Shown: in pieces, positions 1 through 64,000 of the stretch
How the letters are laid out: each line of letters starts with the position of its first letter
Position numbering within the stretch: position 1 is the stretch's first letter
Source: an uncultured Eubacteriales bacterium
GTDB taxonomy: Bacteria; Bacillota; Clostridia; TANB77; UBA1234
Assembly: GCA_949283575.1 (NCBI GenBank)
Contig: CASDSU010000005.1
Coordinates: forward strand, 1 to 64,000
Direction of reading: 5' to 3'
Length of the DNA stretch: 64,000 nt
The notes under the pieces: model-generated
What the model saw: the letters and a program-made list of their open reading frames with translations, nothing else
The model's database searches: none
Told to the model about the DNA's origin: nothing
Made by a program: the position numbers and the translations under genes

Positions 1-357
1 ACAAAGAATATAAGGACCCTTTCAAAGGGTAGCTATGGCGTAGCCTACGGTTGCCGGACCACGAGTAGCCCTTTAGGGCAAGTGGGTAATAGCCCTTATA
101 GGGTTTGGTCAGTACAACGTATTTTATGCGTTGGTACTATTATATTTAGGGGCTTTTTTGATAAATTTGACTATTCAGAAGATTCCTGAACAGACAAAAA
201 TGATCATCATTATAAGTGCTCGTAAGGTTCGCGTAGCATACCGATAGGTAAATAACTTAAAGTGCAACTATGCCACTCCCTTGATAGGGGGGACTTGAAC
301 TAAAGACAAATTAAAACCCAGCAACTCAGCTGGGTGTTTTTGTCGTTTACCAAATCA
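1..357. other. Gene-free end segment with short GC-rich palindromes
   Basis: No gene is recognised. The first 160 bases are richer in G+C than what follows and hold three short palindromes: ACCCTTTCAAAGGGT (near 17), GCCCTTTAGGGC (near 69) and AGCCCTTATAGGGTT (near 92). One forward frame stays open to a TGA at about 189 but resembles nothing I know. The segment lies beyond the 3' end of a serine recombinase gene, a usual place for an element end or att site, so that is my inference; no direct repeat proves it. Confidence 0.3.
313..341 (-). terminator. Rho-independent terminator of the recombinase gene
   Basis: The stem CCCAGC/GCTGGG (317-322 with 329-334) encloses a 6-nt loop and has T-rich sequence on both sides. 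It lies just past the stop codon of the leftward recombinase gene and could also end transcription entering from the left. Confidence 0.65.
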
Positions 358-1989
358 TTAAATATTTACATAAACTGATAGCTTAAGATGGAGAGTCGTT
401 ATCCTCACGGTGTAAGGAACCTCGACTTGCAATTCACCTGTAGCGGATAATTTCAATTTTGATACGTCTTTATTTCCAACGATGATAAGAATGTCATCTT
501 TGCTTTTTACATATGCTCTTGAATAAAGATCCTTATAGTCGAAATCATCAAATGATTCTATTTTGTTGGGAAGCTTGTTAAATTCGCTTATTATTGCTTT
601 AGCTCTAGTTTCTGCTGAATCGACTATCAGAATAGCGTTTTCAAGATTCATTTTTTCAATCGTTAAAGAAGATATCGTTTCCATGATTTCCGTGGTCATA
701 GAAGTGGAATAATCATCAAATTTACCGACAAATCCCTTTAATTGTTCCTTAAGAGAATTGATTCTCTCATCGATTTCATGGATCCTGTTTTTCTTTTCAT
801 CTACGTCATTTGAGGAAAAGCCCTTGATAAGCAATTCTTTAAAGTAACAGATGTTGTCTTTTATTTTTTTGGTTAGTAGTGCAAGGCCTAATTTAAATTC
901 ATCCACAGGAATGTTCTCGCCTTTGCAGTTTTTGGTGTGACGATTGCTGTTGCAGATTAGGAACCTTTTAGCTTTGACAAAATCCCTGCCATAGTAGTGG
1001 TTGACTTTGGAATTATAGTTACAGCCACAATGAGCGCAAACCACAAACCCTGTAAATTCGCTTACTGGATTCCTGCTTTCTCTATTTACCCTAAAATGCT
1101 CACATCTTTCATCAAGGACCGCTTGGACGTTATTCCATGTTTCTCTATCTGCGATAGGAGTGTGGCCGTTTCTCACGAGAACCATTTCTTCCTCGCCTCT
1201 ATTCTTGCTCGATCCAGTGGAACCGATGGCTGGCTTGATTGTTTTTTGGATTAATGCATCGCCCACATATTTCTCGTTCCTTAGGATCGAGCAGATTGTG
1301 TTGTGACCCCAGCGGTTATTTCCCGTAGGGCTAGGCACATGATTTTGCTCTAGGTATTTTATTATCATTGATGAGCCGCATCCTTCTAGGCACATGGAGT
1401 AAATGGTCTTTATCCATTTTGCCTCTTCGGGAACGATGGTGATTTCACCGTTGATTGTTTTATAGCCATAAAGGTTAGGCGGTAGTGCATATTTGCCTTC
1501 CTTCTTGTTTTTTGTATATCTCCATTTGACGTTTTCGCTGATGGTAGTTAGTTCTTCCTCGGCGAATTTAGCGCATAGCGTTATCATTTGGTCGCATTTC
1601 GTATCCAACGATGAGATCCCTTGTTCCTCAAAATAGATTTCAATGCCCTTTAGCCTAAATTCTCTGACTAGTTCTAGCATATCGATTAGATTCCTTGCGA
1701 ACCTTGATACTGATTTGACTAGGATGATGTCTATAAGGCCGATTCTGGCATTTTCTATCATAGTGATGAATTCTTTCCTATGAATCGCATCAGAGCCGCT
1801 TTTACCGTTATCGGGATAGATTCCAGCAAATTCCCAATGCGGGTTTTGGATGATAAGAGAGGTGTAATTTTTTATTTGCTCAGCCAAGGAAGTCTCTAAA
1901 ACCTCTTTGTCATTAGATATTCTTGCATATGCAGCAACCCTAAGCTTTCTGTCTTTAGGAATCGGATGTAATGATTTAATTTGCTCCAT
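358..1989 (-). CDS. Large serine recombinase (site-specific integrase)
   Basis: A 543-residue serine integrase that would catalyse integration or excision of a mobile element through a Ser-DNA intermediate. Residues 16-160 form the resolvase domain with the nucleophile at Ser25 in AYARIS and the VSRFARN motif near 94-100. About 170-290 is the recombinase DNA-binding domain. Cys318, Cys321, Cys346 and Cys355 form a zinc ribbon, and a coiled coil follows near 395-450. Length and order are normal for the family and no key residue is missing. The start ATG has an AAAGGAGG ribosome site and overlaps the end of another recombinase-like frame by 14 nt, as in tandem recombinase pairs of Firmicute elements. 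It is probably the mobility gene of this left island. Confidence 0.93.
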   Translation of the reverse strand: MEQIKSLHPIPKDRKLRVAAYARISNDKEVLETSLAEQIKNYTSLIIQNPHWEFAGIYPDNGKSGSDAIHRKEFITMIENARIGLIDIILVKSVSRFARNLIDMLELVREFRLKGIEIYFEEQGISSLDTKCDQMITLCAKFAEEELTTISENVKWRYTKNKKEGKYALPPNLYGYKTINGEITIVPEEAKWIKTIYSMCLEGCGSSMIIKYLEQNHVPSPTGNNRWGHNTICSILRNEKYVGDALIQKTIKPAIGSTGSSKNRGEEEMVLVRNGHTPIADRETWNNVQAVLDERCEHFRVNRESRNPVSEFTGFVVCAHCGCNYNSKVNHYYGRDFVKAKRFLICNSNRHTKNCKGENIPVDEFKLGLALLTKKIKDNICYFKELLIKGFSSNDVDEKKNRIHEIDERINSLKEQLKGFVGKFDDYSTSMTTEIMETISSLTIEKMNLENAILIVDSAETRAKAIISEFNKLPNKIESFDDFDYKDLYSRAYVKSKDDILIIVGNKDVSKLKLSATGELQVEVPYTVRITTLHLKLSVYVNI

Positions 1990-2407
1990 TTTTGCCTCCT
2001 TTCAAAACTACGACTTCATAATCCAGTGTTCTTTTTTCGTTTGAAACACTAGAAGAATAAGTGGGTACAAGTTGAAGTAGTGGATGAACCTCGGTAGTAG
2101 CAAGGCTATCTTTTGATACGATAAATCTTAATGAACCATCCTTCTTTCTTATCACCATTTTTATAACGTTTCTAATTAACCTATTAGTTGGATTATGTGC
2201 CTTATCGTTTTCAATCATGTGTTTTAGATGATTAGCATCAACTGTTAAATCCCTTAGTTCATAAATTGATTGGGTGATTCTTTCAAGTTTCCCTTTTTCT
2301 TCATTTAGCCTAAAGTTGATATCGTTGAATTCAATTTCGTTTGTTTTTGAATTGGTCGATATTGAAAGGCTTTTCTTCTTGGTGTCTAGACAACGAGCTT
2401 TATCCAA
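1976..2407 (-). pseudogene. C-terminal remnant of a second serine recombinase
   Basis: This 143-residue frame begins only at a TTG and lacks catalytic and zinc-ribbon domains. What remains looks like the far end of a serine recombinase: a charged helix near residues 22-50, then a VIKMVIRKKDGSLRF strand of the kind seen near the C-terminus of these enzymes. It runs straight into the intact recombinase with a shared ribosome site, the usual tandem arrangement. The N-terminal part was probably lost in a rearrangement near 2400-2470, where the divergent phage-type gene also seems cut. The assignment rests on layout and weak similarity. Confidence 0.5.
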
Positions 2408-2470
2408 ACATGGCCCGCGGACTTCAAAACGAGAAAATCCAGAAATGAGGAACTAGGCTACGCCAGGTAT

Positions 2471-2803
2471 TTGATGTACGCAGCTCAAGGAATAGATTAT
2501 TCAAAGCCCAACGTCCAGCATTCGACTCCTCAATTCGATAAGATAACCATCGACCTGGATCGAATAGATAGGATAGAAAAGAAAATCGCCTACTACGAAT
2601 CATTCAATGTCCTATGGGATAAATGGCAGAAGAAAATGACCCCTAGAGAGACAGACGTCTTCCATAAACGCTACATGCAAGATAAGGCGGTAGTGGACAT
2701 TTCTGTTGAGTTGCAGGTTTCAAATGTACGAATTTATGGACTTATAGGCCAATTAGAGGCTAAGTATGAGGAATTTACTAAAGAAAATTCTCAATACTTA
2801 TAG
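2471..2803 (+). CDS. DUF1492/RinA-like phage transcription regulator, probably N-truncated
   Basis: A 110-residue protein with a coiled helix (residues 25-55) and a C-terminal sigma-region-4-like helix-turn-helix around 58-95 (TPRETDVFHKRYMQDKAVVD). Such proteins drive late transcription in Firmicute phages. The only starts are TTG (2471) or the ATG after it, without a clear ribosome site. The frame stays open upstream to about 2405, coding a plausible continuation (ELGYARYL), so the natural N-terminus may have been lost at the junction with the recombinase remnant. It may therefore be non-functional. Confidence 0.55.
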   Translation: MMYAAQGIDYSKPNVQHSTPQFDKITIDLDRIDRIEKKIAYYESFNVLWDKWQKKMTPRETDVFHKRYMQDKAVVDISVELQVSNVRIYGLIGQLEAKYEEFTKENSQYL

Positions 2804-2816
2804 AGTAAATGTAATA

Positions 2817-2829
2817 AAAATGATATAAT
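2817..2829 (+). promoter_or_regulatory. Putative promoter (-10 region) of the defence operon controller
   Basis: The sequence AAAATGATATAAT carries a perfect -10 hexamer (TATAAT, 2824-2829). No good -35 is visible, but ACTTATAGAGT lies about 20 nt upstream, a partial palindrome where a controller could bind. The same 13 nt occur before the XRE gene of the second defence island (33114-33126). Confidence 0.55.
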
Positions 2830-2861
2830 CTTGTTTGACTACGAGATTCGGAGGGATTCGA

Positions 2862-3053
2862 ATGAAATATTGTGATGCTATCAAATGCCTAAGAAAAAAG
2901 CTTCTTCTATCTCAAACAGAGTTTGCAGAGAAGATGGGCGTGGCGTTTGTGACTGTTAATAGATGGGAGAACGGCAACAACGTTCCCACTTTTAAATATA
3001 AAAGAAAATTAGCACCTCTCTTCAAAGAAAACGGAATTGAGGTGGAAGAATGA
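2862..3053 (+). CDS. XRE-family controller of the restriction operon
   Basis: A 63-residue, single-domain helix-turn-helix protein (LSQTEFAEKMGVAFVTVNRW, residues 21-40). I chose the ATG at 2862, 8 nt after GGAGG, rather than an upstream start. It overlaps the methyltransferase gene by 4 nt, so the two are translationally coupled. Small XRE proteins upstream of restriction-modification genes typically act as controller (C) proteins that time methyltransferase and nuclease expression. It is clearly related to the XRE protein at 33142 (shared VAF-T-NRWEN core). Confidence 0.85.
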   Translation: MKYCDAIKCLRKKLLLSQTEFAEKMGVAFVTVNRWENGNNVPTFKYKRKLAPLFKENGIEVEE

Positions 3054-4297
3054 AAAGATATAGATTCATTGATTTGTTTGCTGGGATCGGTGGCTTTCAT
3101 CAAGCCTTGACCAATCTCGGCTGCAAATGCGTTTGTGCTTCTGAGATTGATGAAGACGCAATTAAAAGATATAAAGAAAATTTTCCTGATACCCCAGTGG
3201 TGGGAGACATAAATAAGACATACTCAAAACTCCCAGAGTTTGACATTCTTTGCGGCGGTTTCCCTTGCCAACCATTTAGTAAAGCAGGCAAGCAAGAAGG
3301 TTTTGGAGACAAAACAAGAGGCAACCTATTTTATAGAATTATGGATGTTCTCGACCTTCACCCGGAATGCAAGTTTGTCATTTTGGAGAACGTGAAGAAT
3401 TTGGCCGACAAGACTGAGAATTGGGACATCATTCAAAACGAACTGAGACAAAGGAATTTTTATGTTACAGATATGCCAATTATCCTATCACCTCATCAAT
3501 TTGGCATACCTCAAATCAGGGAAAGAGTCTACATTCTTGGAATCAGAAAAGATATTCGTGACGAAGCAAAATTACCAAACGGGTCAATTCATATGGAGGA
3601 TCTTGGCAGGCTTTTCTCGGCGAAAAGCATCTGCTCTGGCGATGATGCCAGAAAGATACTAGAGCCATGTGATGACGAGAGTTACTTTATCAGCGAATAT
3701 GAAGAGCATCTCATAAGAATGTGGTATGAATTCAAGGTTCAAACAAATTTTGATGTTGTCGGTGTTCCTGTTTGGGTTGAGTATTTTGGCTACGGGCTGA
3801 CCGATAGACAGTTTGAGAAGTTTGTTGACCACAAAGGCGAAACTATAAAAACCATGCCTGATTGGAAAAAGAAGTTTGCCTTAAAAAACAGGGCTTTCTA
3901 TTTGAAACACAAAGATTTCATCGACAGATGGATTGAGCGTTACAACGTCATGCAATTACCGTTGGGGTATAAGAAATTTGAATGGAATTGCAGTGGTGCT
4001 AGAGGCATCGAAGATACCATTATCCAATTCCGCCAATCTGGGATCAGGGTTAAAAAACTCAATTATTTCCCAGCTTTGGTCGCAATCAATAACACTCCAA
4101 TAATCTTTGACCAAAATCATCAGAGATTCAGAAGAATCACACCTAGAGAAGCTGCGAATTTGCAGAGCTTCAACCGCGATTATGTGTTGGGTAATGATGC
4201 GAGGATTTATAAACAATTAGGCAATGCTGTAAATGTAGTCATAATCGAAAAATTAGCAAAGAAATTAATGTCGTTTGAAAGGAGCGGAAAGAAATGA
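3050..4297 (+). CDS. C5-cytosine DNA methyltransferase (Dcm family)
   Basis: A 415-residue enzyme that transfers a methyl group from S-adenosylmethionine to C5 of cytosine. Motifs are in canonical order: I DLFAGIGG (8-15), IV GGFPCQPFSKAG with catalytic Cys73, VI ENVKNL, VIII QIRERVYILG and X QLGNAVN near the end. Length is normal and no motif is missing. It is coupled by 4-nt overlaps to the controller upstream and the GHKL ATPase downstream, so it is most likely the protecting methylase of this operon. The target sequence cannot be read from the protein. Confidence 0.95.
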   Translation: MKRYRFIDLFAGIGGFHQALTNLGCKCVCASEIDEDAIKRYKENFPDTPVVGDINKTYSKLPEFDILCGGFPCQPFSKAGKQEGFGDKTRGNLFYRIMDVLDLHPECKFVILENVKNLADKTENWDIIQNELRQRNFYVTDMPIILSPHQFGIPQIRERVYILGIRKDIRDEAKLPNGSIHMEDLGRLFSAKSICSGDDARKILEPCDDESYFISEYEEHLIRMWYEFKVQTNFDVVGVPVWVEYFGYGLTDRQFEKFVDHKGETIKTMPDWKKKFALKNRAFYLKHKDFIDRWIERYNVMQLPLGYKKFEWNCSGARGIEDTIIQFRQSGIRVKKLNYFPALVAINNTPIIFDQNHQRFRRITPREAANLQSFNRDYVLGNDARIYKQLGNAVNVVIIEKLAKKLMSFERSGKK

Positions 4298-5874
4298 AAA
4301 AACTAAACATTAGGCCAGACACTGGCGTATATGGAACATATAAAAGAATTAGTTATCAGCCATGGACCGCTCTTGCTGAGTTCGTCGATAACTCAACGCA
4401 AAGTTTCTACGACCATAAAGAAGAATTATTCAACACTAAATACTATAAGGGATTAGAAGTTGAAATCATTTATAGAGAGGATCCATCCTGTGGCGATGAA
4501 ATAAAAATTATTGATAACGCCTTTGGCATGGATTATTCCGACTTCCAAAGAGCAATTATCTTGGATAGGCCACCAAAAAATACAAAAGGAAGAAACGAAT
4601 TCGGTATGGGCCTTAAGGCTGCCGCATGCTGGTTTGGCAATTTGTGGTCCGTAGAAACAACCTCGCTTGGAAGTTATTTTAAATACAAAGCCGAGATTGA
4701 TATTGATAATTTGGTTAAATACAAAGCCGAGACAATAGATGTTGAAGAGGAACAGGTTAGCCCTAAAGACCACTATACAGTAATAACAATCCAAAGATTG
4801 AATAAAAAAATTAAAGGCAAGAGAATCGAAAAGAAAATCCATGAATTGCTTTCTTCAATCTATAGGGCCGATTTAAGGACTGGTGATGTTAAGATTTTCT
4901 ATAACGGTGAGCAACTTGAGTTCGAAGAGGTAGAACCTTATACAGACGAAAGTGGAAAAACATGGAGAAAAGATGTCGAATTTACTATTCCTCATAGAGA
5001 CGAAGAACTTCATGTTAAGGGATTCATTGCTATAAGAATCCCAGGTAGCACAAGGAACGCTGGTTTAACTCTTTTAAGAAGAGGCAGAGTTATTGTTGGT
5101 GGTCCAGAGAAGAACTATCGTCCTTATGAAGTTTTCGGTCCGTCAAACTTATATACATATCAACGTTTATATGGTGAATTGGAAATGGATGACTGGCCAG
5201 TCACACAAGCAAAAGATGCCTTTGACTGGAGCAATGAAGATTTAGAAGCTAAGTTCATTGATAAGCTTGTTGAGTTGTCAAAGGACTACCATGAATACGC
5301 TGAAAAATTAAGAACCAGAGAAAAAGTTAAACTCGATGATGTTGTCGAGCAATTGACAAAAGATTTAACAAGTAACAGCAAAATATCAAACGCTGTAGTC
5401 AATATCAAAAAAACCGAAGATGTGTCTGCATCTCAAGAAGAAATAGAAGTTGATGAAGATTTATTTCCTGATTCTTCTTCTTCATTAATCGAAGATCAAG
5501 TTGAAAACGAAAGCGCTGGCGTTGGCGTTGACATTGAGGATAATTCACCCCTTCAAATTAATCTTTCGTATGCCGGGAACGACTATGATTTTACATTCAT
5601 CTTTGACGACAAAAACCCAAGGAGCGAATGGTTGAAGCTAGAAGTTGAAGACAAAAGCATAAATAAATACACGATTACGCTAAACACCAGACACTCATTC
5701 TTTTATCCGTTTATTCAAAAAAAGGATTTTTTGGTGCTTCTTGCAAAGTTTGCTACAGCGTTAGTAATAGCTGAGATAAACGCATGGTCTTTGGCGACAG
5801 ATGGTCTGGTTTCTCCTTCAAGCATCAGAAATGAGATGGGAAGAATATTGGAGGATTTGAAGTCAAATGAGTGA
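4294..5874 (+). CDS. MORC/MutL-like GHKL ATPase of a restriction system
   Basis: A 526-residue GHKL-fold ATPase. The N box is EFVDNS (Glu29, Asp32, Asn33), motif G1 is DNAFGMD (74-80) and motif G2 is EFGMGLKAA (102-110), as in Hsp90/MutL/MORC ATPases that dimerise on ATP binding. The middle has a transducer-like S5 region. The C-terminal half (about 370-526) is acidic and family-specific. Overlaps of 4 nt with the methyltransferase and 8 nt with the Z1 gene place it in one translation unit. MORC-like GHKL proteins encoded beside methylases and Z1 helicases are known from comparative genomics of restriction systems; its role as an ATP-driven clamp for the nuclease is inferred. Confidence 0.88.
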   Translation: MKKLNIRPDTGVYGTYKRISYQPWTALAEFVDNSTQSFYDHKEELFNTKYYKGLEVEIIYREDPSCGDEIKIIDNAFGMDYSDFQRAIILDRPPKNTKGRNEFGMGLKAAACWFGNLWSVETTSLGSYFKYKAEIDIDNLVKYKAETIDVEEEQVSPKDHYTVITIQRLNKKIKGKRIEKKIHELLSSIYRADLRTGDVKIFYNGEQLEFEEVEPYTDESGKTWRKDVEFTIPHRDEELHVKGFIAIRIPGSTRNAGLTLLRRGRVIVGGPEKNYRPYEVFGPSNLYTYQRLYGELEMDDWPVTQAKDAFDWSNEDLEAKFIDKLVELSKDYHEYAEKLRTREKVKLDDVVEQLTKDLTSNSKISNAVVNIKKTEDVSASQEEIEVDEDLFPDSSSSLIEDQVENESAGVGVDIEDNSPLQINLSYAGNDYDFTFIFDDKNPRSEWLKLEVEDKSINKYTITLNTRHSFFYPFIQKKDFLVLLAKFATALVIAEINAWSLATDGLVSPSSIRNEMGRILEDLKSNE

Positions 5875-8098
5875 TTTATATAAAGTTAACGAAATAAAAA
5901 AACAAGATGCTGACAAGTTTGGCGATATCATCACAGATGGCTATTTTGCTTCCGCTGTTTCAAGAGAAATGATGAGAAGCGATGATTCAATGACAGACGA
6001 TATCGTGAACAACGTTTTCGCAAATGCCTCATCGATATTAAACGAATGCCCTAATCCAAGTGGCAGTGGTGAGTTCAAGAAAACCGGCATTGTAATTGGC
6101 AAAGTACAAAGTGGTAAAACCTCAAACTTCATAGCTTTATTGGCACTGGCGTTTGATAATGGATATAACCTTGGCGTTGTCATAGGTGGCAACACAACTG
6201 AGTTGTTAACTCAAAACGTTAATAGGATTAGATCATCATTTAATGTTCCAGTGGATAGACTAGTTGTTCTCCATTCTAAAGACAATCATAACAAGATTAC
6301 TCCTGATGCCATAAGGGGGTTTATTGAAAATGGTCAAAAAGTATTGATTGTTACTTTGAAGTCCCCTCAAGTAAAAACAAAAAAGCATATGTCTAGGGTG
6401 TCGGAACTCTTTGATGATCCAGTTATGGCTAACGAAAACACAATCATAATCGACGACGAAGGCGACCAAGCCACACTAAACTCAAAGGCATATTCAAAAG
6501 ACATAGCAAATCAATTAGCTCAAACTTACAAGGTTGCAATCGAAATAAAGGAAAAAATAAAAAGACATTGTTTTATTTCAATCACGGCAACTCCACAAGC
6601 AAATATTTTGATTAAAACGACAGATGTTCTTTCACCGGATTTTGGTAAACTAATTTATCCAGGCAGAGGCTATTGCGGTCTTTCTGTGTTCCATGGAGAG
6701 GAACAGGACAAATATGTGAAAGTGATTCCTGAAGAGGAAGATTCGCTTCTTGATTCAGATGGTGGCGTTCCTGCATCATTTTATGATGCTTTGTCATCAT
6801 TTTATGTCAGTAACGCCATAAGAAAAAGCCGTGGTGACATGAAGGTTCATTCCATGCTTATTCATCCATCAATGAAAAAATTCGACCACGCTAAGGTTGA
6901 AGAAAAAGTGAATAAACTTGTCAAGCAATGGAAAGCATATGCAAAAAACGGCATCAAGGATTTTGGCTATATTAATGCTCTCCGACCAAAACTAATCAAA
7001 TCGTACGAAATGTATAAAGCCGATGGCGTTGTAACCAGAAGTTTTGGGGAGATTGAAGGCCAAATTTTAGAGTGCATCCGTCAATCATCAGATGCTTTGG
7101 TATTCAACAGCGATCAAATTAACGCTAGGTCGGATGCTGAATTATATAAAACGAGAATTTATATTGGTGGAAATATACTTGATAGAGGCATCACAATTAA
7201 AGGCTTAGCGATTACATATATCATCAGAAGAGCGAAAGGCTATAGCACCGTAGACAATACGGAGCAAAGAGCAAGATGGTTCGGATACAAAAATGTGCCT
7301 GGATTCAGCGATTATATCGACATCTGCAGAGTGTGGGCTACAGAAGCTATTAAAAAAGATTTTGCTACGATAAACGAGTCTGATGAAGACATGTGGGCTT
7401 CAATTGAGAGAAATCTTTCCAGAGGAAAGAATTTCAAAGAGCTTCCAAGATACTTTTTATTACAGGATGACGTTTCACACAAATTAAAACTTACAAGACC
7501 TCAGGTCGCTAGGACAAAAGAACTCTTTTGGTCAGAATGGAAGACACAAACATATTACGTTAAAGATAAAGATCAAGCTGCTTTTAATATGCAATTAGTT
7601 GAATCTTTCAAAAGCAATCACAAGAGCAATAATGTTGTGAGAGATTTCAAAGGAGACAACCAACATTTATATATTTACGATGTTAAATTATCCGATTTTT
7701 TGGAGAACTTGCTTGATAAATTCAAATTCTGTCAAGATGAGATGAATTATGCCGGCTATCTAAACAAACTTGAGGCATTGATCACGGAAAGAAAACTCGA
7801 TGATCTAATTGATGTTGTATGGGTGAGAATAAATACAAACGAAAAACGTAAGATTTTAGAAGACGGAAGTATTCAACAATTTTTCAGAGGCCGTGACATG
7901 AGGCCAAACGAGAAAGGTGAATACAATTATTTGGGCGATAGGCACACATGCGACGATAGACCAGACAAGATTCAAGTACAGATTCACTATATCAAGGCAA
8001 GCAATATGCCAGATGTAGATTTCTATTCACCATCTATATGTATTTATGTACCGAATCATTACATTGATGAAGTGAAGATTATTGGGAGGGAAGATTAA
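5867..8098 (+). CDS. Z1-domain SF2 helicase-like ATPase
   Basis: A 743-residue ATPase matching the Z1 domain of restriction systems. It has Walker A GKVQSGKT (78-85), a DEAD-box-like Walker B IIDDEGDQA (195-202), motif III TATPQAN (240-246), motif V GGNILDRGIT (434-443) and motif VI EQRARWFGY (466-474). These show an active-looking SF2 motor with no visible nuclease domain of its own. It overlaps its upstream neighbour by 8 nt and its downstream neighbour by 1 nt. It probably translocates or remodels DNA for the nuclease encoded next; this role is inferred. Confidence 0.9.
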   Translation: MSDLYKVNEIKKQDADKFGDIITDGYFASAVSREMMRSDDSMTDDIVNNVFANASSILNECPNPSGSGEFKKTGIVIGKVQSGKTSNFIALLALAFDNGYNLGVVIGGNTTELLTQNVNRIRSSFNVPVDRLVVLHSKDNHNKITPDAIRGFIENGQKVLIVTLKSPQVKTKKHMSRVSELFDDPVMANENTIIIDDEGDQATLNSKAYSKDIANQLAQTYKVAIEIKEKIKRHCFISITATPQANILIKTTDVLSPDFGKLIYPGRGYCGLSVFHGEEQDKYVKVIPEEEDSLLDSDGGVPASFYDALSSFYVSNAIRKSRGDMKVHSMLIHPSMKKFDHAKVEEKVNKLVKQWKAYAKNGIKDFGYINALRPKLIKSYEMYKADGVVTRSFGEIEGQILECIRQSSDALVFNSDQINARSDAELYKTRIYIGGNILDRGITIKGLAITYIIRRAKGYSTVDNTEQRARWFGYKNVPGFSDYIDICRVWATEAIKKDFATINESDEDMWASIERNLSRGKNFKELPRYFLLQDDVSHKLKLTRPQVARTKELFWSEWKTQTYYVKDKDQAAFNMQLVESFKSNHKSNNVVRDFKGDNQHLYIYDVKLSDFLENLLDKFKFCQDEMNYAGYLNKLEALITERKLDDLIDVVWVRINTNEKRKILEDGSIQQFFRGRDMRPNEKGEYNYLGDRHTCDDRPDKIQVQIHYIKASNMPDVDFYSPSICIYVPNHYIDEVKIIGRED

Positions 8099-9036
8099 TG
8101 ATTACAGTTCAAGAAATATTAAATACAATCGCCATCCCAAATGAAGGTTTGATTCTTAAAAAGAAGGATGTGTTTTACTGGGGCAAAAGCAGCAGTGGAG
8201 ACATTGTTTATGGAATTGAATCTAAAAACAAAAATCTCATCTCAATGACCCAGACAACCAGATATTTAAAAATATGTCTAAATACCACATTTAATGTTTC
8301 CTTTGGTGATTTGAGCGAACAAAAGAATCTATCTTTAATTATCCTCAAGCAAGAAGGGATAAAGTTTTTAGATATTTTTATCAGGCTTACTGACACGATT
8401 GACAGTGAATTGTCGGATCAGGAATTATTGACTTATTTTCTTAATTTAAAAGACTTGTTCTCTAACGACAGTAAAAAGTCTATAAAAGAACTGCAAGGGC
8501 TTTATGGCGAATTATACGCGATGGTCTATTTAAAAGAGAAAGAACAAATTAATATTGCTCAGTTTTATCAATCTGAAGATAAGAGAAAGTTTGACTTTTC
8601 AATTGATGATAACAAGAAAATTGAAGTCAAAACAACAACGCTTCCTGCAAGAATCCATCATTTCAAATTGGATCAACTCAATGTGTTAAGATACGACATA
8701 TTGGTTGCTTCCATAATGCTGCAAAAAGATGACGGTGGATTAAGTCTTAACGCCTTAATAAATAGAGCTAAAGACTTATTTTCCAATAATTTAAAATTAT
8801 TGATACACATAGAAAATATGGTTAAAAACATTGACGTCGATGTTCTTGAAACCTTGAAATATAACAAATCTTTCATTGATGGTAACATCAAATTTGTTAG
8901 AGCAATTGATATTCCAAGAATTCAGGAAAAAACTATGGATGGGGTATTCAATGTTGAATTCGATTCTGACTTGTCAAACTGCAAGCAAATTGATGATAGT
9001 GAAATCTGCGAATGGATTTCGCTACGAGAGGCATAA
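8098..9036 (+). CDS. DUF4420-like PD-(D/E)XK nuclease
   Basis: A 312-residue protein with a PD-(D/E)XK nuclease core: Glu138 in LYGEL, Asp166 in KFDFSI and the Glu176-Val-Lys178 triad strand (KIEVKTTT). Layout and length match the DUF4420 family of putative restriction nucleases. Its start overlaps the stop of the Z1 gene (TAATG). It is the only recognisable nuclease in the operon and the likely cleaving subunit, with the GHKL and Z1 proteins as ATP-dependent partners. Activity is unproven, but the three acidic/basic residues expected of the active site are all present. Confidence 0.82.
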   Translation: MITVQEILNTIAIPNEGLILKKKDVFYWGKSSSGDIVYGIESKNKNLISMTQTTRYLKICLNTTFNVSFGDLSEQKNLSLIILKQEGIKFLDIFIRLTDTIDSELSDQELLTYFLNLKDLFSNDSKKSIKELQGLYGELYAMVYLKEKEQINIAQFYQSEDKRKFDFSIDDNKKIEVKTTTLPARIHHFKLDQLNVLRYDILVASIMLQKDDGGLSLNALINRAKDLFSNNLKLLIHIENMVKNIDVDVLETLKYNKSFIDGNIKFVRAIDIPRIQEKTMDGVFNVEFDSDLSNCKQIDDSEICEWISLREA

Positions 9037-9118
9037 TTTTAACTAGCTCAAATTTAAGAAACTGGATAAAAAACATTCAAAATCAAAAATAAAGATGGAA
9101 AGAATGAAGGCATAAACT

Positions 9119-9256
9119 ATGAAAAATAAAGAATTTACTTTTATTGATTTATTTGCAGGTATTGGTGGAATCAGATTGGGCTTTGAACATGTAGGCGGCA
9201 AATGTGTATTCTCGTCTGAATGGGATGCAGATGCTTGCAAGACATACGTACTATAG
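9119..9256 (+). pseudogene. Truncated second C5-cytosine methyltransferase (first 45 codons)
   Basis: ATG at 9119 opens a frame that reads as the start of another Dcm-type enzyme: [20 protein letters not shown] (motif I at residues 7-26) and [13 protein letters not shown] (motif II region). It then hits TAG after residue 45, long before the catalytic motif IV. The break at about 9246 is a sequence junction: what follows is an unrelated frame. It is not a copy of the methyltransferase at 3050, since the residues differ. This is the right-hand relic of the island. Confidence 0.85.
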
Positions 9257-9420
9257 CTGCCACAAATTCTGGAACTAGCAAAATCTATAATTCAAGTAGT
9301 GATTATTATAATTATACTTTAGTTAGAGATCCTAATACTAAAGAATGGTCATTAGTTGCTCCTAATGCGCAAGTTATAATTAATATAATAATTGAGTTTT
9401 TAAGTTTCTCTTCAAATTGA
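9257..9420 (+). pseudogene. C-terminal tail of an interrupted host gene
   Basis: Directly after the methyltransferase fragment a Ser/Thr/Asn/Tyr-rich frame reads through STOP-free sequence (KIYNSSSDYYNYTLVRDP) to TGA at 9418-9420 and is followed at once by a terminator. It looks like the end of a surface or secreted protein gene whose front was replaced by the island. The product is not recognised. Confidence 0.4.
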
Positions 9421-9434
9421 AGAGATACTTTTTT
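9407..9434 (+). terminator. Rho-independent terminator
   Basis: The stem TCTCTTC/GAAGAGA with a 5-nt loop, followed by a T run, overlaps the stop of the truncated forward gene. It supports that gene tail having been a real transcription unit. Confidence 0.65.
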
Positions 9435-9446
9435 ATAATAATAAAA

Positions 9447-9472
9447 AAGATGTTTTCTTTCAAAAACATCTT
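9447..9472 (-). terminator. Terminator of the P-type ATPase/TrkA operon
   Basis: A perfect 10-bp inverted repeat (AAGATGTTTT/AAAACATCTT). On the minus strand it is followed by a run of Ts (9441-9446 and beyond). It lies 33 nt after the last gene of the leftward operon. Confidence 0.75.
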
Positions 9473-9504
9473 AAAACTCAATTATTTTTTAAAAAAATTA
9501 AAAA

Positions 9505-10164
9505 TTAATTAAAGAATTTTTCTAATTCAGAATAAACCTTTTCACTAGAAAACAATGTAATTCTATCTCCAGGGAAAATAGTTGTTTCACCATTAGGAAC
9601 AATTAAGTTATCACCATGATATATAGCAATTAATAATGTATCTTTAGGTAAAGTTAAATCTTTTAATTTCTTACCAGCTGAAATAGAAGTATCACTAACT
9701 AAAAATTGAATAATAGAGTGATCTCCTTTTGATAATTTCATAAGAGTCATAAAATTCTTCATTGACATTTCTTCTACGACAATATGGCCAATAATATCAG
9801 CTTGGTTAATTGCAGCATCAACTCCATTACTTATATTAAATAACCAAGAATTTTTTGGATTATTAACTTTAGCAACGACACGAGGAGATTGAAATTCAAA
9901 TTTAGCAATGGTAGAACAAACTAGGTTAACTTCATCTCTACCAGTAATACAAGCAACAACATCAGCAGTTTCAACTTTATTTGCAGCTAAAATATTAGGA
10001 TCAGTGGCATCTCCAAAACAAATATGTTCATCACCAAAATCCTTTACTAACTTAGAAACAGTAGAACGATTGCTATCAATAATTACAAAATCGCATTTAT
10101 TTTTACGGAGTAAATCGGCCATATATGAACCAATTTGTCCGCCACCTATAATTACAACGTACAT
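9505..10164 (-). CDS. TrkA/KtrA-family K+ channel regulatory subunit (second copy)
   Basis: A 219-residue cytosolic protein with an RCK N-terminal Rossmann domain (GGGQIGSYMADLLRKN, closing acidic residue in VIIDSN) and a C-terminal RCK_C ligand-binding domain from about 140. Such subunits bind NAD(H)/ATP or cyclic-di-AMP and gate TrkH/KtrB-type K+ transporters. It ends a three-gene operon after a related paralogue and a P-type ATPase, with GGAGG before its ATG. No membrane KtrB/TrkH gene lies in the window. Confidence 0.9.
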   Translation of the reverse strand: MYVVIIGGGQIGSYMADLLRKNKCDFVIIDSNRSTVSKLVKDFGDEHICFGDATDPNILAANKVETADVVACITGRDEVNLVCSTIAKFEFQSPRVVAKVNNPKNSWLFNISNGVDAAINQADIIGHIVVEEMSMKNFMTLMKLSKGDHSIIQFLVSDTSISAGKKLKDLTLPKDTLLIAIYHGDNLIVPNGETTIFPGDRITLFSSEKVYSELEKFFN

Positions 10165-10177
10165 ATTTATTCCTCCG

Positions 10178-10825
10178 TTAGATTCCTAATAAAATTTTAA
10201 GTTTTCTTTTAGCCTCTGTTTTAATAATAAAATAGAGGATATCATTTGTTTCAATTACATCATCATCTTTTGGTAAAAATGAAGATTCTCCACGAACTAT
10301 TGAGAATAACTTAAATTTCTCATCATTAATTTCTTTAACAAGCATTCCATCAATATTAGGAGTAGCTCTAATACGGACAATTTCACTACTAGCATCATTT
10401 CCAAGTAAAGCTAAACTATCCATCATATTGTAAGAAAGAAGTTCGATAGCTCTATTAATACTAAAACCTGTAGTAGAAATAGCTTTAATTCCTAATGCTT
10501 CATATACTTTAGCCTTACGTGGATTGTATAATCTAGCAATAACATATTTTACATAATATTTGTCTTTTCCAATTTTAGCAGCAACAGCGTTAATTTCATC
10601 ATTTCCTGTTGCACAAACCATAGCATCGGCATATTCGATTTCAGCTTCTTCAAGAACTTTTTGATCATAGCCATTTCCAACAACGAGTGTGCCATTAAAA
10701 TCAGCACCTAATCGATAAAAGCTATCTTCATCTTTATCAATTATAGAAATGGTGTGCCCCTTTCTATAAAGTTCAAGAGCTAAACCTGCACCTAATTTTC
10801 CACATCCGACAATAAGAATTTTCAT
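10178..10825 (-). CDS. TrkA/KtrA-family K+ channel regulatory subunit (first copy)
   Basis: A 215-residue RCK protein: NAD-binding GCGKLGAGLALELYRKG with Asp at the end of strand 2 (SIIDKDED), then an RCK_C domain (about residues 135-215). It starts 1 nt after the ATPase stop codon and is followed after 13 nt by a second TrkA-like gene. The two differ substantially, so they may form a hetero-octameric gating ring or serve two transporters. Their linkage to a Na+/K+-ATPase-like pump points to monovalent cation homeostasis. Confidence 0.9.
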   Translation of the reverse strand: MKILIVGCGKLGAGLALELYRKGHTISIIDKDEDSFYRLGADFNGTLVVGNGYDQKVLEEAEIEYADAMVCATGNDEINAVAAKIGKDKYYVKYVIARLYNPRKAKVYEALGIKAISTTGFSINRAIELLSYNMMDSLALLGNDASSEIVRIRATPNIDGMLVKEINDEKFKLFSIVRGESSFLPKDDDVIETNDILYFIIKTEAKRKLKILLGI

Positions 10826-10826
10826 A

Positions 10827-13733
10827 TTATTGGGTCTCCTTTAAGTCCTTTTTACGATAAATATATTTTCGAAGTTCATCAGTACCAATTAAGATAAATG
10901 GGAATGTTAAGATAATTAACCAAATTCGATAATCTGTAACCATATTTGTTTCTAATACTTCGGTATTTAAGAATGGAGCAAATATTACTACTACTAATAA
11001 TAATATCTCAAAAATGACCCCATAGTTAATCTCTTTATTTGAAAAGATACCAATTTTAAAGACACTTTCTTTAGTAGTACGACAATTAAAGACAATACCA
11101 ATCTGACAAAAGACAATTGATATAAAGGTTACACTAGTAGCACTCATCCAAATTTCAGGATTATTCGTTTGACTGAATAAATTACTAAAATCGAATGGAA
11201 TACCAAGATTTAATGTTTGGAAATAATTAAATAAGAAGAAAGCTAAACAACATAGAACTGAAGTTTGAATGCCATAGAAGAAGGCATTTGCATAAAGTTT
11301 TTTGTTAATAAGATGTTCATTAAGTTTTCTAGGAGGTCTATCCATTACACCAGCTTGAGGTTTTTCACTTCCTAAACCTAAAGCAGGTAACATATCAGTT
11401 CCAATATCAACTAATAAAATTTCAAGAATAGTAAGCATTGGTGGAATAGTATTTAATGTTAAAATTGGAATTAAGAATGGAACAGCTTCTGGAATATTTG
11501 AGTTAAAGATGTATGTAGCAAATTTTCTAATATTAGCAAAAATTGCTCGACCTTCCTCAATTGCTTGAACAATTGAGACAAAATTATCATCAGTTAATAT
11601 CATATCAGCTGCTTCTTTAGCAACATCAGTTCCTGTAATTCCCATTGCAATACCAATATCTGCTTTCTTTAAAGCAGGAGCATCATTAACACCATCTCCA
11701 GTAACTGCAACAATCTCACCTAATTCTTGTAAAGCATTTACTACACGATATTTTTGTTCAGGTGCCATTCTTGCAAAAATTACTTCACCTTTTAAATATT
11801 CTTTAAGTGTATTATCATCGAGCTCAGCAAGTTCACTTCCAGAAATAATTTTTGGATCTTCTTTAGTGACAATACCTATTTTTTTAGCAATGGCTAAAGC
11901 AGTAAGAGAATAGTCACCGGTAATCATAATAATTTTTATACCAGCACGATGACAAACATTTATTGCTTCTTTAATACCTTCTCTTGGTGGATCTTGCATT
12001 GCTTCTAAACCAATAAAAGTTAAATTCTTTTCGATTAATTCAGGAGTATAAGCACTTACAGCAATTGGAATTGTTTTATCTTCTTTACTAATTAAGCGAT
12101 AAGCCATCGCTAAAACTCTTAAACCATCTTTAGCATACTTGTCATTTTGTTTATTAATTTTATCGATATCTTCTTTAGTAATTTCTCTAACTTTACCATT
12201 ATCAACAATATATTTACATTTAGTAATTAAATCATTTGGCGAACCTTTCGTTAGAGCTAATCTTTGAGCACCATTATATTCTTTTTCAAATTGATGAATT
12301 GTAGTCATCATTTTACGAGTGCTATCAAAAGGTAATTCTCTAATTCGAGGAGTAATTCTTAATTGATTTTCAGGATTTAGTAATCCTTTTTCACTAACAA
12401 CACCTAAACAAGCTTCGGTTGGATCACCTAAAACTACAAATTGATTATGTTCATTTGTAGTAATTTTAGCATTAGAACATAATGCACCGCACATTAATAA
12501 CTTCTTTAAATCAGAATTATTTAATGCAGTTTGTTTTACTTTATTTTTATCTAATATTTCACCTTTAAAACTATAGCCATCACCAGTTACATCAAATTCT
12601 TTATTAATTAAATAAAGATGTTTAACAGTCATTTCATTTTTAGTTAATGTTCCAGTCTTATCGCTACATATAACAGTAGTTGAACCTAAAGTTTCGGCAC
12701 TTGATAAGTTTTTAATTAAAGCACCTTCTTTAGCTAAACGCTGTACAGCTTTAGCTAAAGATAAACTAACTGTTGGACTTAAACCTTCAGGAATAAAAGC
12801 AACAACCATTCCTAAAGCAGTAACGAATTGATTTAAATACATTGTAGGATTACTAAATTTATCTGGATTAGTTACACCAGTAACAATTAATCCTAAGACT
12901 AAAATAACTGCACCTATTGATAAAGCAATTAAAGCAATCGTTTTAGTCATTTTTTCAATCTCTTTTTCTAAAGGAGATTGTTTATTTTTGATTTCTTGAG
13001 TTAAAGATGCAATTTTACCAAATTCAGTATTCATTCCTGTAGAAATAACAATACATCTAGCAGTACCTGTTGAAACACTAGTACCTGCATAAACAATATT
13101 TTTAGCGCGAACTGAATTTTCTGGTAATTCCTTTAAACCTTCAAATTGTTTACGACTTGGAGTAGCCTCTCCATCTAAAGCACTTTGATTACAAGTTAAA
13201 TCATTACAGTTAATGATTCGAGCATCAGCTGAGATTTTATCGCCTTCTTGAAGAATAACTAAATCACCAGGAACAAGTTTCCAAGCTTCAATTTGCTTTT
13301 CTTCACCATTTCTAATAACTCTAGCATAAGTTGGTAGCATTTTAGATAAAGCTTCAGTCGATTTATTTGCTTTAAATTGTTGAATAAAAGAAAAAACACC
13401 ATTAATGATGTTTACTAAAAAAATCGCTATACCTAAATAAAGCATCCCAGGGTCTTTTAAAATTCCAATACTACTTGGACTTTCACTAGCAATAAAACAT
13501 GAAATAATTGAAATAGTTCCAGCAATCCAAAGAAGAATTGCCATAGTGGAAATAAAATTCTTAAAAAAGAGTTTTACATTAGATTGTTTCTTTTTCTTCT
13601 CTATTTCATTTTTTCCATATTGTGCGAGTCTATTTTTTGCTTCATCGTCACTTAAACCATGTGCACTTGTTTTGAGTTCTTCATATATTTGTCTAGAAGC
13701 ACCATTATAAATTTTTGTTAAACGCTCATCCAT
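10827..13733 (-). CDS. P2C-like (Na+/K+-ATPase-related) P-type cation pump
   Basis: A 968-residue P-type ATPase in the cell membrane. The phosphorylated Asp358 sits in CSDKTGTLT, M4 has IPEGL (314-318), and the hinge TGDGVNDAP is at 678-686. M5 reads SNIPEAVPF (745-753) and M6 reads VDIGTDMLPALGL (775-787). Asp776 and Asp780 in M6 and the Ser/Asn/Glu pattern in M5 match the K+/Na+-binding pattern of Na+/K+-ATPases, whereas SERCA-type Ca2+ pumps have Asn at the first M6 position. The actuator loop is DGEAT rather than the usual TGES. Ten membrane helices are expected and no beta subunit is seen. It is first in an operon with two TrkA genes, which also favours Na+/K+ over Ca2+. Confidence 0.88.
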   Translation of the reverse strand: MDERLTKIYNGASRQIYEELKTSAHGLSDDEAKNRLAQYGKNEIEKKKKQSNVKLFFKNFISTMAILLWIAGTISIISCFIASESPSSIGILKDPGMLYLGIAIFLVNIINGVFSFIQQFKANKSTEALSKMLPTYARVIRNGEEKQIEAWKLVPGDLVILQEGDKISADARIINCNDLTCNQSALDGEATPSRKQFEGLKELPENSVRAKNIVYAGTSVSTGTARCIVISTGMNTEFGKIASLTQEIKNKQSPLEKEIEKMTKTIALIALSIGAVILVLGLIVTGVTNPDKFSNPTMYLNQFVTALGMVVAFIPEGLSPTVSLSLAKAVQRLAKEGALIKNLSSAETLGSTTVICSDKTGTLTKNEMTVKHLYLINKEFDVTGDGYSFKGEILDKNKVKQTALNNSDLKKLLMCGALCSNAKITTNEHNQFVVLGDPTEACLGVVSEKGLLNPENQLRITPRIRELPFDSTRKMMTTIHQFEKEYNGAQRLALTKGSPNDLITKCKYIVDNGKVREITKEDIDKINKQNDKYAKDGLRVLAMAYRLISKEDKTIPIAVSAYTPELIEKNLTFIGLEAMQDPPREGIKEAINVCHRAGIKIIMITGDYSLTALAIAKKIGIVTKEDPKIISGSELAELDDNTLKEYLKGEVIFARMAPEQKYRVVNALQELGEIVAVTGDGVNDAPALKKADIGIAMGITGTDVAKEAADMILTDDNFVSIVQAIEEGRAIFANIRKFATYIFNSNIPEAVPFLIPILTLNTIPPMLTILEILLVDIGTDMLPALGLGSEKPQAGVMDRPPRKLNEHLINKKLYANAFFYGIQTSVLCCLAFFLFNYFQTLNLGIPFDFSNLFSQTNNPEIWMSATSVTFISIVFCQIGIVFNCRTTKESVFKIGIFSNKEINYGVIFEILLLVVVIFAPFLNTEVLETNMVTDYRIWLIILTFPFILIGTDELRKYIYRKKDLKETQ

Positions 13734-13890
13734 AGAATCACCTTAATAAAAATACTCTATTGATTATATATTATTAAAATTAATTTAGTAGTGTTTTTTT
13801 CTAAATCTTCAATCATCAAGATTGATTAAGTTAAAAAATATTTAAGCTTCATAAAGATTATGTTATTACATTTAAGCACGTTGGTGCTAT

Positions 13891-13964
13891 GCCTCAATAG
13901 TTAAGTGGTATAACGGATCCATGGTAAGGATCTATTCGTAGTTCGATTCTGCGTTGAGGCACCA
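13891..13964 (+). tRNA. tRNA-Thr (anticodon GGT)
   Basis: A full cloverleaf: acceptor GCCTCAA/TTGAGGC, D arm GTT/AAC, anticodon stem GATCC/GGATC with loop ATGGTAA (anticodon GGT after T33), T arm CGTAG/CTGCG around TTCGATT, discriminator A and encoded CCA. Confidence 0.93.
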
Positions 13965-14027
13965 TCTTTATTAATTACCTCTATATATACTAGGGGTGTC
14001 AAATATATTTAAAAACATTGATGGAGA

Positions 14028-14082
14028 GCCACTATTATAGACTAGAATAGTTCACACTAGTTCAAAATGGTGGCATTTTTTT
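14028..14082 (+). terminator. Terminator downstream of tRNA-Thr
   Basis: A 9-bp stem GCCACTATT/AATGGTGGC with one G-T pair encloses a loop that itself contains CTAG repeats; a run of seven Ts follows. Confidence 0.6.
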
Positions 14083-14154
14083 ATACTCGTACAAACTTTT
14101 CTATATTCTATTAGGCTTACGGTATAAGTAAAAGTTTTACACTAGATTAGTTTA

Positions 14155-14186
14155 AAACCCAAGCAACAAGCCTTGGTTTTATTTTT
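14155..14186 (+). terminator. Rho-independent terminator
   Basis: The stem CCAAG/CTTGG is followed by TTTTATTTTT. It separates the tRNA region from leftward transposase debris. Confidence 0.55.
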
Positions 14187-14224
14187 ATGGTTTAATTATT
14201 CCTTGCGGTGGATTGTGGCAAATT

Positions 14225-14640
14225 TTAACCGTCAACTTCAATTTTAAATTGTTTAGCTTTATTTGAATACGGTAATAAATCTTCAATTGATATTGTATTA
14301 ATATTATTTAATACCCATAAAAGATATGCTTCAACATTCAAGCAGTTAATAATTGCACTTCTTATAATGGAAAATAATATTGTAGTGTATTTTGCTCCAT
14401 CATAGCTTGAAGAAATTTAAAATACTTTTCTTTGAATAACAAAAGGTTTAACCGCACATTCTGCTACATTATTTGTAAGTTCAATATGGCCTCATCTAAA
14501 AAAAGTTAGTTTGCTAACAAAAAAATATCTAATTAGAAAGGAACAAAATCTGCTTATTGAAAAACACTTGATAACCTTGATGAAAAATATGCCTCAATAC
14601 CTGTAAATAATTTTAAATGCTTCTTTTCATAACAATTGGT
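14225..14640 (-). mobile_element. Decayed IS66-type transposase (TnpC) remnant
   Basis: Reading the minus strand with several stops and frame changes gives recognisable pieces of the C-terminal half of IS66 TnpC: LTNNVAECAVKPFVIQRKVF, where intact IS66 proteins have an NNxAExAIRPFVxGRK motif, then NCLNVEAYLLWVLNNI and EDLLPYSNKAK. The copy is dead. A separate IS66 OrfA relic lies at 17972-18364. Confidence 0.6.
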
Positions 14641-14786
14641 TAATCTTCTTTAATAAAGATTATGCATGTTGAGACATTTTCCCTTATAACTACTTAAGAC
14701 ATTATCGCTTAGAACTCATAGTTCTGTCTTTAATTATTTTACAAACGATTATTTTAAATATTTTATAGTTATAATCATTATCACTA

Positions 14787-14815
14787 TTGCAAGAAACATA
14801 ATTAATTTTTATATT
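14787..14815 (+). promoter_or_regulatory. Promoter of the TrmB-like gene, leaderless
   Basis: TTGCAA (14787-14792), 17-nt spacer, TATATT (14810-14815). The start codon at 14823 comes only 7 nt after the -10 box and no Shine-Dalgarno is present, so the mRNA probably begins at the ATG. Confidence 0.7.
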
Positions 14816-14822
14816 AGTTGTA

Positions 14823-15707
14823 ATGAACAGTATTACTAATAATGACACATACGAATTCTTAATTAAAGTTGGCTTTTCTTTAAACGAAGCTAAAGTATAT
14901 GTCACTTTGCTTCAAAATAAGGCTTTAAATGGCTATGAAATTGCTAAGCTTTCTGGAGTATCTAGGTCTTTAGTTTATGATGTTATTGAAAGATTATTAA
15001 ACAAAGGTTTTATCATTAAAAGCGAGGGTGCAGTAAATTATTATGTGGCGCTTGATTATAATAAAGCGCTTGAAAAAATAGATAATGAAAATCGCAAAAA
15101 TCTTTTAAATGCTGAAACAAATTTAAAACTGCTTTCTAAAAAAGATAACGATAATGAATTTATCTTTAATATTCGAGGTTTTGATAAATTTATAGAGAAA
15201 GCAAAAGAAAAAATAAAGTTAGCAAAAAAAGAAATATCTTTATCTATTTGGAAACAAGATTTTGCTTTTTTTAGAGATGATCTTTCAAAAGCGTTAAGAA
15301 GAGGAGTTAAGGTTTATATCTTTTCTTTTGAAGATATAATTTTAGATAATGCAGAAATATTTACTTATAAAGTTAAAGATGCTTCTAATTTATTTCCATA
15401 TCGAAGAATTAGTTTGATTATCGACAATAACGATACTTTTATTGGTGAAAATATCGGTGATAAATCTGTTTCTATTTATACAAAGAATCAAGCAATTTCA
15501 AGCTTAGCGATAGATGAAATAGTCCTGAATATTTTTTGGTTTAAATTGATTAAAAAGAATTCCCTTTTGGAAAGGTGTTCAACTTCTGAAGGCTTTTTAG
15601 AAGTTTTAAATGTTTTAAGGAAAGAAATGGATATCACACCAAATATGACAAAAAATTTCATGGTTTTTAATTTTCAATACGGAGGTAACAAAAATGGATC
15701 AAATTAA
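14823..15707 (+). CDS. TrmB-like transcriptional regulator
   Basis: A 294-residue protein with an N-terminal winged helix (about residues 8-75: LIKVGFSLNEAKVYVTLLQN, then SGVSRSLVYDVIERL) and a C-terminal effector domain resembling the phospholipase-D-like sugar-sensing part of TrmB-family regulators. It begins directly behind a strong promoter and its end overlaps the start of the MFS gene by 14 nt. It is thus likely the local regulator of the transporter and hydrolase genes and may respond to a carbohydrate. Confidence 0.8.
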   Translation: MNSITNNDTYEFLIKVGFSLNEAKVYVTLLQNKALNGYEIAKLSGVSRSLVYDVIERLLNKGFIIKSEGAVNYYVALDYNKALEKIDNENRKNLLNAETNLKLLSKKDNDNEFIFNIRGFDKFIEKAKEKIKLAKKEISLSIWKQDFAFFRDDLSKALRRGVKVYIFSFEDIILDNAEIFTYKVKDASNLFPYRRISLIIDNNDTFIGENIGDKSVSIYTKNQAISSLAIDEIVLNIFWFKLIKKNSLLERCSTSEGFLEVLNVLRKEMDITPNMTKNFMVFNFQYGGNKNGSN

Positions 15708-17125
15708 ATACGAAAAATTGAGAATTAAAGAAGCAAAAGAACTTAAAAGACGAGAAAAACAATCAAAATTCAAAGAGAAATAAATTTTATTTAATTTATC
15801 TTTTTATGATTTTATCTCTTGTTTTTATCACCGATGAAATCGCTTCAACAATTTCAATTCAATTTCAATCTAACATTGTAAATGAATTTTTTGTTCAAAA
15901 TATGGGGATGGAATATGGGCAAGGGTTATCCATTTTCTCAGCGCTAGGCTTTATAACTTACCCAGTTTCTCTTTTAATGGTTCTTTATCGACCATTGGCA
16001 GATAAATTTGGACGAAAACCTTTCTTAGTAATTAATACATTTTGTATGGCGTTAGGCTTATTTATTGTTTATCTATCGCAAGAAATAGTTGTTTATATGA
16101 TAGGTGGAACACTTATGGGATTTATGGTCTCTCACGATATGCAAGCTGTTTATATCTTAGAATGTTCTAACGAAAAAAATAGAGCAAGAAATTATTCGCT
16201 TGTAAAGTCGATTGCTATTTTAGGAACTTTGCTCATTCCTTTATTACGTGAAATTTTAATGCAAAACATCTCTTCTAAATGGCATTTGGTTTATTTAGTT
16301 CCTGCACTGATCGGTTTTGCTCTTTCTTTTATCGCGTTATTATGCGCAAAAGAAACCAATACTTTCTTAGTTAATAGAATTAAATATTTAAGAACACCAA
16401 TTGAAGAAAGAGAAAGAAAAAGCAAAGAAGAAAAGTTAAATAATTCTCAAGGTGGAATTATTAGCGCTGTCAAATTTGCTTTCAAACATCATCAATTGAG
16501 ATGGCTAATCATTGCTTGTATCTTCTTTTATTTTGCTTCACTAGCAACTTCAAGTTATAACACAGTTATGGCAGAAAGTGCTCATATGACCGAAGAAGAG
16601 ATTACTTATGCTTTATATCTTTATCCTGTTGGTAATGCTTTATTTACCTTTATAACTGGTATTATTAGCGATAAATTTGGTCGAAAGACAACCATTATCA
16701 CCATGGGATTATCATCATTAATTTGTTATTCGCTTTTTATAGCGTCTTCAATGTTAAATTGGACACCATTCTTAACCGGATTTTTTATAGGTGGCTTTAT
16801 GGGTTCTTATTGGGGAGCAGGAGATACAATTGGTTCTATTATGTTTTCAGAATCAGCACCTACTAATTTAAGAAGTTCAGTTACAGTTATTAATACACTT
16901 TTAAATGGTATTATTGGTGGTGTTGCATCAATTATTATGATGATTGTTGTCCCTTTAATTCCTGTTGAGTATTTTGGATATTTTTATCTCTCCTTAACTA
17001 TTCCTGGTTTGGCAGGAGCTGTTATTGTAATGTTAAGAAGAATCGGGGAAACTAAAGGATTAGATTTAACAAAAGTTACTGGATTAGAATGGGATAAGAA
17101 AAGAGGTAATCAAAATCATGAATAG
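15694..17125 (+). CDS. MFS transporter, frame broken by one base near 15780
   Basis: A 12-helix major facilitator. The first 29 codons (from ATG 15694, with GGAGG ribosome site) end in TAA at 15781-15783. The next frame continues at once with NKFYLIYLFMILSLVF and the rest of the protein (439 residues if counted from ATG 15806, which has no ribosome site and would cut helix 1). Removing one A from GAGAAATAAA restores a single gene of about 470 residues. The loops carry the MFS signatures DKFGRKPFL and DKFGRKTTI. Substrate unknown; sugar or similar is likely given the TrmB-like regulator. It is either a recent pseudogene or a sequencing error. Confidence 0.8.
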
Positions 17126-17906
17126 CAAGATTTTTGAAATTGGAAAGAATGAAAAACCACTCGATATTATTAAAGAAAATTGTGGTTTCGCATCTATTTT
17201 TAAAGAAATAGGAGTAATTGGTGATTCTTTATCAAGTGGGGAATTTGAATCAACTGATAAAGATGGGAATATCTCTTACCATGATATGTATGAGTATTCT
17301 TGGCCCTCTATTTTAGAAAGATTAACTGGCACTAAATATTATAATTACTCGCGTGGTGGAATGACTTTTAAAGAATTTTACGATTCTTGGGCTGATGCAA
17401 ATAAATTTTGGGAAAAAAGGCAAGGATATATCGTCTGTTTAGGAAATAACGATTTATATGTTTTTAATCAAAAAGTAGGAAGTAGTAAAGATATTGACCC
17501 GTTACACCCTGAAAATAACCCCGAAACATATTTTGGATATATGGGAAAAGTATTATCTAAATTAAAAGTTTTACAAAAAGACGCAAGAATTTTTTTAGTA
17601 TCCTTACAAATAGATCATTTGTCTAAAGAAAAAGACGAAATGGCTTATTATGTCTCTAAAGAGATGAAAAAAGTAGTTAAGATGTTTTCTTATATATATT
17701 TAATTGATCTAACTAATTATGGCCCCATTTATGATGAAGAAGCTAGAAAAAAGTTTGCAATGGGGTTCCATCCTAATCCAATGGGGTATCATGTCTTTGC
17801 TTTAGCAATTGGAAATTATATTGATTATGTAATAAGAAAGAATTTTAAAGATTTTTTCGAAGTTCCTTTTATTGGGACCAATTTAAAAAATGAGTCGATA
17901 AAATAA
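17118..17906 (+). CDS. SGNH/GDSL-family hydrolase
   Basis: A 262-residue cytoplasmic esterase-like protein. Block I is GDSLSSGE with the nucleophile Ser, block II is YSRGGMT, block III is GNND, and block V has His in MGFHPNPMGY preceded by an acidic region, so the catalytic set looks complete. There is no signal peptide. It overlaps the MFS gene by 8 nt and uses a GAGG ribosome site, so it is probably deacylating an imported substrate; that substrate is not known. Confidence 0.83.
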   Translation: MNSKIFEIGKNEKPLDIIKENCGFASIFKEIGVIGDSLSSGEFESTDKDGNISYHDMYEYSWPSILERLTGTKYYNYSRGGMTFKEFYDSWADANKFWEKRQGYIVCLGNNDLYVFNQKVGSSKDIDPLHPENNPETYFGYMGKVLSKLKVLQKDARIFLVSLQIDHLSKEKDEMAYYVSKEMKKVVKMFSYIYLIDLTNYGPIYDEEARKKFAMGFHPNPMGYHVFALAIGNYIDYVIRKNFKDFFEVPFIGTNLKNESIK

Positions 17907-17971
17907 TAACAAAACACTAAATATTATAAGAAAATCAACAAGTTTACCATTTTCTTAATTTCATACGTTAG

Positions 17972-18364
17972 CTAGTACAAAACGTTAAAAAGCATAATTT
18001 CCTTACTTAATAATTCTCTAGCACATCCTAAAGAAGTTGCTAATTTTATTTTACCAATCTCAATAACGACAACATCACGATCAAATCTAGTGAAGTTAGA
18101 AGATTTCTTTTTCACTTAGTCAGGTTCAAGAACCTCCATTTCCATTCCGTAATTAGTAACTAGTTTACTTGAATCATTCGCGGCTTTGGTAATATTAATA
18201 AACCCCCCATTAAAGCTTCTAAAAGCCCGTATCCAATCTCTAAGAGTTCTAGCGTTAACTTTGATTATTTCAGCATATTTAGAAACAGGCATACCTGCAT
18301 TCATATAGCCTTTAACGGCTTTAACCCTCTCAGCATCAGAATAATATCTGTGGCCGTATCCCAT
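17972..18364 (-). pseudogene. IS66 OrfA-like transposition protein with an internal stop
   Basis: The first 82 codons encode a helix-turn-helix of the IS66 OrfA/IS3 OrfA type (SDAERVKAVKGYMNAGMPVS, then ARTLRDWIRAF). A TAA at 18116-18118 interrupts the frame, which then continues in the same frame with DVVVIEIGKIKLATSLG and ARELL, typical of the OrfA C-terminus, to TAG at 17972. There is a strong GGAGGTGA ribosome site, but it is folded into a hairpin. No TnpB/TnpC follows. Confidence 0.65.
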
Positions 18365-18369
18365 AAAAA

Positions 18370-18391
18370 ATCACCTCCTTTAGGAGATGAT
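18370..18391 (-). promoter_or_regulatory. Hairpin sequestering the OrfA ribosome binding site
   Basis: On the minus strand the sequence forms a 9- to 10-bp stem (ATCATCTCCT with AGGAGGTGAT, one G-T pair) that buries the GGAGG. Such structures limit transposase translation from read-through transcripts. Confidence 0.5.
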
Positions 18392-18530
18392 AATTCAATA
18401 GACATTTATATATGTAAGTGTGAATATCTTTTACTTATACTTATAAGGTAATAATAAAGCAGACAGTTTATAGAAGAGGAGCTGTTCTAACTAATTATAA
18501 AATGAGAAAATAATTTTTATTTTGCAATTC

Positions 18531-18559
18531 TTGTGTATATATTCAAATTTTGATACAAT
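18531..18559 (+). promoter_or_regulatory. Promoter of the 89-residue protein gene
   Basis: TTGTGT (18531-18536), 17-nt spacer, TACAAT (18554-18559) with TG one base upstream of the hexamer (extended -10). The start codon is at 18585 behind AGGGG. Confidence 0.65.
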
Positions 18560-18584
18560 TATTTTCAAATTAGGGGTATTGAAT

Positions 18585-18854
18585 ATGGCATATATCTTAA
18601 GTGATGATTCAGTTGAATTAATAAAAGAAATTCAAAAAGATGATAAAGAACCTTTTAAGATTACTAATAAAGATGAATTATTGGAGTTTGCAATGGGTGT
18701 CAGTATTATTATGATGGGATTTCAAGGATTAAAGGAAAAAAATAAATTATCTACTGAAGATGAAGCTAAATTAGGGAAACTTACGGCTTTAATGGATGAA
18801 TTAAAAGAACATCAAGATGATATTGATTACGAAGATTTAAATAGGCGCCTATAA
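18585..18854 (+). CDS. Small acidic protein of unknown function
   Basis: An 89-residue, all-helical looking, acidic protein (DDSVELIKEIQKDDKEPFKI at the start, KEHQDDIDYEDLNRRL at the end), not recognised. I chose ATG 18585 because a complete promoter and a ribosome site precede it; the frame is open further upstream, but there it would overlap the promoter. It is monocistronic and followed by a terminator. Confidence 0.6.
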   Translation: MAYILSDDSVELIKEIQKDDKEPFKITNKDELLEFAMGVSIIMMGFQGLKEKNKLSTEDEAKLGKLTALMDELKEHQDDIDYEDLNRRL

Positions 18855-18872
18855 GATTAAAATAATGAATTT

Positions 18873-18900
18873 GAGACCATTAAGGCCTCTTTTTTATTTT
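18873..18900 (+). terminator. Rho-independent terminator
   Basis: GAGACC/GGCCTC with one mismatch and a 5-nt loop, followed by a long T run, 18 nt after the stop of the small acidic protein gene. Confidence 0.6.
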
Positions 18901-19503
18901 TGAGACGAAAGGGTCTTTCAAAAAGGGATTTATTCCTAAAGTCAAGGATGAAGTTAAGAAAGTAGAAGAATAGCCTGAGACTATATCTAATAGCTTAGTC
19001 TCTATCCTAGAGATGAGTTGGATAGCTATGCTCCTTTAAGTGAACAAGTATTTGGCAAAACTTACTTTGCTAAAGATTGACAGGGGTTGCATATCGTAAA
19101 TGGGGGTCGCAAGTGCATCAAAATTGTTATTTATTGCCAAATTGAAAGCATGGGTTTGATACAGTAAAAATCGCTGATCAAACCTTTTTTGTGCCAAAAA
19201 TATGGGTTTTATCCTTAAAATGATTAAATTGTGAATAATGAAACTGTGTTCTGCACCTCAGTGAACCCTCAATTAGGAGTAGTGAGTTTGCACAAAAACC
19301 TTTTTGTCTAATGAATGTCGTTTTGACTCATTTTTTAATCTTGTGATTATTTAATCATAAATATTTTTTAATTTTATGTGATAGCAATTAGATGGTGTTT
19401 ATTACCTCAAGGTTTATCACCGTTTATTAATTTAATTAATATTTGCTATTAAAGCTTTGCGAGTCTTGATGTAAAACTATATATGTCTTATTGTTTGAAG
19501 CGT
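18901..19503. other. Gene-free interval with one strong hairpin
   Basis: No convincing reading frame on either strand. At 19153-19190 there is a perfect 8-bp stem GGTTTGAT/ATCAAACC followed by six Ts, a good rightward terminator without a gene in front of it. A weak promoter-like pair (TTGGCA near 19051, TAAAGA near 19071) would give a transcript of about 110 nt, so a small RNA is possible but unproven. Confidence 0.35.
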
Positions 19504-20793
19504 TTAATAATCGATAATTGTAGTGTCTAGCAAGAATTTCTCTATGCCAACATAAAGAATGCCGTTTTCATCATGCCAAGGGATAATATTGTCTTTTACC
19601 ACGACTATCTTTTTAAATGAGTCTTGAATGAGTTTATAGGGGCGAATTTCTTGAAGTCGTTTTTCTTCCTCTCCTATTGAGAATGCGGATTGGATATAGT
19701 ATTTTTTGCTTCCACTACTAGCAATAAAATCGATTTCGAGGTTACTTTTTTTACTTTTTCCTTCTTGGTCTTTGCGATTCCATTCCACAATACCAATATC
19801 GACATCAAACCCCCTAAGGCAAAGCTCGTTATACAAGATGTTTTCCATGATGTGGTTTTCTTCGTTTTGTCTAAAGTTGAGTCGAGCATTCCTAAGACCG
19901 ATGTCCGTGAAATAGTATTTATATGGCGAACCTATGTATTTTCTACCTTTCACGTCATAGCGAACAGCTTTGTTTATTAAAAAGGCATCGGTGAAATAAT
20001 CAAGATATCGGGCTACGGTATCATCGGTTACCTTAATTTGCTTTTTAGAAGCAAAAGTATCAGATATCTTTTTGGGGTTAGTAAGGGAACCGGTAGAAGA
20101 AGAAACCACATCCAAAAGATCGTCCAGTAAGCTCTTGTTTTTGATGTGTTGACGTTCCAAGATGTCATTAATATAAATGTTTTTAAATAAATCTTTTAAA
20201 TACTTGCTCTTTTCTTGATGCGTATTTAAAGACAATAGAAACGGCATTCCTCCATATGTGAAATAGGTTGCCCAGGCATTCTTTTTATTATCATCTAAGG
20301 CGTTATAGTATTCCTTAAAACTTAATGGATGGACACGAATTTCGTCCCCTCTTCCCCTGAATTCGGTAAGAATATCTGTCGAAAGCATTTTAGAATTGCT
20401 TCCAGTGACATATAAGTCAACGTTTTTCTTTTTCATTAAACCAAGCAATACGTCGACGAACCCCACAGTTTCACCATCTAGATAAGGGTTTTTAATGGTT
20501 TTGACCTTTTGTATTTCATCTAAAAACACATAGTAAATTTTATTTTCATCAATAAGAAAACTACGGATTATTTTTCCGAGTTCTAAAGGGTTTCGATAGC
20601 GTATATTTTCATCATCATCTAGCGATAATTCAATGATTTGATCGGAATTGATACCAATCGACTTAAGGTAATTATGATATATTCCAAAAAGTAGAGTGCT
20701 TTTGCCACATCGACGAATACCTGTGATGACCTTAATCATCCCATTTTCCTTTTTTGAGATTAACTGCTTCAAATAGTCGTTTCTTTCAATCAT
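19504..20793 (-). CDS. AAA ATPase with DUF4143 nuclease-like C-terminus
   Basis: A 429-residue protein of the AAA_14/DUF4143 family. Walker A is GIRRCGKST (25-33), Walker B is FLDEIQ (90-95), sensor GSNSKML follows, and the C-terminal part (about 200-410) is the DUF4143 region with a PD-(D/E)XK-like EIDFIAS strand. These orphan ATPases are very common in anaerobic gut Firmicutes and Bacteroidetes; their role is not settled. Ribosome site AGAGGA. The upstream region carries nested palindromes that could serve autoregulation. It stands alone. Confidence 0.85.
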   Translation of the reverse strand: MIERNDYLKQLISKKENGMIKVITGIRRCGKSTLLFGIYHNYLKSIGINSDQIIELSLDDDENIRYRNPLELGKIIRSFLIDENKIYYVFLDEIQKVKTIKNPYLDGETVGFVDVLLGLMKKKNVDLYVTGSNSKMLSTDILTEFRGRGDEIRVHPLSFKEYYNALDDNKKNAWATYFTYGGMPFLLSLNTHQEKSKYLKDLFKNIYINDILERQHIKNKSLLDDLLDVVSSSTGSLTNPKKISDTFASKKQIKVTDDTVARYLDYFTDAFLINKAVRYDVKGRKYIGSPYKYYFTDIGLRNARLNFRQNEENHIMENILYNELCLRGFDVDIGIVEWNRKDQEGKSKKSNLEIDFIASSGSKKYYIQSAFSIGEEEKRLQEIRPYKLIQDSFKKIVVVKDNIIPWHDENGILYVGIEKFLLDTTIIDY

Positions 20794-20808
20794 TGTTGAG
20801 TCCTCTAG

Positions 20809-20918
20809 TCGAATATTTTTCGTATAGACGAATTTTATTCGATTAAATTTTATCAGTTTAAAGAAAAATATTCAACTCTATTAGAAATAAATTCGTATTT
20901 TTACCTTTTATTCGAATA
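20809..20918 (-). promoter_or_regulatory. Palindromic upstream region of the ATPase gene
   Basis: TCGAATA (20809-20815) and TATTCGA (20836-20842) flank an inner dyad TTCGT-ATAG-ACGAA (20819-20832). A further perfect palindrome TATTCGAATA is at 20909-20918. All share a TTCG core and lie 16-125 nt before the start codon, as expected for operators. Confidence 0.45.
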
Positions 20919-21090
20919 ATATTGGTTGGATTTGCCACCCGTTCAAACCATGAACCACTAGTAGGCTTGCCGATGGGACAGCAAAATGCGCTATCAAAAG
21001 CAGGAAGCTAAACATAAATAATACCTCCAGTCGTCTGTGGATTTGTTACAATAAAGATGGGGGCATTGGAATCGCTTAGATTATGTTCAA

Positions 21091-21591
21091 ATGCTATTGG
21101 ATGCTGGATATGAATATAAAGGAAAAAATGGCTATGATGAAGATTCGTATTTTTTAGGAGAAGAAATTGAAATTGGATTATTAAAAGATGAAGCATATAA
21201 TGCTTTTATGATTTATGTATATTCTCATAAAGTATACGTTATGCCCACAAAAACTACTTGGGAACAACATGATGTTAAATATAATACCAATGTCAAATCC
21301 GAATTAGATAATTTGATTGGCGATGCTAATTTATTACCTTGCTATGATTTTGAAAAACAATATTATTATATGCCAAGTAGTTCGACAAATTCTTACATTT
21401 TAATGGCTCAAAATTATGCTGACAATATTGATGAGAGAGGATATTATGCCGCTATTAGTCAAGATTTAATTGACTTAGGTTACGTTTTAGATTCTAGCAG
21501 CGGCAAAGATGTATATACTTATCAAGATCAATTTACAGTTAGCATTGATGCAAGCAATAGATATTGCACAATTACAATTAAACTTTTATAG
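21091..21591 (+). CDS. Unknown protein with two related segments, probably N-truncated
   Basis: A 166-residue Tyr/Asp-rich protein. Two stretches look like repeats of one domain: LLDAGYEYKGKNGYDEDSYF near the start and LIDLGYVLDSSSGKDVYTY near residue 126. It has no signal peptide and no ribosome site before the ATG, and the frame remains open to a TAA near 21050, so an N-terminal secretion part may be missing. The upstream 120 nt contain another frame ending in LPMGQQNALSKAGS, origin unknown. A good terminator follows. Confidence 0.5.
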   Translation: MLLDAGYEYKGKNGYDEDSYFLGEEIEIGLLKDEAYNAFMIYVYSHKVYVMPTKTTWEQHDVKYNTNVKSELDNLIGDANLLPCYDFEKQYYYMPSSSTNSYILMAQNYADNIDERGYYAAISQDLIDLGYVLDSSSGKDVYTYQDQFTVSIDASNRYCTITIKLL

Positions 21592-21617
21592 TCGTTTTAG
21601 TTTATTAAAATAAAAAG

Positions 21618-21642
21618 GCATAGAGAATATCTATGCTTTTTT
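21618..21642 (+). terminator. Rho-independent terminator
   Basis: Perfect stem GCATAGA/TCTATGC with a 5-nt loop and six Ts, 26 nt downstream of the stop at 21591. Confidence 0.8.
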
Positions 21643-21689
21643 GCACCTTTTTATAAAAAAGAAATGTCTTAATAACAGAGGATTAATTT

Positions 21690-22733
21690 ATGAAAGTTTT
21701 AAAACTATTATTAGCTATTTGCACCTGTTTAATTAGTGGGGGATGTTCGTCGATAAATTTAGGCGGAGGCGAGCCAAAACTTACCGGCATTTATGGTGAA
21801 CTTAATTTATATGAGGATAACCAATATAAACCAATTATAAAAAAAGATAATAAATACATTTGCAACACGTTTTTAACTTTTGCTTTGACAATATATCCCC
21901 AATGGATTGGCTCAAAATCTATGAGTTTTGTTGGAGATATTTGTGAATTTGGTCAAGATAATCACAATTATTATATTGATTATTTTGAAAATGGTGGAGA
22001 AACTACATATTTAATATATTTTTATAAACAAGGGAATTATATTATTGATTTTTCATATTTAAACTTTTCAGCTACGATTGATGTAATATGCGATGATGAA
22101 GATTCTAGTTGGGAAAATTATTATTATGGATTAAATGAAATTTATCCATGGATTAATGATATAAAAAACGAAGATGTTAATACGGTTAGAATCGAAAATG
22201 GTTACAACGGAGTTGCTCCTGGTTCATTAATTGATATTTATTATTCTTATGATAAAGACGATATTGCTACCACATGTACATTTTTAAAAAACAAAGTTGT
22301 TTTTATCGATTCAATAATAACAAATATTGCTGGCGGATATTATTATGAAATAACTTATTATTATTCAAATACAGAAAAAAGTATTCGTATTAGTAATGGC
22401 TACATTTATATTCATAATAAAACTTATCGAATCATTGACGAATATCCATTATTAAAATTTAAAAAAAGTGAACACAGGTATTCTTTTGTTGATTATCAAT
22501 TTAAATACGACGTCTTTGATTATCAAAGCGATTCTATAGTCAATACTATTTCAAATTTAAATTTAATTGAATTTGTAATTTGGCCAACACAAGATATTTA
22601 TGATGAAATCGCCCCTGTTTATGTTATAAAAGAACTCATAGATTTTGTTTATATTTATTCTAAAAACAGATTTTCATATATGAATACGATGTATCAAATA
22701 AAAAGCGAATATAATTTTTCCTGTATTTTTTAA
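21690..22733 (+). CDS. Putative lipoprotein of unknown function
   Basis: A 347-residue secreted protein. Residues 1-18 are a short hydrophobic signal peptide ending in ISGG before Cys19, a slightly unusual lipobox, then a Gly/Ser spacer. The mature part is rich in Tyr, Asp, Asn and Ile and probably all-beta; no family is recognised. Start ATG is preceded by AGAGGA. It belongs to a stretch (21-31 kb) dominated by envelope proteins. Confidence 0.6.
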   Translation: MKVLKLLLAICTCLISGGCSSINLGGGEPKLTGIYGELNLYEDNQYKPIIKKDNKYICNTFLTFALTIYPQWIGSKSMSFVGDICEFGQDNHNYYIDYFENGGETTYLIYFYKQGNYIIDFSYLNFSATIDVICDDEDSSWENYYYGLNEIYPWINDIKNEDVNTVRIENGYNGVAPGSLIDIYYSYDKDDIATTCTFLKNKVVFIDSIITNIAGGYYYEITYYYSNTEKSIRISNGYIYIHNKTYRIIDEYPLLKFKKSEHRYSFVDYQFKYDVFDYQSDSIVNTISNLNLIEFVIWPTQDIYDEIAPVYVIKELIDFVYIYSKNRFSYMNTMYQIKSEYNFSCIF

Positions 22734-22798
22734 AATTCGACTTTTAAGTGGTGGTATTTGTTTTAAAAACTATTATTATTTTTGATGAGGACATAATT

Positions 22799-23409
22799 AT
22801 GGATTTAAAACAAATCGGTGTTTTTATAAAACAAAAAAGAAAAGAAAAAGGATTAACACAAGAGCAATTAGCCGAAAAGTTAGACATTGGTTTAAAAGCG
22901 TTTCTAAATGGGAATGTGGTAAATGTTTGCCGTCTAGTTCATTAATGGTTGAATTGTGCAACATTTTAGGAATTAGCGTCAATGAATTGCTATCAGGGAA
23001 AGAAATTAAAAACGAAAACGAATTCAAAACTGAAGCGGAAAAAAACTTGCTTTTTTCTTTAAAAGAAAGACAATCAAATAAAAAGAAAATTATCTTAGCA
23101 ATTATCGTTTCAATTATGTTTTCATTAGGTTCTATTCCGTTGATTGTTTTAGCGTCAATGGAATTAATTAATAACATTGCAATAAAAACATTATTGATTG
23201 TTATAGCATTTGTAATTATTGTTTTAGGTATTATTGTATGTTGCGCATTAGATATTGAGACGGGCTATTACGAATGTCCTAATTGCCATCATTTATTTAT
23301 ACCAAACGCTAAAGAATATGTAAAAGGAATGCACACTATAACAAAAAGAAGATTAAAATGTCCTAATTGTGGACAAATAAAATGGTGTAAGAAACGTCTT
23401 TCAAAGTGA
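22799..23409 (+). pseudogene. XRE regulator with two membrane helices and zinc ribbon, frameshifted
   Basis: The first 34 codons read as an XRE helix-turn-helix (IKQKRKEKGLTQEQLAEKLD). One base is missing near 22899: reading AAAGCGGTTTCT instead of AAAGCGTTTCT gives the family motif KAVSKWECGKCLPSSSLMV and joins the downstream frame. That frame continues with the end of the HTH domain, two membrane helices (about 3081-3230 offset within 23081-23240) and a zinc ribbon (CPNC near 23275 and CPNC near 23359). The intact protein would have about 203 residues. It faces a second XRE-membrane gene end to end. Confidence 0.75.
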
Positions 23410-23411
23410 AA

Positions 23412-24005
23412 CTATTTATCTTTTTTTGGAAAGATACTATCTTTTATTCCGACCCAAAGCAACAATGAAATTTGAGCCGGGATTCCTAAGATGAAAAGCG
23501 GCCATAAATTATATGATAAAAATTGTAAATAACAAGCAGCAATTAATGACCAAATAAAAACGGTAATAATATAAAAGATATAGATGCGGCGTCCCCAGCG
23601 ATGATTTAAATAAAATAATAAAATGCATGAAGCGGGCACGGCCCAAACATAAGCTTGCCAAAACCAATTATCTGCAGTCATTCCCATCCAAACAAAAATA
23701 ATGGTGGCTAACATCCAAATTAACGACACTAATAAGCAAACGATTGAAATTTTATTGGATTTTTTAACTCTAAATTGAGCTTTAATTTTTTCATCGCCTT
23801 CGTGTGTTAAAAAATCTAATGTCACACCATAAAAAGCGCTAATTTTATATAATGTCTCTAAATCTGGCAAAGTGTCTCCGTTTTCCCATTTTGAGACTGC
23901 TTTATCTGAATAGCCAAACATTTCAGCCACTTCTAATTGGGTTAATTTTCTCTCTTTTCTTAATAATTGAAGGTTTTCTCCTACAATTTCTTTGATATTT
24001 TTCAT
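23412..24005 (-). CDS. XRE-family regulator with C-terminal membrane domain
   Basis: A 197-residue protein: HTH at residues 10-65 (LLRKERKLTQLEVAEMFGYS, then KAVSKWENGDTLPDLETLYK), linker, then four hydrophobic helices from about 85 to 190. Such membrane-anchored XRE proteins are common in low-G+C Firmicutes and may sense envelope state. It is divergent from the envelope gene cluster starting at 24169 and so is a candidate regulator of it. The -10 box is 7 nt from the ATG and there is no ribosome site. Confidence 0.82.
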   Translation of the reverse strand: MKNIKEIVGENLQLLRKERKLTQLEVAEMFGYSDKAVSKWENGDTLPDLETLYKISAFYGVTLDFLTHEGDEKIKAQFRVKKSNKISIVCLLVSLIWMLATIIFVWMGMTADNWFWQAYVWAVPASCILLFYLNHRWGRRIYIFYIITVFIWSLIAACYLQFLSYNLWPLFILGIPAQISLLLWVGIKDSIFPKKDK

Positions 24006-24012
24006 GTTATTA

Positions 24013-24040
24013 ATTATAACTTTTTATCAGCACTAATCAA
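24013..24040 (-). promoter_or_regulatory. Leaderless promoter of the XRE-membrane gene
   Basis: On the minus strand TTGATT, 16-nt spacer, TATAAT, then 7 nt to the start codon at 24005. Confidence 0.65.
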
Positions 24041-24168
24041 ATATATTATTATGATTCTATTTTTTGTAGAATTGATTATTTTGCTCTAATTATTGGCGAT
24101 TAATCTCTATTTTAAATATTTTACACAATAGCGTGATATATATGCATGTAAGAATATAATAGCCATGT

Positions 24169-25062
24169 ATGAAAAAGCTGACTTCAAAAACTAATCATAT
24201 TATTGTTACCTCGATAGTTTGTTCACTAGCATTAATGGCAGGCACTGGTCTTGGCATCTTTTTTGGAATGAAATATTTAAAAGCGGTCCCCAATTATAAT
24301 TATTCTGCTGAAGCGTTGGAAGATGATTATCAATCGTTGATGAATCGCTACAGCAAGGCTAATGGTGATTATACAAATTTTAAAGGTTACGAATTGGCAA
24401 ATATTGGCATATACAAATTCGATGAAACTACTAATCATTATAGTGTTACCGATGGGTGGGTCAAAGCAACTGGCATTACTCAAACTATTAAAGGGACATC
24501 TATTCGCCAAGAAAACGATTATTTTAATGAATCTATCTCTGCGTCTTCTATTGTTAAAGTTGCTAAACGTTTTTATCAAGATGAACCTAATCAAGTTAAT
24601 TTATTTAATGGCAGTTCAATTAAAAATGGTTCTTCAGCGACATGGAACGGGACTCCTAGCGATGTTTTAAATTGCGAAGAATATGAAGATTTGTGGGGGA
24701 AACAGTTGTCCAGATCATCGATTTATGTCATTTCTTCCAAAACAGTTTTGGATAGTTCTTTTTCATTAAATGATGAACAAAATTATGTAATTGATGTTGA
24801 ATTAGACCCAGTTTTATCAGTAGTTAGATATGTTAAGCAAATGAAAGAAATGTCTAATTTAGAACGCTATCCAACATTTAGCAAAGTTCATATTCAATTT
24901 ATTTTAGACAATCAATTAAATTTAATTAGTCGCTGTGTGAGCGAACAATATGAAGTTTATAAATTAGGATTCCATCAATCCGATTCTGTTATCAATGAAT
25001 ATTATTATCAAGATGTTGAAATCGATATACCAGACTTATCGACAAATTGCATTTATGAATAA
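24169..25062 (+). CDS. Membrane-anchored extracellular protein of unknown function
   Basis: A 297-residue protein with one N-terminal hydrophobic helix (residues 12-36, VTSIVCSLALMAGTGLGIFF) and an extracellular domain; no family recognised. TATAAT at 24155-24160 ends 8 nt before the ATG and no Shine-Dalgarno is visible, so translation may be leaderless. It is followed after 12 nt by the 950-residue repeat protein gene, which has its own AGGAG site, and the two probably form an operon. Confidence 0.6.
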   Translation: MKKLTSKTNHIIVTSIVCSLALMAGTGLGIFFGMKYLKAVPNYNYSAEALEDDYQSLMNRYSKANGDYTNFKGYELANIGIYKFDETTNHYSVTDGWVKATGITQTIKGTSIRQENDYFNESISASSIVKVAKRFYQDEPNQVNLFNGSSIKNGSSATWNGTPSDVLNCEEYEDLWGKQLSRSSIYVISSKTVLDSSFSLNDEQNYVIDVELDPVLSVVRYVKQMKEMSNLERYPTFSKVHIQFILDNQLNLISRCVSEQYEVYKLGFHQSDSVINEYYYQDVEIDIPDLSTNCIYE

Positions 25063-25074
25063 GGAGTTTTTATT

Positions 25075-27927
25075 ATGAAACATTCGTTTTTGTTAAAGCA
25101 AACTGTGTTATTTGCCACATTGTTTGGAGTTAGTGGTGCGATTACATATTATCTTTGTTATCGCAATTATACGCCACAATCAACAGAACAATTGCCAACC
25201 GATAATCCAAACACACCTTTAAAACCATCAGAAGTCTTATTTACATCATTGATGAGTTTGAATAAGTTTAATATTGACGCTAATTTAGAGTTTACTTATC
25301 AGCAAGATATGACACATGGTTGTATCGACATACAAGGGGTAGCCGATGTCAGCGATTTGTCTAATTTAAAAATTAGTGGGGATTTATTCGCTAATTATGG
25401 CGCTTCTTCTATCACAGGGTCTTTAGGATATTTTGATGAGACAATTTATGTTGATTACAATCAAAGCCATCTTAAATTAGAACAAGCTGATTTGTTTGAT
25501 TTTATTGATATGCTCCCTTCTATGGGTGTCAATATTTCGATGCCAGAAGAAATCAAAACGTTAGATTTGAATGACGTGACATCAAAACTGAGCAATATGG
25601 AACCAACATCTTGTCCTGATGGGTATATGTTTGAATTGGCTTTAAATGAAACAATTTCAGTTTTCTTCAAGAGCGATTTTAATTATCAGTTTACTGGATT
25701 AAGAACTAATAAGTTTTTTTACGATGATTTATTTGTATTTTTGGATTGTGATATTAGTAGCGAAAATGTACCTACTGATGATTTGTTAAATCCAGAAACT
25801 ATAGAAGGCGCTCCTACATATCAATCATTTAGACCAGCATTTAATTTAATCAATGGTTTTTATAATTTATTTCAAAATAAAAATAACACCTTCGGCTTAA
25901 ACGTAAGTTTGGATAAACAAACTTTAAATGGTCTTGAAAATGTTATCAGCATCAATGGTGATCTATCGTATGATTTAACTAATAATGCTGCATCTTTTGA
26001 TATTGGGATTGATGAAAATAATAGACATCATCAATTTGGTTTATATTTAAAAAATAATACTTTGTTTATCAATCAAGCTGATATAAACAAATTATCAATT
26101 CAAAATCAAACTACATCAAATTTGATTGATTATTTGTTAAATCAAATTAGTGATGACACGATTAAAACTCTTTTAGATGATTTAACCACAACTATGAGTG
26201 GACCAGAATTGTCTAATTTGATTGCAAATTTAGAAAATTTAAATTCATGGATAGTCGCAATAGATGTTTTAGAAGATAAAATTTCTATTACTATTGATTT
26301 ATCGGTGTTTGGATTGCAAATTAATCAAATTACTATTTATGCTTCAATTGATTATCAAACATTGTTAGGAATTCATTTAGATGATTATGAATATAATGGT
26401 TATATTGTCAATGTCGATATTGATGTCAAGCCATTCAATTTAGTTAGTCCAGTCACATCAGAATATGTTGCTTTAGATCCTGCTATGGAATTAGTACCAA
26501 CTATTTTTAACTTAATTAATCAGGAACAATTTAGATTAGAGTTTAACGGTGAAGTTACATCCTCTAGTGAAGAAGCTGCTCCTGTGTCAATTAATGGAGG
26601 GTTACAATTCGATGTTTTAGATACCTATGGATATGGTGAAGTCACAATTGTTGATCAAACTAATTATACGCATAATTTGAAAGCTGATTATCGCCAAGAT
26701 AAAACTTTGCTTTTTGCATATAACCAAACACTTCGTGGAAAACTTGATGGTGCTGCAATTGATGATATTTATACTATGGTTGGAGATATCATTAACAATA
26801 AAGATGATCATTTTATGGAATTATTTGGTGACATATTACAAAAAATTAGCGAGACGCCATTATATCAGGCATTAAATGGTGACATTGGTATTTTGTTTGC
26901 CACAAATACATTTAGCAATATTCAAATAACACCTACTACTATTAATTTGGATTTAAGCGGCGCCTTAATTGGATTAGATTGCATTATGCATTTAACTATC
27001 AATTATGATTCTACGCATTTGTATGGTATCGAATTCAGTAATATAAATTTCAATAACACTATTATTAATTTTAACATAAATTTGACTGACTTTGATCCTT
27101 CCTTAGAATCTACAAGATTAGATCCTATGAATACATATTTTGATTTTTCAGATATAAAATTATTACTTTCATTAGGTATTAACACTGCTGAATTTAATGA
27201 TTATCGTTTAGTTGGGAAAGCAAATTTAAATATCCTTGGAATTATTGATAAAGATTTACCTATTGATTTAAGAATCAAAAATAATCAAGGAAATGTTTCT
27301 TTATCATTGGATTTAACAGATATACCTATCGTTGGGCTTGCAAATGGTGATCCTGATTATACCTCTACAAAATCCAGAACTGCTAGCATTTATTATCGGG
27401 ACGGGTTGGTATATTTGAGAAGAACAGATCGCGTTTCTAATGGAATTATTTTTACAACTCAATACGATGTTAATTATACTTCTGTTTGTCAATTGGATTA
27501 TTTTATGGATAATATCATGTATTATTTGTGTGAATTTGTAATGGGCTTAAGAAGTTGGGTTATGGATCAAATTCAATCTTCTAATGTTGAAACCGATGGC
27601 CAAATTCAATACGAAAGCATATTAAAAGATTTCTATTATAAAGAACAAGGCTCTTATTTCTTTATCGATATTAATATTGCTGAATTAGCACAAAATCCTG
27701 ATTTGCAATCGCTGACTGTTAAAGTTCGCGTCAATAGCGAAACCGCTATGTTGTCAGGATTAGATATTAATCTAAATATCAGCGTTGGCATCACGATAAA
27801 AATTTCCGCATCATTAGATTTGGTTGATGTAGGTAGCGAAGTGGATTTAACAGTAATGGATACATTTATTGCAGCTCATTGCAATGATGAGATAAATACT
27901 GTGATTAAAACTGCCACCAAGATTTAG
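25075..27927 (+). CDS. Large secreted repeat protein, LolA-like beta units inferred
   Basis: A 950-residue protein with a signal anchor (residues 6-27), a Pro/Thr-rich linker and then about four related units of 200-230 residues. Each opens with a short helix (SLMSLNKFNID; AFNLINGFYNLF; PTIFNLINQEQFR; DIKLLLSLGI) followed by alternating beta strands (GDLFANYGAS; GDLSYDLTNNAASFDIG; GGLQFDVLDTYGYGEV). The alternation resembles lipoprotein-sorting (LolA/LprG-like) folds, an inference from pattern only. No catalytic motif is visible. It follows the 24169 gene by 12 nt and ends before a terminator. Confidence 0.55.
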   Translation: MKHSFLLKQTVLFATLFGVSGAITYYLCYRNYTPQSTEQLPTDNPNTPLKPSEVLFTSLMSLNKFNIDANLEFTYQQDMTHGCIDIQGVADVSDLSNLKISGDLFANYGASSITGSLGYFDETIYVDYNQSHLKLEQADLFDFIDMLPSMGVNISMPEEIKTLDLNDVTSKLSNMEPTSCPDGYMFELALNETISVFFKSDFNYQFTGLRTNKFFYDDLFVFLDCDISSENVPTDDLLNPETIEGAPTYQSFRPAFNLINGFYNLFQNKNNTFGLNVSLDKQTLNGLENVISINGDLSYDLTNNAASFDIGIDENNRHHQFGLYLKNNTLFINQADINKLSIQNQTTSNLIDYLLNQISDDTIKTLLDDLTTTMSGPELSNLIANLENLNSWIVAIDVLEDKISITIDLSVFGLQINQITIYASIDYQTLLGIHLDDYEYNGYIVNVDIDVKPFNLVSPVTSEYVALDPAMELVPTIFNLINQEQFRLEFNGEVTSSSEEAAPVSINGGLQFDVLDTYGYGEVTIVDQTNYTHNLKADYRQDKTLLFAYNQTLRGKLDGAAIDDIYTMVGDIINNKDDHFMELFGDILQKISETPLYQALNGDIGILFATNTFSNIQITPTTINLDLSGALIGLDCIMHLTINYDSTHLYGIEFSNINFNNTIINFNINLTDFDPSLESTRLDPMNTYFDFSDIKLLLSLGINTAEFNDYRLVGKANLNILGIIDKDLPIDLRIKNNQGNVSLSLDLTDIPIVGLANGDPDYTSTKSRTASIYYRDGLVYLRRTDRVSNGIIFTTQYDVNYTSVCQLDYFMDNIMYYLCEFVMGLRSWVMDQIQSSNVETDGQIQYESILKDFYYKEQGSYFFIDINIAELAQNPDLQSLTVKVRVNSETAMLSGLDINLNISVGITIKISASLDLVDVGSEVDLTVMDTFIAAHCNDEINTVIKTATKI

Positions 27928-27934
27928 ATTAATT

Positions 27935-27960
27935 AGGATTGCAATAGCAATCCTTTTATT
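27935..27960 (+). terminator. Rho-independent terminator
   Basis: Perfect stem AGGATTGC/GCAATCCT with loop AATA and a T-rich tail, 8 nt after the stop of the repeat protein gene. Confidence 0.75.
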
Positions 27961-27961
27961 A

Positions 27962-27990
27962 TTTCAAATATAATTAAAATAATATATAAT
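27962..27990 (+). promoter_or_regulatory. Leaderless promoter of the acyltransferase gene
   Basis: TTTCAA, 17-nt spacer, TATAAT (27985-27990), then 8 nt to the ATG at 27999, immediately behind a terminator. Confidence 0.55.
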
Positions 27991-27998
27991 TATCTCAT

Positions 27999-28904
27999 AT
28001 GAGTTCTAATGTATTTGCAACTACTGATTTAAATTTAAGCTCGCATCGGCATAAAAGTGTTTTTGATACTAGAATTGCAATCATTGATTTTTTAAGAGGA
28101 TTTTGTTTAATTTTGGTCTTTTTTGATCATATTATGTATGATTTAAGGGATTATTTACCTGGAATATTAAATGCAATTGATTATGGGAATGGTTTTTGGA
28201 CTGATTTTTTGCATTCATATATTTATAAATATTATTTTAATGCTTGGTATTATGCTATCGTTCGTGAAATGGCGTTGATGACATTTGTTTTTTTAAGTGG
28301 TATCTCTTGTGCATTTTCAAAAAATAATGCAAAAAGAGCAATTAAAATGCTTTTGTTTAGTAGTGGTTTAGCTTTAATTACTAACTTAATCAATGCTTAT
28401 TTGCATACTCCATTGTTAACCGGTAAACCAATTTTTAGTGATAGTCAAGTTCTACTTATCAATTTTAATATAATCGCAGTCATCTCTTGTTGTGTCTTAC
28501 TTTATAGTGTTTTTGAAAAATTTAACGCTAAAGGTATTTTTTGGGTAACATTTTCATTGTTGATGTTTTCTATGTTTATATTGCCCGCCTTTTATCAACA
28601 AATTGGGGATCAAGCATTTTTATATTGGCCATTTTGGGCCCCAGATAAAATTGTAATAAACAATCATCCATATTTACATAGTGACTATATGTCGTTGTTT
28701 CCATATATTATTGGATTTTTCATCGGTGCATTAGTGGCAAAGACATGGTATAAAGATCCAAGCTTACATTTAAATCATAATTATCGATGGATGAGACCGG
28801 TTTGTTTTATTGGGAGAAATTCTTTATGGTTTTATCTTGGTCATCAAATTGTTTTTGTTGCCATATTCATATTAATCAGCATTTGTCTTGGAGTTTATAG
28901 TTAA
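27999..28904 (+). CDS. HGSNAT/DUF1624-like membrane acyltransferase
   Basis: A 301-residue multi-helix membrane protein matching the heparan-alpha-glucosaminide N-acetyltransferase-like (DUF1624) family: IDFLRGFCLILVFFDHIMYD near residues 28-47, helices throughout and NSLWFYLGHQIVFV near the end. Family members move acyl groups across the membrane onto amino sugars or other glycans. The conserved Asp/Arg and His of the first helix are present. The ATP-independent partner could be the adenylate-forming-like protein encoded 1 nt downstream. Confidence 0.8.
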   Translation: MSSNVFATTDLNLSSHRHKSVFDTRIAIIDFLRGFCLILVFFDHIMYDLRDYLPGILNAIDYGNGFWTDFLHSYIYKYYFNAWYYAIVREMALMTFVFLSGISCAFSKNNAKRAIKMLLFSSGLALITNLINAYLHTPLLTGKPIFSDSQVLLINFNIIAVISCCVLLYSVFEKFNAKGIFWVTFSLLMFSMFILPAFYQQIGDQAFLYWPFWAPDKIVINNHPYLHSDYMSLFPYIIGFFIGALVAKTWYKDPSLHLNHNYRWMRPVCFIGRNSLWFYLGHQIVFVAIFILISICLGVYS

Positions 28905-28905
28905 T

Positions 28906-30414
28906 ATGGGTTTATATTACGATTTGCATTGTGCTTTTGAAAAATTTCCCAATAAAAAAGCATTATTCTATCGTGGCCATTTTTATACTTATCGTTATTT
29001 TTTAAATCAAATTAATTTATTGAGTGAATATCTAGTTTCTCGATTGCAACTTCACCAAAGCAATGTTGTTTCTATTTGTCTTGATAACTCACCTTTTTCA
29101 TTAGCGTTAATTTATGCATGCAATCGTTTAGGAATTATCATTCATTTAATTAATCCTACATTAAGCGGTGATGAAATAATAATGTTTGATAGCATTTGTA
29201 ATTCTAGGATTATGTTTTTAGAAAAAGATATCTACATTGAAAATTACAAATTGTTTAGTAACATTAAAGAAAAAATAACAGTTATTGATAATGAAACATT
29301 TGATTTTAATCCGAACATATCTTTTAAAAAACTAATCAAAAATATCAAATATTATAGACTTCCAAAAGTAGGTATTCCTTTTTCTTATCGCGTATCAAAA
29401 CGCAAAGCGATTTCAAGTTTTGATTTTCATAATTTAGATGTTATTGCCGTTATTGGCGCTAATGAAAGATATAATGAAACGCCATATATTTGTTGTTTTT
29501 CCAATAAAAACTTGCACGCCGCTAGTTTTAATCAGTCTAAATTTTTTGATTCTTTTAATGGGCAAATAGTGTGGAGTGATTTTTCATTGATGTCAATTCC
29601 TGGACTAATTAGTTTTTATCATTCGCCATTATTGAACGGAATCACATTGTGCATGGACCGTTATAAAGATGATTACAAAACTAAAAAAATATTAAAAAGT
29701 GGAAAAATAGGTGTTTTTTGTGGTGATTATCAAAGTTATGATCTACTTTTTGAAAGCAATGAAAAATTATTGTATCGTTTTTTAAACAAATTAAAAGCAG
29801 GGGTTGTCTATAACGATTATGAAAGATATCGTTTAAAAACCAAATGGTCTTTAGCATCATCAAAATGTCGACAAACACCAAAATTTTACTCGGTGTTAGG
29901 AAGCGTTGAAACATGTGGATTTTTTGCAAGCAAGCAGTACTTTGTTGAAAGCGATGAGACATTTGGAAAACTAATCGAAGGGATTGATGCTATCTTAGTT
30001 AAAACTAATCCATTAAGTAAAAAAGGAAAATTATATTTAAAATCTGACAGCAACATGATTGCTTATTATAAAGAGCCTAAAAAGACGGACGAACTATATT
30101 ATAATGGATATTTAAATAGTCAATTTATAGTTTCTTTTGATAAGGAAAAACGAATTTATATCCATTTTGATCGACGCAACCAGAATTATTTGGTTCGCGG
30201 TGTATATATTAAATTTTTAAAACAATTTTTTGATACAATTCCAGGTGTTAAAATGATTAGTTTTTCTAATGATGAAAATCAAGTTGACACTATTAAAATG
30301 AAAGTGGTAGTCAACCATTTGCTAAGTGCAGAAATTCAAAAAGAGATAGAAAATTACTTTTCTACCCATTTAAAAAAACGAAATGTTACATATCAAATTA
30401 TTAAAGAAGATTAG
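28906..30414 (+). CDS. Degenerate ANL (acyl-CoA synthetase/adenylation-like) protein
   Basis: A 502-residue protein. The N-terminus has the layout of acyl-adenylate enzymes (KKALFYRGHFYTYRYFLNQI; NVVSICLDNSPFSLALIYA; LGIIIHLINPTLSGDEI), and the C-terminus has a lid-like domain (LYLKSDSNMIAYYKEPKKTD; RNQNYLVRGVYI). The P-loop STSGTTGxPK motif is absent, replaced near residue 190 by an unrelated stretch, and the A5/A8 motifs are poor. It may bind but not activate an acid. I chose ATG 28906, 1 nt after the acyltransferase stop, over an upstream in-frame codon. The last bases overlap the convergent CDF gene. Confidence 0.6.
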   Translation: MGLYYDLHCAFEKFPNKKALFYRGHFYTYRYFLNQINLLSEYLVSRLQLHQSNVVSICLDNSPFSLALIYACNRLGIIIHLINPTLSGDEIIMFDSICNSRIMFLEKDIYIENYKLFSNIKEKITVIDNETFDFNPNISFKKLIKNIKYYRLPKVGIPFSYRVSKRKAISSFDFHNLDVIAVIGANERYNETPYICCFSNKNLHAASFNQSKFFDSFNGQIVWSDFSLMSIPGLISFYHSPLLNGITLCMDRYKDDYKTKKILKSGKIGVFCGDYQSYDLLFESNEKLLYRFLNKLKAGVVYNDYERYRLKTKWSLASSKCRQTPKFYSVLGSVETCGFFASKQYFVESDETFGKLIEGIDAILVKTNPLSKKGKLYLKSDSNMIAYYKEPKKTDELYYNGYLNSQFIVSFDKEKRIYIHFDRRNQNYLVRGVYIKFLKQFFDTIPGVKMISFSNDENQVDTIKMKVVVNHLLSAEIQKEIENYFSTHLKKRNVTYQIIKED

Positions 30415-31589
30415 TTATTATAGTTGCGATCTATTTTGATGACAGCATTATAAGTAGAATTAAGATTTTCTACCTGTGTTTTTATATTTTGAATAAGTTT
30501 ATCATCGCTAATTTTTAAATTAGGAGATACTAAAACATCAAATAATACATTTGTGTGAGTTGGACCGCTTACTACCCTTAAATCATGAATAGTTAACGTC
30601 TTATCAATTTGATGTACAATTTGGCTTATTTTGGTTTTTAATTCTGGCAATAAAACATTTTTAGTATCAACAGGATCCATATGAATTGTTAAACTAATAC
30701 CATATTTTTTTGAAATGTCACTTTCGATATTATCAATTAAATCATGAGCGACCATCATGTTTTCATATCCATCAACTTCAACATGAACCGAAACAAAAAT
30801 TTTAGTGTGGCCATATGAATGGCATATTAAATCATGAATTCCTAATACACCTTCATATGAAACGATATCTTTAACAATATTTTGCACAAATTGGGAGTCG
30901 GGAGTTAATCCAATAAGTGGCGAAGCAGTTTCGATTGTTGATTTAATACCAGAATATAAAATAAATAAAGCGATGCACAAAGAAATAGATGGGTCAAGCC
31001 ACCATAATCCCGACACGAAACGAGTAATTATTGCCGCTATTAAAACTCCAGATGTGCATATAACATCATTAAAACTATCTTTCATAGAGGCTTTTAAAGA
31101 TTCTGAATTTATCGCTTTCCCTAATCCATAATAAAATAATCCTAATAAAATTTTAAAAACAATTGCCCCCGCTAAAATTATAAACGCATATATATCATAT
31201 GTAGGTGCATCTTCATGATTAATCAGTTTCATAACTGATGAATATCCAAGAACAATAGCAACTGCAATGATAATAAACGATATTATCATGCCAGTTATAT
31301 ATTCAACGCGTTCATGGCCATAAGGATGTTTTTCATCAGCTGGTTTAGATGCAATTTTAAAACCAAACAAATTGACAAAACACGAAAATAAGTCGGTTAA
31401 ATTATTGATAGCATCAGAAATAATAGACATTGATAAAGAAATAATTCCTATAGTAATTTTAAAACCAAACAAAATTAAATTAATAATTATTCCACCAACC
31501 GATGCTAATATACCATGCTTTTCTCTTACCTTTGGATTGTTAATTTGTTGGTAATTTTTAATAAACAGTTTTCTTAATAAATTAATCAT
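30411..31589 (-). CDS. Cation diffusion facilitator (CDF) metal exporter
   Basis: A 392-residue CDF transporter: six membrane helices, metal-site motif SDAINNLTDLFSCFV on helix 2, HPYGHERVEYITG in the following loop, DSFNDV on helix 5 and a cytoplasmic ferredoxin-like domain from about 215, with an extra C-terminal domain that makes it longer than the usual 300 residues. It exports Zn2+, Mn2+ or similar ions by proton exchange; the ion is not readable. It is convergent with the adenylation-like gene and shares 4 nt with it. Confidence 0.9.
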   Translation of the reverse strand: MINLLRKLFIKNYQQINNPKVREKHGILASVGGIIINLILFGFKITIGIISLSMSIISDAINNLTDLFSCFVNLFGFKIASKPADEKHPYGHERVEYITGMIISFIIIAVAIVLGYSSVMKLINHEDAPTYDIYAFIILAGAIVFKILLGLFYYGLGKAINSESLKASMKDSFNDVICTSGVLIAAIITRFVSGLWWLDPSISLCIALFILYSGIKSTIETASPLIGLTPDSQFVQNIVKDIVSYEGVLGIHDLICHSYGHTKIFVSVHVEVDGYENMMVAHDLIDNIESDISKKYGISLTIHMDPVDTKNVLLPELKTKISQIVHQIDKTLTIHDLRVVSGPTHTNVLFDVLVSPNLKISDDKLIQNIKTQVENLNSTYNAVIKIDRNYNN

Positions 31590-31656
31590 TCTACGTATTA
31601 TATCATAATAAAAAAAGTAGTTAAGATATTTTTACAATGTTATAATCATTCAAGAT

Positions 31657-31741
31657 GCGGTTGTGGTGTAATTGGTAGACACGTTAGATTCAGATTCTAA
31701 TGAGGCAACTCGTGCAGGTTCAAGTCCTGTCAACCGCACCA
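31657..31741 (+). tRNA. tRNA-Leu (anticodon CAG)
   Basis: A class II tRNA: acceptor GCGGTTG/CAACCGC, long variable arm, anticodon stem TTAGA/TCTAA with loop TTCAGAT (anticodon CAG), T loop TTCAAGT and encoded CCA. A TATAAT lies 10 nt upstream (31641-31646). The second defence island starts right after it. Confidence 0.95.
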
Positions 31742-31771
31742 TCTAATAACTAACGTTTTGATACAAAGAAA

Positions 31772-31928
31772 GGTGTCGAAATGTCCTAATAATTGTCCGA
31801 GAAATCGGGCATTTTTTAATTTTAGGGGTTTCTCTAATTGATGTTTTTAGGTTCGAACGGACAAATTTATGAAAAATGTCGCTACTAGCGAAACAACAAC
31901 CTACTAGAGAAACGGCAAAAACGACACC
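31772..31928. mobile_element. MITE-like or IS-end remnant
   Basis: About 157 bp bounded by a 7-bp inverted repeat GGTGTCG/CGACACC. Inside are repeated GTCC/GGAC motifs, as in IS21-type terminal repeats, and no transposase. A hairpin CCGA/TCGG followed by six Ts (31797-31817) inside it could end tRNA-Leu transcription. Read as the two fused ends of a lost insertion sequence or a miniature element. Confidence 0.4.
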
Positions 31929-32010
31929 CTTAGAATTCGATATTTTTATATAAATTAGTGGGTGAACAATCCTATCTCATTTGCTCCTTAACTCTTGGAG
32001 GTGCATATGC

Positions 32011-33120
32011 ATGATAAGAGTTATAGAGTTGTTTGCTGGCATAGGAAGTCAGCGAGAAGCATTAAATAGAGCCAATATCGGGCATGAAATAGCAGCGATT
32101 AGTGAAAATGATAAATATGCAAGTAAAGCTTATGAATTACTTCATGGACCAACTACTAATTTAGGAGATATAAGAAAAATAGAAAGGATGCCTAAAGCTG
32201 AATTATGGACTTACTCATTTCCTTGTACTGATATTAGTCTAGCAGGAAAAATGAAAGGTTTTGAAAAAGGTAGTAATACTCATTCATCACTGTTATGGGA
32301 AGTTCAAAGACTACTTGAAGTAGCGAAAGAAAATGATGAACTACCTAAATATTTATTGATGGAAAATGTGAAGAATATAGTATCAAAGAAGTTCAAACCA
32401 TTGTTTCAAGTGTGGTTAGATTATTTAACTAATCTAGGATATAAGAATTTTTATAAAGTTTTGAATGCTAGGGACTATGGTATTCCACAAAATAGAGAAC
32501 GCTGTTTTATGGTTTCAATTAGAGATAAAAATGCTAACTATGAATTTCCAAAACCTATTAAATTAACTAAAAAGCTTGCAGATCTTCTAGAAAACGATGT
32601 AGATGAGAAATATTTTCTTAGCGAAAAGCTCATCACTTGTTTTACTGATATGGAGGATAGACATGGTCTTATTCGTGGTCTTAGATTTAAACCAAAATAT
32701 ATGAATGAAACTGACTATGCTTTCACTATTACAACGCACGCAGGATATCGACCAACTGATAATTACATTATTATTCCTCAAGCAACTAAAGAAGGATATG
32801 AACTAGCTAAAGTGGGTGATGGTGTTTATACAAATCGATGTCCATCAAAGAGAGGTGTGGTTCAAAAATCAATGATTCCTACTATCAAAACATCAGTAAG
32901 TGATATAGGAGTGGTTACTAATGATAAAGATGAACTCATATCAATTAGAAGGTTAACACCCAGAGAGTGTTGGCGACTTATGGGCTGGTATGATAATGAA
33001 ATAGATAAAGTCGTTAATGAGTTTAGTAACAATCAACTTTATAAGATGGCGGGGAATGGGATAGTGGTGGATGTGTTAGAAAAAATAATAGAATCACTTT
33101 TAAAAAACGCTATAAAATGA
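32011..33120 (+). CDS. C5-cytosine methyltransferase, first of the LlaJI-like operon
   Basis: A 369-residue Dcm-type enzyme: motif I IELFAGIGSQREA (5-17), motif IV YSFPCTDISLAGK with catalytic Cys72, motif VI MENVKNI, motif VIII PQNRERCFMVS, target-recognition region about 190-320 and motif X KMAGNGIVVDV. The PCT variant of the usual PCQ motif is shared by one subgroup of C5 methylases. I chose ATG 32011, 9 nt after GGAGG; an earlier start in the same frame has no ribosome site. It is one of two C5 methylases in the operon, as in LlaJI and BsuMI systems, where each modifies one strand of an asymmetric site. Confidence 0.92.
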   Translation: MIRVIELFAGIGSQREALNRANIGHEIAAISENDKYASKAYELLHGPTTNLGDIRKIERMPKAELWTYSFPCTDISLAGKMKGFEKGSNTHSSLLWEVQRLLEVAKENDELPKYLLMENVKNIVSKKFKPLFQVWLDYLTNLGYKNFYKVLNARDYGIPQNRERCFMVSIRDKNANYEFPKPIKLTKKLADLLENDVDEKYFLSEKLITCFTDMEDRHGLIRGLRFKPKYMNETDYAFTITTHAGYRPTDNYIIIPQATKEGYELAKVGDGVYTNRCPSKRGVVQKSMIPTIKTSVSDIGVVTNDKDELISIRRLTPRECWRLMGWYDNEIDKVVNEFSNNQLYKMAGNGIVVDVLEKIIESLLKNAIK

Positions 33121-33126
33121 TATAAT
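33114..33126 (+). promoter_or_regulatory. Putative internal promoter (-10 region) of the XRE controller
   Basis: AAAATGATATAAT, identical to 2817-2829, overlapping the methyltransferase stop codon. The predicted transcript would start about 33133, leaving only about 9 nt before ATG 33142, so the controller mRNA may be nearly leaderless, as for several known C-protein genes. Confidence 0.55.
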
Positions 33127-33141
33127 ATGCAAGTAATTTTT

Positions 33142-33333
33142 ATGGGTTATTCTAAGAAAATATTGATTATAAGAGCAAGTTTAGGACTCACACAAGAAGA
33201 ACTGGCTAAGAAATTAAATGTTGCTTTCTCCACAATAAATAGATGGGAGAACGAAAAAACAATGCCTAGTAAAAGATATAGATATTTATTGGATTCTATG
33301 TTTGAAAAATGTATAAAAGAGGTGAACAAATAA
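33142..33333 (+). CDS. XRE-family controller of the second restriction operon
   Basis: A 63-residue helix-turn-helix protein (LTQEELAKKLNVAFSTINRW at residues 16-35). ATG 33127 is an alternative but would overlap the promoter, so 33142 is preferred; neither has a ribosome site. Its end overlaps the start of the adenine methyltransferase (TAATG). The sequence is related to the controller at 2862. Likely a C protein setting the order of methylase and nuclease expression. Confidence 0.8.
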   Translation: MGYSKKILIIRASLGLTQEELAKKLNVAFSTINRWENEKTMPSKRYRYLLDSMFEKCIKEVNK

Positions 33334-34985
33334 TGGGTGATTCTTTAAATAATATCATTAATCCAATTATTACTTTTTTAAAAAGAAATTACAGTCATTT
33401 ATACATTGATTCTATTTTGGACGAATTTAAAAAATTAATCAGTGAAATTGTGATAAGTCCAAATGATGATTCTACTTTTTATGATTTTGATTCACTACAA
33501 AAATTTTTATCTGACTTTAACGAAAAATCTTCTAAAAGAAAGGATAATGGAGTTTATTACACTCCATCTGATTTATGTGATTTTATAAATTCGAATTCAA
33601 TAAAGTTATGGCTTGAAAAATTAAATGCTAATGAATTTGATGGTTTCGATTTTGAAACGTTGCCTTATTTGAAGTTTTGCTTTAAATCTACTATTTTTGA
33701 TCCAACTTGTGGTAGTGGTGAATTTCTAATGTCAATAGTCAAATACAAATTAACATTTTTGAAAAAGAGAAAGGAAAATATTTCTACAGAAGATATAAAA
33801 AAGGTAATAGAGACAATTTTTGGTAACGATATTGATCATTTTTCAACTTTTATTTGTAAAGTGAGATTATTTTTATTAATTTTAGATTTTATCAATCAAA
33901 ACAATATTGACTTTCCATATGGAATTTCAGGGATTTTAAATAATCATTTTTTTAATGAAGATTATATAAAAGGACCAATTAATAATTTGTCTTTTGATTT
34001 AATTGTAGGTAATCCCCCTTATATCGAAGATTCAAAATATAAAATTACATGCACTAATAATGTAAAGTATGGGAACGTATATGCAAATGTACTTTTTAAT
34101 TCGTGTGAAAATTTGAATAATGAAGGCGTATTAGGGTTTGTAATACCTTTATCATATATGTCTACCCCGCGTATGAAAAAAATTAGAAATGATTTAAAAT
34201 CATTTTTGACCGAACAATATATACTATCTTTTAATGATAGGCCTGATTGCTTATTTACTAATGTGCATCAAAAATTGTGCGTTTTAATCTGTAAAAAATC
34301 CTGTAGGAAGATTAATAGAATATACACAAGTAATTATTATTATTGGTATAAAGAAGAAAGACCATATTTGTTTGATAAAGCTAATGTAATTCTAAATAAT
34401 TTTAGTAACGAAAATTTTATTCCAAAGATTGGGAATGCAATTGAAAACTCAATTTACGAAAAAGTAACATTGATTTCTTCAAATAGTTTGTTATCATTTT
34501 TATCGGAAAATAAAGGAAATACTTTATATTTAAATAGTAGGGCTGCATTTTGGATAAAGGCTTTTAGAAATGATCACAATTTTCAAAATTCATATTTACG
34601 TTTTAACTGTAAAAGTACTAAAGAGTCCGTTATTGTATTCAGTATTTTAAATTCTTCCTTGTTTTGGTGGTTTTGGGTTGTAGTTTCTGATTGTTGGCAT
34701 ATTACTAATAAGGAACTCAGTGCTTTTAAAATTCCTAATATATCAGATAGCATATACAAAAAGCTTATAAAAGCATCTTCAAACTTAGAAAAAAAATTAG
34801 AAGAGACTAAGGTTTTTGTTGGAACTAAACAAACAGAATATGAATACAAACATAGAGAATGCATTAAAGAAATACAAATCATTGATGCTTTAATAGGTGA
34901 AATATATGATCTTTCAAAAGATGAAAGTGATTTTATTAAAAGTTATGCATTTAGATATAGAGTAAGTGGAGGGAATAACAGATGA
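33333..34985 (+). CDS. N6-adenine DNA methyltransferase (Eco57I-like class)
   Basis: A 550-residue enzyme: motif I FDPTCGSGEFLMS with Asp123, catalytic motif IV VGNPPYIED with Asn227, then a C-terminal target-recognition region ending in a coiled coil (about 470-510). It methylates N6 of adenine using AdoMet. Length and order resemble the methylase half of Eco57I-type proteins, but no nuclease motif is visible in the 80-residue N-terminus. The start is ATG 33333 behind GAGGTG, and the end overlaps the next C5 methylase by 4 nt. An adenine methylase inside a LlaJI-like operon is unusual. Confidence 0.88.
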   Translation: MGDSLNNIINPIITFLKRNYSHLYIDSILDEFKKLISEIVISPNDDSTFYDFDSLQKFLSDFNEKSSKRKDNGVYYTPSDLCDFINSNSIKLWLEKLNANEFDGFDFETLPYLKFCFKSTIFDPTCGSGEFLMSIVKYKLTFLKKRKENISTEDIKKVIETIFGNDIDHFSTFICKVRLFLLILDFINQNNIDFPYGISGILNNHFFNEDYIKGPINNLSFDLIVGNPPYIEDSKYKITCTNNVKYGNVYANVLFNSCENLNNEGVLGFVIPLSYMSTPRMKKIRNDLKSFLTEQYILSFNDRPDCLFTNVHQKLCVLICKKSCRKINRIYTSNYYYWYKEERPYLFDKANVILNNFSNENFIPKIGNAIENSIYEKVTLISSNSLLSFLSENKGNTLYLNSRAAFWIKAFRNDHNFQNSYLRFNCKSTKESVIVFSILNSSLFWWFWVVVSDCWHITNKELSAFKIPNISDSIYKKLIKASSNLEKKLEETKVFVGTKQTEYEYKHRECIKEIQIIDALIGEIYDLSKDESDFIKSYAFRYRVSGGNNR

Positions 34986-36079
34986 AAACTATCGATTTAT
35001 TTTCTGGATGCGGTGGGCTTTCGCTTGGATTTGAATGGGCAGGCTATACAATCTCGCAAGCAGTTGAGTTTGATAAAGAAATTGCTCGATCGTATATTGC
35101 TAATCATAAAGATACGGAAATTATAATTGATGATATTAAAAATGTCGACAATAATAAAATTTTCAAAAAAGGTAGTGCTGAAGTTATTATAGGTGGACCG
35201 CCATGTCAAGGATTTTCGATGGCTGGAGCTAGAATTAGAGATGGTTTTATAGATGATCCAAGAAATTATTTGTTTAAGCATTATTTTAACGTCGTAAAGG
35301 AAGTTATGCCTAAAATTTTTGTTATTGAAAACGTAAAAGGACTGCTAACAATGCAAAATGGGAAAATCTTAGCTGAAATTTTTAAATTATTCTCAAATGA
35401 AAAATTGTTAGATGGTCATAAATATTTTTTGCATTATAAAGTTGTCAAAGCAGTAGAAATTGGCATTCCGCAAAAAAGGGAAAGAGTCATTATAATAGGT
35501 TCATTAGATAAAGACTTTGACATGGAATATCTATGGAATGTTGCTACCAATGAAATATTGAAAGACAAACCTCATTTTTTTGATAGAGTAACAGTTAGAG
35601 ATGCAATTGGTAATTTGCCAAGTCCAACAATTGATGGAAAAATAAATAATCCTGCAGCTATAACTAACTATCAAGAATTTCTGAAAACAGAGGATAAATA
35701 TATTTATAATCACGTTAAAACAAACCATACATATAAGTCTATTGAAAGAATAAAGAAAATAGCATGTGGAGAAAATTATACAGTTTTAAATGAAAAAATT
35801 AATTCTGTTCACAGTGGAGCATATGGCAGATTATGTTGGGATGAACCTTCCCCAACAATCACTACTAGATTTGATACTCCTGCCGGAGGAAGATTTATAC
35901 ATCCAACTGAGAATAGAACCATTACTCCTAGAGAAGCTGCGAGACTTCAAAGTTTTCCAGACGATTTCGTTTTTGTAGGTAATCGCACCACAATAAATAA
36001 AGTGATTGGGAATGCTGTACCACCAAAAATTGGTTATTTTTTAGGGGTTTTTGTTAAAGGATTATTAGGGAGGTGCTGA
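34982..36079 (+). CDS. C5-cytosine methyltransferase, second of the operon
   Basis: A 365-residue Dcm-type enzyme: motif I TIDLFSGCGGLSLGF (3-17), motif IV GGPPCQGFSMAG with catalytic Cys75, motif VI IENVKGL, motif VIII PQKRERVIIIG, target region about 185-290 and motif X VIGNAVPPKIGYF. It differs clearly from the C5 methylase at 32011. It overlaps the adenine methylase upstream by 4 nt and precedes the McrB-like gene by 2 nt, so methylases and nuclease are in one translation unit. Confidence 0.94.
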   Translation: MKTIDLFSGCGGLSLGFEWAGYTISQAVEFDKEIARSYIANHKDTEIIIDDIKNVDNNKIFKKGSAEVIIGGPPCQGFSMAGARIRDGFIDDPRNYLFKHYFNVVKEVMPKIFVIENVKGLLTMQNGKILAEIFKLFSNEKLLDGHKYFLHYKVVKAVEIGIPQKRERVIIIGSLDKDFDMEYLWNVATNEILKDKPHFFDRVTVRDAIGNLPSPTIDGKINNPAAITNYQEFLKTEDKYIYNHVKTNHTYKSIERIKKIACGENYTVLNEKINSVHSGAYGRLCWDEPSPTITTRFDTPAGGRFIHPTENRTITPREAARLQSFPDDFVFVGNRTTINKVIGNAVPPKIGYFLGVFVKGLLGRC

Positions 36080-36081
36080 GT

Positions 36082-38715
36082 ATGAAGGATTTATTAGAAG
36101 AGAAAATAGAATCTTTGGATAAAGCAAATGAATATGAATGCTGGTATTTAGTAAAGCAAACTGTAGATTTTACTAGTCTTTGCTATAAAGTTAAGGCTTT
36201 AAGCAACTATCAACGAGGCAGCAAAGCAACGAATTTGGAAAATTTCATCAATAATTACATATCTTCAATTAAAAAGGCAAAACCACATTTAACTATTGAA
36301 GAAAATTATAGACAGTTAAGAATTGCAGCTTATTTTGGCTTAATAAAAATGACTGATGCTAAATATGAAAATGCCTTGATTACAAATGTATTTTATGAAA
36401 TTGAGACTCTTTGCAATGGAGAATTTGAGAAAACTAATCTTTATCAAGAAATAATAGATAGACAAATAGAAAAAATATATGTTTCTTCTAATATAGATGA
36501 AGGAAAACAAAATGTAAGAAAAGAATTTACTATATTTCCTGCCATTTTTCTTTATAAATTATTGTTAGAAATTGGAAATAGCACTGGGAAATATTCAATC
36601 ACTTTAAATGAATATCGTTATCTAGTTACAACAACAAAAAAATACGAAGATTTTATAGATACATTAATTTTAATTAAATTATTGCGCAATAATCCTAATG
36701 CAAACATAAAATTAGCAACTTTTAGAACTAAATTTGATAATAGAATAAATCAAGCTTTAGCGTTATTGAGCACTTTAAAATTTGATAAGGATAACGTAAG
36801 CATAAATCCAATAAAATTAGATGAAGTGAAGGCGAAAGTCTATAATTATGAATGCCATAAAAATGAAATAGAGCAAACTAATTATATTAATTTCTTGTGT
36901 TCTAATAGTGGTTTTTTAACTTATAATTCCAAGCAAAACATGGAATATTTATCTCCTGAATGGCTAAAATCAAAAGAACATTTATATATTACATTCAATA
37001 AGGAAGCTGAAACTTTTGTTACATTATTTAATCAAAAATACGGTATAGAGGCTTTAAAAAGGATTGACAAAAAACAACTTGCCGAATATCTATTTTTAGG
37101 CAAAAGAGAAGATAATTTGTGTCATGAACTCGAATATAATGAAACTTCAAAAAAATTATTTGGATCAATAAGTGGTGGCTATTCATATACATACCCTTGT
37201 TTTTATAAACAAGCAACTTTGTCATGGGTCACAGGCAGTTCGAGAAAAAACAAAACCATATCTCAAGAAGAAGCTAACGAGATTGCTGAAGATACTTTAA
37301 ATAAGTTGATTGATGGCTATAACATAATCCTTTCATATAAAGATAGGCTTTTAAATAAAGAAACATATTTAGAATTATATATTTCATTAGTCGAAAAAAT
37401 AGGAAGTTTAGCTGATAAACAATGGGTAATTAAATACTATACTATTTTATTTTCTAATTTATTTTCGCCTTTTTATAGTGATGAGTGGCAAAAGAATGCG
37501 CTTAAAGCATTAGAATGCGAACCAGATGATAATAATTATGTTCAAAATGGAATTATAACTCTTGTTGCTTTAGAAGCTAATATTACACCAATTGTATTAT
37601 CTAGAATAATATACGATATTATCGATGGTAAATATAAAACAGAAAAGCCAACAACAGAAGACATGGGTTCAGAAGAAAAGAACTTAAATAGCAAATCCAG
37701 AATTAAAGGCGGAGAAAATGTAATTGTTTATGGTGTTCCGGGTGCAGGTAAGAGCCATTTAGTTAAGGATGAATATTTAAATGGAGACGAAAATGAAGAA
37801 TATTATGAGAGATTAGTTTTTCACCCTGATTATACTTACTCTGACTTTGTTGGTCAGATTATGCCAATTGTAGACGCAGAAAAAAGAGTAACTTATGAGT
37901 TTACGCCCGGTCCATTTACTAGAATTTTAAAAAAGGCATATCGTGATCCTGAACATAAATATTCTTTGGTTATTGAAGAAATAAATCGTGGTAATGCTGC
38001 GGCTATTTTTGGTGATATCTTCCAATTATTAGATCGCAAATTGGATGGCGAAAGTGAATACAGAATCACAAATAAAGATATTGCCAAAGTTGTTTATGGC
38101 GAAAAATATATTGATAAAAAAATATATATTCCATCAAATATGAGCATTATTTGCACAATGAATACATCAGATCAAAATGTTTTCACTTTAGATACAGCTT
38201 TCCAAAGAAGATGGATTATGAGATTAGTTTCTAATTCATTTGATGGTGATACAAGCGGAATAGGTAAAGTAGAAATTTTAGATGCTGGTTTAACATGGGA
38301 ACAATTCTGTAAAACAATTAATAGCGAAATATTAGATAAATCACAATCATTATCATCATCGGAAGATAAACGTTTAGGCACACATTTTGTAAGAGCAGAA
38401 GATTTGAAATATGATCCTAATGAAAATTCTAACGATCCAACTATTAAAATTAAAGCTCAACATCAAAATAGATTATTTGCAGAAAAAGTTATCAAGTACT
38501 TGTGGGATGATGTCTATAAATATGATAGAACGTCTCTATTTGATTCGGACTACAAGAGTTTAGAACAAGTAATTAATGATTTTATAAAATCTACGCACAT
38601 TGAGAGATTCAAAATATTCAAGCAAGATATTCGCGAATACTTAAAGCAATTAGCTGATGAAAATTCAAAAAATAAGCAACCAAACAATGATTCAAACACT
38701 GAAAGCAATGGTTAA
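36082..38715 (+). CDS. McrB-like AAA+ NTPase (R1 subunit, LlaJI/BsuMI type)
   Basis: An 877-residue restriction subunit. The N-terminal 500 residues are helical and probably hold the DNA-recognition part. The C-terminal AAA+ domain has Walker A GVPGAGKSH (about 551-559), Walker B IEEINRG (about 631-637) and the McrB signature MNTSDQN (about 693-699), where GTP-specific McrB proteins have MNTAD. In McrBC-type enzymes this hexameric motor translocates DNA and activates the nuclease encoded next. ATG 36082 follows GGGAGGTG; the frame opens 9 nt earlier with GTG. Intact. Confidence 0.9.
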   Translation: MKDLLEEKIESLDKANEYECWYLVKQTVDFTSLCYKVKALSNYQRGSKATNLENFINNYISSIKKAKPHLTIEENYRQLRIAAYFGLIKMTDAKYENALITNVFYEIETLCNGEFEKTNLYQEIIDRQIEKIYVSSNIDEGKQNVRKEFTIFPAIFLYKLLLEIGNSTGKYSITLNEYRYLVTTTKKYEDFIDTLILIKLLRNNPNANIKLATFRTKFDNRINQALALLSTLKFDKDNVSINPIKLDEVKAKVYNYECHKNEIEQTNYINFLCSNSGFLTYNSKQNMEYLSPEWLKSKEHLYITFNKEAETFVTLFNQKYGIEALKRIDKKQLAEYLFLGKREDNLCHELEYNETSKKLFGSISGGYSYTYPCFYKQATLSWVTGSSRKNKTISQEEANEIAEDTLNKLIDGYNIILSYKDRLLNKETYLELYISLVEKIGSLADKQWVIKYYTILFSNLFSPFYSDEWQKNALKALECEPDDNNYVQNGIITLVALEANITPIVLSRIIYDIIDGKYKTEKPTTEDMGSEEKNLNSKSRIKGGENVIVYGVPGAGKSHLVKDEYLNGDENEEYYERLVFHPDYTYSDFVGQIMPIVDAEKRVTYEFTPGPFTRILKKAYRDPEHKYSLVIEEINRGNAAAIFGDIFQLLDRKLDGESEYRITNKDIAKVVYGEKYIDKKIYIPSNMSIICTMNTSDQNVFTLDTAFQRRWIMRLVSNSFDGDTSGIGKVEILDAGLTWEQFCKTINSEILDKSQSLSSSEDKRLGTHFVRAEDLKYDPNENSNDPTIKIKAQHQNRLFAEKVIKYLWDDVYKYDRTSLFDSDYKSLEQVINDFIKSTHIERFKIFKQDIREYLKQLADENSKNKQPNNDSNTESNG

Positions 38716-38728
38716 CTGAAGGTCAAAC

Positions 38729-39988
38729 ATGAATGAAGAAAAGAGCTTAATTGATTATTGTCATGTTGATAAAAATGATGATGGAGATAGATTTGTTGGA
38801 CTAAAATCGATTGATGATAATGGTCATCAAATAGTAATGGTCTACTTTCCTTGCGGATATAATTTGCCTTCTGATGAAGTTGCGATTAGGAATGATATTA
38901 TAAATTTATTTAGAATTTTAGCGGATTTTAGTAAGGGTGAAGATATATTACTTAAGGTAAAATCAAATGTAGCCAACGTGTCTGTAAACTTTCCAATAAA
39001 AGCATATTTGGATATTATCCAGTATTATTTGGAATACAAAACTTTTTATGCCGAAACCGAAACTACTTTTAAAACAGATACAAGAGGAAAAGCCAACTGG
39101 GCAAAAACTATAAAAGATCAGGTTCCATCAATACAAAATGGAAATTTGTTTTATATTAAAAAAACAGTTAGAGATACACAACCAATGAAGAATCAGCTAA
39201 TCACTGAGATACACAGATATTGTACTCATGAAAGCTTTTCTAAACTTGGGTGGTTATTTGGAACTTCAATGATACCAAGAAACACTGACATTGTTCCTAA
39301 AAATACTGATGATAAGTCTTTTATTCCAAGATTTATATCAATTATAAACGATCAACTTAAAAAGACTTTTGAAGATAGAATAAAGAAGTTGCTAAATGCA
39401 ATGCTAAGTGTTTTGAATTATAAAAACACCGAAGATAATTCGAATAGGTATTATTTTGGAACGGATCGTTTTGAATATGTTTGGCAAGGAATGATTGATA
39501 GACTATTTGGTATTCGAGAAAATAAACAAGATTACTTCCCTAGAACTAAATGGATTCCTAGATATCTTAAAGATCAAAATAAAAATAAACATCCGCTAGA
39601 ACCTGATAGCATTATGATTTATAAAGATGAATTCTATGTTCTCGACGCAAAATACTATCGCTATGGACTAAGTGGAGATGTTGATCATCTTCCAAATTCT
39701 TCTGACATCAATAAGCAAATAACCTATGGTGAATATGTTTATTTGCATAAAAATAAAGACCCTTATAACGCTTTTATAATGCCATTTAATAGAAAGGACA
39801 ATCCTTTCAACATTAGTGAAGACATGTGTAATGTCGCCGAAGCATCAGCTAATTGGAAAACTGAAGGTCATAAATTTGAGAAAATACAGGGGATTTTAGT
39901 GGATACAAGATTTTTGATGTATCAATATGCATCCAATAATAATGATAAATATAAAGAAAAATTATCAATTGCTATAGAAAGTAATTAA
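38729..39988 (+). CDS. LlaJI/McrC-like restriction nuclease subunit
   Basis: A 419-residue protein with a C-terminal PD-(D/E)XK site: Asp293 in EPDSIMIY and Asp306-Ala-Lys308 in YVLDAKYYRYG. The remaining part resembles the LlaJI family R2 subunits that partner McrB-like NTPases. It follows the NTPase by 13 nt and closes the operon before a terminator. Together with the two C5 methylases it defines a LlaJI/BsuMI-like restriction system. The cleavage site is unknown. Confidence 0.85.
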   Translation: MNEEKSLIDYCHVDKNDDGDRFVGLKSIDDNGHQIVMVYFPCGYNLPSDEVAIRNDIINLFRILADFSKGEDILLKVKSNVANVSVNFPIKAYLDIIQYYLEYKTFYAETETTFKTDTRGKANWAKTIKDQVPSIQNGNLFYIKKTVRDTQPMKNQLITEIHRYCTHESFSKLGWLFGTSMIPRNTDIVPKNTDDKSFIPRFISIINDQLKKTFEDRIKKLLNAMLSVLNYKNTEDNSNRYYFGTDRFEYVWQGMIDRLFGIRENKQDYFPRTKWIPRYLKDQNKNKHPLEPDSIMIYKDEFYVLDAKYYRYGLSGDVDHLPNSSDINKQITYGEYVYLHKNKDPYNAFIMPFNRKDNPFNISEDMCNVAEASANWKTEGHKFEKIQGILVDTRFLMYQYASNNNDKYKEKLSIAIESN

Positions 39989-39992
39989 GAGT

Positions 39993-40022
39993 AGGAGTTA
40001 GTGATTAGCTAGCTCCTTTTTC
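39993..40022 (+). terminator. Terminator of the second defence operon
   Basis: Nine-base-pair stem AGGAGTTAG/CTAGCTCCT with one G-T pair, followed by TTTTTCTTT. It overlaps the last codons of the convergent gene. Confidence 0.65.
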
Positions 40023-41095
40023 TTTGCTCTGAATCTAGCTTGAGTTGCATTATTTGCGCATTCATGTGAACAATATTTTTTATTTGAAGCAGTCGTTCTC
40101 ATTAAAAATGGTTTGCCACAATATTCACATTCTTTATAGATTTCTTGTTTAGGATTTAAGTAAAAAACAGATAAATAAAGAGCAGAAAGTAATGAATCGA
40201 TATTCCAATCTGGTCCGTTTTTTTCAATACTGAAAATTGGTCTTATATTTTGAATATAAAAATCCATTTGTTCCTTTAAAAAAGCTTTAGCACTTTTAAT
40301 TAAAGCATCCTTCATAGGTTTCTCAATTTGATAGGTTTTATCTTTAAAGCAATTTATGTACTTATTAACAATAAATGAAACATATAAGAACCATAAGCTA
40401 TCGGTATTTTTATTATTCAAATATGAGTAAATGCTAGACATGAAGCGACTATTTGTTGCTAATTTTTCATATTCTGAAGTATTTGAAATAATGTCTTGTA
40501 GTAAAGCAACATCTATCACATTATGTTTGTTATAAATAGGATCATATAATTCAGTTATTTGATAAGGAATCAAACTAGTTTCAACAAAAGAGCTAAATTC
40601 GCTTTGAAATTCATTGTTTTCAAGCAAAAATTCAATATCTTTTTCTATTTTATCGTAGTTGCGATTTTTACTTTGATAAATGTTTAGCATTAAATCTAAA
40701 GTGATTGAAAGTCTTTTGCAAATTAAATCTAACTCTTCAATTTCAATAGAATAAGATTCTTCAAGATTAATAAATCCATTTTTCTCAAAAAATTCTAAGT
40801 ATTTATTTGCTCTTTTTTCAAGAGCGCCAATTTTATAGATTTTCAAAAACTCACCAAGTATATTACTTTCATCTACAGAACCATTATCATTATTTATTCT
40901 TACTAAACCATTACTTGATTTATAAGCAAATTTAATAGGTAAAATTTCACTTTCTCTTTGTATCGTAATGCGAGACTTAGAGATTTTTTTGTTGCTTAAA
41001 CTTGTCTCTAAAAAACACCTAACCTTAGGATTCAGGAAAGTGAAAAGACTATTTATATAAAAATTATTTGATTTTTTTGACTTTTTTGTGTTCAT
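39998..41095 (-). CDS. Unknown protein with C-terminal CGNR-like zinc motif
   Basis: A 365-residue, mostly helical protein whose last 45 residues form a Cys4-type zinc motif (CEYCGKPF, then YCSHEC) followed by a basic tail (ARFRAKKK), resembling CGNR-type DNA-binding fingers. I chose the ATG at 41095 behind GGAGGTG; the frame extends further upstream without a ribosome site. It is convergent with the restriction operon and adjoins the prophage edge. It could be a regulator or part of the defence island. Its promoter region holds imperfect inverted copies of TACTTTTTCAT. Confidence 0.6.
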   Translation of the reverse strand: MNTKKSKKSNNFYINSLFTFLNPKVRCFLETSLSNKKISKSRITIQRESEILPIKFAYKSSNGLVRINNDNGSVDESNILGEFLKIYKIGALEKRANKYLEFFEKNGFINLEESYSIEIEELDLICKRLSITLDLMLNIYQSKNRNYDKIEKDIEFLLENNEFQSEFSSFVETSLIPYQITELYDPIYNKHNVIDVALLQDIISNTSEYEKLATNSRFMSSIYSYLNNKNTDSLWFLYVSFIVNKYINCFKDKTYQIEKPMKDALIKSAKAFLKEQMDFYIQNIRPIFSIEKNGPDWNIDSLLSALYLSVFYLNPKQEIYKECEYCGKPFLMRTTASNKKYCSHECANNATQARFRAKKKELANH

Positions 41096-41267
41096 TTTGC
41101 ACCTCCAAATTTTGAATACTACTTTTTCATGGCCGATGACTTTGTAGCAAAAGTAATATGAAAAGTAATACATACTATTTTTCCATAAATATAATAACAT
41201 AAAAAAACAATTATTTATATTATGTAAATAAAAAATAATTGGTTTTATGCCTATATTCTATTACTAA

Positions 41268-41450
41268 TTTTTATTTTGTACAATTCAATCAGCCAGTTGC
41301 AAATGGCATAAATTACCGTTGATTCTAGATAGTCATCCAGCGGTAGAAGGGTTGCGAGAAAGAAAACCTGATGACGTAGTTACTCCCTTGCTTAGGAATA
41401 ATTACGAAGAAGTTAAACAACCATGGCGGAAGCCAAAAAAATACTTATGA
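41268..41450 (+). pseudogene. Upstream part of the sigma-like phage gene, broken at an A7 tract
   Basis: A frame without start codon, coding phage-like sequence (SHPAVEGLRERKPDDVVTPL, then YEEVKQPWRKPKK), ends in TGA at 41448. If the A7 run at 41434-41440 had six As, it would join the downstream frame as PKNTYEDYLQDEKRFEW and continue into the sigma-like protein. Its own 5' end is lost at the border with the defence island. Confidence 0.5.
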
Positions 41451-41505
41451 AGATTACCTTCAAGACGAGAAACGCTTTGAATGGCGAATCGAATGGCAAG
41501 AACGC

Positions 41506-41898
41506 ATGGAGCATAGGTGCATTATCTATAACTCTAAAGGTCTTGCTACTAGATGTAGACGTGATTGTACGAAGTGTCCATCCTATTGGAACAAGAAACC
41601 TCAAATAGTTTCTATTGACCGAATGAAAGATGAATACGACTACGAATTTCCTTCTAACATCGAAACTCCTGAAGAATACGCTGAACGATTGGAAAAAGAA
41701 GAGCGAGTTCGTGATGCTATTAACTCATTACCTAGCGAAGATCTAAAGGCTGTAGTTTACATGATTATGTATGGCTACTCCTATAGTGAAATTGCTAAGA
41801 AATTAGGCATCTCGAAGACTGCTGTTTCTAAACGATGGGAAAAGGCTAAACCGATTTTAAGAGAATTACTTAAGGATTACGAAAGTCAATATAGGTAA
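41506..41898 (+). CDS. Phage sigma-70-region-4-like regulator
   Basis: A 130-residue protein with a Cys cluster near the N-terminus (ATRCRRDCTKCPSYW) and a C-terminal helix-turn-helix (SYSEIAKKLGISKTAVSKRW, residues 90-109) typical of phage sigma-like regulators. ATG 41506 has no good ribosome site; the frame is open upstream to about 41377 and codes natural-looking sequence from about 41440. So it is probably the 3' part of a longer gene split by a one-base slip. Confidence 0.7.
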   Translation: MEHRCIIYNSKGLATRCRRDCTKCPSYWNKKPQIVSIDRMKDEYDYEFPSNIETPEEYAERLEKEERVRDAINSLPSEDLKAVVYMIMYGYSYSEIAKKLGISKTAVSKRWEKAKPILRELLKDYESQYR

Positions 41899-41967
41899 TA
41901 AAAATTCTCTAAGAGCGGTGAACGACTAATTCTCATCTGCTCCATAGCTAATGAGAGGAGGCGTCAC

Positions 41968-42012
41968 ATGGATATCCCAACACGTGGTGTGGCACTGAAT
42001 CTCAACCATTAA
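41968..42012 (+). CDS. 14-codon leader-type ORF
   Basis: ATG at 41968 follows GAGGAGG at ideal distance and encodes MDIPTRGVALNLNH before TAA. The preceding 40 nt can pair (TCTCAT/ATGAGA). It lies 16 nt before the next gene's start, which has its own AGGAGG. Size and position suit a leader peptide or translational coupling device; function unknown. Confidence 0.4.
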   Translation: MDIPTRGVALNLNH

Positions 42013-42028
42013 TTAGGAGGAAAACGCG

Positions 42029-42217
42029 ATGGTTAAAGAAGAAAGAATTTTAAACGCTATCTTTGGAAACGAACAACAACCTAATGCACTTAAGTTCTCT
42101 CTTAATCTTGATGAAGTAACTGTAGATGTTGCAATCAAGAAGAACAAGAGAAACGAAGATAAAGTTTGTGGTTGTTCTAAAGAGTGCAAATGTGGAGGGA
42201 AATGTTATGGAAAATAA
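42029..42217 (+). CDS. Small phage protein with Cys-rich tail
   Basis: A 62-residue protein with a strong AGGAGG site. The C-terminus VCGCSKECKCGGKCYGK holds five Cys and could bind a metal. No family is recognised. It opens the prophage early operon and overlaps the next gene by 11 nt. Confidence 0.6.
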   Translation: MVKEERILNAIFGNEQQPNALKFSLNLDEVTVDVAIKKNKRNEDKVCGCSKECKCGGKCYGK

Positions 42218-42395
42218 AAGAAAGCCAAAACAAACCAGAGTTCTTAATTGGGACGATGAAATAGAAGATTTGTCTCAAGAAGAATGCGAAGCTCGATACG
42301 GCAAAGCCTCTTATCCTAACGAAGAGTCTGATTGGAACGCTTGGAAAGAAGAGGAATTAATCCGTGAAGCAAACGAAGAACAAAGAGGTGAATAA
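42207..42395 (+). CDS. Small acidic phage protein
   Basis: A 62-residue, Glu-rich protein (SQEECEARYGKASYPNEESD). I chose ATG 42207 behind GGAGGG; the frame is open further upstream but there it runs through the previous gene. It is not recognised. Stop and next start are 2 nt apart. Confidence 0.55.
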   Translation: MENKRKPKQTRVLNWDDEIEDLSQEECEARYGKASYPNEESDWNAWKEEELIREANEEQRGE

Positions 42396-42397
42396 TT

Positions 42398-42670
42398 ATG
42401 AATCAACAGATTAGTGAGCTTCTAATTGAAGCAAAAAAGATTATTGATGATGCCTTAAATCTTCTTAACGTCAATAAGCAAAAAGAAGAAGAAAAAGTCA
42501 TAACTTTAGATAAAATCCGTGCAGAACTAACATCTTTTGCTAGAAAAGGTTTCACTAAAGACATTAGAGACATCATTACAGGTTTTGGGGCTAATAAGTT
42601 ATCTGAACTTAAGCCTGAACATTATGAAGAAGTTTTAAGTCGTGTGAGGGACATCGTCAATGGAAGATAA
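42398..42670 (+). CDS. Small helical phage protein
   Basis: A 90-residue, mostly helical protein: coiled N-terminal half with EEEKVI, then FARKGFTKDIRDIITGFGA and LKPEHYEEVLSRVRDI. Proteins of this pattern recur before DUF2800/DUF2815 genes in Firmicute phages. Function unknown; a role near single-stranded DNA metabolism is suggested only by position. It overlaps the DUF2800 gene by 11 nt. Confidence 0.6.
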   Translation: MNQQISELLIEAKKIIDDALNLLNVNKQKEEEKVITLDKIRAELTSFARKGFTKDIRDIITGFGANKLSELKPEHYEEVLSRVRDIVNGR

Positions 42671-43802
42671 AAAAAATCATTGTTTTTTAAATAGTTCAAG
42701 TAGTATGAGGTGGATCAATTGCCCACCAAGTGCACGACTTACCGAAGATATGGAAGATGTGACTTCAGTCTATGCTGAAGAAGGATCTAATGCCCACGCC
42801 CTTGCTGAATATAAGCTCAATAGGGCTTTAGGAAACAACATGGAATATCCAGAACTTACTATCTTCAATAAAGAAATGGATGAATATACCGACTCTTATG
42901 TTTCATTTGTTTTAGAGCAAATTGAAGCTTTGAAAGAAGAAGATGGTGGTAGCGCTCCATACGTCATGGTTGAACATCAAGTTTTATACGATAAGTGGGT
43001 AAATTTTGGATTTGGAACGATTGATTTTATCGGATGTACAAATAAGACACTCCACATAATTGACTTTAAATATGGGCTAGGGGTTAAGGTTGACGCTACC
43101 GAAAATAGCCAGCTCAAGATCTATGCTTTAGGCGCAATCCAAGAACTCGATTGTCTATATGATTTTGAGAAGATAATTCTAACTATTTATCAACCTAGAA
43201 TTGGTAATGTCTCAACTTGGGAAACAACTAAGACCGATTTACTTAAATGGGGTGAAGAAGTATTAAAGCCAGCAGCTGAACTAGCAGACAAAGGTGAAGG
43301 AATATTTAGAAGTGGTCCTTGGTGTAAGTTTTGTAAGGCTAGAGCAATCTGCAAAGAAAGAAGCAAGGTGGCTCTTGATATCTTGAATGAAGAATTCAGG
43401 AATCCTAACTTACTTAGTGATAATGAAATTGAAGAAGTCTTACTCAAAGCCGATGAAATATCTTCATATCTAAACGACATTAAAGACTTTGCAGTCGCTA
43501 AAGCTCTTGATGGTAAGAAGTGGATTAACTTCAAACTTGTTGAGGGTAGAAGCACTAGAAAGTTTACTGATGAAGGAAGTGTCATAAATGTTTTAAAAGA
43601 CAACAACATCAATCCATATGACACTAAACTTCGTTCTATTACTGATATTGAAAAAGAGCTAGGTAAAGCCAAATTTAAATCTCTTCTAGAACAATATGTG
43701 AATAAGCCACAAGGCAAACCAACACTTGTTTTGAGAAGTGATAAAAGAGAAGAACTTAGCCTAGTTAATACTGATTTTGATGTATTCAAGGAGGAAAAAT
43801 AA
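42660..43802 (+). CDS. DUF2800 phage nuclease (Cas4/RecB-like)
   Basis: A 380-residue protein of the phage DUF2800 family. It has an N-terminal RWINCPPSARL motif, a PD-(D/E)XK core (FGTIDFIGCTNKTLHIIDFK, residues about 119-138) and a Cys cluster (CKFCKARAICKER) as in Cas4/AddB-like iron-sulfur nucleases. It likely processes DNA ends in phage recombination or replication. Next in line is DUF2815, its usual partner. Confidence 0.85.
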   Translation: MEDKKNHCFLNSSSSMRWINCPPSARLTEDMEDVTSVYAEEGSNAHALAEYKLNRALGNNMEYPELTIFNKEMDEYTDSYVSFVLEQIEALKEEDGGSAPYVMVEHQVLYDKWVNFGFGTIDFIGCTNKTLHIIDFKYGLGVKVDATENSQLKIYALGAIQELDCLYDFEKIILTIYQPRIGNVSTWETTKTDLLKWGEEVLKPAAELADKGEGIFRSGPWCKFCKARAICKERSKVALDILNEEFRNPNLLSDNEIEEVLLKADEISSYLNDIKDFAVAKALDGKKWINFKLVEGRSTRKFTDEGSVINVLKDNNINPYDTKLRSITDIEKELGKAKFKSLLEQYVNKPQGKPTLVLRSDKREELSLVNTDFDVFKEEK

Positions 43803-43805
43803 TTT

Positions 43806-44384
43806 ATGAATAATCAATCAACAAAAGTTGTAACTGGACCTAATACGAGATGGTCATTCGTTCATGTTTTTAAGCCTTATGATCCAAACGGAAATGAGGC
43901 TAATGCTAAATATAGTTTGTGTTTAATCATTCCAAAAGATGATGAACAAACCATTAATGCTATTAAAGAAGCTATCAAACTTGCTTATAAAGAAGGTGAA
44001 TCAAGACTCAAAGGAAATAATGGAAAACTCCCTACTCTTGAATCTTTAAGAATTCCTCTTCATGATGGCGACCTTGAAAAGCAAGGTGAAGAAATCTATC
44101 AAAATGCTTTTTATATCAATGCTAAAACAAATAAGAAACCTGGCATTGTTGATAAATATCTAAGAGAAATCACTAATGAAGAAGAGGTCTATAGTGGGTG
44201 CTATGGTAGAGCATCAATTACATTTTATGCCTATAACTCCAATGGAAACAAAGGCATCGCATGTTCTTTAAATAACCTTCAAAAAATTAAAGATGGCGAA
44301 AGACTATCTGGTAGAGCAAGTGCTAGATCAGACTTTAAAGGCTTTGAAACTGATGTCTTTGATGATGAAGATATACTCTTCTAA
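43806..44384 (+). CDS. DUF2815 single-strand DNA-binding-like phage protein
   Basis: A 192-residue protein of the DUF2815 family (VVTGPNTRWSFVHVFKPYDP at the start, KYSLCLIIPK, and an acidic tail DVFDDEDILF like that of ssDNA-binding proteins). It probably coats single-stranded DNA during phage replication. It sits 3 nt behind the DUF2800 gene with AGGAGG as ribosome site. Confidence 0.82.
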   Translation: MNNQSTKVVTGPNTRWSFVHVFKPYDPNGNEANAKYSLCLIIPKDDEQTINAIKEAIKLAYKEGESRLKGNNGKLPTLESLRIPLHDGDLEKQGEEIYQNAFYINAKTNKKPGIVDKYLREITNEEEVYSGCYGRASITFYAYNSNGNKGIACSLNNLQKIKDGERLSGRASARSDFKGFETDVFDDEDILF

Positions 44385-44397
44385 TTCATCAAATTAT

Positions 44398-44430
44398 AAG
44401 GGCGGTAGGAGGCTGAATCTTATCGCCCTT
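44398..44430 (+). other. Strong hairpin before the polymerase gene
   Basis: A 10-bp stem AAGGGCGGTA/TATCGCCCTT with one G-T pair and a 13-nt loop containing GGAGG. The T tract after it is poor, so it is either a weak terminator or a mRNA processing/stability element between the replication genes. Confidence 0.45.
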
Positions 44431-44458
44431 ATTTCCTTATGAAAGGAGTACATAACAA

Positions 44459-46390
44459 ATGAAGAATTTAATTATTGATATAGAAACTTATTCTAGTGAG
44501 GATATCTCAAAATGTGGTGTTTATCGCTATGAAGAAGCTAAAGATTTTGAGATTTTACTATTTGGCTATAGTGTAGATTTTGGTGAAGTTAGAGTAGTTG
44601 AATTAGCTAGAGGTGAGGTAATACCTCAAGAAATAATAGAAGCAATTAAAAGTAATGATGTTCTTAAGTGGGCTCATAATGCATCGTTTGAAAGGGTCTG
44701 TCTTTCGAGATATCTAGGCTTACCTATTCACACTTATTTAGATCCATCTTCATGGCGCTGTTCGATGGTATATGCCTCTTGTTTATCTCTTCCAAAGTCA
44801 CTTAAAGACATAGGGTATATCTTAAAACTCGATAAGCAAAAGCTAGAAGAAGGGAAAGAGCTAATTAAGTATTTTAGCATTCCTTGTAAACCAACAAAAT
44901 CCAATAACTATAGGACTAGGAACTTGCCTAGCGATGATCTAATAAGATGGGAGACCTTTAAGGCATATAACAAGCGTGATGTTGAAACTGAATGTGAGAT
45001 TATTAAAAGATTAGAGTCACACACTCTAGCAAGCACAATTTGGATGGAATATGGAGAAAGTGAATCCATTAATGATAGAGGAGTCTTAATAGACGAAAAA
45101 CTAGTAAATAATGCCATTGATATCTCCGATAAAACTACATTAATTCTTAAAAATACCCTGCAAAAGTTAACTAATTTAGAAAATCCAAATTCAGTGATGC
45201 AACTTAAAAATTGGTTAAAAGAACAAGGATTAGAAGTAGAAGATCTAGGCAAGAAAAATGTGCAAAACATTATAAAGAATGCTCCAAGTGATCTTATAAA
45301 TTTAGTTCTTGCTTTAAGACTTCAAACATCCAAATCTTCAATTAAAAAATATGAGGCTATTAAAAACTGCAAATGTTCAGATAGTAGAGTAAGAGGCATG
45401 TTTCAGTTTGTTGGTGCCACGCGTACTGGTAGGTATGCTTCTAAATTTGTCCAGCTTCAAAACTTAAGACAAAATCATTTATCAAACTTATCCGATATTC
45501 GAGAACTTGTAAAAAATGGCGATATTGAAGCGTTAAATCTACTTTATGACGATATACCAGATGTACTTTCTCAGCTTATAAGAACAGCCTTTATTCCTAA
45601 GAAAGATCATAAATTTATAGTAGCTGATTTTAGTGCTATTGAAGCTAGAGTTTTGGCATGGTATGCAGGTGAAACTTGGGTTCTTGATGCATTTAAAAAT
45701 GGCGAAGATATCTACTGTGCTACTGCAAGCAAAATGTATGGAGTACCTGTTGTAAAGCATGAAGTAAATGGGGATTTAAGACAAAAAGGTAAGCAGGCTA
45801 CTTTAAGCTGCGGATATGGTGGAAGCGTTGGTGCACTTAAGGCAATGGGTGCTCTTGATGCAGGATTAAAAGAAGATGAGCTTCAAGAGTTAGTTGATAC
45901 TTGGCGAAGCGCAAATCCTCATATTGTTAAGTTTTGGTGGGATGTTGATAAAGCAATCAAAAAGGCCTATTCAGAGCGAGTAACGGTTAGACTTAATAAC
46001 CTCTTATTCAATTATAAGGGTTCAATAATGTATATCACCTTGCCTAGTGGAAGAAGTATCGCTTATGTGCGTTTTAGAGTAAGGGAAGATGAATCGATAA
46101 CTTATGAAGGGAAACTTCCAAACAATAAATGGGGAGAGATTGAATCTTATGGCCCTAAGTTTGTTGAAAATATCGTTCAAGCTACGGCTAGGGACATACT
46201 TTGTAATTCTATTCATAACTTAAAAGCTTACGACATAGTGATGCATATTCACGATGAAGTAGTTATTGAAGCTAGTTTAGATACAAAGTTAGAAGAAGTA
46301 ACTTCACTTATGAGTAAATCGCCTTCATGGGTTAATGACTTACTTTTAAGAGCTGATGGATATGAATGCGATTTCTATCAAAAAGATTAA
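44459..46390 (+). CDS. Phage family A DNA polymerase
   Basis: A 643-residue polymerase. It has an N-terminal 3'-5' exonuclease (IIDIETYSSED; WAHNASFE; NKRDVETE), then the palm/fingers motifs VADFSAIEARVLAWYAGE (motif A), KGKQATLSCGYGGS (motif B) and MHIHDEVVIEA (motif C with catalytic Asp). All key residues are present. This short form is typical of Firmicute temperate phages. AGGAG precedes the ATG. It is followed after 22 nt by the primase-helicase. Confidence 0.95.
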   Translation: MKNLIIDIETYSSEDISKCGVYRYEEAKDFEILLFGYSVDFGEVRVVELARGEVIPQEIIEAIKSNDVLKWAHNASFERVCLSRYLGLPIHTYLDPSSWRCSMVYASCLSLPKSLKDIGYILKLDKQKLEEGKELIKYFSIPCKPTKSNNYRTRNLPSDDLIRWETFKAYNKRDVETECEIIKRLESHTLASTIWMEYGESESINDRGVLIDEKLVNNAIDISDKTTLILKNTLQKLTNLENPNSVMQLKNWLKEQGLEVEDLGKKNVQNIIKNAPSDLINLVLALRLQTSKSSIKKYEAIKNCKCSDSRVRGMFQFVGATRTGRYASKFVQLQNLRQNHLSNLSDIRELVKNGDIEALNLLYDDIPDVLSQLIRTAFIPKKDHKFIVADFSAIEARVLAWYAGETWVLDAFKNGEDIYCATASKMYGVPVVKHEVNGDLRQKGKQATLSCGYGGSVGALKAMGALDAGLKEDELQELVDTWRSANPHIVKFWWDVDKAIKKAYSERVTVRLNNLLFNYKGSIMYITLPSGRSIAYVRFRVREDESITYEGKLPNNKWGEIESYGPKFVENIVQATARDILCNSIHNLKAYDIVMHIHDEVVIEASLDTKLEEVTSLMSKSPSWVNDLLLRADGYECDFYQKD

Positions 46391-46412
46391 TCAAAGGAGG
46401 AACTTAAACTAA

Positions 46413-48758
46413 ATGATTACCTTATATATTTCAAATTTTATACAAAATGAAAAGAATACAATTTATGGAAGAAAAGTTGAGATTTGCAGTGTTAATGACC
46501 TAAAAACAGCAGTTTCAAATGACTATGTATGTGCAAAATATAAGAACAATAAAAGAGGAAACGATAACTTTATTGAGTCTGATTGCCTTCCATTTGATAT
46601 TGATAACGATCATACAGAAGATGAAAAGAAATGGATTAAACCAAATGATGTCGCTAGGAGATTTCCTGATGTCGAGTTCTTTGTTCATTATTCAAGAAAT
46701 AACATGAAGGAAAAAGATGGGAAGAAAGCTAGACCTAAGTTTCATATCTTTTTTAAGTGTGAGAAGTGCTCAAATAAAGACGATTATATTAGACTTAAAA
46801 ACCTCTTTTATAAGTTCTTTCCTTATGTTGATGATAATGCTTTAGATGCAGCTAGGTTTTTTTATGGAACTGAAGAACCTAAAGTTGAACATTACGGTGG
46901 TGAACTAGGCATTGACGATTTTCTTAGTATCTACTCACTTAACGATATGTCATATGAAATAGATGAAAATGGTGAAGTCATAGATTCTAATGATATTTCA
47001 AGTAATAAGGAGATCATAAGAGAAGAAATAGGCGAGGGCAATCGTAATGCTACAATGTTCAAATTAGCTAGAAAGTTTATCTGGCGTCACGATGATACAG
47101 ACTTTGCTCATGATCTTTTCTTAGAACAGGCCAAATTTTGTAATCCTCCTTTAAGCGAAGGTGAGCTTGCTAATATTTGGAAAAGTAACCAAGCATATTT
47201 AGCCAGAATGAAAGCTCAAAAGAAATACATTCCGCCACAAGAATATTTCAAAAAAAGTGCGGTTATTAAAACACTCAAGCCAAAAGACTTTACTGATTTA
47301 GGACAAGCAGAAGTTATGGCTAAATACTTTAATGGCAAAATTGCTTATTCAAATGCGACAGGCTTCTTAGTTTATAAAGATAATTATTGGCAAGAAGATC
47401 CTGTGTATTCCAAAAGATGTGCTCAAATTATCACGGATAAGCAATTAGAAGAAGCAAAAAATCAATTCTTTAGTGCTAATCAGAAAATAAATCAATATGC
47501 AGGTCAAAGTGTAGACATTACTGCTGCCATTAAAAGTGGAACCGATCCAAAGTTAATGAAAATTGCAGCTGAAGTTGAAGAAGCCAAAGTGTATGAAAAT
47601 TACATCATAAAGAGAAGAAATTCATCTAAGTTACAAAGTTCGTTAGAGGAACTAAAACCCTTAGTGCAAGTATATGTTAAAGACCTGGATAAAGATCCTT
47701 TTTTACTTTCAACACCGACTAAAACCTACGATTTAAGAAAAGGAATTGATGGCGAACTAAATCCTGATGCTAAAAATATGCTTACTAAATCTACGACAGT
47801 AAGTCCATCGCTTAAGGGAAAGGATAAGTGGCTATCTTTTCTTAATGAGTGCTTTGATAACGACCAAGAATTAATTGATTATGTTCAAAAGATATGTGGG
47901 CTTGCAGTAATAGGTAAAGTTTATATAGAGGGCATTATTATTTCTTATGGTGATGGCGGTAATGGGAAGTCAACTTTTTGGAATACGATAGCAAGGGTTC
48001 TAGGCTCGTATTATGGCAAAATAAGCGCCGACGCTTTGACAACTAACTGTAAGAGGAATGTTAAGCCAGAGCTAGCAGAACTTCGCGGTAAAAGGCTTAT
48101 TATTGCCTCAGAAAGCCAAGAGGGGGCAAGGCTTAATGATAGTGAGATAAAGGAGCTTTGTTCGACTGATGATATTAGAGCAGAGAAGAAGTTTAAAGAT
48201 CCATTTGATTTCACTCCAACACATACACTTGTTTTATACACTAATCATCTACCAAAAGTTAAAGGAACTGATGATGGCATTTGGAGACGAATCATCGTTA
48301 TTCCTTTCAATCATAAATTTACGAAGGATAATACCGACATTAAAAACTATAGTGATGTCCTTTATGAAGAAGCAGGAGAGTTTGTTTTAACTTGGGTAAT
48401 TGAAGGCGCCAAGAAAGCTTATGAGTCTAACTTTAAGTTAAGAAATCCATCAATAGTTCAAGAAGCAATCAACAACTATAAAAAGCAAAATGACTGGTTT
48501 GGAATTTTCATAAATGAATGCTGTGAAGTCAATAAAGATTTTAAGTGCAGTTCGTCTAGGCTATACCAAACTTATAGAGAATTTTCTTTAGCACGTGGCG
48601 AGCGTCCTAGAGCCACAATTGACTTCTATTCTGAGCTTGAAAGACAAGGCTATAAGAGAATTGAGCTCAAAAATGAGTTAAATAAAAGAGAGCTCACAGT
48701 GCTAGGTTTAGGTATAAAAAACATCGATATTATCGCGGATTTTGACTTCCTAAACTAG
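46413..48758 (+). CDS. Phage primase-helicase (P4/D5-like)
   Basis: A 781-residue protein: N-terminal archaeo-eukaryotic-type primase (CLPFDIDNDHTEDE; FFVHYSRNN; ARPKFHIFFKCE), a D5_N linker (about 410-490) and a superfamily 3 helicase with Walker A YGDGGNGKSTFW (about 512-523), Walker B RLIIASESQEG and LVLYTNHLPKV as sensor. It unwinds and primes the phage origin. GGAGG ribosome site. The non-coding stretch behind it has inverted repeats that may be the origin. Confidence 0.93.
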   Translation: MITLYISNFIQNEKNTIYGRKVEICSVNDLKTAVSNDYVCAKYKNNKRGNDNFIESDCLPFDIDNDHTEDEKKWIKPNDVARRFPDVEFFVHYSRNNMKEKDGKKARPKFHIFFKCEKCSNKDDYIRLKNLFYKFFPYVDDNALDAARFFYGTEEPKVEHYGGELGIDDFLSIYSLNDMSYEIDENGEVIDSNDISSNKEIIREEIGEGNRNATMFKLARKFIWRHDDTDFAHDLFLEQAKFCNPPLSEGELANIWKSNQAYLARMKAQKKYIPPQEYFKKSAVIKTLKPKDFTDLGQAEVMAKYFNGKIAYSNATGFLVYKDNYWQEDPVYSKRCAQIITDKQLEEAKNQFFSANQKINQYAGQSVDITAAIKSGTDPKLMKIAAEVEEAKVYENYIIKRRNSSKLQSSLEELKPLVQVYVKDLDKDPFLLSTPTKTYDLRKGIDGELNPDAKNMLTKSTTVSPSLKGKDKWLSFLNECFDNDQELIDYVQKICGLAVIGKVYIEGIIISYGDGGNGKSTFWNTIARVLGSYYGKISADALTTNCKRNVKPELAELRGKRLIIASESQEGARLNDSEIKELCSTDDIRAEKKFKDPFDFTPTHTLVLYTNHLPKVKGTDDGIWRRIIVIPFNHKFTKDNTDIKNYSDVLYEEAGEFVLTWVIEGAKKAYESNFKLRNPSIVQEAINNYKKQNDWFGIFINECCEVNKDFKCSSSRLYQTYREFSLARGERPRATIDFYSELERQGYKRIELKNELNKRELTVLGLGIKNIDIIADFDFLN

Positions 48759-48764
48759 TAAATT

Positions 48765-48865
48765 TACGAGGTCTACGAGGTCATTTCTATAATACTTACG
48801 CGTAGCGAGAAAAAGAAAAAAATAAATTATATATATATTAAGGAATTGACTTCGTAGACCTCGTA
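48765..48865. repeat. 18-bp inverted repeat around an AT-rich core (possible phage origin)
   Basis: TACGAGGTCTACGAGGTC (48765-48782, itself two direct copies of TACGAGGTC) is mirrored by GACTTCGTAGACCTCGTA (48848-48865) with one mismatch. Between them lie the palindrome TACGCGTA and an A/T-only tract. Placed between primase-helicase and VRR-NUC genes. Confidence 0.6.
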
Positions 48866-48912
48866 TAAACCTTGTTTGAGGTTAATAAAAACGATGAAAA
48901 GCAGGAGGTCAT

Positions 48913-49218
48913 ATGAGAGAAAAATACCTAGAAGAATTGCTTATAAAAGCAGTGAAGAAAAGGAATGGACTAGCTCTAAAGCTTTACTCACCTAGCTATA
49001 TAGGTGTTCCAGATAGATTAGTTCTTATCGCATTTGGTCATATTGGTTTTGTAGAACTTAAGGCACCTAATAAAGTGGCAAGACCTATACAGCTTAAAAG
49101 GCATGAAGAATTAAGAAATTTAGGGTTCAAAGTGTATGTACTAGATAAGAAAGAGGAAATAGAAAAGATACTCGATGAAATTGAAGGAGGAAGGAACGAT
49201 GAACTATCAACCACATGA
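48913..49218 (+). CDS. VRR-NUC domain nuclease
   Basis: A 101-residue minimal VRR-NUC protein: GVPDRLVLI (Asp) and GHIGFVELKAPN (Glu-x-Lys) form the PD-(D/E)XK site, with Gln/Arg in the following helix. Phage VRR-NUC proteins cut branched DNA. GGAGG precedes the start; the end overlaps the helicase gene by 20 nt. Confidence 0.9.
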   Translation: MREKYLEELLIKAVKKRNGLALKLYSPSYIGVPDRLVLIAFGHIGFVELKAPNKVARPIQLKRHEELRNLGFKVYVLDKKEEIEKILDEIEGGRNDELSTT

Positions 49219-50587
49219 ATATCAAAAATATGCAATTGACTTTGTTGAAACTCATAAAGAAAGTGCCTTACTCTTGGATTTAGGCTTAGGCAAGAGTTCA
49301 ATTGCTCTTACTGCAATTAATGATCTTTTATTTGATTATTTTCTTGTTCATAAAGTTTTAGTTGTAGCTCCTATTAGAGTGTGCATTAATACATGGACTA
49401 GCGAAATCAAAAAGTGGGACCACTTAAGAGATCTTAAATATTCACTATGTGTTGGTGATGAAAGAACAAGGAAAAGAGCCCTTTATGCAGATGCTGATGT
49501 TTACATCATTAATCGTGAAAATGTTGAGTGGCTCATAAACAAAAGTGGTGTGAGGTTTGATTTTGACATGATCGTGGTTGATGAACTTTCCTCTTTTAAA
49601 AACGGAAAATCAAAAAGATTTCAGGCATTACTTAAAGTTAGGCCTCTAGTTAAAAGGATAGTTGGTCTTACAGGAACCCCTTCAAGTAATGGACTTATGG
49701 ATTTATGGGCTGAATATAGATTACTTGATTTAGGAAAAAGACTAGGGAGATTTATTACTCATTATCGTGAAACCTACTTTGTTCCAGATAAAAGAAATCA
49801 AGAGATAGTATTTTCTTATAAACCTAAACTAGGCGCTGAAGAAGAAATATATAGAAAAATTGAGGACATAACTATTTCAATGAAAGCTATTGACCATCTT
49901 CAAATGCCAAAATTAATAATAAACGACTATAAAGTAGAACTTGATGCTAAAGAAAGAAAGCAATATGAATCCTTATCAAAAACTTTAGTTCTTGAGTTGG
50001 GCGACGAAGACATAACTGTTGCTAATGCAGGAGTACTCTCTAATAAACTGCTTCAAATGGGTAGTGGTTCTCTTTATTTTGAGGATCATAGCTTTGTAGA
50101 AATACATGATAAAAAGCTTGATGCACTAGAGGATTTGATTGAAGGTGCTAACGGTGAATCGTTGCTTGTTGCTTATTGGTTCAAATCAGATTTGGAAAGA
50201 ATCATTAAAAGATTACAAAGAATAAAAGAGAAAACTGATATCTCATTTGAGGTTTTAGATAAGCCATCAGTAATTGAAAAGTGGAATAAAGGCGAAATAA
50301 ATGTTGGCTTAATTCATCCTCAATCAGCAGGACATGGTCTTAATCTTCAAGAGGGAGGGAATCAGTTGATTTGGTTTTCACTCACCTGGTCGTTAGAACT
50401 TTATCAACAAACTATCGGTAGATTATATAGGCAAGGTCAAACTTCAAAGTCAGTAGTAATTACAAGAATAGTGGCAAAAGACACGATAGATGAAGACGTC
50501 ATTAAGGCACTTGATAAAAAGGAAAGAACGCAGGATGCCTTAATTGAGGCAGTAAAAGCCCATGTGAAAGGAGGAAATAGGCAATGA
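49199..50587 (+). CDS. SNF2/DEAD-like phage helicase
   Basis: A 462-residue SF2 ATPase: LLLDLGLGKSSIALTAI (Walker A, about 25-41), VVDELSSFKN (DExx), GLTGTPSSNG (motif III) and QQTIGRLYRQGQTS (motif VI) followed by the SNF2-typical KDTIDE. ATG 49199 lies behind GGAGGAAGG; an earlier start in the same frame falls inside the VRR-NUC gene without better support. VRR-NUC plus SNF2-like helicase is a standard pair in Firmicute phages, probably for branched DNA or recombination. Confidence 0.92.
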   Translation: MNYQPHEYQKYAIDFVETHKESALLLDLGLGKSSIALTAINDLLFDYFLVHKVLVVAPIRVCINTWTSEIKKWDHLRDLKYSLCVGDERTRKRALYADADVYIINRENVEWLINKSGVRFDFDMIVVDELSSFKNGKSKRFQALLKVRPLVKRIVGLTGTPSSNGLMDLWAEYRLLDLGKRLGRFITHYRETYFVPDKRNQEIVFSYKPKLGAEEEIYRKIEDITISMKAIDHLQMPKLIINDYKVELDAKERKQYESLSKTLVLELGDEDITVANAGVLSNKLLQMGSGSLYFEDHSFVEIHDKKLDALEDLIEGANGESLLVAYWFKSDLERIIKRLQRIKEKTDISFEVLDKPSVIEKWNKGEINVGLIHPQSAGHGLNLQEGGNQLIWFSLTWSLELYQQTIGRLYRQGQTSKSVVITRIVAKDTIDEDVIKALDKKERTQDALIEAVKAHVKGGNRQ

Positions 50588-50997
50588 AACTAAAACTTGT
50601 ACTAGATGAAATCAAAGATTTAAGCAATAAAATTCATCAGGATAGAGGACTATTAAAGTTTTATCAAAGGCAAGCTGATGTGATTCCTGGTCCTATCTAT
50701 GGTGAAAAGATACACACACAGCCTAGCGGTAAAGCTCCTTTTGAGAAATGGGTTATCAAAGCATTAGATAAAGAAAAGGAGATAAAAGAAGAAGAGGATT
50801 CACTTGCTGATCTAAAGCTTAAAGCTACTAATGCACTTGAAAAACTAGAAAATAAAGATATGGCACTTGCAATCATGTATAGGCATATCAGTTTTATGAC
50901 TTATGATGAAATAATGTCAGCTATGTACGTTTCGAGAAGTTCACTTTATAGGCTTCTTAATGAAGCTGAAGAAGTAATGAAAAGTCTTGATGTATAG
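50584..50997 (+). CDS. DUF1492/ArpU-like late transcription regulator
   Basis: A 137-residue protein, helical with a C-terminal sigma-4-like HTH (MTYDEIMSAMYVSRSSLYRL, residues 107-126). Such proteins activate late genes of Firmicute phages. It closes the early operon (4-nt overlap with the helicase gene) and lies upstream of a repeat array and a putative late promoter, its plausible targets. It is related in type, not closely in sequence, to the protein at 2471. Confidence 0.75.
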   Translation: MKLKLVLDEIKDLSNKIHQDRGLLKFYQRQADVIPGPIYGEKIHTQPSGKAPFEKWVIKALDKEKEIKEEEDSLADLKLKATNALEKLENKDMALAIMYRHISFMTYDEIMSAMYVSRSSLYRLLNEAEEVMKSLDV

Positions 50998-51004
50998 AAG
51001 TTGA

Positions 51005-51060
51005 GGCTATGTTAGAGTCGTTAAACCTAATTAAGGTGATTCAACATAGCCTTTTCTTTT
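51005..51060 (+). terminator. Long hairpin terminating the early operon
   Basis: GGCTATGTT (51005-51013) pairs with AACATAGCC (51043-51051). GAGTC/GATTC and ACCT/AGGT extend the stem inside, and TTTTCTTTTT follows. It ends transcription right behind the regulator gene. Confidence 0.75.
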
Positions 51061-51354
51061 TGTAAATTTTTGTATGTTGGACACTACGTTAAATACGTTA
51101 GTTTCATTTAAGGTAATTTAAGGTAAAAGACATTTTGAAAGATTTTATCTACCTTAGCCTATACGTTTGATACGTTAAAAAATTTAAGCAAAAGACACGT
51201 AAAAGACTTTTTAAAAGACATTGTCTTACCTTTGAAATACGCTTAATACCTTGAAAGTCTTTAACAAGATAAGCAAAAGAAGACAATATCTTTCTAGCTG
51301 TATACAAGGCCTAAAAGATAAAATCTTTAATAAAAATTGAGGCTTTGAAAAATT

Positions 51355-51404
51355 GGAACATTCTGAAACACGATGAAACACTCTGACACATAGTGAAACA
51401 TTGA
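51355..51404 (+). repeat. Five tandem 10-bp repeats before the late genes
   Basis: GGAACATTCT, GAAACACGAT, GAAACACTCT, GACACATAGT and GAAACATTGA follow one another without gaps (consensus GAAACAnnnT), in phase with the DNA helix. Thirty nt downstream is a TATAGA/TAATTA -10-like stretch (about 51434). Suits an activator binding array; a terminase recognition site is the alternative. The surrounding 51061-51350 is non-coding and rich in AAAAGACA and TACGTT motifs. Confidence 0.6.
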
Positions 51405-51470
51405 AATAATATGTCAAGAGGGTAAAATGGTAGTATAGATAATTATATCTAGAGCAACTTATATTTTTGA

Positions 51471-51504
51471 GCCCATAGTGCAAATAGATGCTGTGGGCTT
51501 TTTT
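51471..51504 (+). terminator. Terminator between late promoter and first late gene
   Basis: GCCCATAG/CTGTGGGC with one G-T pair, 12-nt loop, six Ts. It lies downstream of the putative promoter and upstream of the gene at 51530, so late transcription would have to read through it or be attenuated there. Confidence 0.65.
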
Positions 51505-51529
51505 CATGTAAAGAAAGGAGGAATCATGA

Positions 51530-52066
51530 GTGGCTAATAGAAAAAATAAAAGAATTTACACAACCGATATCTGGGAACAATGGAAAAAAGATGGAAAGTT
51601 AGAAGAAGTTTTAGCTTTTATTGCTGATTGTTCAAAAAAGCTCGTCACTCAAAGGGAGATGTGCAAATACCTTAAGATTGAAGAACATACTTTTACTAAT
51701 TTGAAGCACAAATATCCTCAAATCCAAGAGGCAATGGACAAATCCAGATACGAGTTAAAAAAAGACTTAGCTAATGCAATGTATAAAAAAGCAATAGGCT
51801 ATGAAACTATCGATGAAGATCAATTAATTGAAGAAAAAGATGGAAAGCAAAAGAAAAAAGTCCATCGAATAAAGAAGCAAGTCGGACCTGACTTTAAGGC
51901 TATTGTTTATCTATTAACTAAGAAGTTTGGTAAAGAATATAGCGAAAGATATGAAGATTTAAGACTTGCTGAAAAGAAACTAGAAGCACAAAAGGAGGAA
52001 TGGAACAGTGTCGAATCAATCACAGAAGAATATGACGATAGTGATGAAGAATATAGCGGAGATTAA
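51530..52066 (+). CDS. Phage HTH protein, terminase-small-subunit-like
   Basis: A 178-residue protein: N-terminal helix-turn-helix (TQREMCKYLKIEEHTFTNLK, residues 36-55) and a long charged helix at the C-terminus, a layout of some phage small terminases and DNA-packaging regulators. The GTG start is set by AAAGGAGG. A P27-type small terminase is also present at 59235, so this one may have another DNA-binding role. It overlaps the methyltransferase gene by 59 nt. Confidence 0.6.
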   Translation: MANRKNKRIYTTDIWEQWKKDGKLEEVLAFIADCSKKLVTQREMCKYLKIEEHTFTNLKHKYPQIQEAMDKSRYELKKDLANAMYKKAIGYETIDEDQLIEEKDGKQKKKVHRIKKQVGPDFKAIVYLLTKKFGKEYSERYEDLRLAEKKLEAQKEEWNSVESITEEYDDSDEEYSGD

Positions 52067-53264
52067 ACCCTATGAGAATAATCCTAGACATAATGAATCC
52101 GCTATAGATGCAGTCGCTAGTTCCATTAAGGAGTTTGGTTGGAAACAGCCTCTAGTTATCGATAAAGACAATGTTATAGTGGTCGGTCATACAAGATGGC
52201 TTGCTGCTAAAAAACTAGGATTAAGTGATGTCCCTTGTTTAATAGCTAGTGATTTAACTGATGAGCAGATTGCTGCTTATAGACTTGCCGATAATAAGAC
52301 TAATGAACTAGCAACTTGGGACTTTGAAAAACTTAAAACTGAACTCGAAAGCATATCTGACATTGATATGTCGCAGTTTGGTTTTGAAGAGTTAGAGGCA
52401 AGTTTAGATGATGTAAAAGATGATGAGTTTGATGAACAAGGAGCAATTAGTGAAACACCTTATTCTAAAAAAAGGGATATCTTCATTCTTGGAAACCATC
52501 GTCTTATGGTTGGTGATTCCACCTTGAAAGATGATGTCGATAAACTTTGTGAAGATAGAAGTGTAGATTTAGTTCTTACCGATCCTCCTTACAATGTAGA
52601 CTACGAAGGTCAGGATGGAATGAAAATCCAAAACGATAAGCAAAGCGATGAAGATTTTTATAATTTCTTGCTTTCAGCATTTAAGAATATGTTTGAACAC
52701 ACAAAGCCTGGTGGAGTTATATATTGTTTTCATGCTGATACAGAAGGGCTTAACTTTAGAAATGCTTTTAAAAATGCCGGATTTAAACTTGCTGAATGTT
52801 TAATTTGGGTTAAAAACTCACTTGTTTTAGGAAGGCAAGATTATCAGTGGCGTCATGAACCATGCCTTTATGGATGGAAAGAAGGGGCTGGGCATTACTT
52901 TGTCGATGATAGAACTCAAGATACAATCCTTGAATATGATAAGCCTAGAAACAACAATCTCCATCCAACGCAAAAGAACATAGAGCTAGTTTCTAAACTC
53001 ATTCTTAATTCTTCAAGAAAAGATGAAACAATCCTCGACCTATTTGGAGGTTCTGGAACAACACTTATAGCTGCTGAACAACTAGGAAGAAAAACGCTCA
53101 TGATGGAGTTAGATGAGAAGTATGCAGATGTAATAGTCAAACGATTTATCACTTTTAAGCACTCAGTAGATGGGTGCTTTTTAATTAGAGATGGAAATAA
53201 AACTCCACTTAGTGAAATCAAAGATTATAAGAAGGTTTTAGATAATGAAGAGGTTCTATCTTAA
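52008..53264 (+). CDS. ParB-like nuclease domain fused to N4/N6 DNA methyltransferase
   Basis: A 418-residue protein. Residues 12-120 are a ParB/Srx-like domain (IKPYENNPRH; VVGHTRWLAA). The rest is a beta-class methyltransferase with LVLTDPPYNVDY (Asp192) before ILDLFGGSGTTL (Asp344). These fusions are frequent orphan methylases of temperate phages, thought to guard phage DNA or alter host methylation. The start is GTG 52008, 10 nt after GGAGG. The MetK gene follows. Confidence 0.92.
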   Translation: MSNQSQKNMTIVMKNIAEIKPYENNPRHNESAIDAVASSIKEFGWKQPLVIDKDNVIVVGHTRWLAAKKLGLSDVPCLIASDLTDEQIAAYRLADNKTNELATWDFEKLKTELESISDIDMSQFGFEELEASLDDVKDDEFDEQGAISETPYSKKRDIFILGNHRLMVGDSTLKDDVDKLCEDRSVDLVLTDPPYNVDYEGQDGMKIQNDKQSDEDFYNFLLSAFKNMFEHTKPGGVIYCFHADTEGLNFRNAFKNAGFKLAECLIWVKNSLVLGRQDYQWRHEPCLYGWKEGAGHYFVDDRTQDTILEYDKPRNNNLHPTQKNIELVSKLILNSSRKDETILDLFGGSGTTLIAAEQLGRKTLMMELDEKYADVIVKRFITFKHSVDGCFLIRDGNKTPLSEIKDYKKVLDNEEVLS

Positions 53265-53298
53265 AGTTACTCCATTTGAGCGACTTAACGAAAAATAA
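53245..53298 (+). CDS. 17-codon ORF between methyltransferase and metK
   Basis: ATG 53245 to TAA 53298 codes MKRFYLKVTPFERLNEK, overlapping the methyltransferase end by 20 nt. It has only a weak ribosome site. It may simply be a spacer. Confidence 0.2.
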   Translation: MKRFYLKVTPFERLNEK

Positions 53299-53325
53299 TC
53301 AAATTTGAAAGGAAAAATAATAATT

Positions 53326-54441
53326 ATGAATAAATACGTAACTTGTGAATCAGTTTTTAGAGGACATCCAGATAAGCTATGTGATCAAATTAGCGATGCC
53401 ATTTTAGATGAATATTTACTAAAAGATAAAGACTCAAGGGTGGCGATTGAATGTTCTATTAAGGATAACCTAGTCATTATCTTTGGTGAGGTTACCTCTA
53501 AAGCTCACGTCAATTTAGAAAAGGTAGCTAAAAGAGTTTTAAGAGATATTGGCTATTTTGATAACTTTGTTGTTATCACTAAGGTTTCTACTCAGTCTTG
53601 GGATATAGCAAAGGGAGTAGATAAACTTGGAGCAGGCGACCAAGGAATAATGTATGGCTATGCAACTAATGAAACCAAAGAGTGCTTACCTCTTCCTTAT
53701 GTGATTGCTAGAGATATTTCAAAAGCAGTAGAAAACATCAGAAAAGAAAAATACATGGATGTTCTTATGCCTGATGGTAAGTGCCAAGTAACTGTTAGAT
53801 ATGAGGATAATAAGCCAAAAGACATCAAAACAATTGTGGTAAGTACTCAAACTAAAAAAGGAGTAAAACTTGAAGAAGTAAAAAGAATCATTAAAGAAGA
53901 AGTTTTAATTCCTTTGTTAGGTTCTACTCTTGATGGTATTGAGATCTTGATTAATCCAACAGGAGCATTCTTTAGAGGTGGTCCTTATGCTGATAGTGGA
54001 CTTACAGGAAGAAAACTCATGGTCGATACTTACGGTGGAGTTGCTCATCATGGTGGAGGAGCCTTCAGTGGTAAGGACTATACCAAAGTTGATAGAAGCG
54101 GTGCTTATTATGCAAGATTTGTTGCTAGGTCAATTGTAGAAGCTGGACTAGCCGATAAATGTGAAGCAGCTGTTTCTTATTCGATTGGAGTAGCAAGTCC
54201 AGTAAGCGTAAGCATAGATACTTTTGGAACAGGAAAACTTAGTGATGACGAGCTTTTAAAGCTCATTAATGATTACTTTGATTTCTCAGTAGGCAACATC
54301 ATAAAAGAACTTAAATTAAAGGATATCTCTTATCAAAGACTAGCCGAATATGGACACTTTGGTAATGACATTTATCCTTGGGAGAATGTAGATGGAAAAG
54401 TCAGTGAGCTCAAGAAGGCTACAGCCAAAGCGTCTACATAA
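53326..54441 (+). CDS. metK: S-adenosylmethionine synthetase encoded in the prophage
   Basis: A 371-residue methionine adenosyltransferase, making AdoMet from Met and ATP. Signatures are intact: VFRGHPDKLCDQISDA, GAGDQGIMYGYATNE and the P-loop-like GGGAFSGKDYTKVDRSG. It is slightly shorter than the usual 380-400 residues. I chose ATG 53326, behind GAAAGGA, over an earlier TTG. Placed right after a DNA methyltransferase, it probably feeds DNA methylation or replaces host AdoMet during infection. The HNH gene overlaps its last 50 nt. Confidence 0.95.
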   Translation: MNKYVTCESVFRGHPDKLCDQISDAILDEYLLKDKDSRVAIECSIKDNLVIIFGEVTSKAHVNLEKVAKRVLRDIGYFDNFVVITKVSTQSWDIAKGVDKLGAGDQGIMYGYATNETKECLPLPYVIARDISKAVENIRKEKYMDVLMPDGKCQVTVRYEDNKPKDIKTIVVSTQTKKGVKLEEVKRIIKEEVLIPLLGSTLDGIEILINPTGAFFRGGPYADSGLTGRKLMVDTYGGVAHHGGGAFSGKDYTKVDRSGAYYARFVARSIVEAGLADKCEAAVSYSIGVASPVSVSIDTFGTGKLSDDELLKLINDYFDFSVGNIIKELKLKDISYQRLAEYGHFGNDIYPWENVDGKVSELKKATAKAST

Positions 54442-54727
54442 CTTCTATAAGTCAGATGTTTGGCACAAGGTAAGGGAAGAGGTTATCTTAAGAGCAAAAG
54501 GAAGATGTGAAGTCTGTGGAAAGCCTGGGACGGAGGTCCATCATAAAATTCACTTAACGCTTGATAACGTAGATGATCCATCGATTGCTTTAAACCTAGA
54601 TAACCTTCTCTTGCTTTGTAAAGAATGCCATAACAAGTTGCATGGTCGTTTTAATGGTAAGTTACCAAAATATAAGTGGAATGAAGAGGGTGACTTAGTT
54701 GAAGTTAGGGAGGAAGGAAATAGATGA
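54392..54727 (+). CDS. Phage HNH endonuclease
   Basis: A 111-residue HNH protein: CEVCGKPGTEVHHKIHLT, then NLLLLCKECHNKLHG, giving a zinc-bound beta-beta-alpha-metal fold. In siphophages such HNH proteins lie beside the terminase genes and are needed for cos cleavage and packaging. Here a 4.5-kb block separates it from the small terminase. Confidence 0.92.
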   Translation: MEKSVSSRRLQPKRLHNFYKSDVWHKVREEVILRAKGRCEVCGKPGTEVHHKIHLTLDNVDDPSIALNLDNLLLLCKECHNKLHGRFNGKLPKYKWNEEGDLVEVREEGNR

Positions 54728-55107
54728 AGAAGTTTTTATTTTGTTTAGTTCAGTGGACTTGGGGAATCATCCAAAACTTACTAGGATTGATTCTCTTTTT
54801 ATTTTTAGCAGGAAGAAACCATAGAGTCTTTCATGGAGCAGTGATTACTACTTGGAAGCTAGGTAGTTCACTTAGTTTAGGGATGTTTATCTTTACTGCT
54901 AGACCATATGACTTAAAGCTTATCCAACATGAATATGGACATACAGTTCAGTCATTAATTCTAGGACCTATTTGGTCATTAGTGATTGGCTTACCAAGTC
55001 TAATCTGGTGTGGATGTTTTAGTAAGTATAGAGCGAAGCATAACATCAGTTACTATTCCTTTTATACTGAAAGCTGGGCTAATAAACTCGGCGAAAAATA
55101 TAAATGA
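54724..55107 (+). CDS. Membrane protein with HExxH motif
   Basis: A 127-residue protein with three to four hydrophobic helices (LVQWTWGIIQNLLGLILFLF; MFIFTARPYDL; SLILGPIWSLVIGLPSLIW) and a zinc-protease-like HEYGHTVQS at about residues 69-77, like a minimal M48/M50-type site. It overlaps the HNH gene by 4 nt. Function unknown; possibly a phage cargo gene acting on the host membrane. Confidence 0.6.
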   Translation: MKKFLFCLVQWTWGIIQNLLGLILFLFLAGRNHRVFHGAVITTWKLGSSLSLGMFIFTARPYDLKLIQHEYGHTVQSLILGPIWSLVIGLPSLIWCGCFSKYRAKHNISYYSFYTESWANKLGEKYK

Positions 55108-55519
55108 TTGATGTTTAACCCTCCCCCAGGTAGCCTTTAAATTATCCTTGGGGTACCGAGCAAGGGGGACTCACCAAAAATACGGGCCAAATATTTTGGA
55201 ATTCTCGGTTTTTCAAAAAAATAGGGGTTTTAAAAGGTTTTTATTTAAAAGAAGTACATAATTGATCTACCTATACACCAATTAGTAATGCCTTTAATGA
55301 TAACTTTTTATCATGTTTACTTTAAGGAATAATATTTACTTTCATCTTCAAAATATAGTTAATTAGTTCTTATTAAAAAAATATCTTCATATTTATATCT
55401 TATAAATGAATAATTGTTTTAAAACTTTAAAAGTGTTAATTTTAAAATTTCTTTGAATTTATTTAAAAAACTTGATTTTAAGCGGGGGGGGGGTTAATAA
55501 TAAAAAAAAGGAGAAATTT
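55108..55519 (+). other. Non-coding stretch with GC-rich inverted motifs and a G10 tract
   Basis: 55120-55190 holds CCCTCCCCCAGG mirrored by CCTTGGGG and AAGGGGGA, the only C/G-rich block in this AT-rich region and a fair cos candidate next to the HNH gene. 55230-55480 is very AT-rich without genes. Ten Gs run from 55484 to 55493, shortly before the next gene. Confidence 0.4.
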
Positions 55520-56662
55520 ATGGGGGATTTTGTTAGACCAAAGAAGTATACAGATTGTGATGCAGTTGGAATTTTAAAAGCAAACATTAATATAAATGAC
55601 GCTTATGAAAAATTACTTAAAAAACTTGCAAGTGAGGAAACAATTGATAAAAATTTTTTAGCTTTAGCAAAAGAACGTAGAAATGTTGATGGTAAAGTTA
55701 AGTATCATGAAGTATTTGGTATAGTCTTTAACTTTAATTACTATACTAAAGATTATGATTTTTATGACACAGAAGAAGTTAATAAAAAATTAACAGAAGA
55801 TTTACATATCGTAGATGTTCATACAACAGTTCATCATACGGATACGATTACAACTCAACATAAAGATAATGGTAAAGGTCTAGTTTTTAAAGATCCTTTT
55901 ACACATGAAGTAGTTTATGTACCTTTTGCTGGTGATTGTTTTGATATTATAAAGGAGAGATTAGGTTGGGAATCTAGAATGTTTACGCCTTCTAGTGTAT
56001 TTGAATTAGATGTAGCTTCTAAAAATATTGAATTAATTGCTGATTGTGAATATTTAAATGTTGCAAAAGATAGATTTAAGATTGATAGATATACTTTAAA
56101 TACATTTGCAGATGATCTAGCTAGAAAGCAAAATAAAATTTTTGGAAATCATGCTACTACGACTCTCGCAAAGAATTTTTTTGCAGCTTGTTATTTACAA
56201 CCTTATTATGTTTTTGAATTTTCTTTTAATGGAAGAAATTACACATATTATGTTAATGGTTTTACTAAGGAAATTGTAAATTGTGGTCTACCACCAACCG
56301 ATGAAGATGTTAAAAAGAATTTAAAAGCAAATAGACGTCTTGAACAATATATTAAACTTCCTTTATTAGTATGTGGAGCATTAAATATTATCGGATGGTT
56401 AACATATGTAATTAAAATAGCTTCAAGCCCTTCTCCAAACATTGGAGGAATTGTAGCTATGGTTATATGTTTTGCGGTTATTCCAAATGTTTTCTTAGGA
56501 CTTTTCAATTTTTTGTGGATTGATTATCATTATTCACATAATAAAGAAACTTTTAAATCATTAATTAAAAATAATAAAAAGGAATTTATTAAAACAATTA
56601 TTGCTTATATAATTGCTCTTATAGCTTTTATTTTAGCAATTGTTGCTTTTTCAATTATTTAA
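55520..56662 (+). CDS. Unknown membrane protein in the prophage cargo block
   Basis: A 380-residue protein: soluble N-terminal 280 residues (many Tyr, Asp, Lys) and three to four C-terminal hydrophobic helices (about 285-380, e.g. LLVCGALNIIGWLTYVIKIA). No family recognised. ATG 55520 lies behind AAAGGAG, but the frame stays open 48 nt upstream through the G10 tract to a TTG. Base composition is lower in G+C than the phage genes around it, which suggests acquired cargo; a terminator follows. Confidence 0.6.
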   Translation: MGDFVRPKKYTDCDAVGILKANININDAYEKLLKKLASEETIDKNFLALAKERRNVDGKVKYHEVFGIVFNFNYYTKDYDFYDTEEVNKKLTEDLHIVDVHTTVHHTDTITTQHKDNGKGLVFKDPFTHEVVYVPFAGDCFDIIKERLGWESRMFTPSSVFELDVASKNIELIADCEYLNVAKDRFKIDRYTLNTFADDLARKQNKIFGNHATTTLAKNFFAACYLQPYYVFEFSFNGRNYTYYVNGFTKEIVNCGLPPTDEDVKKNLKANRRLEQYIKLPLLVCGALNIIGWLTYVIKIASSPSPNIGGIVAMVICFAVIPNVFLGLFNFLWIDYHYSHNKETFKSLIKNNKKEFIKTIIAYIIALIAFILAIVAFSII

Positions 56663-56685
56663 CTTTAAAAAAATATATATTTATT

Positions 56686-56732
56686 AAAAAAAGGCTTTGG
56701 ACATAAATAAACTAACAAAAAAGCCTTTTTTA
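56686..56732 (+). terminator. Rho-independent terminator
   Basis: AAAAAAAGGCTTT pairs with AAAGCCTTTTTT; the T run doubles as stem. It lies 24 nt behind the membrane protein gene. Confidence 0.7.
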
Positions 56733-56883
56733 TTATTTAAAATGAAATTTATTTAAGTTGTAATATTTGTGATTTTTTTAAAAATTATTGAGTTTTCTAG
56801 GGTTTTTGCTTCAAAAATAGTGTCTTTTTAACTTGATATAACCGCCTCAAAGAGCGATTGATATACACGAGGAGGCATGGATT

Positions 56884-57090
56884 ATGTCATTGGAAAAGTT
56901 ACAAGAAAAGCTTAGTAGCCTCAGCGAGGAAACAAAGTCTTTATATAACAAGATTGATGAGAAGTACCAAATAACCATAAACGGGGAAGGCGCTGTTGAG
57001 TTAGTGGACATAAGCAACTTCAAGGTCCTTGCTAGAGGCGAAAAGAAGATAAGGGAAGCGATGAAAAAACTTCTTGAGGGAGCTAGATAA
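56884..57090 (+). CDS. Small helical phage protein
   Basis: A 68-residue protein with an N-terminal coiled coil (LEKLQEKLSSLSEETKSLYN). ATG 56884 is set by GAGGAGG at 8 nt; another ATG at 56877 is too close to the site and gives only 12 codons. Not recognised. Its stop lies inside a terminator stem. From here to about 59200 codons ending in C or G are more frequent than in neighbouring genes. Confidence 0.55.
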   Translation: MSLEKLQEKLSSLSEETKSLYNKIDEKYQITINGEGAVELVDISNFKVLARGEKKIREAMKKLLEGAR

Positions 57091-57103
57091 TGGCTCCTTT
57101 TTT
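57079..57103 (+). terminator. Rho-independent terminator
   Basis: GGAGC/GCTCC stem around the stop codon of the 68-residue gene, followed by six Ts. It separates that gene from the amidoligase unit. Confidence 0.6.
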
Positions 57104-57235
57104 CTTGGTTTAAAGCAGTACAAAAATATAGTTCAAAATACCTCGATTATTGAGTTGCTATCGTGTGTTTTTAGAGCCATATATGTATGTGCGAAGGCTA
57201 GAAAACACACCTTCGGGAAAGAGGTAAATTTAGAT

Positions 57236-58159
57236 ATGTTTAAAGAGAAATTCGGAATCGAGATCGAGTTCACTGGGATGACCAGAAACAAGGCCAGCAA
57301 GGTCGTTGCTGAAGTCATCAATGGATCGATTACTGAAACAAGAGACTATTATGACACAAAGGAGATAAAAGCCTTGGACGGACGTAAGTGGAAGGTCATG
57401 TACGATGGTTCCCTTAGATGCCAAACCAAGAGGAATGGCGAAATCATAAGCGCTGGTAGAGATTATTCCTGCGAGCTTGTAAGTCCTATCCTCACTTATA
57501 ACGAGGACATCGAAACCTTGCAAGAAATCGTTAGGGCTTTAAGGAAGAGTGGAGCATTTACTAACGCAAGCTGCGGTATCCACATCCACCTTGATGGAGC
57601 TGACCATGACGTAAGGACCATTAGGAACTTCATCAACATCATCGCTTCTAAAAACGACCTTCTTTACAAGGCTCTAGAAATCAAGCAAGAGAGGATGAGG
57701 TTCTGCAAGAAGATGGATGAGCACTTGGTCACCAACATCAACAAGAAGCATCCTAAGACATTGGCTCAGCTCGCTGATATTTGGTACCAAGGCTACTACG
57801 GAAGCAGGAACACACACTACCACGATAGCAGATATCACTTCCTTAACCTTCATTCGTTCTTTACTGGTAACCACACTGTTGAACTTAGGGGATTCAACTC
57901 TGAACTCCATGCTGGGAAGGTTAGAAGTTACGTTTGCTTGGCTCTTGCCTTAAACCACCAAGCATTGACCCAAAAGTGCGCATCTAGCAAGAAGCCTCAA
58001 GTCGAGAACGAGAAGTTCGCTATGCGTACCTACCTCAACCGAATCGGGATGATAGGCGAGGAATTCAAGAACTGCAGAGTCCATTTGACTAACGCTTTGA
58101 ACGGATGCTCGGCTTGGAGATTCGGAAGAAATGAAGCGACTTTAGGAGGAGCAAGATAA
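57236..58159 (+). CDS. Amidoligase (glutamine-synthetase-fold COOH-NH2 ligase)
   Basis: A 307-residue protein of the putative amidoligase family: FGIEIEFTGMTRNKA at the start, YSCELVSPILTYNED, SCGIHIHLDGADHD and NHTVELRGFNSELHAGKV, which match the acidic, His and Arg residues of glutamine-synthetase-like ligases. Such enzymes join a carboxylate to an amine using ATP. I chose ATG 57236 behind AAAGAGG because the family motif begins 6 residues later. A 6-bp hairpin CGAAGG/CCTTCG precedes the ribosome site. The downstream gamma-glutamyl cyclotransferase gene is adjacent, a known pairing. Confidence 0.85.
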   Translation: MFKEKFGIEIEFTGMTRNKASKVVAEVINGSITETRDYYDTKEIKALDGRKWKVMYDGSLRCQTKRNGEIISAGRDYSCELVSPILTYNEDIETLQEIVRALRKSGAFTNASCGIHIHLDGADHDVRTIRNFINIIASKNDLLYKALEIKQERMRFCKKMDEHLVTNINKKHPKTLAQLADIWYQGYYGSRNTHYHDSRYHFLNLHSFFTGNHTVELRGFNSELHAGKVRSYVCLALALNHQALTQKCASSKKPQVENEKFAMRTYLNRIGMIGEEFKNCRVHLTNALNGCSAWRFGRNEATLGGAR

Positions 58160-58578
58160 TGAAGAAATATTATTTAGCATACGGTTCAAACCTAAATCTA
58201 AGCCAAATGAGAAGGAGATGCCCAAACGCCAAGAAGGCGGGTAGTTTCCTTCTCAAGGGCTACGAACTCGAATTTAGATATTACTTAACAATCAAGAAAA
58301 GCCGTGATGGTGAGGTTCCTTCGGGCATCTTTGAAATCGACGAGAACGACGAAAGAAGCCTAGATAGATATGAAGGCTATCCGACGCATTATAGGAAGGA
58401 ATATTTGGAAGTCGAACTTAACGGCAAACCTATCAAGGCTCTTGTCTACATCATGAATGAAGAAGTAAGAGGAGTGATGGTTCCCGACATGTTCTATGTG
58501 ACCACATGCCTTGAAGGCTATAAGGACTTCGGCTTCGATAGCGGATATCTATTCAAGGCTTATAAGGAGGCGGAATGA
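58159..58578 (+). CDS. Gamma-glutamyl cyclotransferase-like protein (GGCT/AIG2)
   Basis: A 139-residue GGCT-fold enzyme: substrate loop AYGSNL (7-12) and catalytic Glu72 in LDRYEGYP. It releases 5-oxoproline from gamma-glutamyl amines. It starts on the last base of the amidoligase stop codon and has GGAGG, so the two are coupled. Combined with the amidoligase it would make and break, or trim, a gamma-glutamyl-type amide bond on a metabolite or protein. Confidence 0.9.
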   Translation: MKKYYLAYGSNLNLSQMRRRCPNAKKAGSFLLKGYELEFRYYLTIKKSRDGEVPSGIFEIDENDERSLDRYEGYPTHYRKEYLEVELNGKPIKALVYIMNEEVRGVMVPDMFYVTTCLEGYKDFGFDSGYLFKAYKEAE

Positions 58579-58805
58579 AAATGAGTGAAGCACTAATTCA
58601 GTTGAGGGTTAATCAACTTAGAGCAATGGATGAGTTCGTCCATTCAATTAACAATGAGGAGTTGATGGAAGATTGGCTTTCGTGTGGCGTACCAGATGAA
58701 GCGAGCGAAGAGGACTATTCCTATATCGCTAGTGACGAGGAACTCTACAAGACCTGCGTTCGCATATTCAAGCGCATCGCGATAGAAGAGGAGGCGTATT
58801 ATTGA
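58575..58805 (+). CDS. Small acidic protein in the amidoligase operon
   Basis: A 76-residue acidic protein (ALIQLRVNQLRAMDEFVHSI, then DEASEEDYSYIASDEELY), helical, unknown. AAGGAGG precedes ATG 58575, which overlaps the GGCT stop. It could be a target or partner of the ligase pair. Confidence 0.55.
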   Translation: MKMSEALIQLRVNQLRAMDEFVHSINNEELMEDWLSCGVPDEASEEDYSYIASDEELYKTCVRIFKRIAIEEEAYY

Positions 58806-59242
58806 TGAATTACTTTAACTTTGAGAAGAAGCATTGTCCTTTATGCGGGCATTTGCTTGAGCGTTATCCAAATAACGGAGCGCCTTTAATCAACGAAGAT
58901 GTGTGCCTAGACTGCAATAACAAGATTATCCTTCCTTACCGATATTTCCTTGCTACCTATAAAGTCAATTCAAACGCGATGCTCATTAGGGATGGAAAGA
59001 TAAAACTTATTAAGACTAGCGACGATAACTTCAAACTTAGCGATATCGAGCTTTATCTTAAGAGGAACTTCACGCTTAAAAACAACGCGAAATTAGGCCT
59101 CACGTTCGCTTTTATTAAGGGTATGGAACAAGAAGCCAATGACCTAAATTTAGTAGCACTAAAAGCCTTAAAAGCGCCTAATTTTAAAAGTGTGATGGTA
59201 ATTCCTACTAGGCTTTTGAAAGGAGTTAAATTAAATGAATAA
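58805..59242 (+). CDS. Zinc-ribbon phage protein
   Basis: A 145-residue protein with a CPLCG ... CLDCN zinc ribbon in the first 40 residues, followed by an unknown alpha/beta domain. GAGGAGG lies upstream; the start overlaps the previous stop (TGATG). Function unknown. Its end overlaps the small terminase gene by 8 nt. Confidence 0.6.
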   Translation: MNYFNFEKKHCPLCGHLLERYPNNGAPLINEDVCLDCNNKIILPYRYFLATYKVNSNAMLIRDGKIKLIKTSDDNFKLSDIELYLKRNFTLKNNAKLGLTFAFIKGMEQEANDLNLVALKALKAPNFKSVMVIPTRLLKGVKLNE

Positions 59243-59585
59243 TAATGAGACTAATACATGTGTTTATAAAGAGTATGAGAGGCTAAAAGTCCTCTTTTTA
59301 AGTGGTAATGAAGATAAACTTCCTTTAGTTGATGAGCTTCTTAAAAAGGTGGCATTTCTTACTGTTGAACTTAGAGGATTAGAAAAGACAATCAAGAAAC
59401 AAGGGACTGTTCAAGTTTCCAATAAAGGAACAACGAGAACTAATCCTAATTTAAAGTCCTATCTATCAATGTTAAGTGTCTATCAAGGAATTATTAAAAC
59501 TTTAAATTCGATACTAGATATAGATGTAAGTGAAGAAGATGATGCCTTTGATGAATTTATGAAGAAAGCCATAGAAGAAAGATGA
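59235..59585 (+). CDS. terS: Terminase small subunit (P27 family)
   Basis: A 116-residue protein of the P27-type small terminases: N-terminal YKEYERLKVLFLSGNEDKLP, a helical core with VSNKGTTRTNPNLKSYLSML, and an acidic C-terminus. It recognises phage DNA for packaging. AAAGGAG ribosome site; 4-nt overlap with the large subunit gene. Confidence 0.88.
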   Translation: MNNNETNTCVYKEYERLKVLFLSGNEDKLPLVDELLKKVAFLTVELRGLEKTIKKQGTVQVSNKGTTRTNPNLKSYLSMLSVYQGIIKTLNSILDIDVSEEDDAFDEFMKKAIEER

Positions 59586-61240
59586 AAAACTACTTTTTAG
59601 AGTATTACGAGAAAGTAAAAAGTGGAGAGATTTTAGTTGGTAAGGAGTTAATGAAAACTCTTGATAATTTATATAAAGACCTTGCTAATCCTAGATATTT
59701 CTTTGATTTAAAGCCTGGTTCTATTCGTATAGATTTTATTGAGACATTTTGTAACCACACTAAATCTCCATTTAACGGACTTCCTTTTAAACTCACCTTG
59801 TGGGAGAAGGCTTTTCTTCAAGTAAGTTATGGTTTTAAGATGAGCGATACTAAGCTAAGAAGATTTAATGAAGTCATACTACTTATTGCTAGAAAGAATG
59901 GTAAAACTACCTTTATTGCTGGAATTGATCTAGCGGAGTTCTTTTTATCTAGAGGAGTGGATATCGTCTGTGCATCTAACACATCAGAACAGGCAAACAT
60001 CCTATTTGATGAGATAAACAACATGAGGGAAGCAAGTCCAACGTTAGAGAAGAGGACAAGCAAGAACATCTTCTGCATCAAGTTTGGAAAGAAAAATGAT
60101 AAGAGAAGTTCACTCAATAAATCTAAGATTAAAAAGATGTCTGCTCAATCGAAAAATAAGGATGGTTATAACATTGAGGTCGGTTGTATTGATGAAGTTC
60201 ATGAAATGACCGATAGCAAAGTTTATGACGCAATTAAGCAATCTCAATCAACTAAGAAAGAACCTCTTATTTTTATTATCACAACTGAAGGTGTAACAGT
60301 AGGAGGCTTTCTAGATAGTAAGCTTGAATATGCTAGGAAGATTATAAATGGAGAGATCGAGGACGAACGTGTGCTTCCTTGGCTTTATACCCAGGACTCG
60401 CAGGAGGAGATCTTTAGCGATCCCAAGACCTGGATAAAGTCCAATCCTTCATTAGGAGAGATTAAGCAGATGTCATATCTTGAAGACCTGATGAACAAAT
60501 CTAAAAACGACTTAGCGACTAGAGTTACGATGCTTTGTAAAGACTTTAATATCAAACAAACTGAAGATGGTTCATGGCTTAACTTTAAAGATATTGAAAA
60601 CAAAGATACATTTAAGATTGATGATTTAAGAGGAAGTTATGCTATTGGTGGAGTTGACCTATCTTCAACTACCGACCTTACTTGTGCAGTTCTTTATGTT
60701 GAAAAGGAAGGTAAGAAATATTTAATCTCTCATTTCTTTATGCCTAGTGATGTTTTAAAAGAGAGAATCCAAGAAGATAGTGTTCCTTATGACATTTGGG
60801 TAGAAAAAGGATACATTACTTTAACTGACGGTTCTCAAAATGATTTTAGTTTAGTAACTCAGTGGTTTAGATCGATGATTGATAAATATGATATTAGACC
60901 ACTTTGGGTTGGCTATGATCCATGGAACTCACAATATTGGGTTAAAGAAATGGAAGATATGGGCTTTGAAATGGAGAAGATAAGACAAGGTGTTTATACA
61001 CTTAGTGAACCTATGAAGCAGCTTGAAGCAGACTTAAGAAATCACGCTTTAAGCTATAACAACAATCCAATTATTAAATGGTGTTTAGCTAACACTCAGG
61101 CTAAGGTTGATGTAAATGGAAATATCCAACCATCAAAGCTAAACTCAAGACTAAAAAGAATAGATGGAACAGTAGCAACAATAATAGCCTATGCAACACT
61201 TACTAGGTACAAGTTAGATTATGAAACAATGGTGAAATAA
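59582..61240 (+). CDS. terL: Terminase large subunit
   Basis: A 552-residue packaging motor: ATPase with LLIARKNGKTTFIAG (Walker A-type, about 101-115) and VGCIDEVHEM (Walker B, about 200-209), then an RNase H-like nuclease beginning GGVDLSSTTDLTCAV (about 355-369). It is complete. A patch around 60350-60520 uses GC-richer codons than the rest, a sign of recombination within the gene. Confidence 0.95.
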   Translation: MKNYFLEYYEKVKSGEILVGKELMKTLDNLYKDLANPRYFFDLKPGSIRIDFIETFCNHTKSPFNGLPFKLTLWEKAFLQVSYGFKMSDTKLRRFNEVILLIARKNGKTTFIAGIDLAEFFLSRGVDIVCASNTSEQANILFDEINNMREASPTLEKRTSKNIFCIKFGKKNDKRSSLNKSKIKKMSAQSKNKDGYNIEVGCIDEVHEMTDSKVYDAIKQSQSTKKEPLIFIITTEGVTVGGFLDSKLEYARKIINGEIEDERVLPWLYTQDSQEEIFSDPKTWIKSNPSLGEIKQMSYLEDLMNKSKNDLATRVTMLCKDFNIKQTEDGSWLNFKDIENKDTFKIDDLRGSYAIGGVDLSSTTDLTCAVLYVEKEGKKYLISHFFMPSDVLKERIQEDSVPYDIWVEKGYITLTDGSQNDFSLVTQWFRSMIDKYDIRPLWVGYDPWNSQYWVKEMEDMGFEMEKIRQGVYTLSEPMKQLEADLRNHALSYNNNPIIKWCLANTQAKVDVNGNIQPSKLNSRLKRIDGTVATIIAYATLTRYKLDYETMVK

Positions 61241-61260
61241 TAAAAAGGAGGAGTTTCTGC

Positions 61261-62511
61261 GTGATTTTTAAAAGAAAAAAGAAAAAAATAGAGAATTTTG
61301 ATGCTATTGGTTTGATTAATGATATCGCTCTTCCTTTGACGCCATTCGGAGGGAAGATAACAAACTCGGATGTCGTCCTTATATGTATCGATAGGATAGC
61401 AAGTCAATGCGCAAAGCTTAAAGGAAGATGTATTAAAAGAAGTGAAGATGGAATTATTATGGAGAGGAACAAAAGCCTCTCTTTTTTATTGAAGTCAAAG
61501 CCAAATGAATACATGACGCCTTATCAGTTCATCTATAAGGTGGTAAGTTTGCTATTGCTTAACGACAATGCGTTTGTTTATCCACTTTACGATAGGGAGA
61601 CGTTCGAACTTAAATCGTTATATCCGCTCAATCCGATAATCGTCGAGCCCATCGTTGACAAGTCCGAAATCTATTACTTGAAGTTCTACTTTGAAAGCGG
61701 TGAGTCGTTTATCCTTCCCAAAGAAAACGTGATACACCTTCGTAGATTCTATACGAGTAATGACATCTTTGGAGGAAGTGGAAGCAAGTCAAGCCATGAA
61801 GCCTTGCTTAAGACACTTGGTATAAATGATGCCTTACTTCAAGGAGTAGAAAAGGCAGTCTTTAGTTCGTTTCAAATTAAAGGCATCTTAAAACTTAATG
61901 GTCTTTTAAAAGAAGAAGATAGGAACAAAGCTGTTGAGTCATTTAATAGAGCACTTGAAGGTTCATCTAAAAACAAATCTTCAATCGTTCCTATGGATTT
62001 AAAAAGCGAGTATGTTCCTATTTCTTTAGATCCTAAACTTGTTGATAAAGATACACTTAATTTCATTCAATCTAAGATTCTTGACTATTTTGGAGTAAGC
62101 CTTCCAGTGTTTTCTAACTCTTATAACGAGAATGAATTTAATGCATTTTATGAAACGACAATTGAGCCTCTAGCTATTCAACTTAGTGAGGCTTTTTCTT
62201 TAGGTCTTTTAACAGATAACGAACTTAAAAATGGAACGGAAATAATCTTCTATTCCGAAAGACTTCAATATGCAAGCTGGACTACAAAGGTATCGGCAAT
62301 AGAGAAGCTCATGTCACTTGGTCTTATGTCAATAAATGAATGTAGAGGACTACTTGGACTTGAGCCGATAGAAGGAGGTAACAAGAGGCTTCAATCTCTT
62401 AATTTTGTTGATAGCGATAAGGCCAATAAATATCAAATTGGTGAAGAAGAAAAGGAGGAAAACTTAGATGATAAAGGAAACAAGAACAGCAACTTTAAAC
62501 CTAACAAGTAA
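61261..62511 (+). CDS. Portal protein (HK97 family)
   Basis: A 416-residue portal: typical PKENVIHLRRFYTSND and the C-terminal helical region, ending in an acidic/Lys tail. The GTG start is set by AAAGGAGG at 9 nt. The portal ring is the DNA channel of the capsid. Codons between about 61330 and 61830 are GC-richer than the flanks, as in the terminase gene. It overlaps the protease gene by 44 nt. Confidence 0.92.
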   Translation: MIFKRKKKKIENFDAIGLINDIALPLTPFGGKITNSDVVLICIDRIASQCAKLKGRCIKRSEDGIIMERNKSLSFLLKSKPNEYMTPYQFIYKVVSLLLLNDNAFVYPLYDRETFELKSLYPLNPIIVEPIVDKSEIYYLKFYFESGESFILPKENVIHLRRFYTSNDIFGGSGSKSSHEALLKTLGINDALLQGVEKAVFSSFQIKGILKLNGLLKEEDRNKAVESFNRALEGSSKNKSSIVPMDLKSEYVPISLDPKLVDKDTLNFIQSKILDYFGVSLPVFSNSYNENEFNAFYETTIEPLAIQLSEAFSLGLLTDNELKNGTEIIFYSERLQYASWTTKVSAIEKLMSLGLMSINECRGLLGLEPIEGGNKRLQSLNFVDSDKANKYQIGEEEKEENLDDKGNKNSNFKPNK

Positions 62512-63070
62512 TGATGAAAACAAAATGATACTTGAAGGTTATGCGATTGTATTTAATGAGGAAACTTTAATAGGGGATGCAAAGCGAGGTTTTAGAGAAA
62601 TGATTATGCCTAACGCTTTAATTAACACCTCAATGAAAGACGTCCCTCTTAAATATAATCACATGGATAACTTTCTAGTGATTGCTAGAACTAAAAACGG
62701 CTCGCTTAAGCTAGAAGTTGATGATAAAGGCTTAAAAATAAGAGCCGAGTTACTTGATACTCAAACAAATAAAGACATCTACAAAATGGTTCAAAATGGA
62801 CTCTTAGATAAGATGTCTTTTGCTTTTACTGTCGCTTGCCAGGAATGGGATAGAAGTGGCGATGTTCCACTAAGAAAGATTACATCGATTGAGCGTTTAT
62901 ATGACGTTTCTATTGTTGATCTTCCAGCTTATGATGGGACTTCGATTTATTCTCGCTCGCTTGATTTCGTGGAGTCGGAATTAAGGGCTATGGATTTAGC
63001 TAAAGAGAATGAAAAGAAAGAACTTATAAGGCGAAGAATAAATTTAAAACTAAAAATTGGAGGTAAATAA
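62468..63070 (+). CDS. Prohead protease (HK97 family, U35-type)
   Basis: A 200-residue serine protease: LEGYAIVFNEET, catalytic His in PLKYNHMDN (about residue 64) and Ser in LDKMSFAFTV (about 117), then SIERLYDVSIVDLPAYDGTS. It trims the scaffold delta domain of the capsid protein encoded next. ATG is preceded by AAAGGAGG. Confidence 0.93.
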   Translation: MIKETRTATLNLTSNDENKMILEGYAIVFNEETLIGDAKRGFREMIMPNALINTSMKDVPLKYNHMDNFLVIARTKNGSLKLEVDDKGLKIRAELLDTQTNKDIYKMVQNGLLDKMSFAFTVACQEWDRSGDVPLRKITSIERLYDVSIVDLPAYDGTSIYSRSLDFVESELRAMDLAKENEKKELIRRRINLKLKIGGK

Positions 63071-63074
63071 AGAT

Positions 63075-64000
63075 ATGAACTTAGTTTTAAGAAAAAAAGA
63101 AATTGAAGATAGACTTACTGAAATTAGAGGTATGGTCGAAAAAGAAGAAGATATGAAAAAACTTGAAGAAATGGAAAAAGAAACCGATAAACTTCAAGAG
63201 GAAAGAAGCATGATTGAAAAGAAAATGTCTTTAACTAAAATGACAGAAATTCATATGATTTCTACTAAAAACAATGCAGAACAAAGAGATATTTTAGAAA
63301 AACGTGGTAAAGACTTAATGGAAAATAGAACTATTAAAGTTTCTAGTGATGAAGTTTTACTACCTGAACACGTTGATTCAACTTTAGCTCCTTATCCATT
63401 TAAGCCAGTCAGCGAGCTTGTTGATAGGGTTCATACCATTAATCTTCAAGGCGGTGAAACTTATACTAAATCTTATGTCAAATCATACGGTGAAGCTGGA
63501 ACTACTTTAGAAGGAGCAAGCTATACTGAAACTGAACCTCATTATGGATATGTTACTATTCCAAAGGTTAAAGTTACTGCCTACACTGAGATTACTGAAG
63601 AATTAGAAAAGCTTCCTGCAATTAATTATCAAGCAGAGGTTATTAAAAACATCAACATCTCTTTAAGAAAGAAAATCTCTCAACAAATCATTAAAGGCGA
63701 TGGAACTACTAATAACTTTACTGGTATTTTCTCTGATAAGGCAGATGCTTTAAAAGATCAAGCTGATTTAGAGATTAATGCAATTGATGAAAACACCCTT
63801 GATGATATCGCTTTTGCTTATGGTGGAGATGAAGCAATCGAAAATGGTGCTTGTCTTATCATCAATAAAAACGATTTAAGAGCCTTTGCTAAACTTAGAA
63901 CCAAAGAAGGAAGAAAAGTCCATAATATCGATTACGTTAATCAAACAATCGACGGCATCCCTTATGTTTTAAATGGCAATTGTAGTGCCTTAAGTGATCC
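63075..64000 (+). CDS. Major capsid protein (HK97 family), cut by the window end
   Basis: The frame is open from ATG 63075 to the window edge (309 codons). Residues 1-100 are a coiled-coil delta domain (KKLEEMEKETDKLQEERSMI), followed by the capsid fold with YTETEPHYGYVTIPKVKVT and TEITEELEKLPAI. The protease gene directly upstream fits cleavage near residue 95-105. The C-terminus lies outside the window. Confidence 0.92.
   Translation, partial: MNLVLRKKEIEDRLTEIRGMVEKEEDMKKLEEMEKETDKLQEERSMIEKKMSLTKMTEIHMISTKNNAEQRDILEKRGKDLMENRTIKVSSDEVLLPEHVDSTLAPYPFKPVSELVDRVHTINLQGGETYTKSYVKSYGEAGTTLEGASYTETEPHYGYVTIPKVKVTAYTEITEELEKLPAINYQAEVIKNINISLRKKISQQIIKGDGTTNNFTGIFSDKADALKDQADLEINAIDENTLDDIAFAYGGDEAIENGACLIINKNDLRAFAKLRTKEGRKVHNIDYVNQTIDGIPYVLNGNCSALSD

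Follow-up and report, generated by a model that had tools for sequence, protein, structure and literature searches.

Genes and features at the locus

We analysed a window of 64,000 nucleotides from a contig of an uncultured Eubacteriales bacterium. Five open reading frames at positions 2862–9036, with coordinates as first read, encode an XRE-type helix-turn-helix (HTH) protein, a C5 cytosine methylase (Dcm), a GHKL ATPase, a Z1 motor protein and a nuclease (Table 1). Neighbouring genes, which the first-pass annotation of this DNA had described as overlapping or touching, overlap by 1–8 nt: XRE/Dcm and Dcm/GHKL join at ATGA, GHKL/Z1 by 8 nt and Z1/nuclease at TAATG. These overlaps make a single translation unit likely. 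The HTH protein is a probable autoregulator.

Table 1. Features of the cassette (window coordinates)
Feature	Position	Strand	Evidence
Mobile homology block (cassette)	2801..9018	+	single 6218-column match, 95.4% to locus L019; both flanks unrelated
Probable extended -10 promoter, TGATATAAT	2821..2829	+	consensus match only; within block, identical in L019
XRE-type HTH protein, 63 aa, accessory	2862..3053	+	HTH_3 6e-10 (Pfam)
C5 cytosine DNA methylase (Dcm), 415 aa	3050..4297	+	PF00145 3.4e-64; TIGR00675 1.4e-66
Dcm target-recognition region, aa 175–345	3572..4084	+	variable first half; core KFEWN...QxRxSGxRxK near-invariant in cassette Dcms
MORC-family GHKL-S5 ATPase, 526 aa	4294..5874	+	PF13589 (HATPase_c_3) 1.2e-14; AF2 pLDDT 89
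GHKL motif I, E29-x-x-D32-N33	4378..4392	+	invariant in cassettes
MORC signature GLTLLRRGRVI, aa 257–267	5062..5094	+	matches GhXhhpXXRhl
DEAD-Z1 SF2 motor protein, 743 aa	5867..8098	+	PF10593 2.7e-37; PADLOC Helicase_II 3e-39
Walker A of Z1, GKVQSGKT (K84)	6098..6121	+	G78, Q81–T85 invariant in 72 cassettes; K79 91%
Walker B of Z1, DDEGD, aa 196–200	6452..6466	+	D196, D197, E198, D200 invariant; G199 91%
Z1 domain with DNTEQRARWFG (aa 463–473)	6776..7432	+	profile and conservation
DUF4420 PD-(D/E)XK nuclease, 312 aa	8098..9036	+	PF14390 1.7e-18; AF2 pLDDT 93.6
Nuclease active site, E138...D166...E176-V-K178	8509..8631	+	conservation in 69 sequences

The earlier assignments to the Z1, GHKL (HATPase) and DUF4420 families, made from the letters alone, were all borne out by profile matches. 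The Z1 motor additionally gave a weak Pfam match to ResIII (1.9e-4). Matches to PADLOC 2023 models were obtained for the methylase and for the motor (as a type II helicase), and none for the GHKL or DUF4420 proteins; NCBIfam returned dcm together with weak partial matches to MzaC and MzaD. Comparison of 72 cassettes demonstrated that the catalytic motifs are intact in all the encoded proteins. The motifs that the annotation had called complete are invariant or nearly so across the 71 other cassettes, and the residues it had singled out (MORC Asp32, Z1 Lys84 and nuclease Lys178) are correctly placed and conserved there. Dcm carries motifs I–X and has M.HhaI and M.HaeIII as solved relatives. Sequence searches of solved structures with the MORC, Z1 and nuclease proteins gave no useful match.

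The MORC family is defined by the motif GhXhhpXXRhl in the S5 domain (Iyer et al. 2008, PMC2292703). Residues E29/D32/N33, D74 and G104–K108 of the GHKL protein are invariant or nearly so in the 71 other cassettes. Its AlphaFold2 (AF2) model, built from 65 sequences (the alignments for structure modelling leave out one plasmid-record sequence and a few other rows), aligned best, among PDB structures, with SMCHD1 (Z 24.4, 3.5 Å over 305), MORC3 (Z 23.7, 3.0 Å over 292), MORC2 (Z 23.2) and MORC4 (Z 22.9), scores that span no more than 1.5 Z; TRAP1/Hsp90 ranked below the MORC proteins at Z about 20. The signature motif and this fold match of the model show the GHKL protein to be a genuine member of the MORC family, so the label ‘MORC-like’ given at first was an understatement. 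Residues 343–526, outside the structural matches, are partly conserved (W446, N464, H467 and E494).

The Z1 motif DNTEQRARWFG agrees with the published pattern DThhQXuRhFG at D, Q, A, R, W, F and G, and deviates at the T and at one hydrophobic position. Across 69 nuclease sequences, E138 and K178 never vary, and conservation is at least 90% at D166 and E176; Q193 is invariant or nearly so in the 71 other cassettes. The nuclease model comprises a beta-rich N-terminal domain (1–108) and a nuclease domain at about 127–298 (pLDDT 93.6). The latter is predicted to adopt the restriction-endonuclease (RE) fold, given middling VIA-align scores with Hjc (Z 7.7), DpnI (6.6) and EcoRV (5.5) that are backed by the active-site residues; Foldseek with the same model gave no significant match. 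Ms6760 was the best structural match of the N-terminal domain (Z 4.2). DUF4420 was the sole Pfam family above cut-off in the nuclease, with no PLD or B3 domain.

Distribution, mobility and surroundings of the cassette

A scan of 84,980 species genomes for relatives of the MORC protein yielded 367, of which 80 were kept. Among the 73 loci with enough flanking sequence on both sides, Dcm lies directly upstream of MORC, followed by Z1 and then the nuclease, in 63; the nuclease directly follows Z1 in 66. Recurrence of this order, together with a twin of 95.4% identity between other flanks, indicates that the association of these genes is not due to chance. The gene-neighbourhood survey thus upheld four members of what had been described as a five-gene operon, and the conserved unit is Dcm-MORC-Z1-nuclease. 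The XRE gene is accessory: a conserved unit of five was rejected, as XRE recurs only in the near-identical L019 copy among surveyed loci. A fused HTH_17 domain takes the place of a separate XRE protein in 14 of 60 cassette Dcms.

Hosts of the cassette include Bacilli, Clostridia, Treponema (spirochaetes), Bacteroidales (Bacteroidota), Chloroflexi (Chloroflexota) and archaea, and a Rathayibacter plasmid carries the same four adjacent genes. Three cassettes from Mycoplasmopsis and Spiroplasma (L059, L083 and L084) look broken under genetic code 11 and may be intact, because TGA is read as Trp in these organisms. Z1 genes are rare among 191 relatives of the host: 10 genomes have one, and the five other members of the host genus all lack it. 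The Z1 proteins of host relatives are long (about 890–950 aa), and five such loci have an MZA-like gene order. This rarity and the differing Z1 proteins suggest that the window copy probably came from outside the close relatives.

The twin at L019 (Bacilli, goat reticulum) matches window positions 2801–9018, promoter and XRE gene included, and its flanks are unrelated to the window on both sides. Ratios of dN/dS against L019 are 0 for XRE, 0.008 for MORC (codon-aligned), 0.02 for Dcm, 0.03 for Z1 and 0.06 for the nuclease. The cassette is therefore a mobile, maintained unit under strong purifying selection. Just past its end, at 9119–9256, another dcm gene, unlike the first, breaks off 45 codons after its start with motif I still intact; we read it as the scar of a lost neighbouring system. 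This decay beside the cassette, and the serine recombinase genes 0.9 kb upstream of it, would fit ordinary mobile cargo, non-functional in its present host; however, every reading frame and motif is intact and dN/dS stays at 0–0.06, so we regard dead cargo as highly improbable.

The recombinase region at 358–2407 (minus strand) encodes a large serine recombinase of 543 aa (phrog_95 integrase) and then, perhaps, a fragment of another; the contig begins at window base 1, so this element is cut. At 13 of the surveyed loci, seven of them on viral contigs, a large serine recombinase adjoins the cassette. No match to the cassette was found in 50,697 phage records, nor any cassette relative in a single-protein scan of viral contigs; a profile scan of viral contigs detected 11 cassette loci, including those seven. 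As the seven adjoin a recombinase, the cassettes may be cargo of prophages or other integrative elements rather than phage genes. In L100–L105 and L107 the recombinase lies mostly ~0.5–0.7 kb upstream of Dcm, often at the contig end, and in L107 a transposase-like ORF (6844–7671) between Dcm and MORC splits the operon. Further downstream on the contig of the window, about 67 kb from its cassette, lie two more large serine recombinases in tandem (contig 76608–79590; L112 12608–15590).

Other putative defence genes were observed. At window positions 31981–39988, by a tRNA-Leu gene, lie two C5 methylases (covered by profile search), an N6-type methylase-like ORF, an 880-aa McrB-like AAA+ ORF and a 419-aa ORF, a putative second restriction system that by eye resembles the LlaJI/BsuMI type. 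Downstream of the L019 twin (6705–8892), a 219-aa ORF and a 513-aa N6-methylase-like ORF form a putative restriction-modification (R-M) pair, which would place the block in a defence island there.

Methylase exchange and the shared recognition core

Pairwise identities across 71 complete cassettes and the window were strongly correlated among MORC, Z1 and the nuclease (r 0.91–0.95), whereas those of Dcm correlated with each of the three at r 0.43–0.46. Thus, these three proteins, the cutting module, evolve together as a unit to which Dcm does not belong. This co-evolution leads us to infer that the three proteins associate physically. In approximately unbiased (AU) tests on 32 taxa, with clades picked for testing after inspection of the identity tables, the Dcm data rejected the MORC clades {L045, L047, L048} and the L020 group (p 1e-63 and 3e-51). 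The phylogenetic signal indicates that Dcm is exchanged between cassettes. Within Dcm, identity to L019 dips to 0.84–0.89 at window positions 3001–3400 (the 5' part of the gene), through mostly synonymous changes, and is 0.94–0.99 over the next 2 kb, a pattern that points to possible recombination inside the gene.

In its second half, the recognition region of Dcm has a mean identity of 0.48, compared with 0.51 for the catalytic core, and contains a recognition core in which K309, E311, W312, Q326, R328, S330, G331, R333 and K335 are invariant. When defined by a strict pattern, the core is present in 64 of the 71 Dcms from cassettes. Elsewhere in the surveyed loci, C5 methylases have it only where a MORC gene adjoins; when the best Dcm matches from 398 genomes of the phylum were examined, it was confined to the window and one other MORC cassette. 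One locus, L110, has MORC-Z1-nuclease with a Dcm of a different type, located downstream and devoid of the core. The PADLOC DruM2 model matches Dcm end to end (8e-90), which raises the possibility that Druantia also uses related Dcms.

Exchange of Dcm between distant cutting-module lineages, combined with an invariant core, suggests that most members share the same or a compatible target, and one family-wide target appears the simplest reading. Doubt arises mainly because the Dcm recognition region varies greatly in its first half (mean identity 0.24), which would allow members to have different specificities. Pairs with exchanged Dcms contained no region of the cutting module replaced along with Dcm, and no domain swap. 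A segment-by-segment scan for a target reader on the restriction side, based on co-variation with the Dcm recognition region, gave weak scattered peaks, at Z1 601–630 (z 4.9) and in the nuclease N-terminal domain (z about 3). Exchange and the invariant core together predict the same methylation motif for Dcms of distant cassettes. If that prediction is correct, a single sequence motif could be used to forecast the target of a widely shared system, the MORC and nuclease of which go unrecognised by PADLOC 2023.

Proposed function and comparison with known systems

We propose that the cassette is probably a mobile, ATP-dependent restriction-modification system. Dcm would methylate a target cytosine in host DNA, while MORC, Z1 and the nuclease would form one complex. 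At an unmethylated target, a MORC dimer would close on the DNA in an ATP-gated manner, as in eukaryotic MORC2, and the Z1 motor would translocate, as in H.CglI; licensing by clamp and motor would then activate the DUF4420 nuclease, leading to cutting of invading DNA. These roles are assigned by analogy, that of the motor with CglI and that of the clamp with MORC2, a DNA clamp that compacts DNA in an ATP-dependent manner. Compaction of this kind and the strong MORC fold match could favour topological silencing or clearance, with MORC and Z1 compacting or stripping foreign DNA according to its methylation and the nuclease nicking or being secondary. This alternative is improbable in our judgement, given a nuclease gene that directly follows Z1 in 66 of the 73 well-flanked loci and an active site that is invariant.

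A broader version of the restriction-modification reading is considerably more speculative, and we put it forward as a possibility that we would not expect to hold in full: that cassettes of bacteria and archaea share one recognition sequence, that Dcm is freely exchangeable, and that MORC is an obligatory ATP-gated clamp that reads methylation and licenses Z1 and the nuclease. Under this version, acting as such a clamp would be the ancestral function of the MORC family, seen here in a simple system of four proteins. In eukaryotes, MORC proteins are silencers of transposons and viruses, and the role of their ATPase on methylated DNA is debated. With a true MORC protein, a methylase, a motor and a nuclease side by side, the cassette makes the link between the MORC ATP cycle and 5-methylcytosine testable in four genes.

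Several described systems share parts of this architecture. CglI and NgoAVII combine a C5 methylase, a DEAD-Z1 motor and a separate nuclease subunit, as the cassette does, but their nuclease is of PLD + B3 type and they lack MORC, where the cassette has a PD-(D/E)XK DUF4420 nuclease and MORC; in CglI, ATP hydrolysis by the DEAD-Z1 subunit depends on its nuclease partner and on DNA, and the subunit is a probable translocase (PMC4267653, PMC5737866). CglI-like enzymes are marked by ATP-dependent translocation and by cleavage close to an asymmetric site. The VcSduA/paraMORC3 Shedu protein, a GHKL-nuclease fusion that defends against phage and requires its GHKL domain to do so (PMC12137116), likewise has a GHKL ATPase controlling a PD-(D/E)XK nuclease. 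It is, however, a single protein fused to DUF4263 without methylase or motor, whereas the cassette MORC ends at 526 aa and no nuclease domain was detected in it by Pfam or in the AF2 model. Miller et al. 2022 (PMC9523054) described a putative defence system that shares the core of Z1, PD-(D/E)XK and cytosine methylase, with MORC in some types, and that differs from the window in its 925-aa Z1 and its six-gene or AIPR types. Five surveyed loci (L113–L117) resemble that system or MZA; the window does not.

MZA (mzaABCDE) is called a validated defence system in a passage of PMC9523054 that cites Gao et al. 2020. The cassette has the same order of GHKL ATPase, Z1 and DUF4420-type PD-(D/E)XK, but its Z1 is 743 aa rather than about 910, and its own type of Dcm lies directly upstream. 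MZA contains distant relatives of the three module proteins, and the bacterial order of the host also has true MZA-like loci; one of them, L114, matches MzaB (1e-92), MzaC (1e-158) and MzaD (2e-21), likewise below the curated cut-offs, and these matches support its MZA-like order. The cassette might accordingly act in an abortive-infection style, sensing phage DNA or replication and killing or arresting the cell instead of directly cutting incoming DNA; Dcm would then serve as a safety mark. Such a mode is unlikely here: AIPR (MzaE, PF10592) is absent from the whole host genome, which is 100% complete, the window MORC has no MzaB match at E 0.01, and scores against the equivalog cut-offs are 113 bits versus 1500 for MzaC, mainly through the Z1 domain, and 23 versus 420 for MzaD (3e-5). 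Membership of MZA was rejected on the same grounds.

The earlier remark that the mechanism is poorly described does not hold for the CglI DEAD-Z1 subunit, MZA or VcSduA, and stands for the exact four-gene type, on which our search of the open literature, with most subscription papers outside its reach, found no experiment. The annotation was also right that such an association had been predicted by comparative genomics: operon type 3 of Iyer et al. 2008 unites MORC, a distinct SFII helicase with a C-terminal Z1 domain and an RE-fold E-D-ExK protein, with a cytosine methylase that is frequent but not obligatory (PMC2292703). The window cassette has the S5 motif, the Z1 helicase, the E-D-ExK nuclease and the methylase, and nothing essential differs. 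After that 2008 prediction, related sets were described in 2017 and 2022, and the window copy is a further member of the type. To the 2008 description our analysis adds the fixed compact order and two apparently new observations, that Dcm is exchanged and that its recognition core is shared.

Follow-up and report, generated by a model that had tools for sequence, protein, structure and literature searches.

A predicted gamma-glutamyl ligase and its linked cyclotransferase in a Ca. Heliusvirales-like prophage

The 64,000-nt window analyzed here, meaning the whole stretch of contig DNA under study, carries a ligase gene and a gamma-glutamyl cyclotransferase (GGCT) gene that we interpret, at a probability of about 0.6, as an accessory, moron-like module carried by a Ca. 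Heliusvirales-like prophage of an uncultured gut bacterium, a module in which the ligase would add gamma-glutamate to an amine and the GGCT would remove it as 5-oxoproline. The pair occurs widely among gut phages of Firmicutes, and its ligase is under strong selection. Below, related loci are denoted by the prefix L.

The ligase and cyclotransferase genes and their products

The ligase ORF runs on the forward strand from an ATG at position 57236 to a stop codon ending at 58159 and encodes 307 amino acids; this start is supported by GAGGT lying upstream and by relatives that start at the equivalent residue. Its product matched Pfam Amidoligase_2 (PF12224) over residues 4-239 (E = 4.9e-75; 253 bits, cut-off 22) and phrog_2443 (E = 1.8e-91; 309 bits), and a conserved C-terminal extension, at about residues 245-296, was found past the Pfam domain. 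In an alignment of 63 diverse homologs, G7, E9, E11, D57, S59, E80, P84, G114, H116, H118, E216, and R218 were invariant or nearly so. Among these, E9, E11, E80, H116, H118, E216, and R218 were equated with the ATP/metal site of glutamine synthetase (GS) by motif and fold rather than by superposed ligands. The original prediction of a GS-fold ligase had hinged on ATP-site residues being present, and the alignment showed the motif residues to be intact in the window and invariant in relatives. A PDB sequence search with the ligase returned nothing meaningful, and the fold assignment therefore rests on profile and structure. An AlphaFold2 model (mean pLDDT 94.4) was compared with known structures using VIA-align and was found to resemble YbdK (Z 13.5, rmsd 4.0, 235 residues aligned), plant glutamate-cysteine ligase (Z 13.1, rmsd 4.1, 252 aligned), many glutamine synthetases (Z about 11), the gamma-glutamylcysteine synthetase (gamma-GCS) of E. 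coli (Z 10.9), and the depupylase Dop (Z 10.7), with the matches to gamma-glutamyl/GS-type ligases spanning residues 1-292. As modeled, the fold is the curved beta-sheet fold of GS. Taken together, the PF12224 and phrog_2443 matches, the model, and the fold matches bear out the predicted GS-fold ligase and point to an ATP-dependent gamma-glutamyl/carboxylate-amine ligase as its probable identity. As the GS superfamily also holds hydrolases (Dop), the motifs alone leave the ligase activity predicted and not proven; no biochemical test of this ligase subfamily was found in the searchable literature.

The adjoining gene (58159-58578, forward strand) encodes a 139-residue cyclotransferase of the GGACT/AIG2 type. 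Its product matched PF06094 (GGACT) with E = 1.6e-13 and 51.7 bits (cut-off 22.8) and phrog_2520 with E = 9e-39; a PDB sequence search found no match at E 0.1. The residues Y8-G9-S10-N11, E72, and Y78 were kept without exception in 138 homologs. When compared with Tyr7, Gly8, Thr9, Glu82, and Tyr88 of mouse GGACT (PMC2954230), the window residues Y8-G9-S10, E72, and Y78 agreed in kind and spacing. These profile matches and conserved active-site residues confirm that the gene had been correctly identified as a GGCT.

The stop codon of the ligase and the start codon of the GGCT share one base (TAATG), and AGGAGG occurs just 5' of this junction, making translational coupling from ligase to GGCT plausible. 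The usual spacing of the two genes in relatives is 35-38 nt, with extremes of -22 and 869 nt; the one-base overlap is thus not itself a conserved feature. The coupling that had been proposed thus stands as plausible for this locus, with its overlap and AGGAGG, but the overlap is not kept among relatives.

Linkage of the pair and a dead paralog in related phages

A GGCT was detected at 148 of 157 ligase loci and, after removal of near-duplicates, lay just downstream and on the same strand at 174 of 190; several of the exceptions were short contigs. In a few distant phages, namely the Faecalibacterium phage FP_Taranis and certain phages of Christensenellales, no GGCT was found near the ligase, and given these the partner is not always required. 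In Arthrobacter phages, whose ligase is about 25% identical, a GGACT gene is found directly upstream, in reversed order. A second set of loci, selected by a paralog of the ligase (described below) and having full flanks (n = 42), comprised 17 with both ligase and GGCT, 25 with neither, and none with only one (Fisher p = 3.9e-12, a value that is indicative since some of the 42 contigs are related). This perfect co-occurrence shows that the coupling is no artefact of collecting loci by their ligase. The co-occurrence survey called for by the original prediction was thereby run on two collections, one of them independently chosen, and its counts support the proposed pairing at the level of linkage: ligase and GGCT behave as a unit with near-obligate physical linkage. 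Such perfect coupling also makes the GGCT, through release of 5-oxoproline, a direct read-out for the ligase product, rendering a prediction from 2009 testable.

Within the host genome no other PF12224 or PF06094 gene was found. A search of 95 genomes around the host found any PF12224 gene in nine of them, and the non-host matches were much weaker. The ligase of the Christensenellales phages L165 and L157 is encoded on the other strand from ParB (in L165 also from terminase and portal), which is what one would expect of a moron.

High-identity ligases occur in prophages of Bacillus, Clostridium, a lactobacillus, and uncultured Bacilli. Fourfold sites in ligase pairs at 60-80% amino acid identity were near-saturated (0.33 observed, 0.28 random). 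Recent spread was ruled out on this ground as the source of the family's high ligase identity, which instead reflects strong purifying selection. The GGCT was less conserved than the ligase in those pairs (median 54%).

A second gene, which as a rule is annotated as an amidoligase, is present no more than 4 kb from the ligase at 90 of the 128 loci that have full flanks; in most cases it lies a few hundred bases upstream. This gene is homologous to the ligase (hhalign probability 100, E = 1.9e-40) and falls in the ligase's own PHROG; a structure search with its product gave weak matches (top Z 6.5), which leaves its profile match with the ligase as the basis of the assignment. Its catalytic set is lost, with E11 mostly replaced by Asn, R218 mostly by Pro, and H116 mostly by Thr, and with the segment bearing E80 deleted, while a C-terminal block, NEK(F/Y)A(M/F)R..L.R.GF.G..(F/Y)K, is kept. 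Examples are L100:8937-9620 and L160:3875-4600, with about 120 other loci. The residue pattern suggests that the neighboring second "amidoligase" is a catalytically dead paralog and probably a pseudoenzyme. Two amidoligases have been counted in the Terrisporobacter phage TPDSL_ph1 (PMC11253131); the first is of the dead-paralog type, and judging by its residues the count should read one amidoligase plus a probable pseudoenzyme. Many second "amidoligases" as now annotated are without catalytic residues, and their current annotation is corrected here. The possibility that the paralog is an obligate partner of the ligase was ruled out, as 25 of the 42 full-flank paralog loci are without a ligase; it is a neighbor rather than an obligate subunit. 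When the window was searched with a dedicated profile for a second amidoligase, only the main ligase matched. Long tblastn spans that could have indicated intron inserts in the ligase (L185, L186, L190, L250, and L276) were explained by an upstream-adjoining paralog ORF.

Small genes, composition, and prophage context

Downstream of the GGCT, the window contains two small forward-strand ORFs, each overlapping the gene before it. One (58575-58805) encodes a 76-aa protein that is acidic by inspection, ends in AYY rather than Glu/Gln, and is lineage-specific, probably not a core member of the cassette. The other (58802-59242, 146 aa as listed, although an ATG at 58805 is the likelier start) contains a CxxC...CxxC pattern resembling a zinc ribbon. 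This is the arrangement originally described, with a ligase and GGCT followed by two small proteins. Neither small product had a significant match in Pfam, PHROG, PADLOC, or NCBIfam, and ribbon matches of the second were found only below threshold in Pfam. Among downstream ORFs at 136 loci, homologs of the 76-aa protein occurred only at the two closest, L096 and L097, and the zinc-ribbon protein had relatives at nine of the 190 loci, in some cases on the upstream side of the ligase. This distribution rules out the two proteins as conserved members of the cassette and gives no support to their being conserved targets of tagging. In other phages the slot after the GGCT is filled by DUF5049 (50 loci), a different small zinc ribbon (49 loci), DUF4314 (five loci), or others, and at most loci the small gene overlaps or abuts the end of the GGCT. 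The slot thus often holds a small gene, but of unrelated families. L041:4747-5397 is a natural GGCT-DUF5049 fusion; unfused DUF5049 follows the GGCT at about 50 loci.

The codon usage of these genes had been said to differ from that of their neighbors, and this was verified. GC3 was 0.56, 0.50, 0.51, and 0.43 for the ligase, GGCT, 76-aa, and zinc-ribbon genes, respectively, against mostly 0.20-0.33 in flanking phage genes, and the ligase departed from phage codon usage with z = -9.4. The block of foreign composition spans 56884-59242 (GC3 0.43-0.56) and begins with a 68-aa ORF on the forward strand (56884-57090; GC3 0.485, z = -3.1) that a survey of viral loci detected together with the ligase in L002, the closest relative, and at no other locus. 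Across 120 related loci GC3 tracks the phage background (r = 0.93 for the ligase and 0.91 for the GGCT), with the ligase averaging only 0.07 above it, and the excess in the window block is about 0.23. Because this excess is unusual, the block is best read as recently acquired from a higher-GC relative. In L097, whose ligase is 85% identical to that of the window, the background GC3 is 0.66. Directly upstream of the block, a very AT-rich membrane-protein-like gene (55520-56662; GC3 0.10), for which no family match was found, is an accessory gene of other origin than the block.

A hairpin resembling an intrinsic terminator occurs at 57076-57100 on the forward strand (region z = -2.6). It consists of a 10-bp stem and a following T run, and the ORF at 56884-57090 ends within it. 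Terminator-like matches in the region numbered five against 1.9 expected. The hairpin looks like the terminator of that ORF, and by its position it probably shields the ligase from transcription coming from upstream. Matches resembling promoters were not above chance, and no riboswitch or RNA family matched in the block. Of the earlier suggestion that a hairpin before the ligase hints at separate control, the hairpin proved real and the block may be transcribed separately; the element is terminator-like and sits where the upstream ORF ends.

The prophage carries genes for DUF2800, a PF10991 ssDNA-binding protein, DNA polymerase A, an SNF2 helicase, terminase (TerL), portal, an S78 protease, and capsid. 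It runs past the window to about 79.6 kb, where it ends in two serine recombinases (L166, contig C5 64001-84000); no endolysin was obvious by eye among the ORFs of at least 90 aa in L166. Nine core genes are described for Ca. Heliusviridae, namely DUF2800, DUF2815, DNA pol I, VRR-NUC, SNF2, TerL, portal, Clp protease, and MCP (PMC9226167). Of genes bearing on this set, DUF2800, PF10991, pol A, SNF2, TerL, portal, and capsid were found in the prophage; its protease is S78 and not Clp, and a VRR-NUC-like ORF (48913-49218) was recognized by eye only. In this gene content the prophage resembles Ca. Heliusviridae in part, with a different protease family. A phage ParB-N6/N4 DNA methylase followed by a SAM synthetase lies at 52008-54441; in relatives a large C5 methylase whose domain is interrupted is often present as well, and the SAM synthetase appears shortened in L082 and L160. 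Two other stretches of the window, 3050-9036 and 31981-39988, look by eye like restriction/defence islands (C5 methylases together with large ATPase and nuclease-like genes). Within the block itself, PADLOC matched no known defence gene.

Proposed function and comparison with known systems

Fold, motifs, and the chemistry of the partner agree on gamma-glutamyl amides as the predicted product, the gamma-glutamyl chemistry being suggested by the fold relatives of the ligase and the substrate class of the GGCT. In the proposed mechanism, the ligase would use ATP to activate the gamma-carboxyl group of glutamate, free or peptide-terminal, as gamma-glutamyl phosphate and would transfer the gamma-glutamyl group to an amine, yielding a gamma-glutamyl amide. 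The GGCT would then release the group as 5-oxoproline and regenerate the amine, so that the two enzymes may form an add/remove or edit couple acting on one kind of substrate.

This chemistry could serve small-molecule or polyamine metabolism, with the pair making and recycling a gamma-glutamyl amine for phage growth by masking of the PuuA/BtrG kind, for example in nitrogen or polyamine balance or in DNA packaging. We regard this as possible and advance it tentatively. The small-amine ligases GmaS and naphthylamine GS are also among the GS-type structural relatives of the ligase model, the partner is of the GGACT class, and the typical place of the pair is between DNA methylases and terminase; however, the recurrent neighborhood clusters included no recognizable gene for polyamine or amine biosynthesis. 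Alternatively, the pair might decorate or edit an amine of the host wall or envelope so that rival phages cannot adsorb, as two reports on prophages with the same pair propose, citing Iyer et al. 2009 (PMC11318856, PMC11253131). A wall-less host, which would exclude a cell-wall reading, was ruled out by the presence of Mur ligase, PBP transpeptidase, and MraY-type genes in the host. Superinfection exclusion of this kind is nonetheless doubtful: neither enzyme has an apparent signal peptide or membrane segment by inspection, so that a cytosolic precursor would be needed as substrate, and the terminase-adjacent position suggests late rather than lysogenic expression.

It is improbable that the ligase acts in the manner of pupylation, joining a peptide-terminal glutamate to protein lysines or glutamylating a protein, while the part of adaptor, substrate, or remover falls to the GGCT or to a small protein encoded downstream of it (DUF5049, zinc ribbon). 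The fold similarity to Dop, the small gene overlapping or abutting the GGCT, and the single fusion at L041 are consistent with such tagging, but the resemblance to Dop is weaker than that to YbdK and GCL, the downstream genes come from several unrelated families, and the window's small protein ends in AYY; a search for a conserved Pup-like small partner ending in Glu/Gln found none. A more elaborate scheme seems to us quite improbable: a phage system for the reversible glutamylation of a protein or peptide, made up of the ligase, the GGCT, and, as adaptor or substrate, a small downstream protein specific to the lineage (DUF5049, a zinc ribbon, or the window's 76-aa product), with the dead paralog as regulatory subunit in related phages. 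Least credible is decoration of a modified base by the ligase. Recurrent neighbors do include a ParB-domain N6/N4 DNA methylase, a C5 methylase, and a SAM synthetase, but the methylases alone account for ordinary methylation, and genes for a hydroxymethylase, a base-transferase, or a deazaguanine pathway were not recognized among recurrent neighbors.

Genes for a PF12224 ligase and an AIG2/GGCT protein in phages were predicted by Iyer et al. 2009, as cited in PMC11318856 and PMC11253131, and both are annotated in UFV-P2 (PMC3890496), in Arthrobacter phages (PMC5513430), and in C. clostridioforme prophages and TPDSL_ph1 (PMC11318856, PMC11253131). With Ca. Heliusvirales gut phages, TPDSL_ph1, and the C. 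clostridioforme prophages, the window shares phrog_2443 and phrog_2520, their order and strand, and a position that in those phages is mostly near the terminase; it differs in having no adjacent dead paralog, as found in most relatives, in its own small downstream genes, and in a composition foreign to its phage. Iyer-type clusters (phiEco32, LUZ24-type) likewise combine PF12224 and AIG2/GGCT in one phage (ORF23 and ORF29 in UFV-P2; PMC3890496), but add ATP-grasp, COOH-NH2 ligase, and glutamine amidotransferase genes, whereas the window has the pair only. Among enzymes, YbdK and glutamate-cysteine ligase are the best structural matches over the whole ligase (Z 13.5 and 13.1), at only 11-13% identity and with no PDB chain matched by sequence. 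The pupylation enzymes PafA/Dop share the superfamily fold (Dop, Z 10.7) without a sequence match, and no Pup-like substrate was identified. The GGCT shares with GGACT the PF06094 domain and the Tyr-Gly-(Ser/Thr), Glu, and Tyr active-site residues, without a PDB sequence match at E 0.1, and is predicted by this likeness to release 5-oxoproline. The ligase/GGCT pair is thus already known, having long been predicted and annotated in other prophages; what is new here are the coupling statistics and the recognition that the second "amidoligase" of many phages is, by its residues, a catalytically dead paralog.
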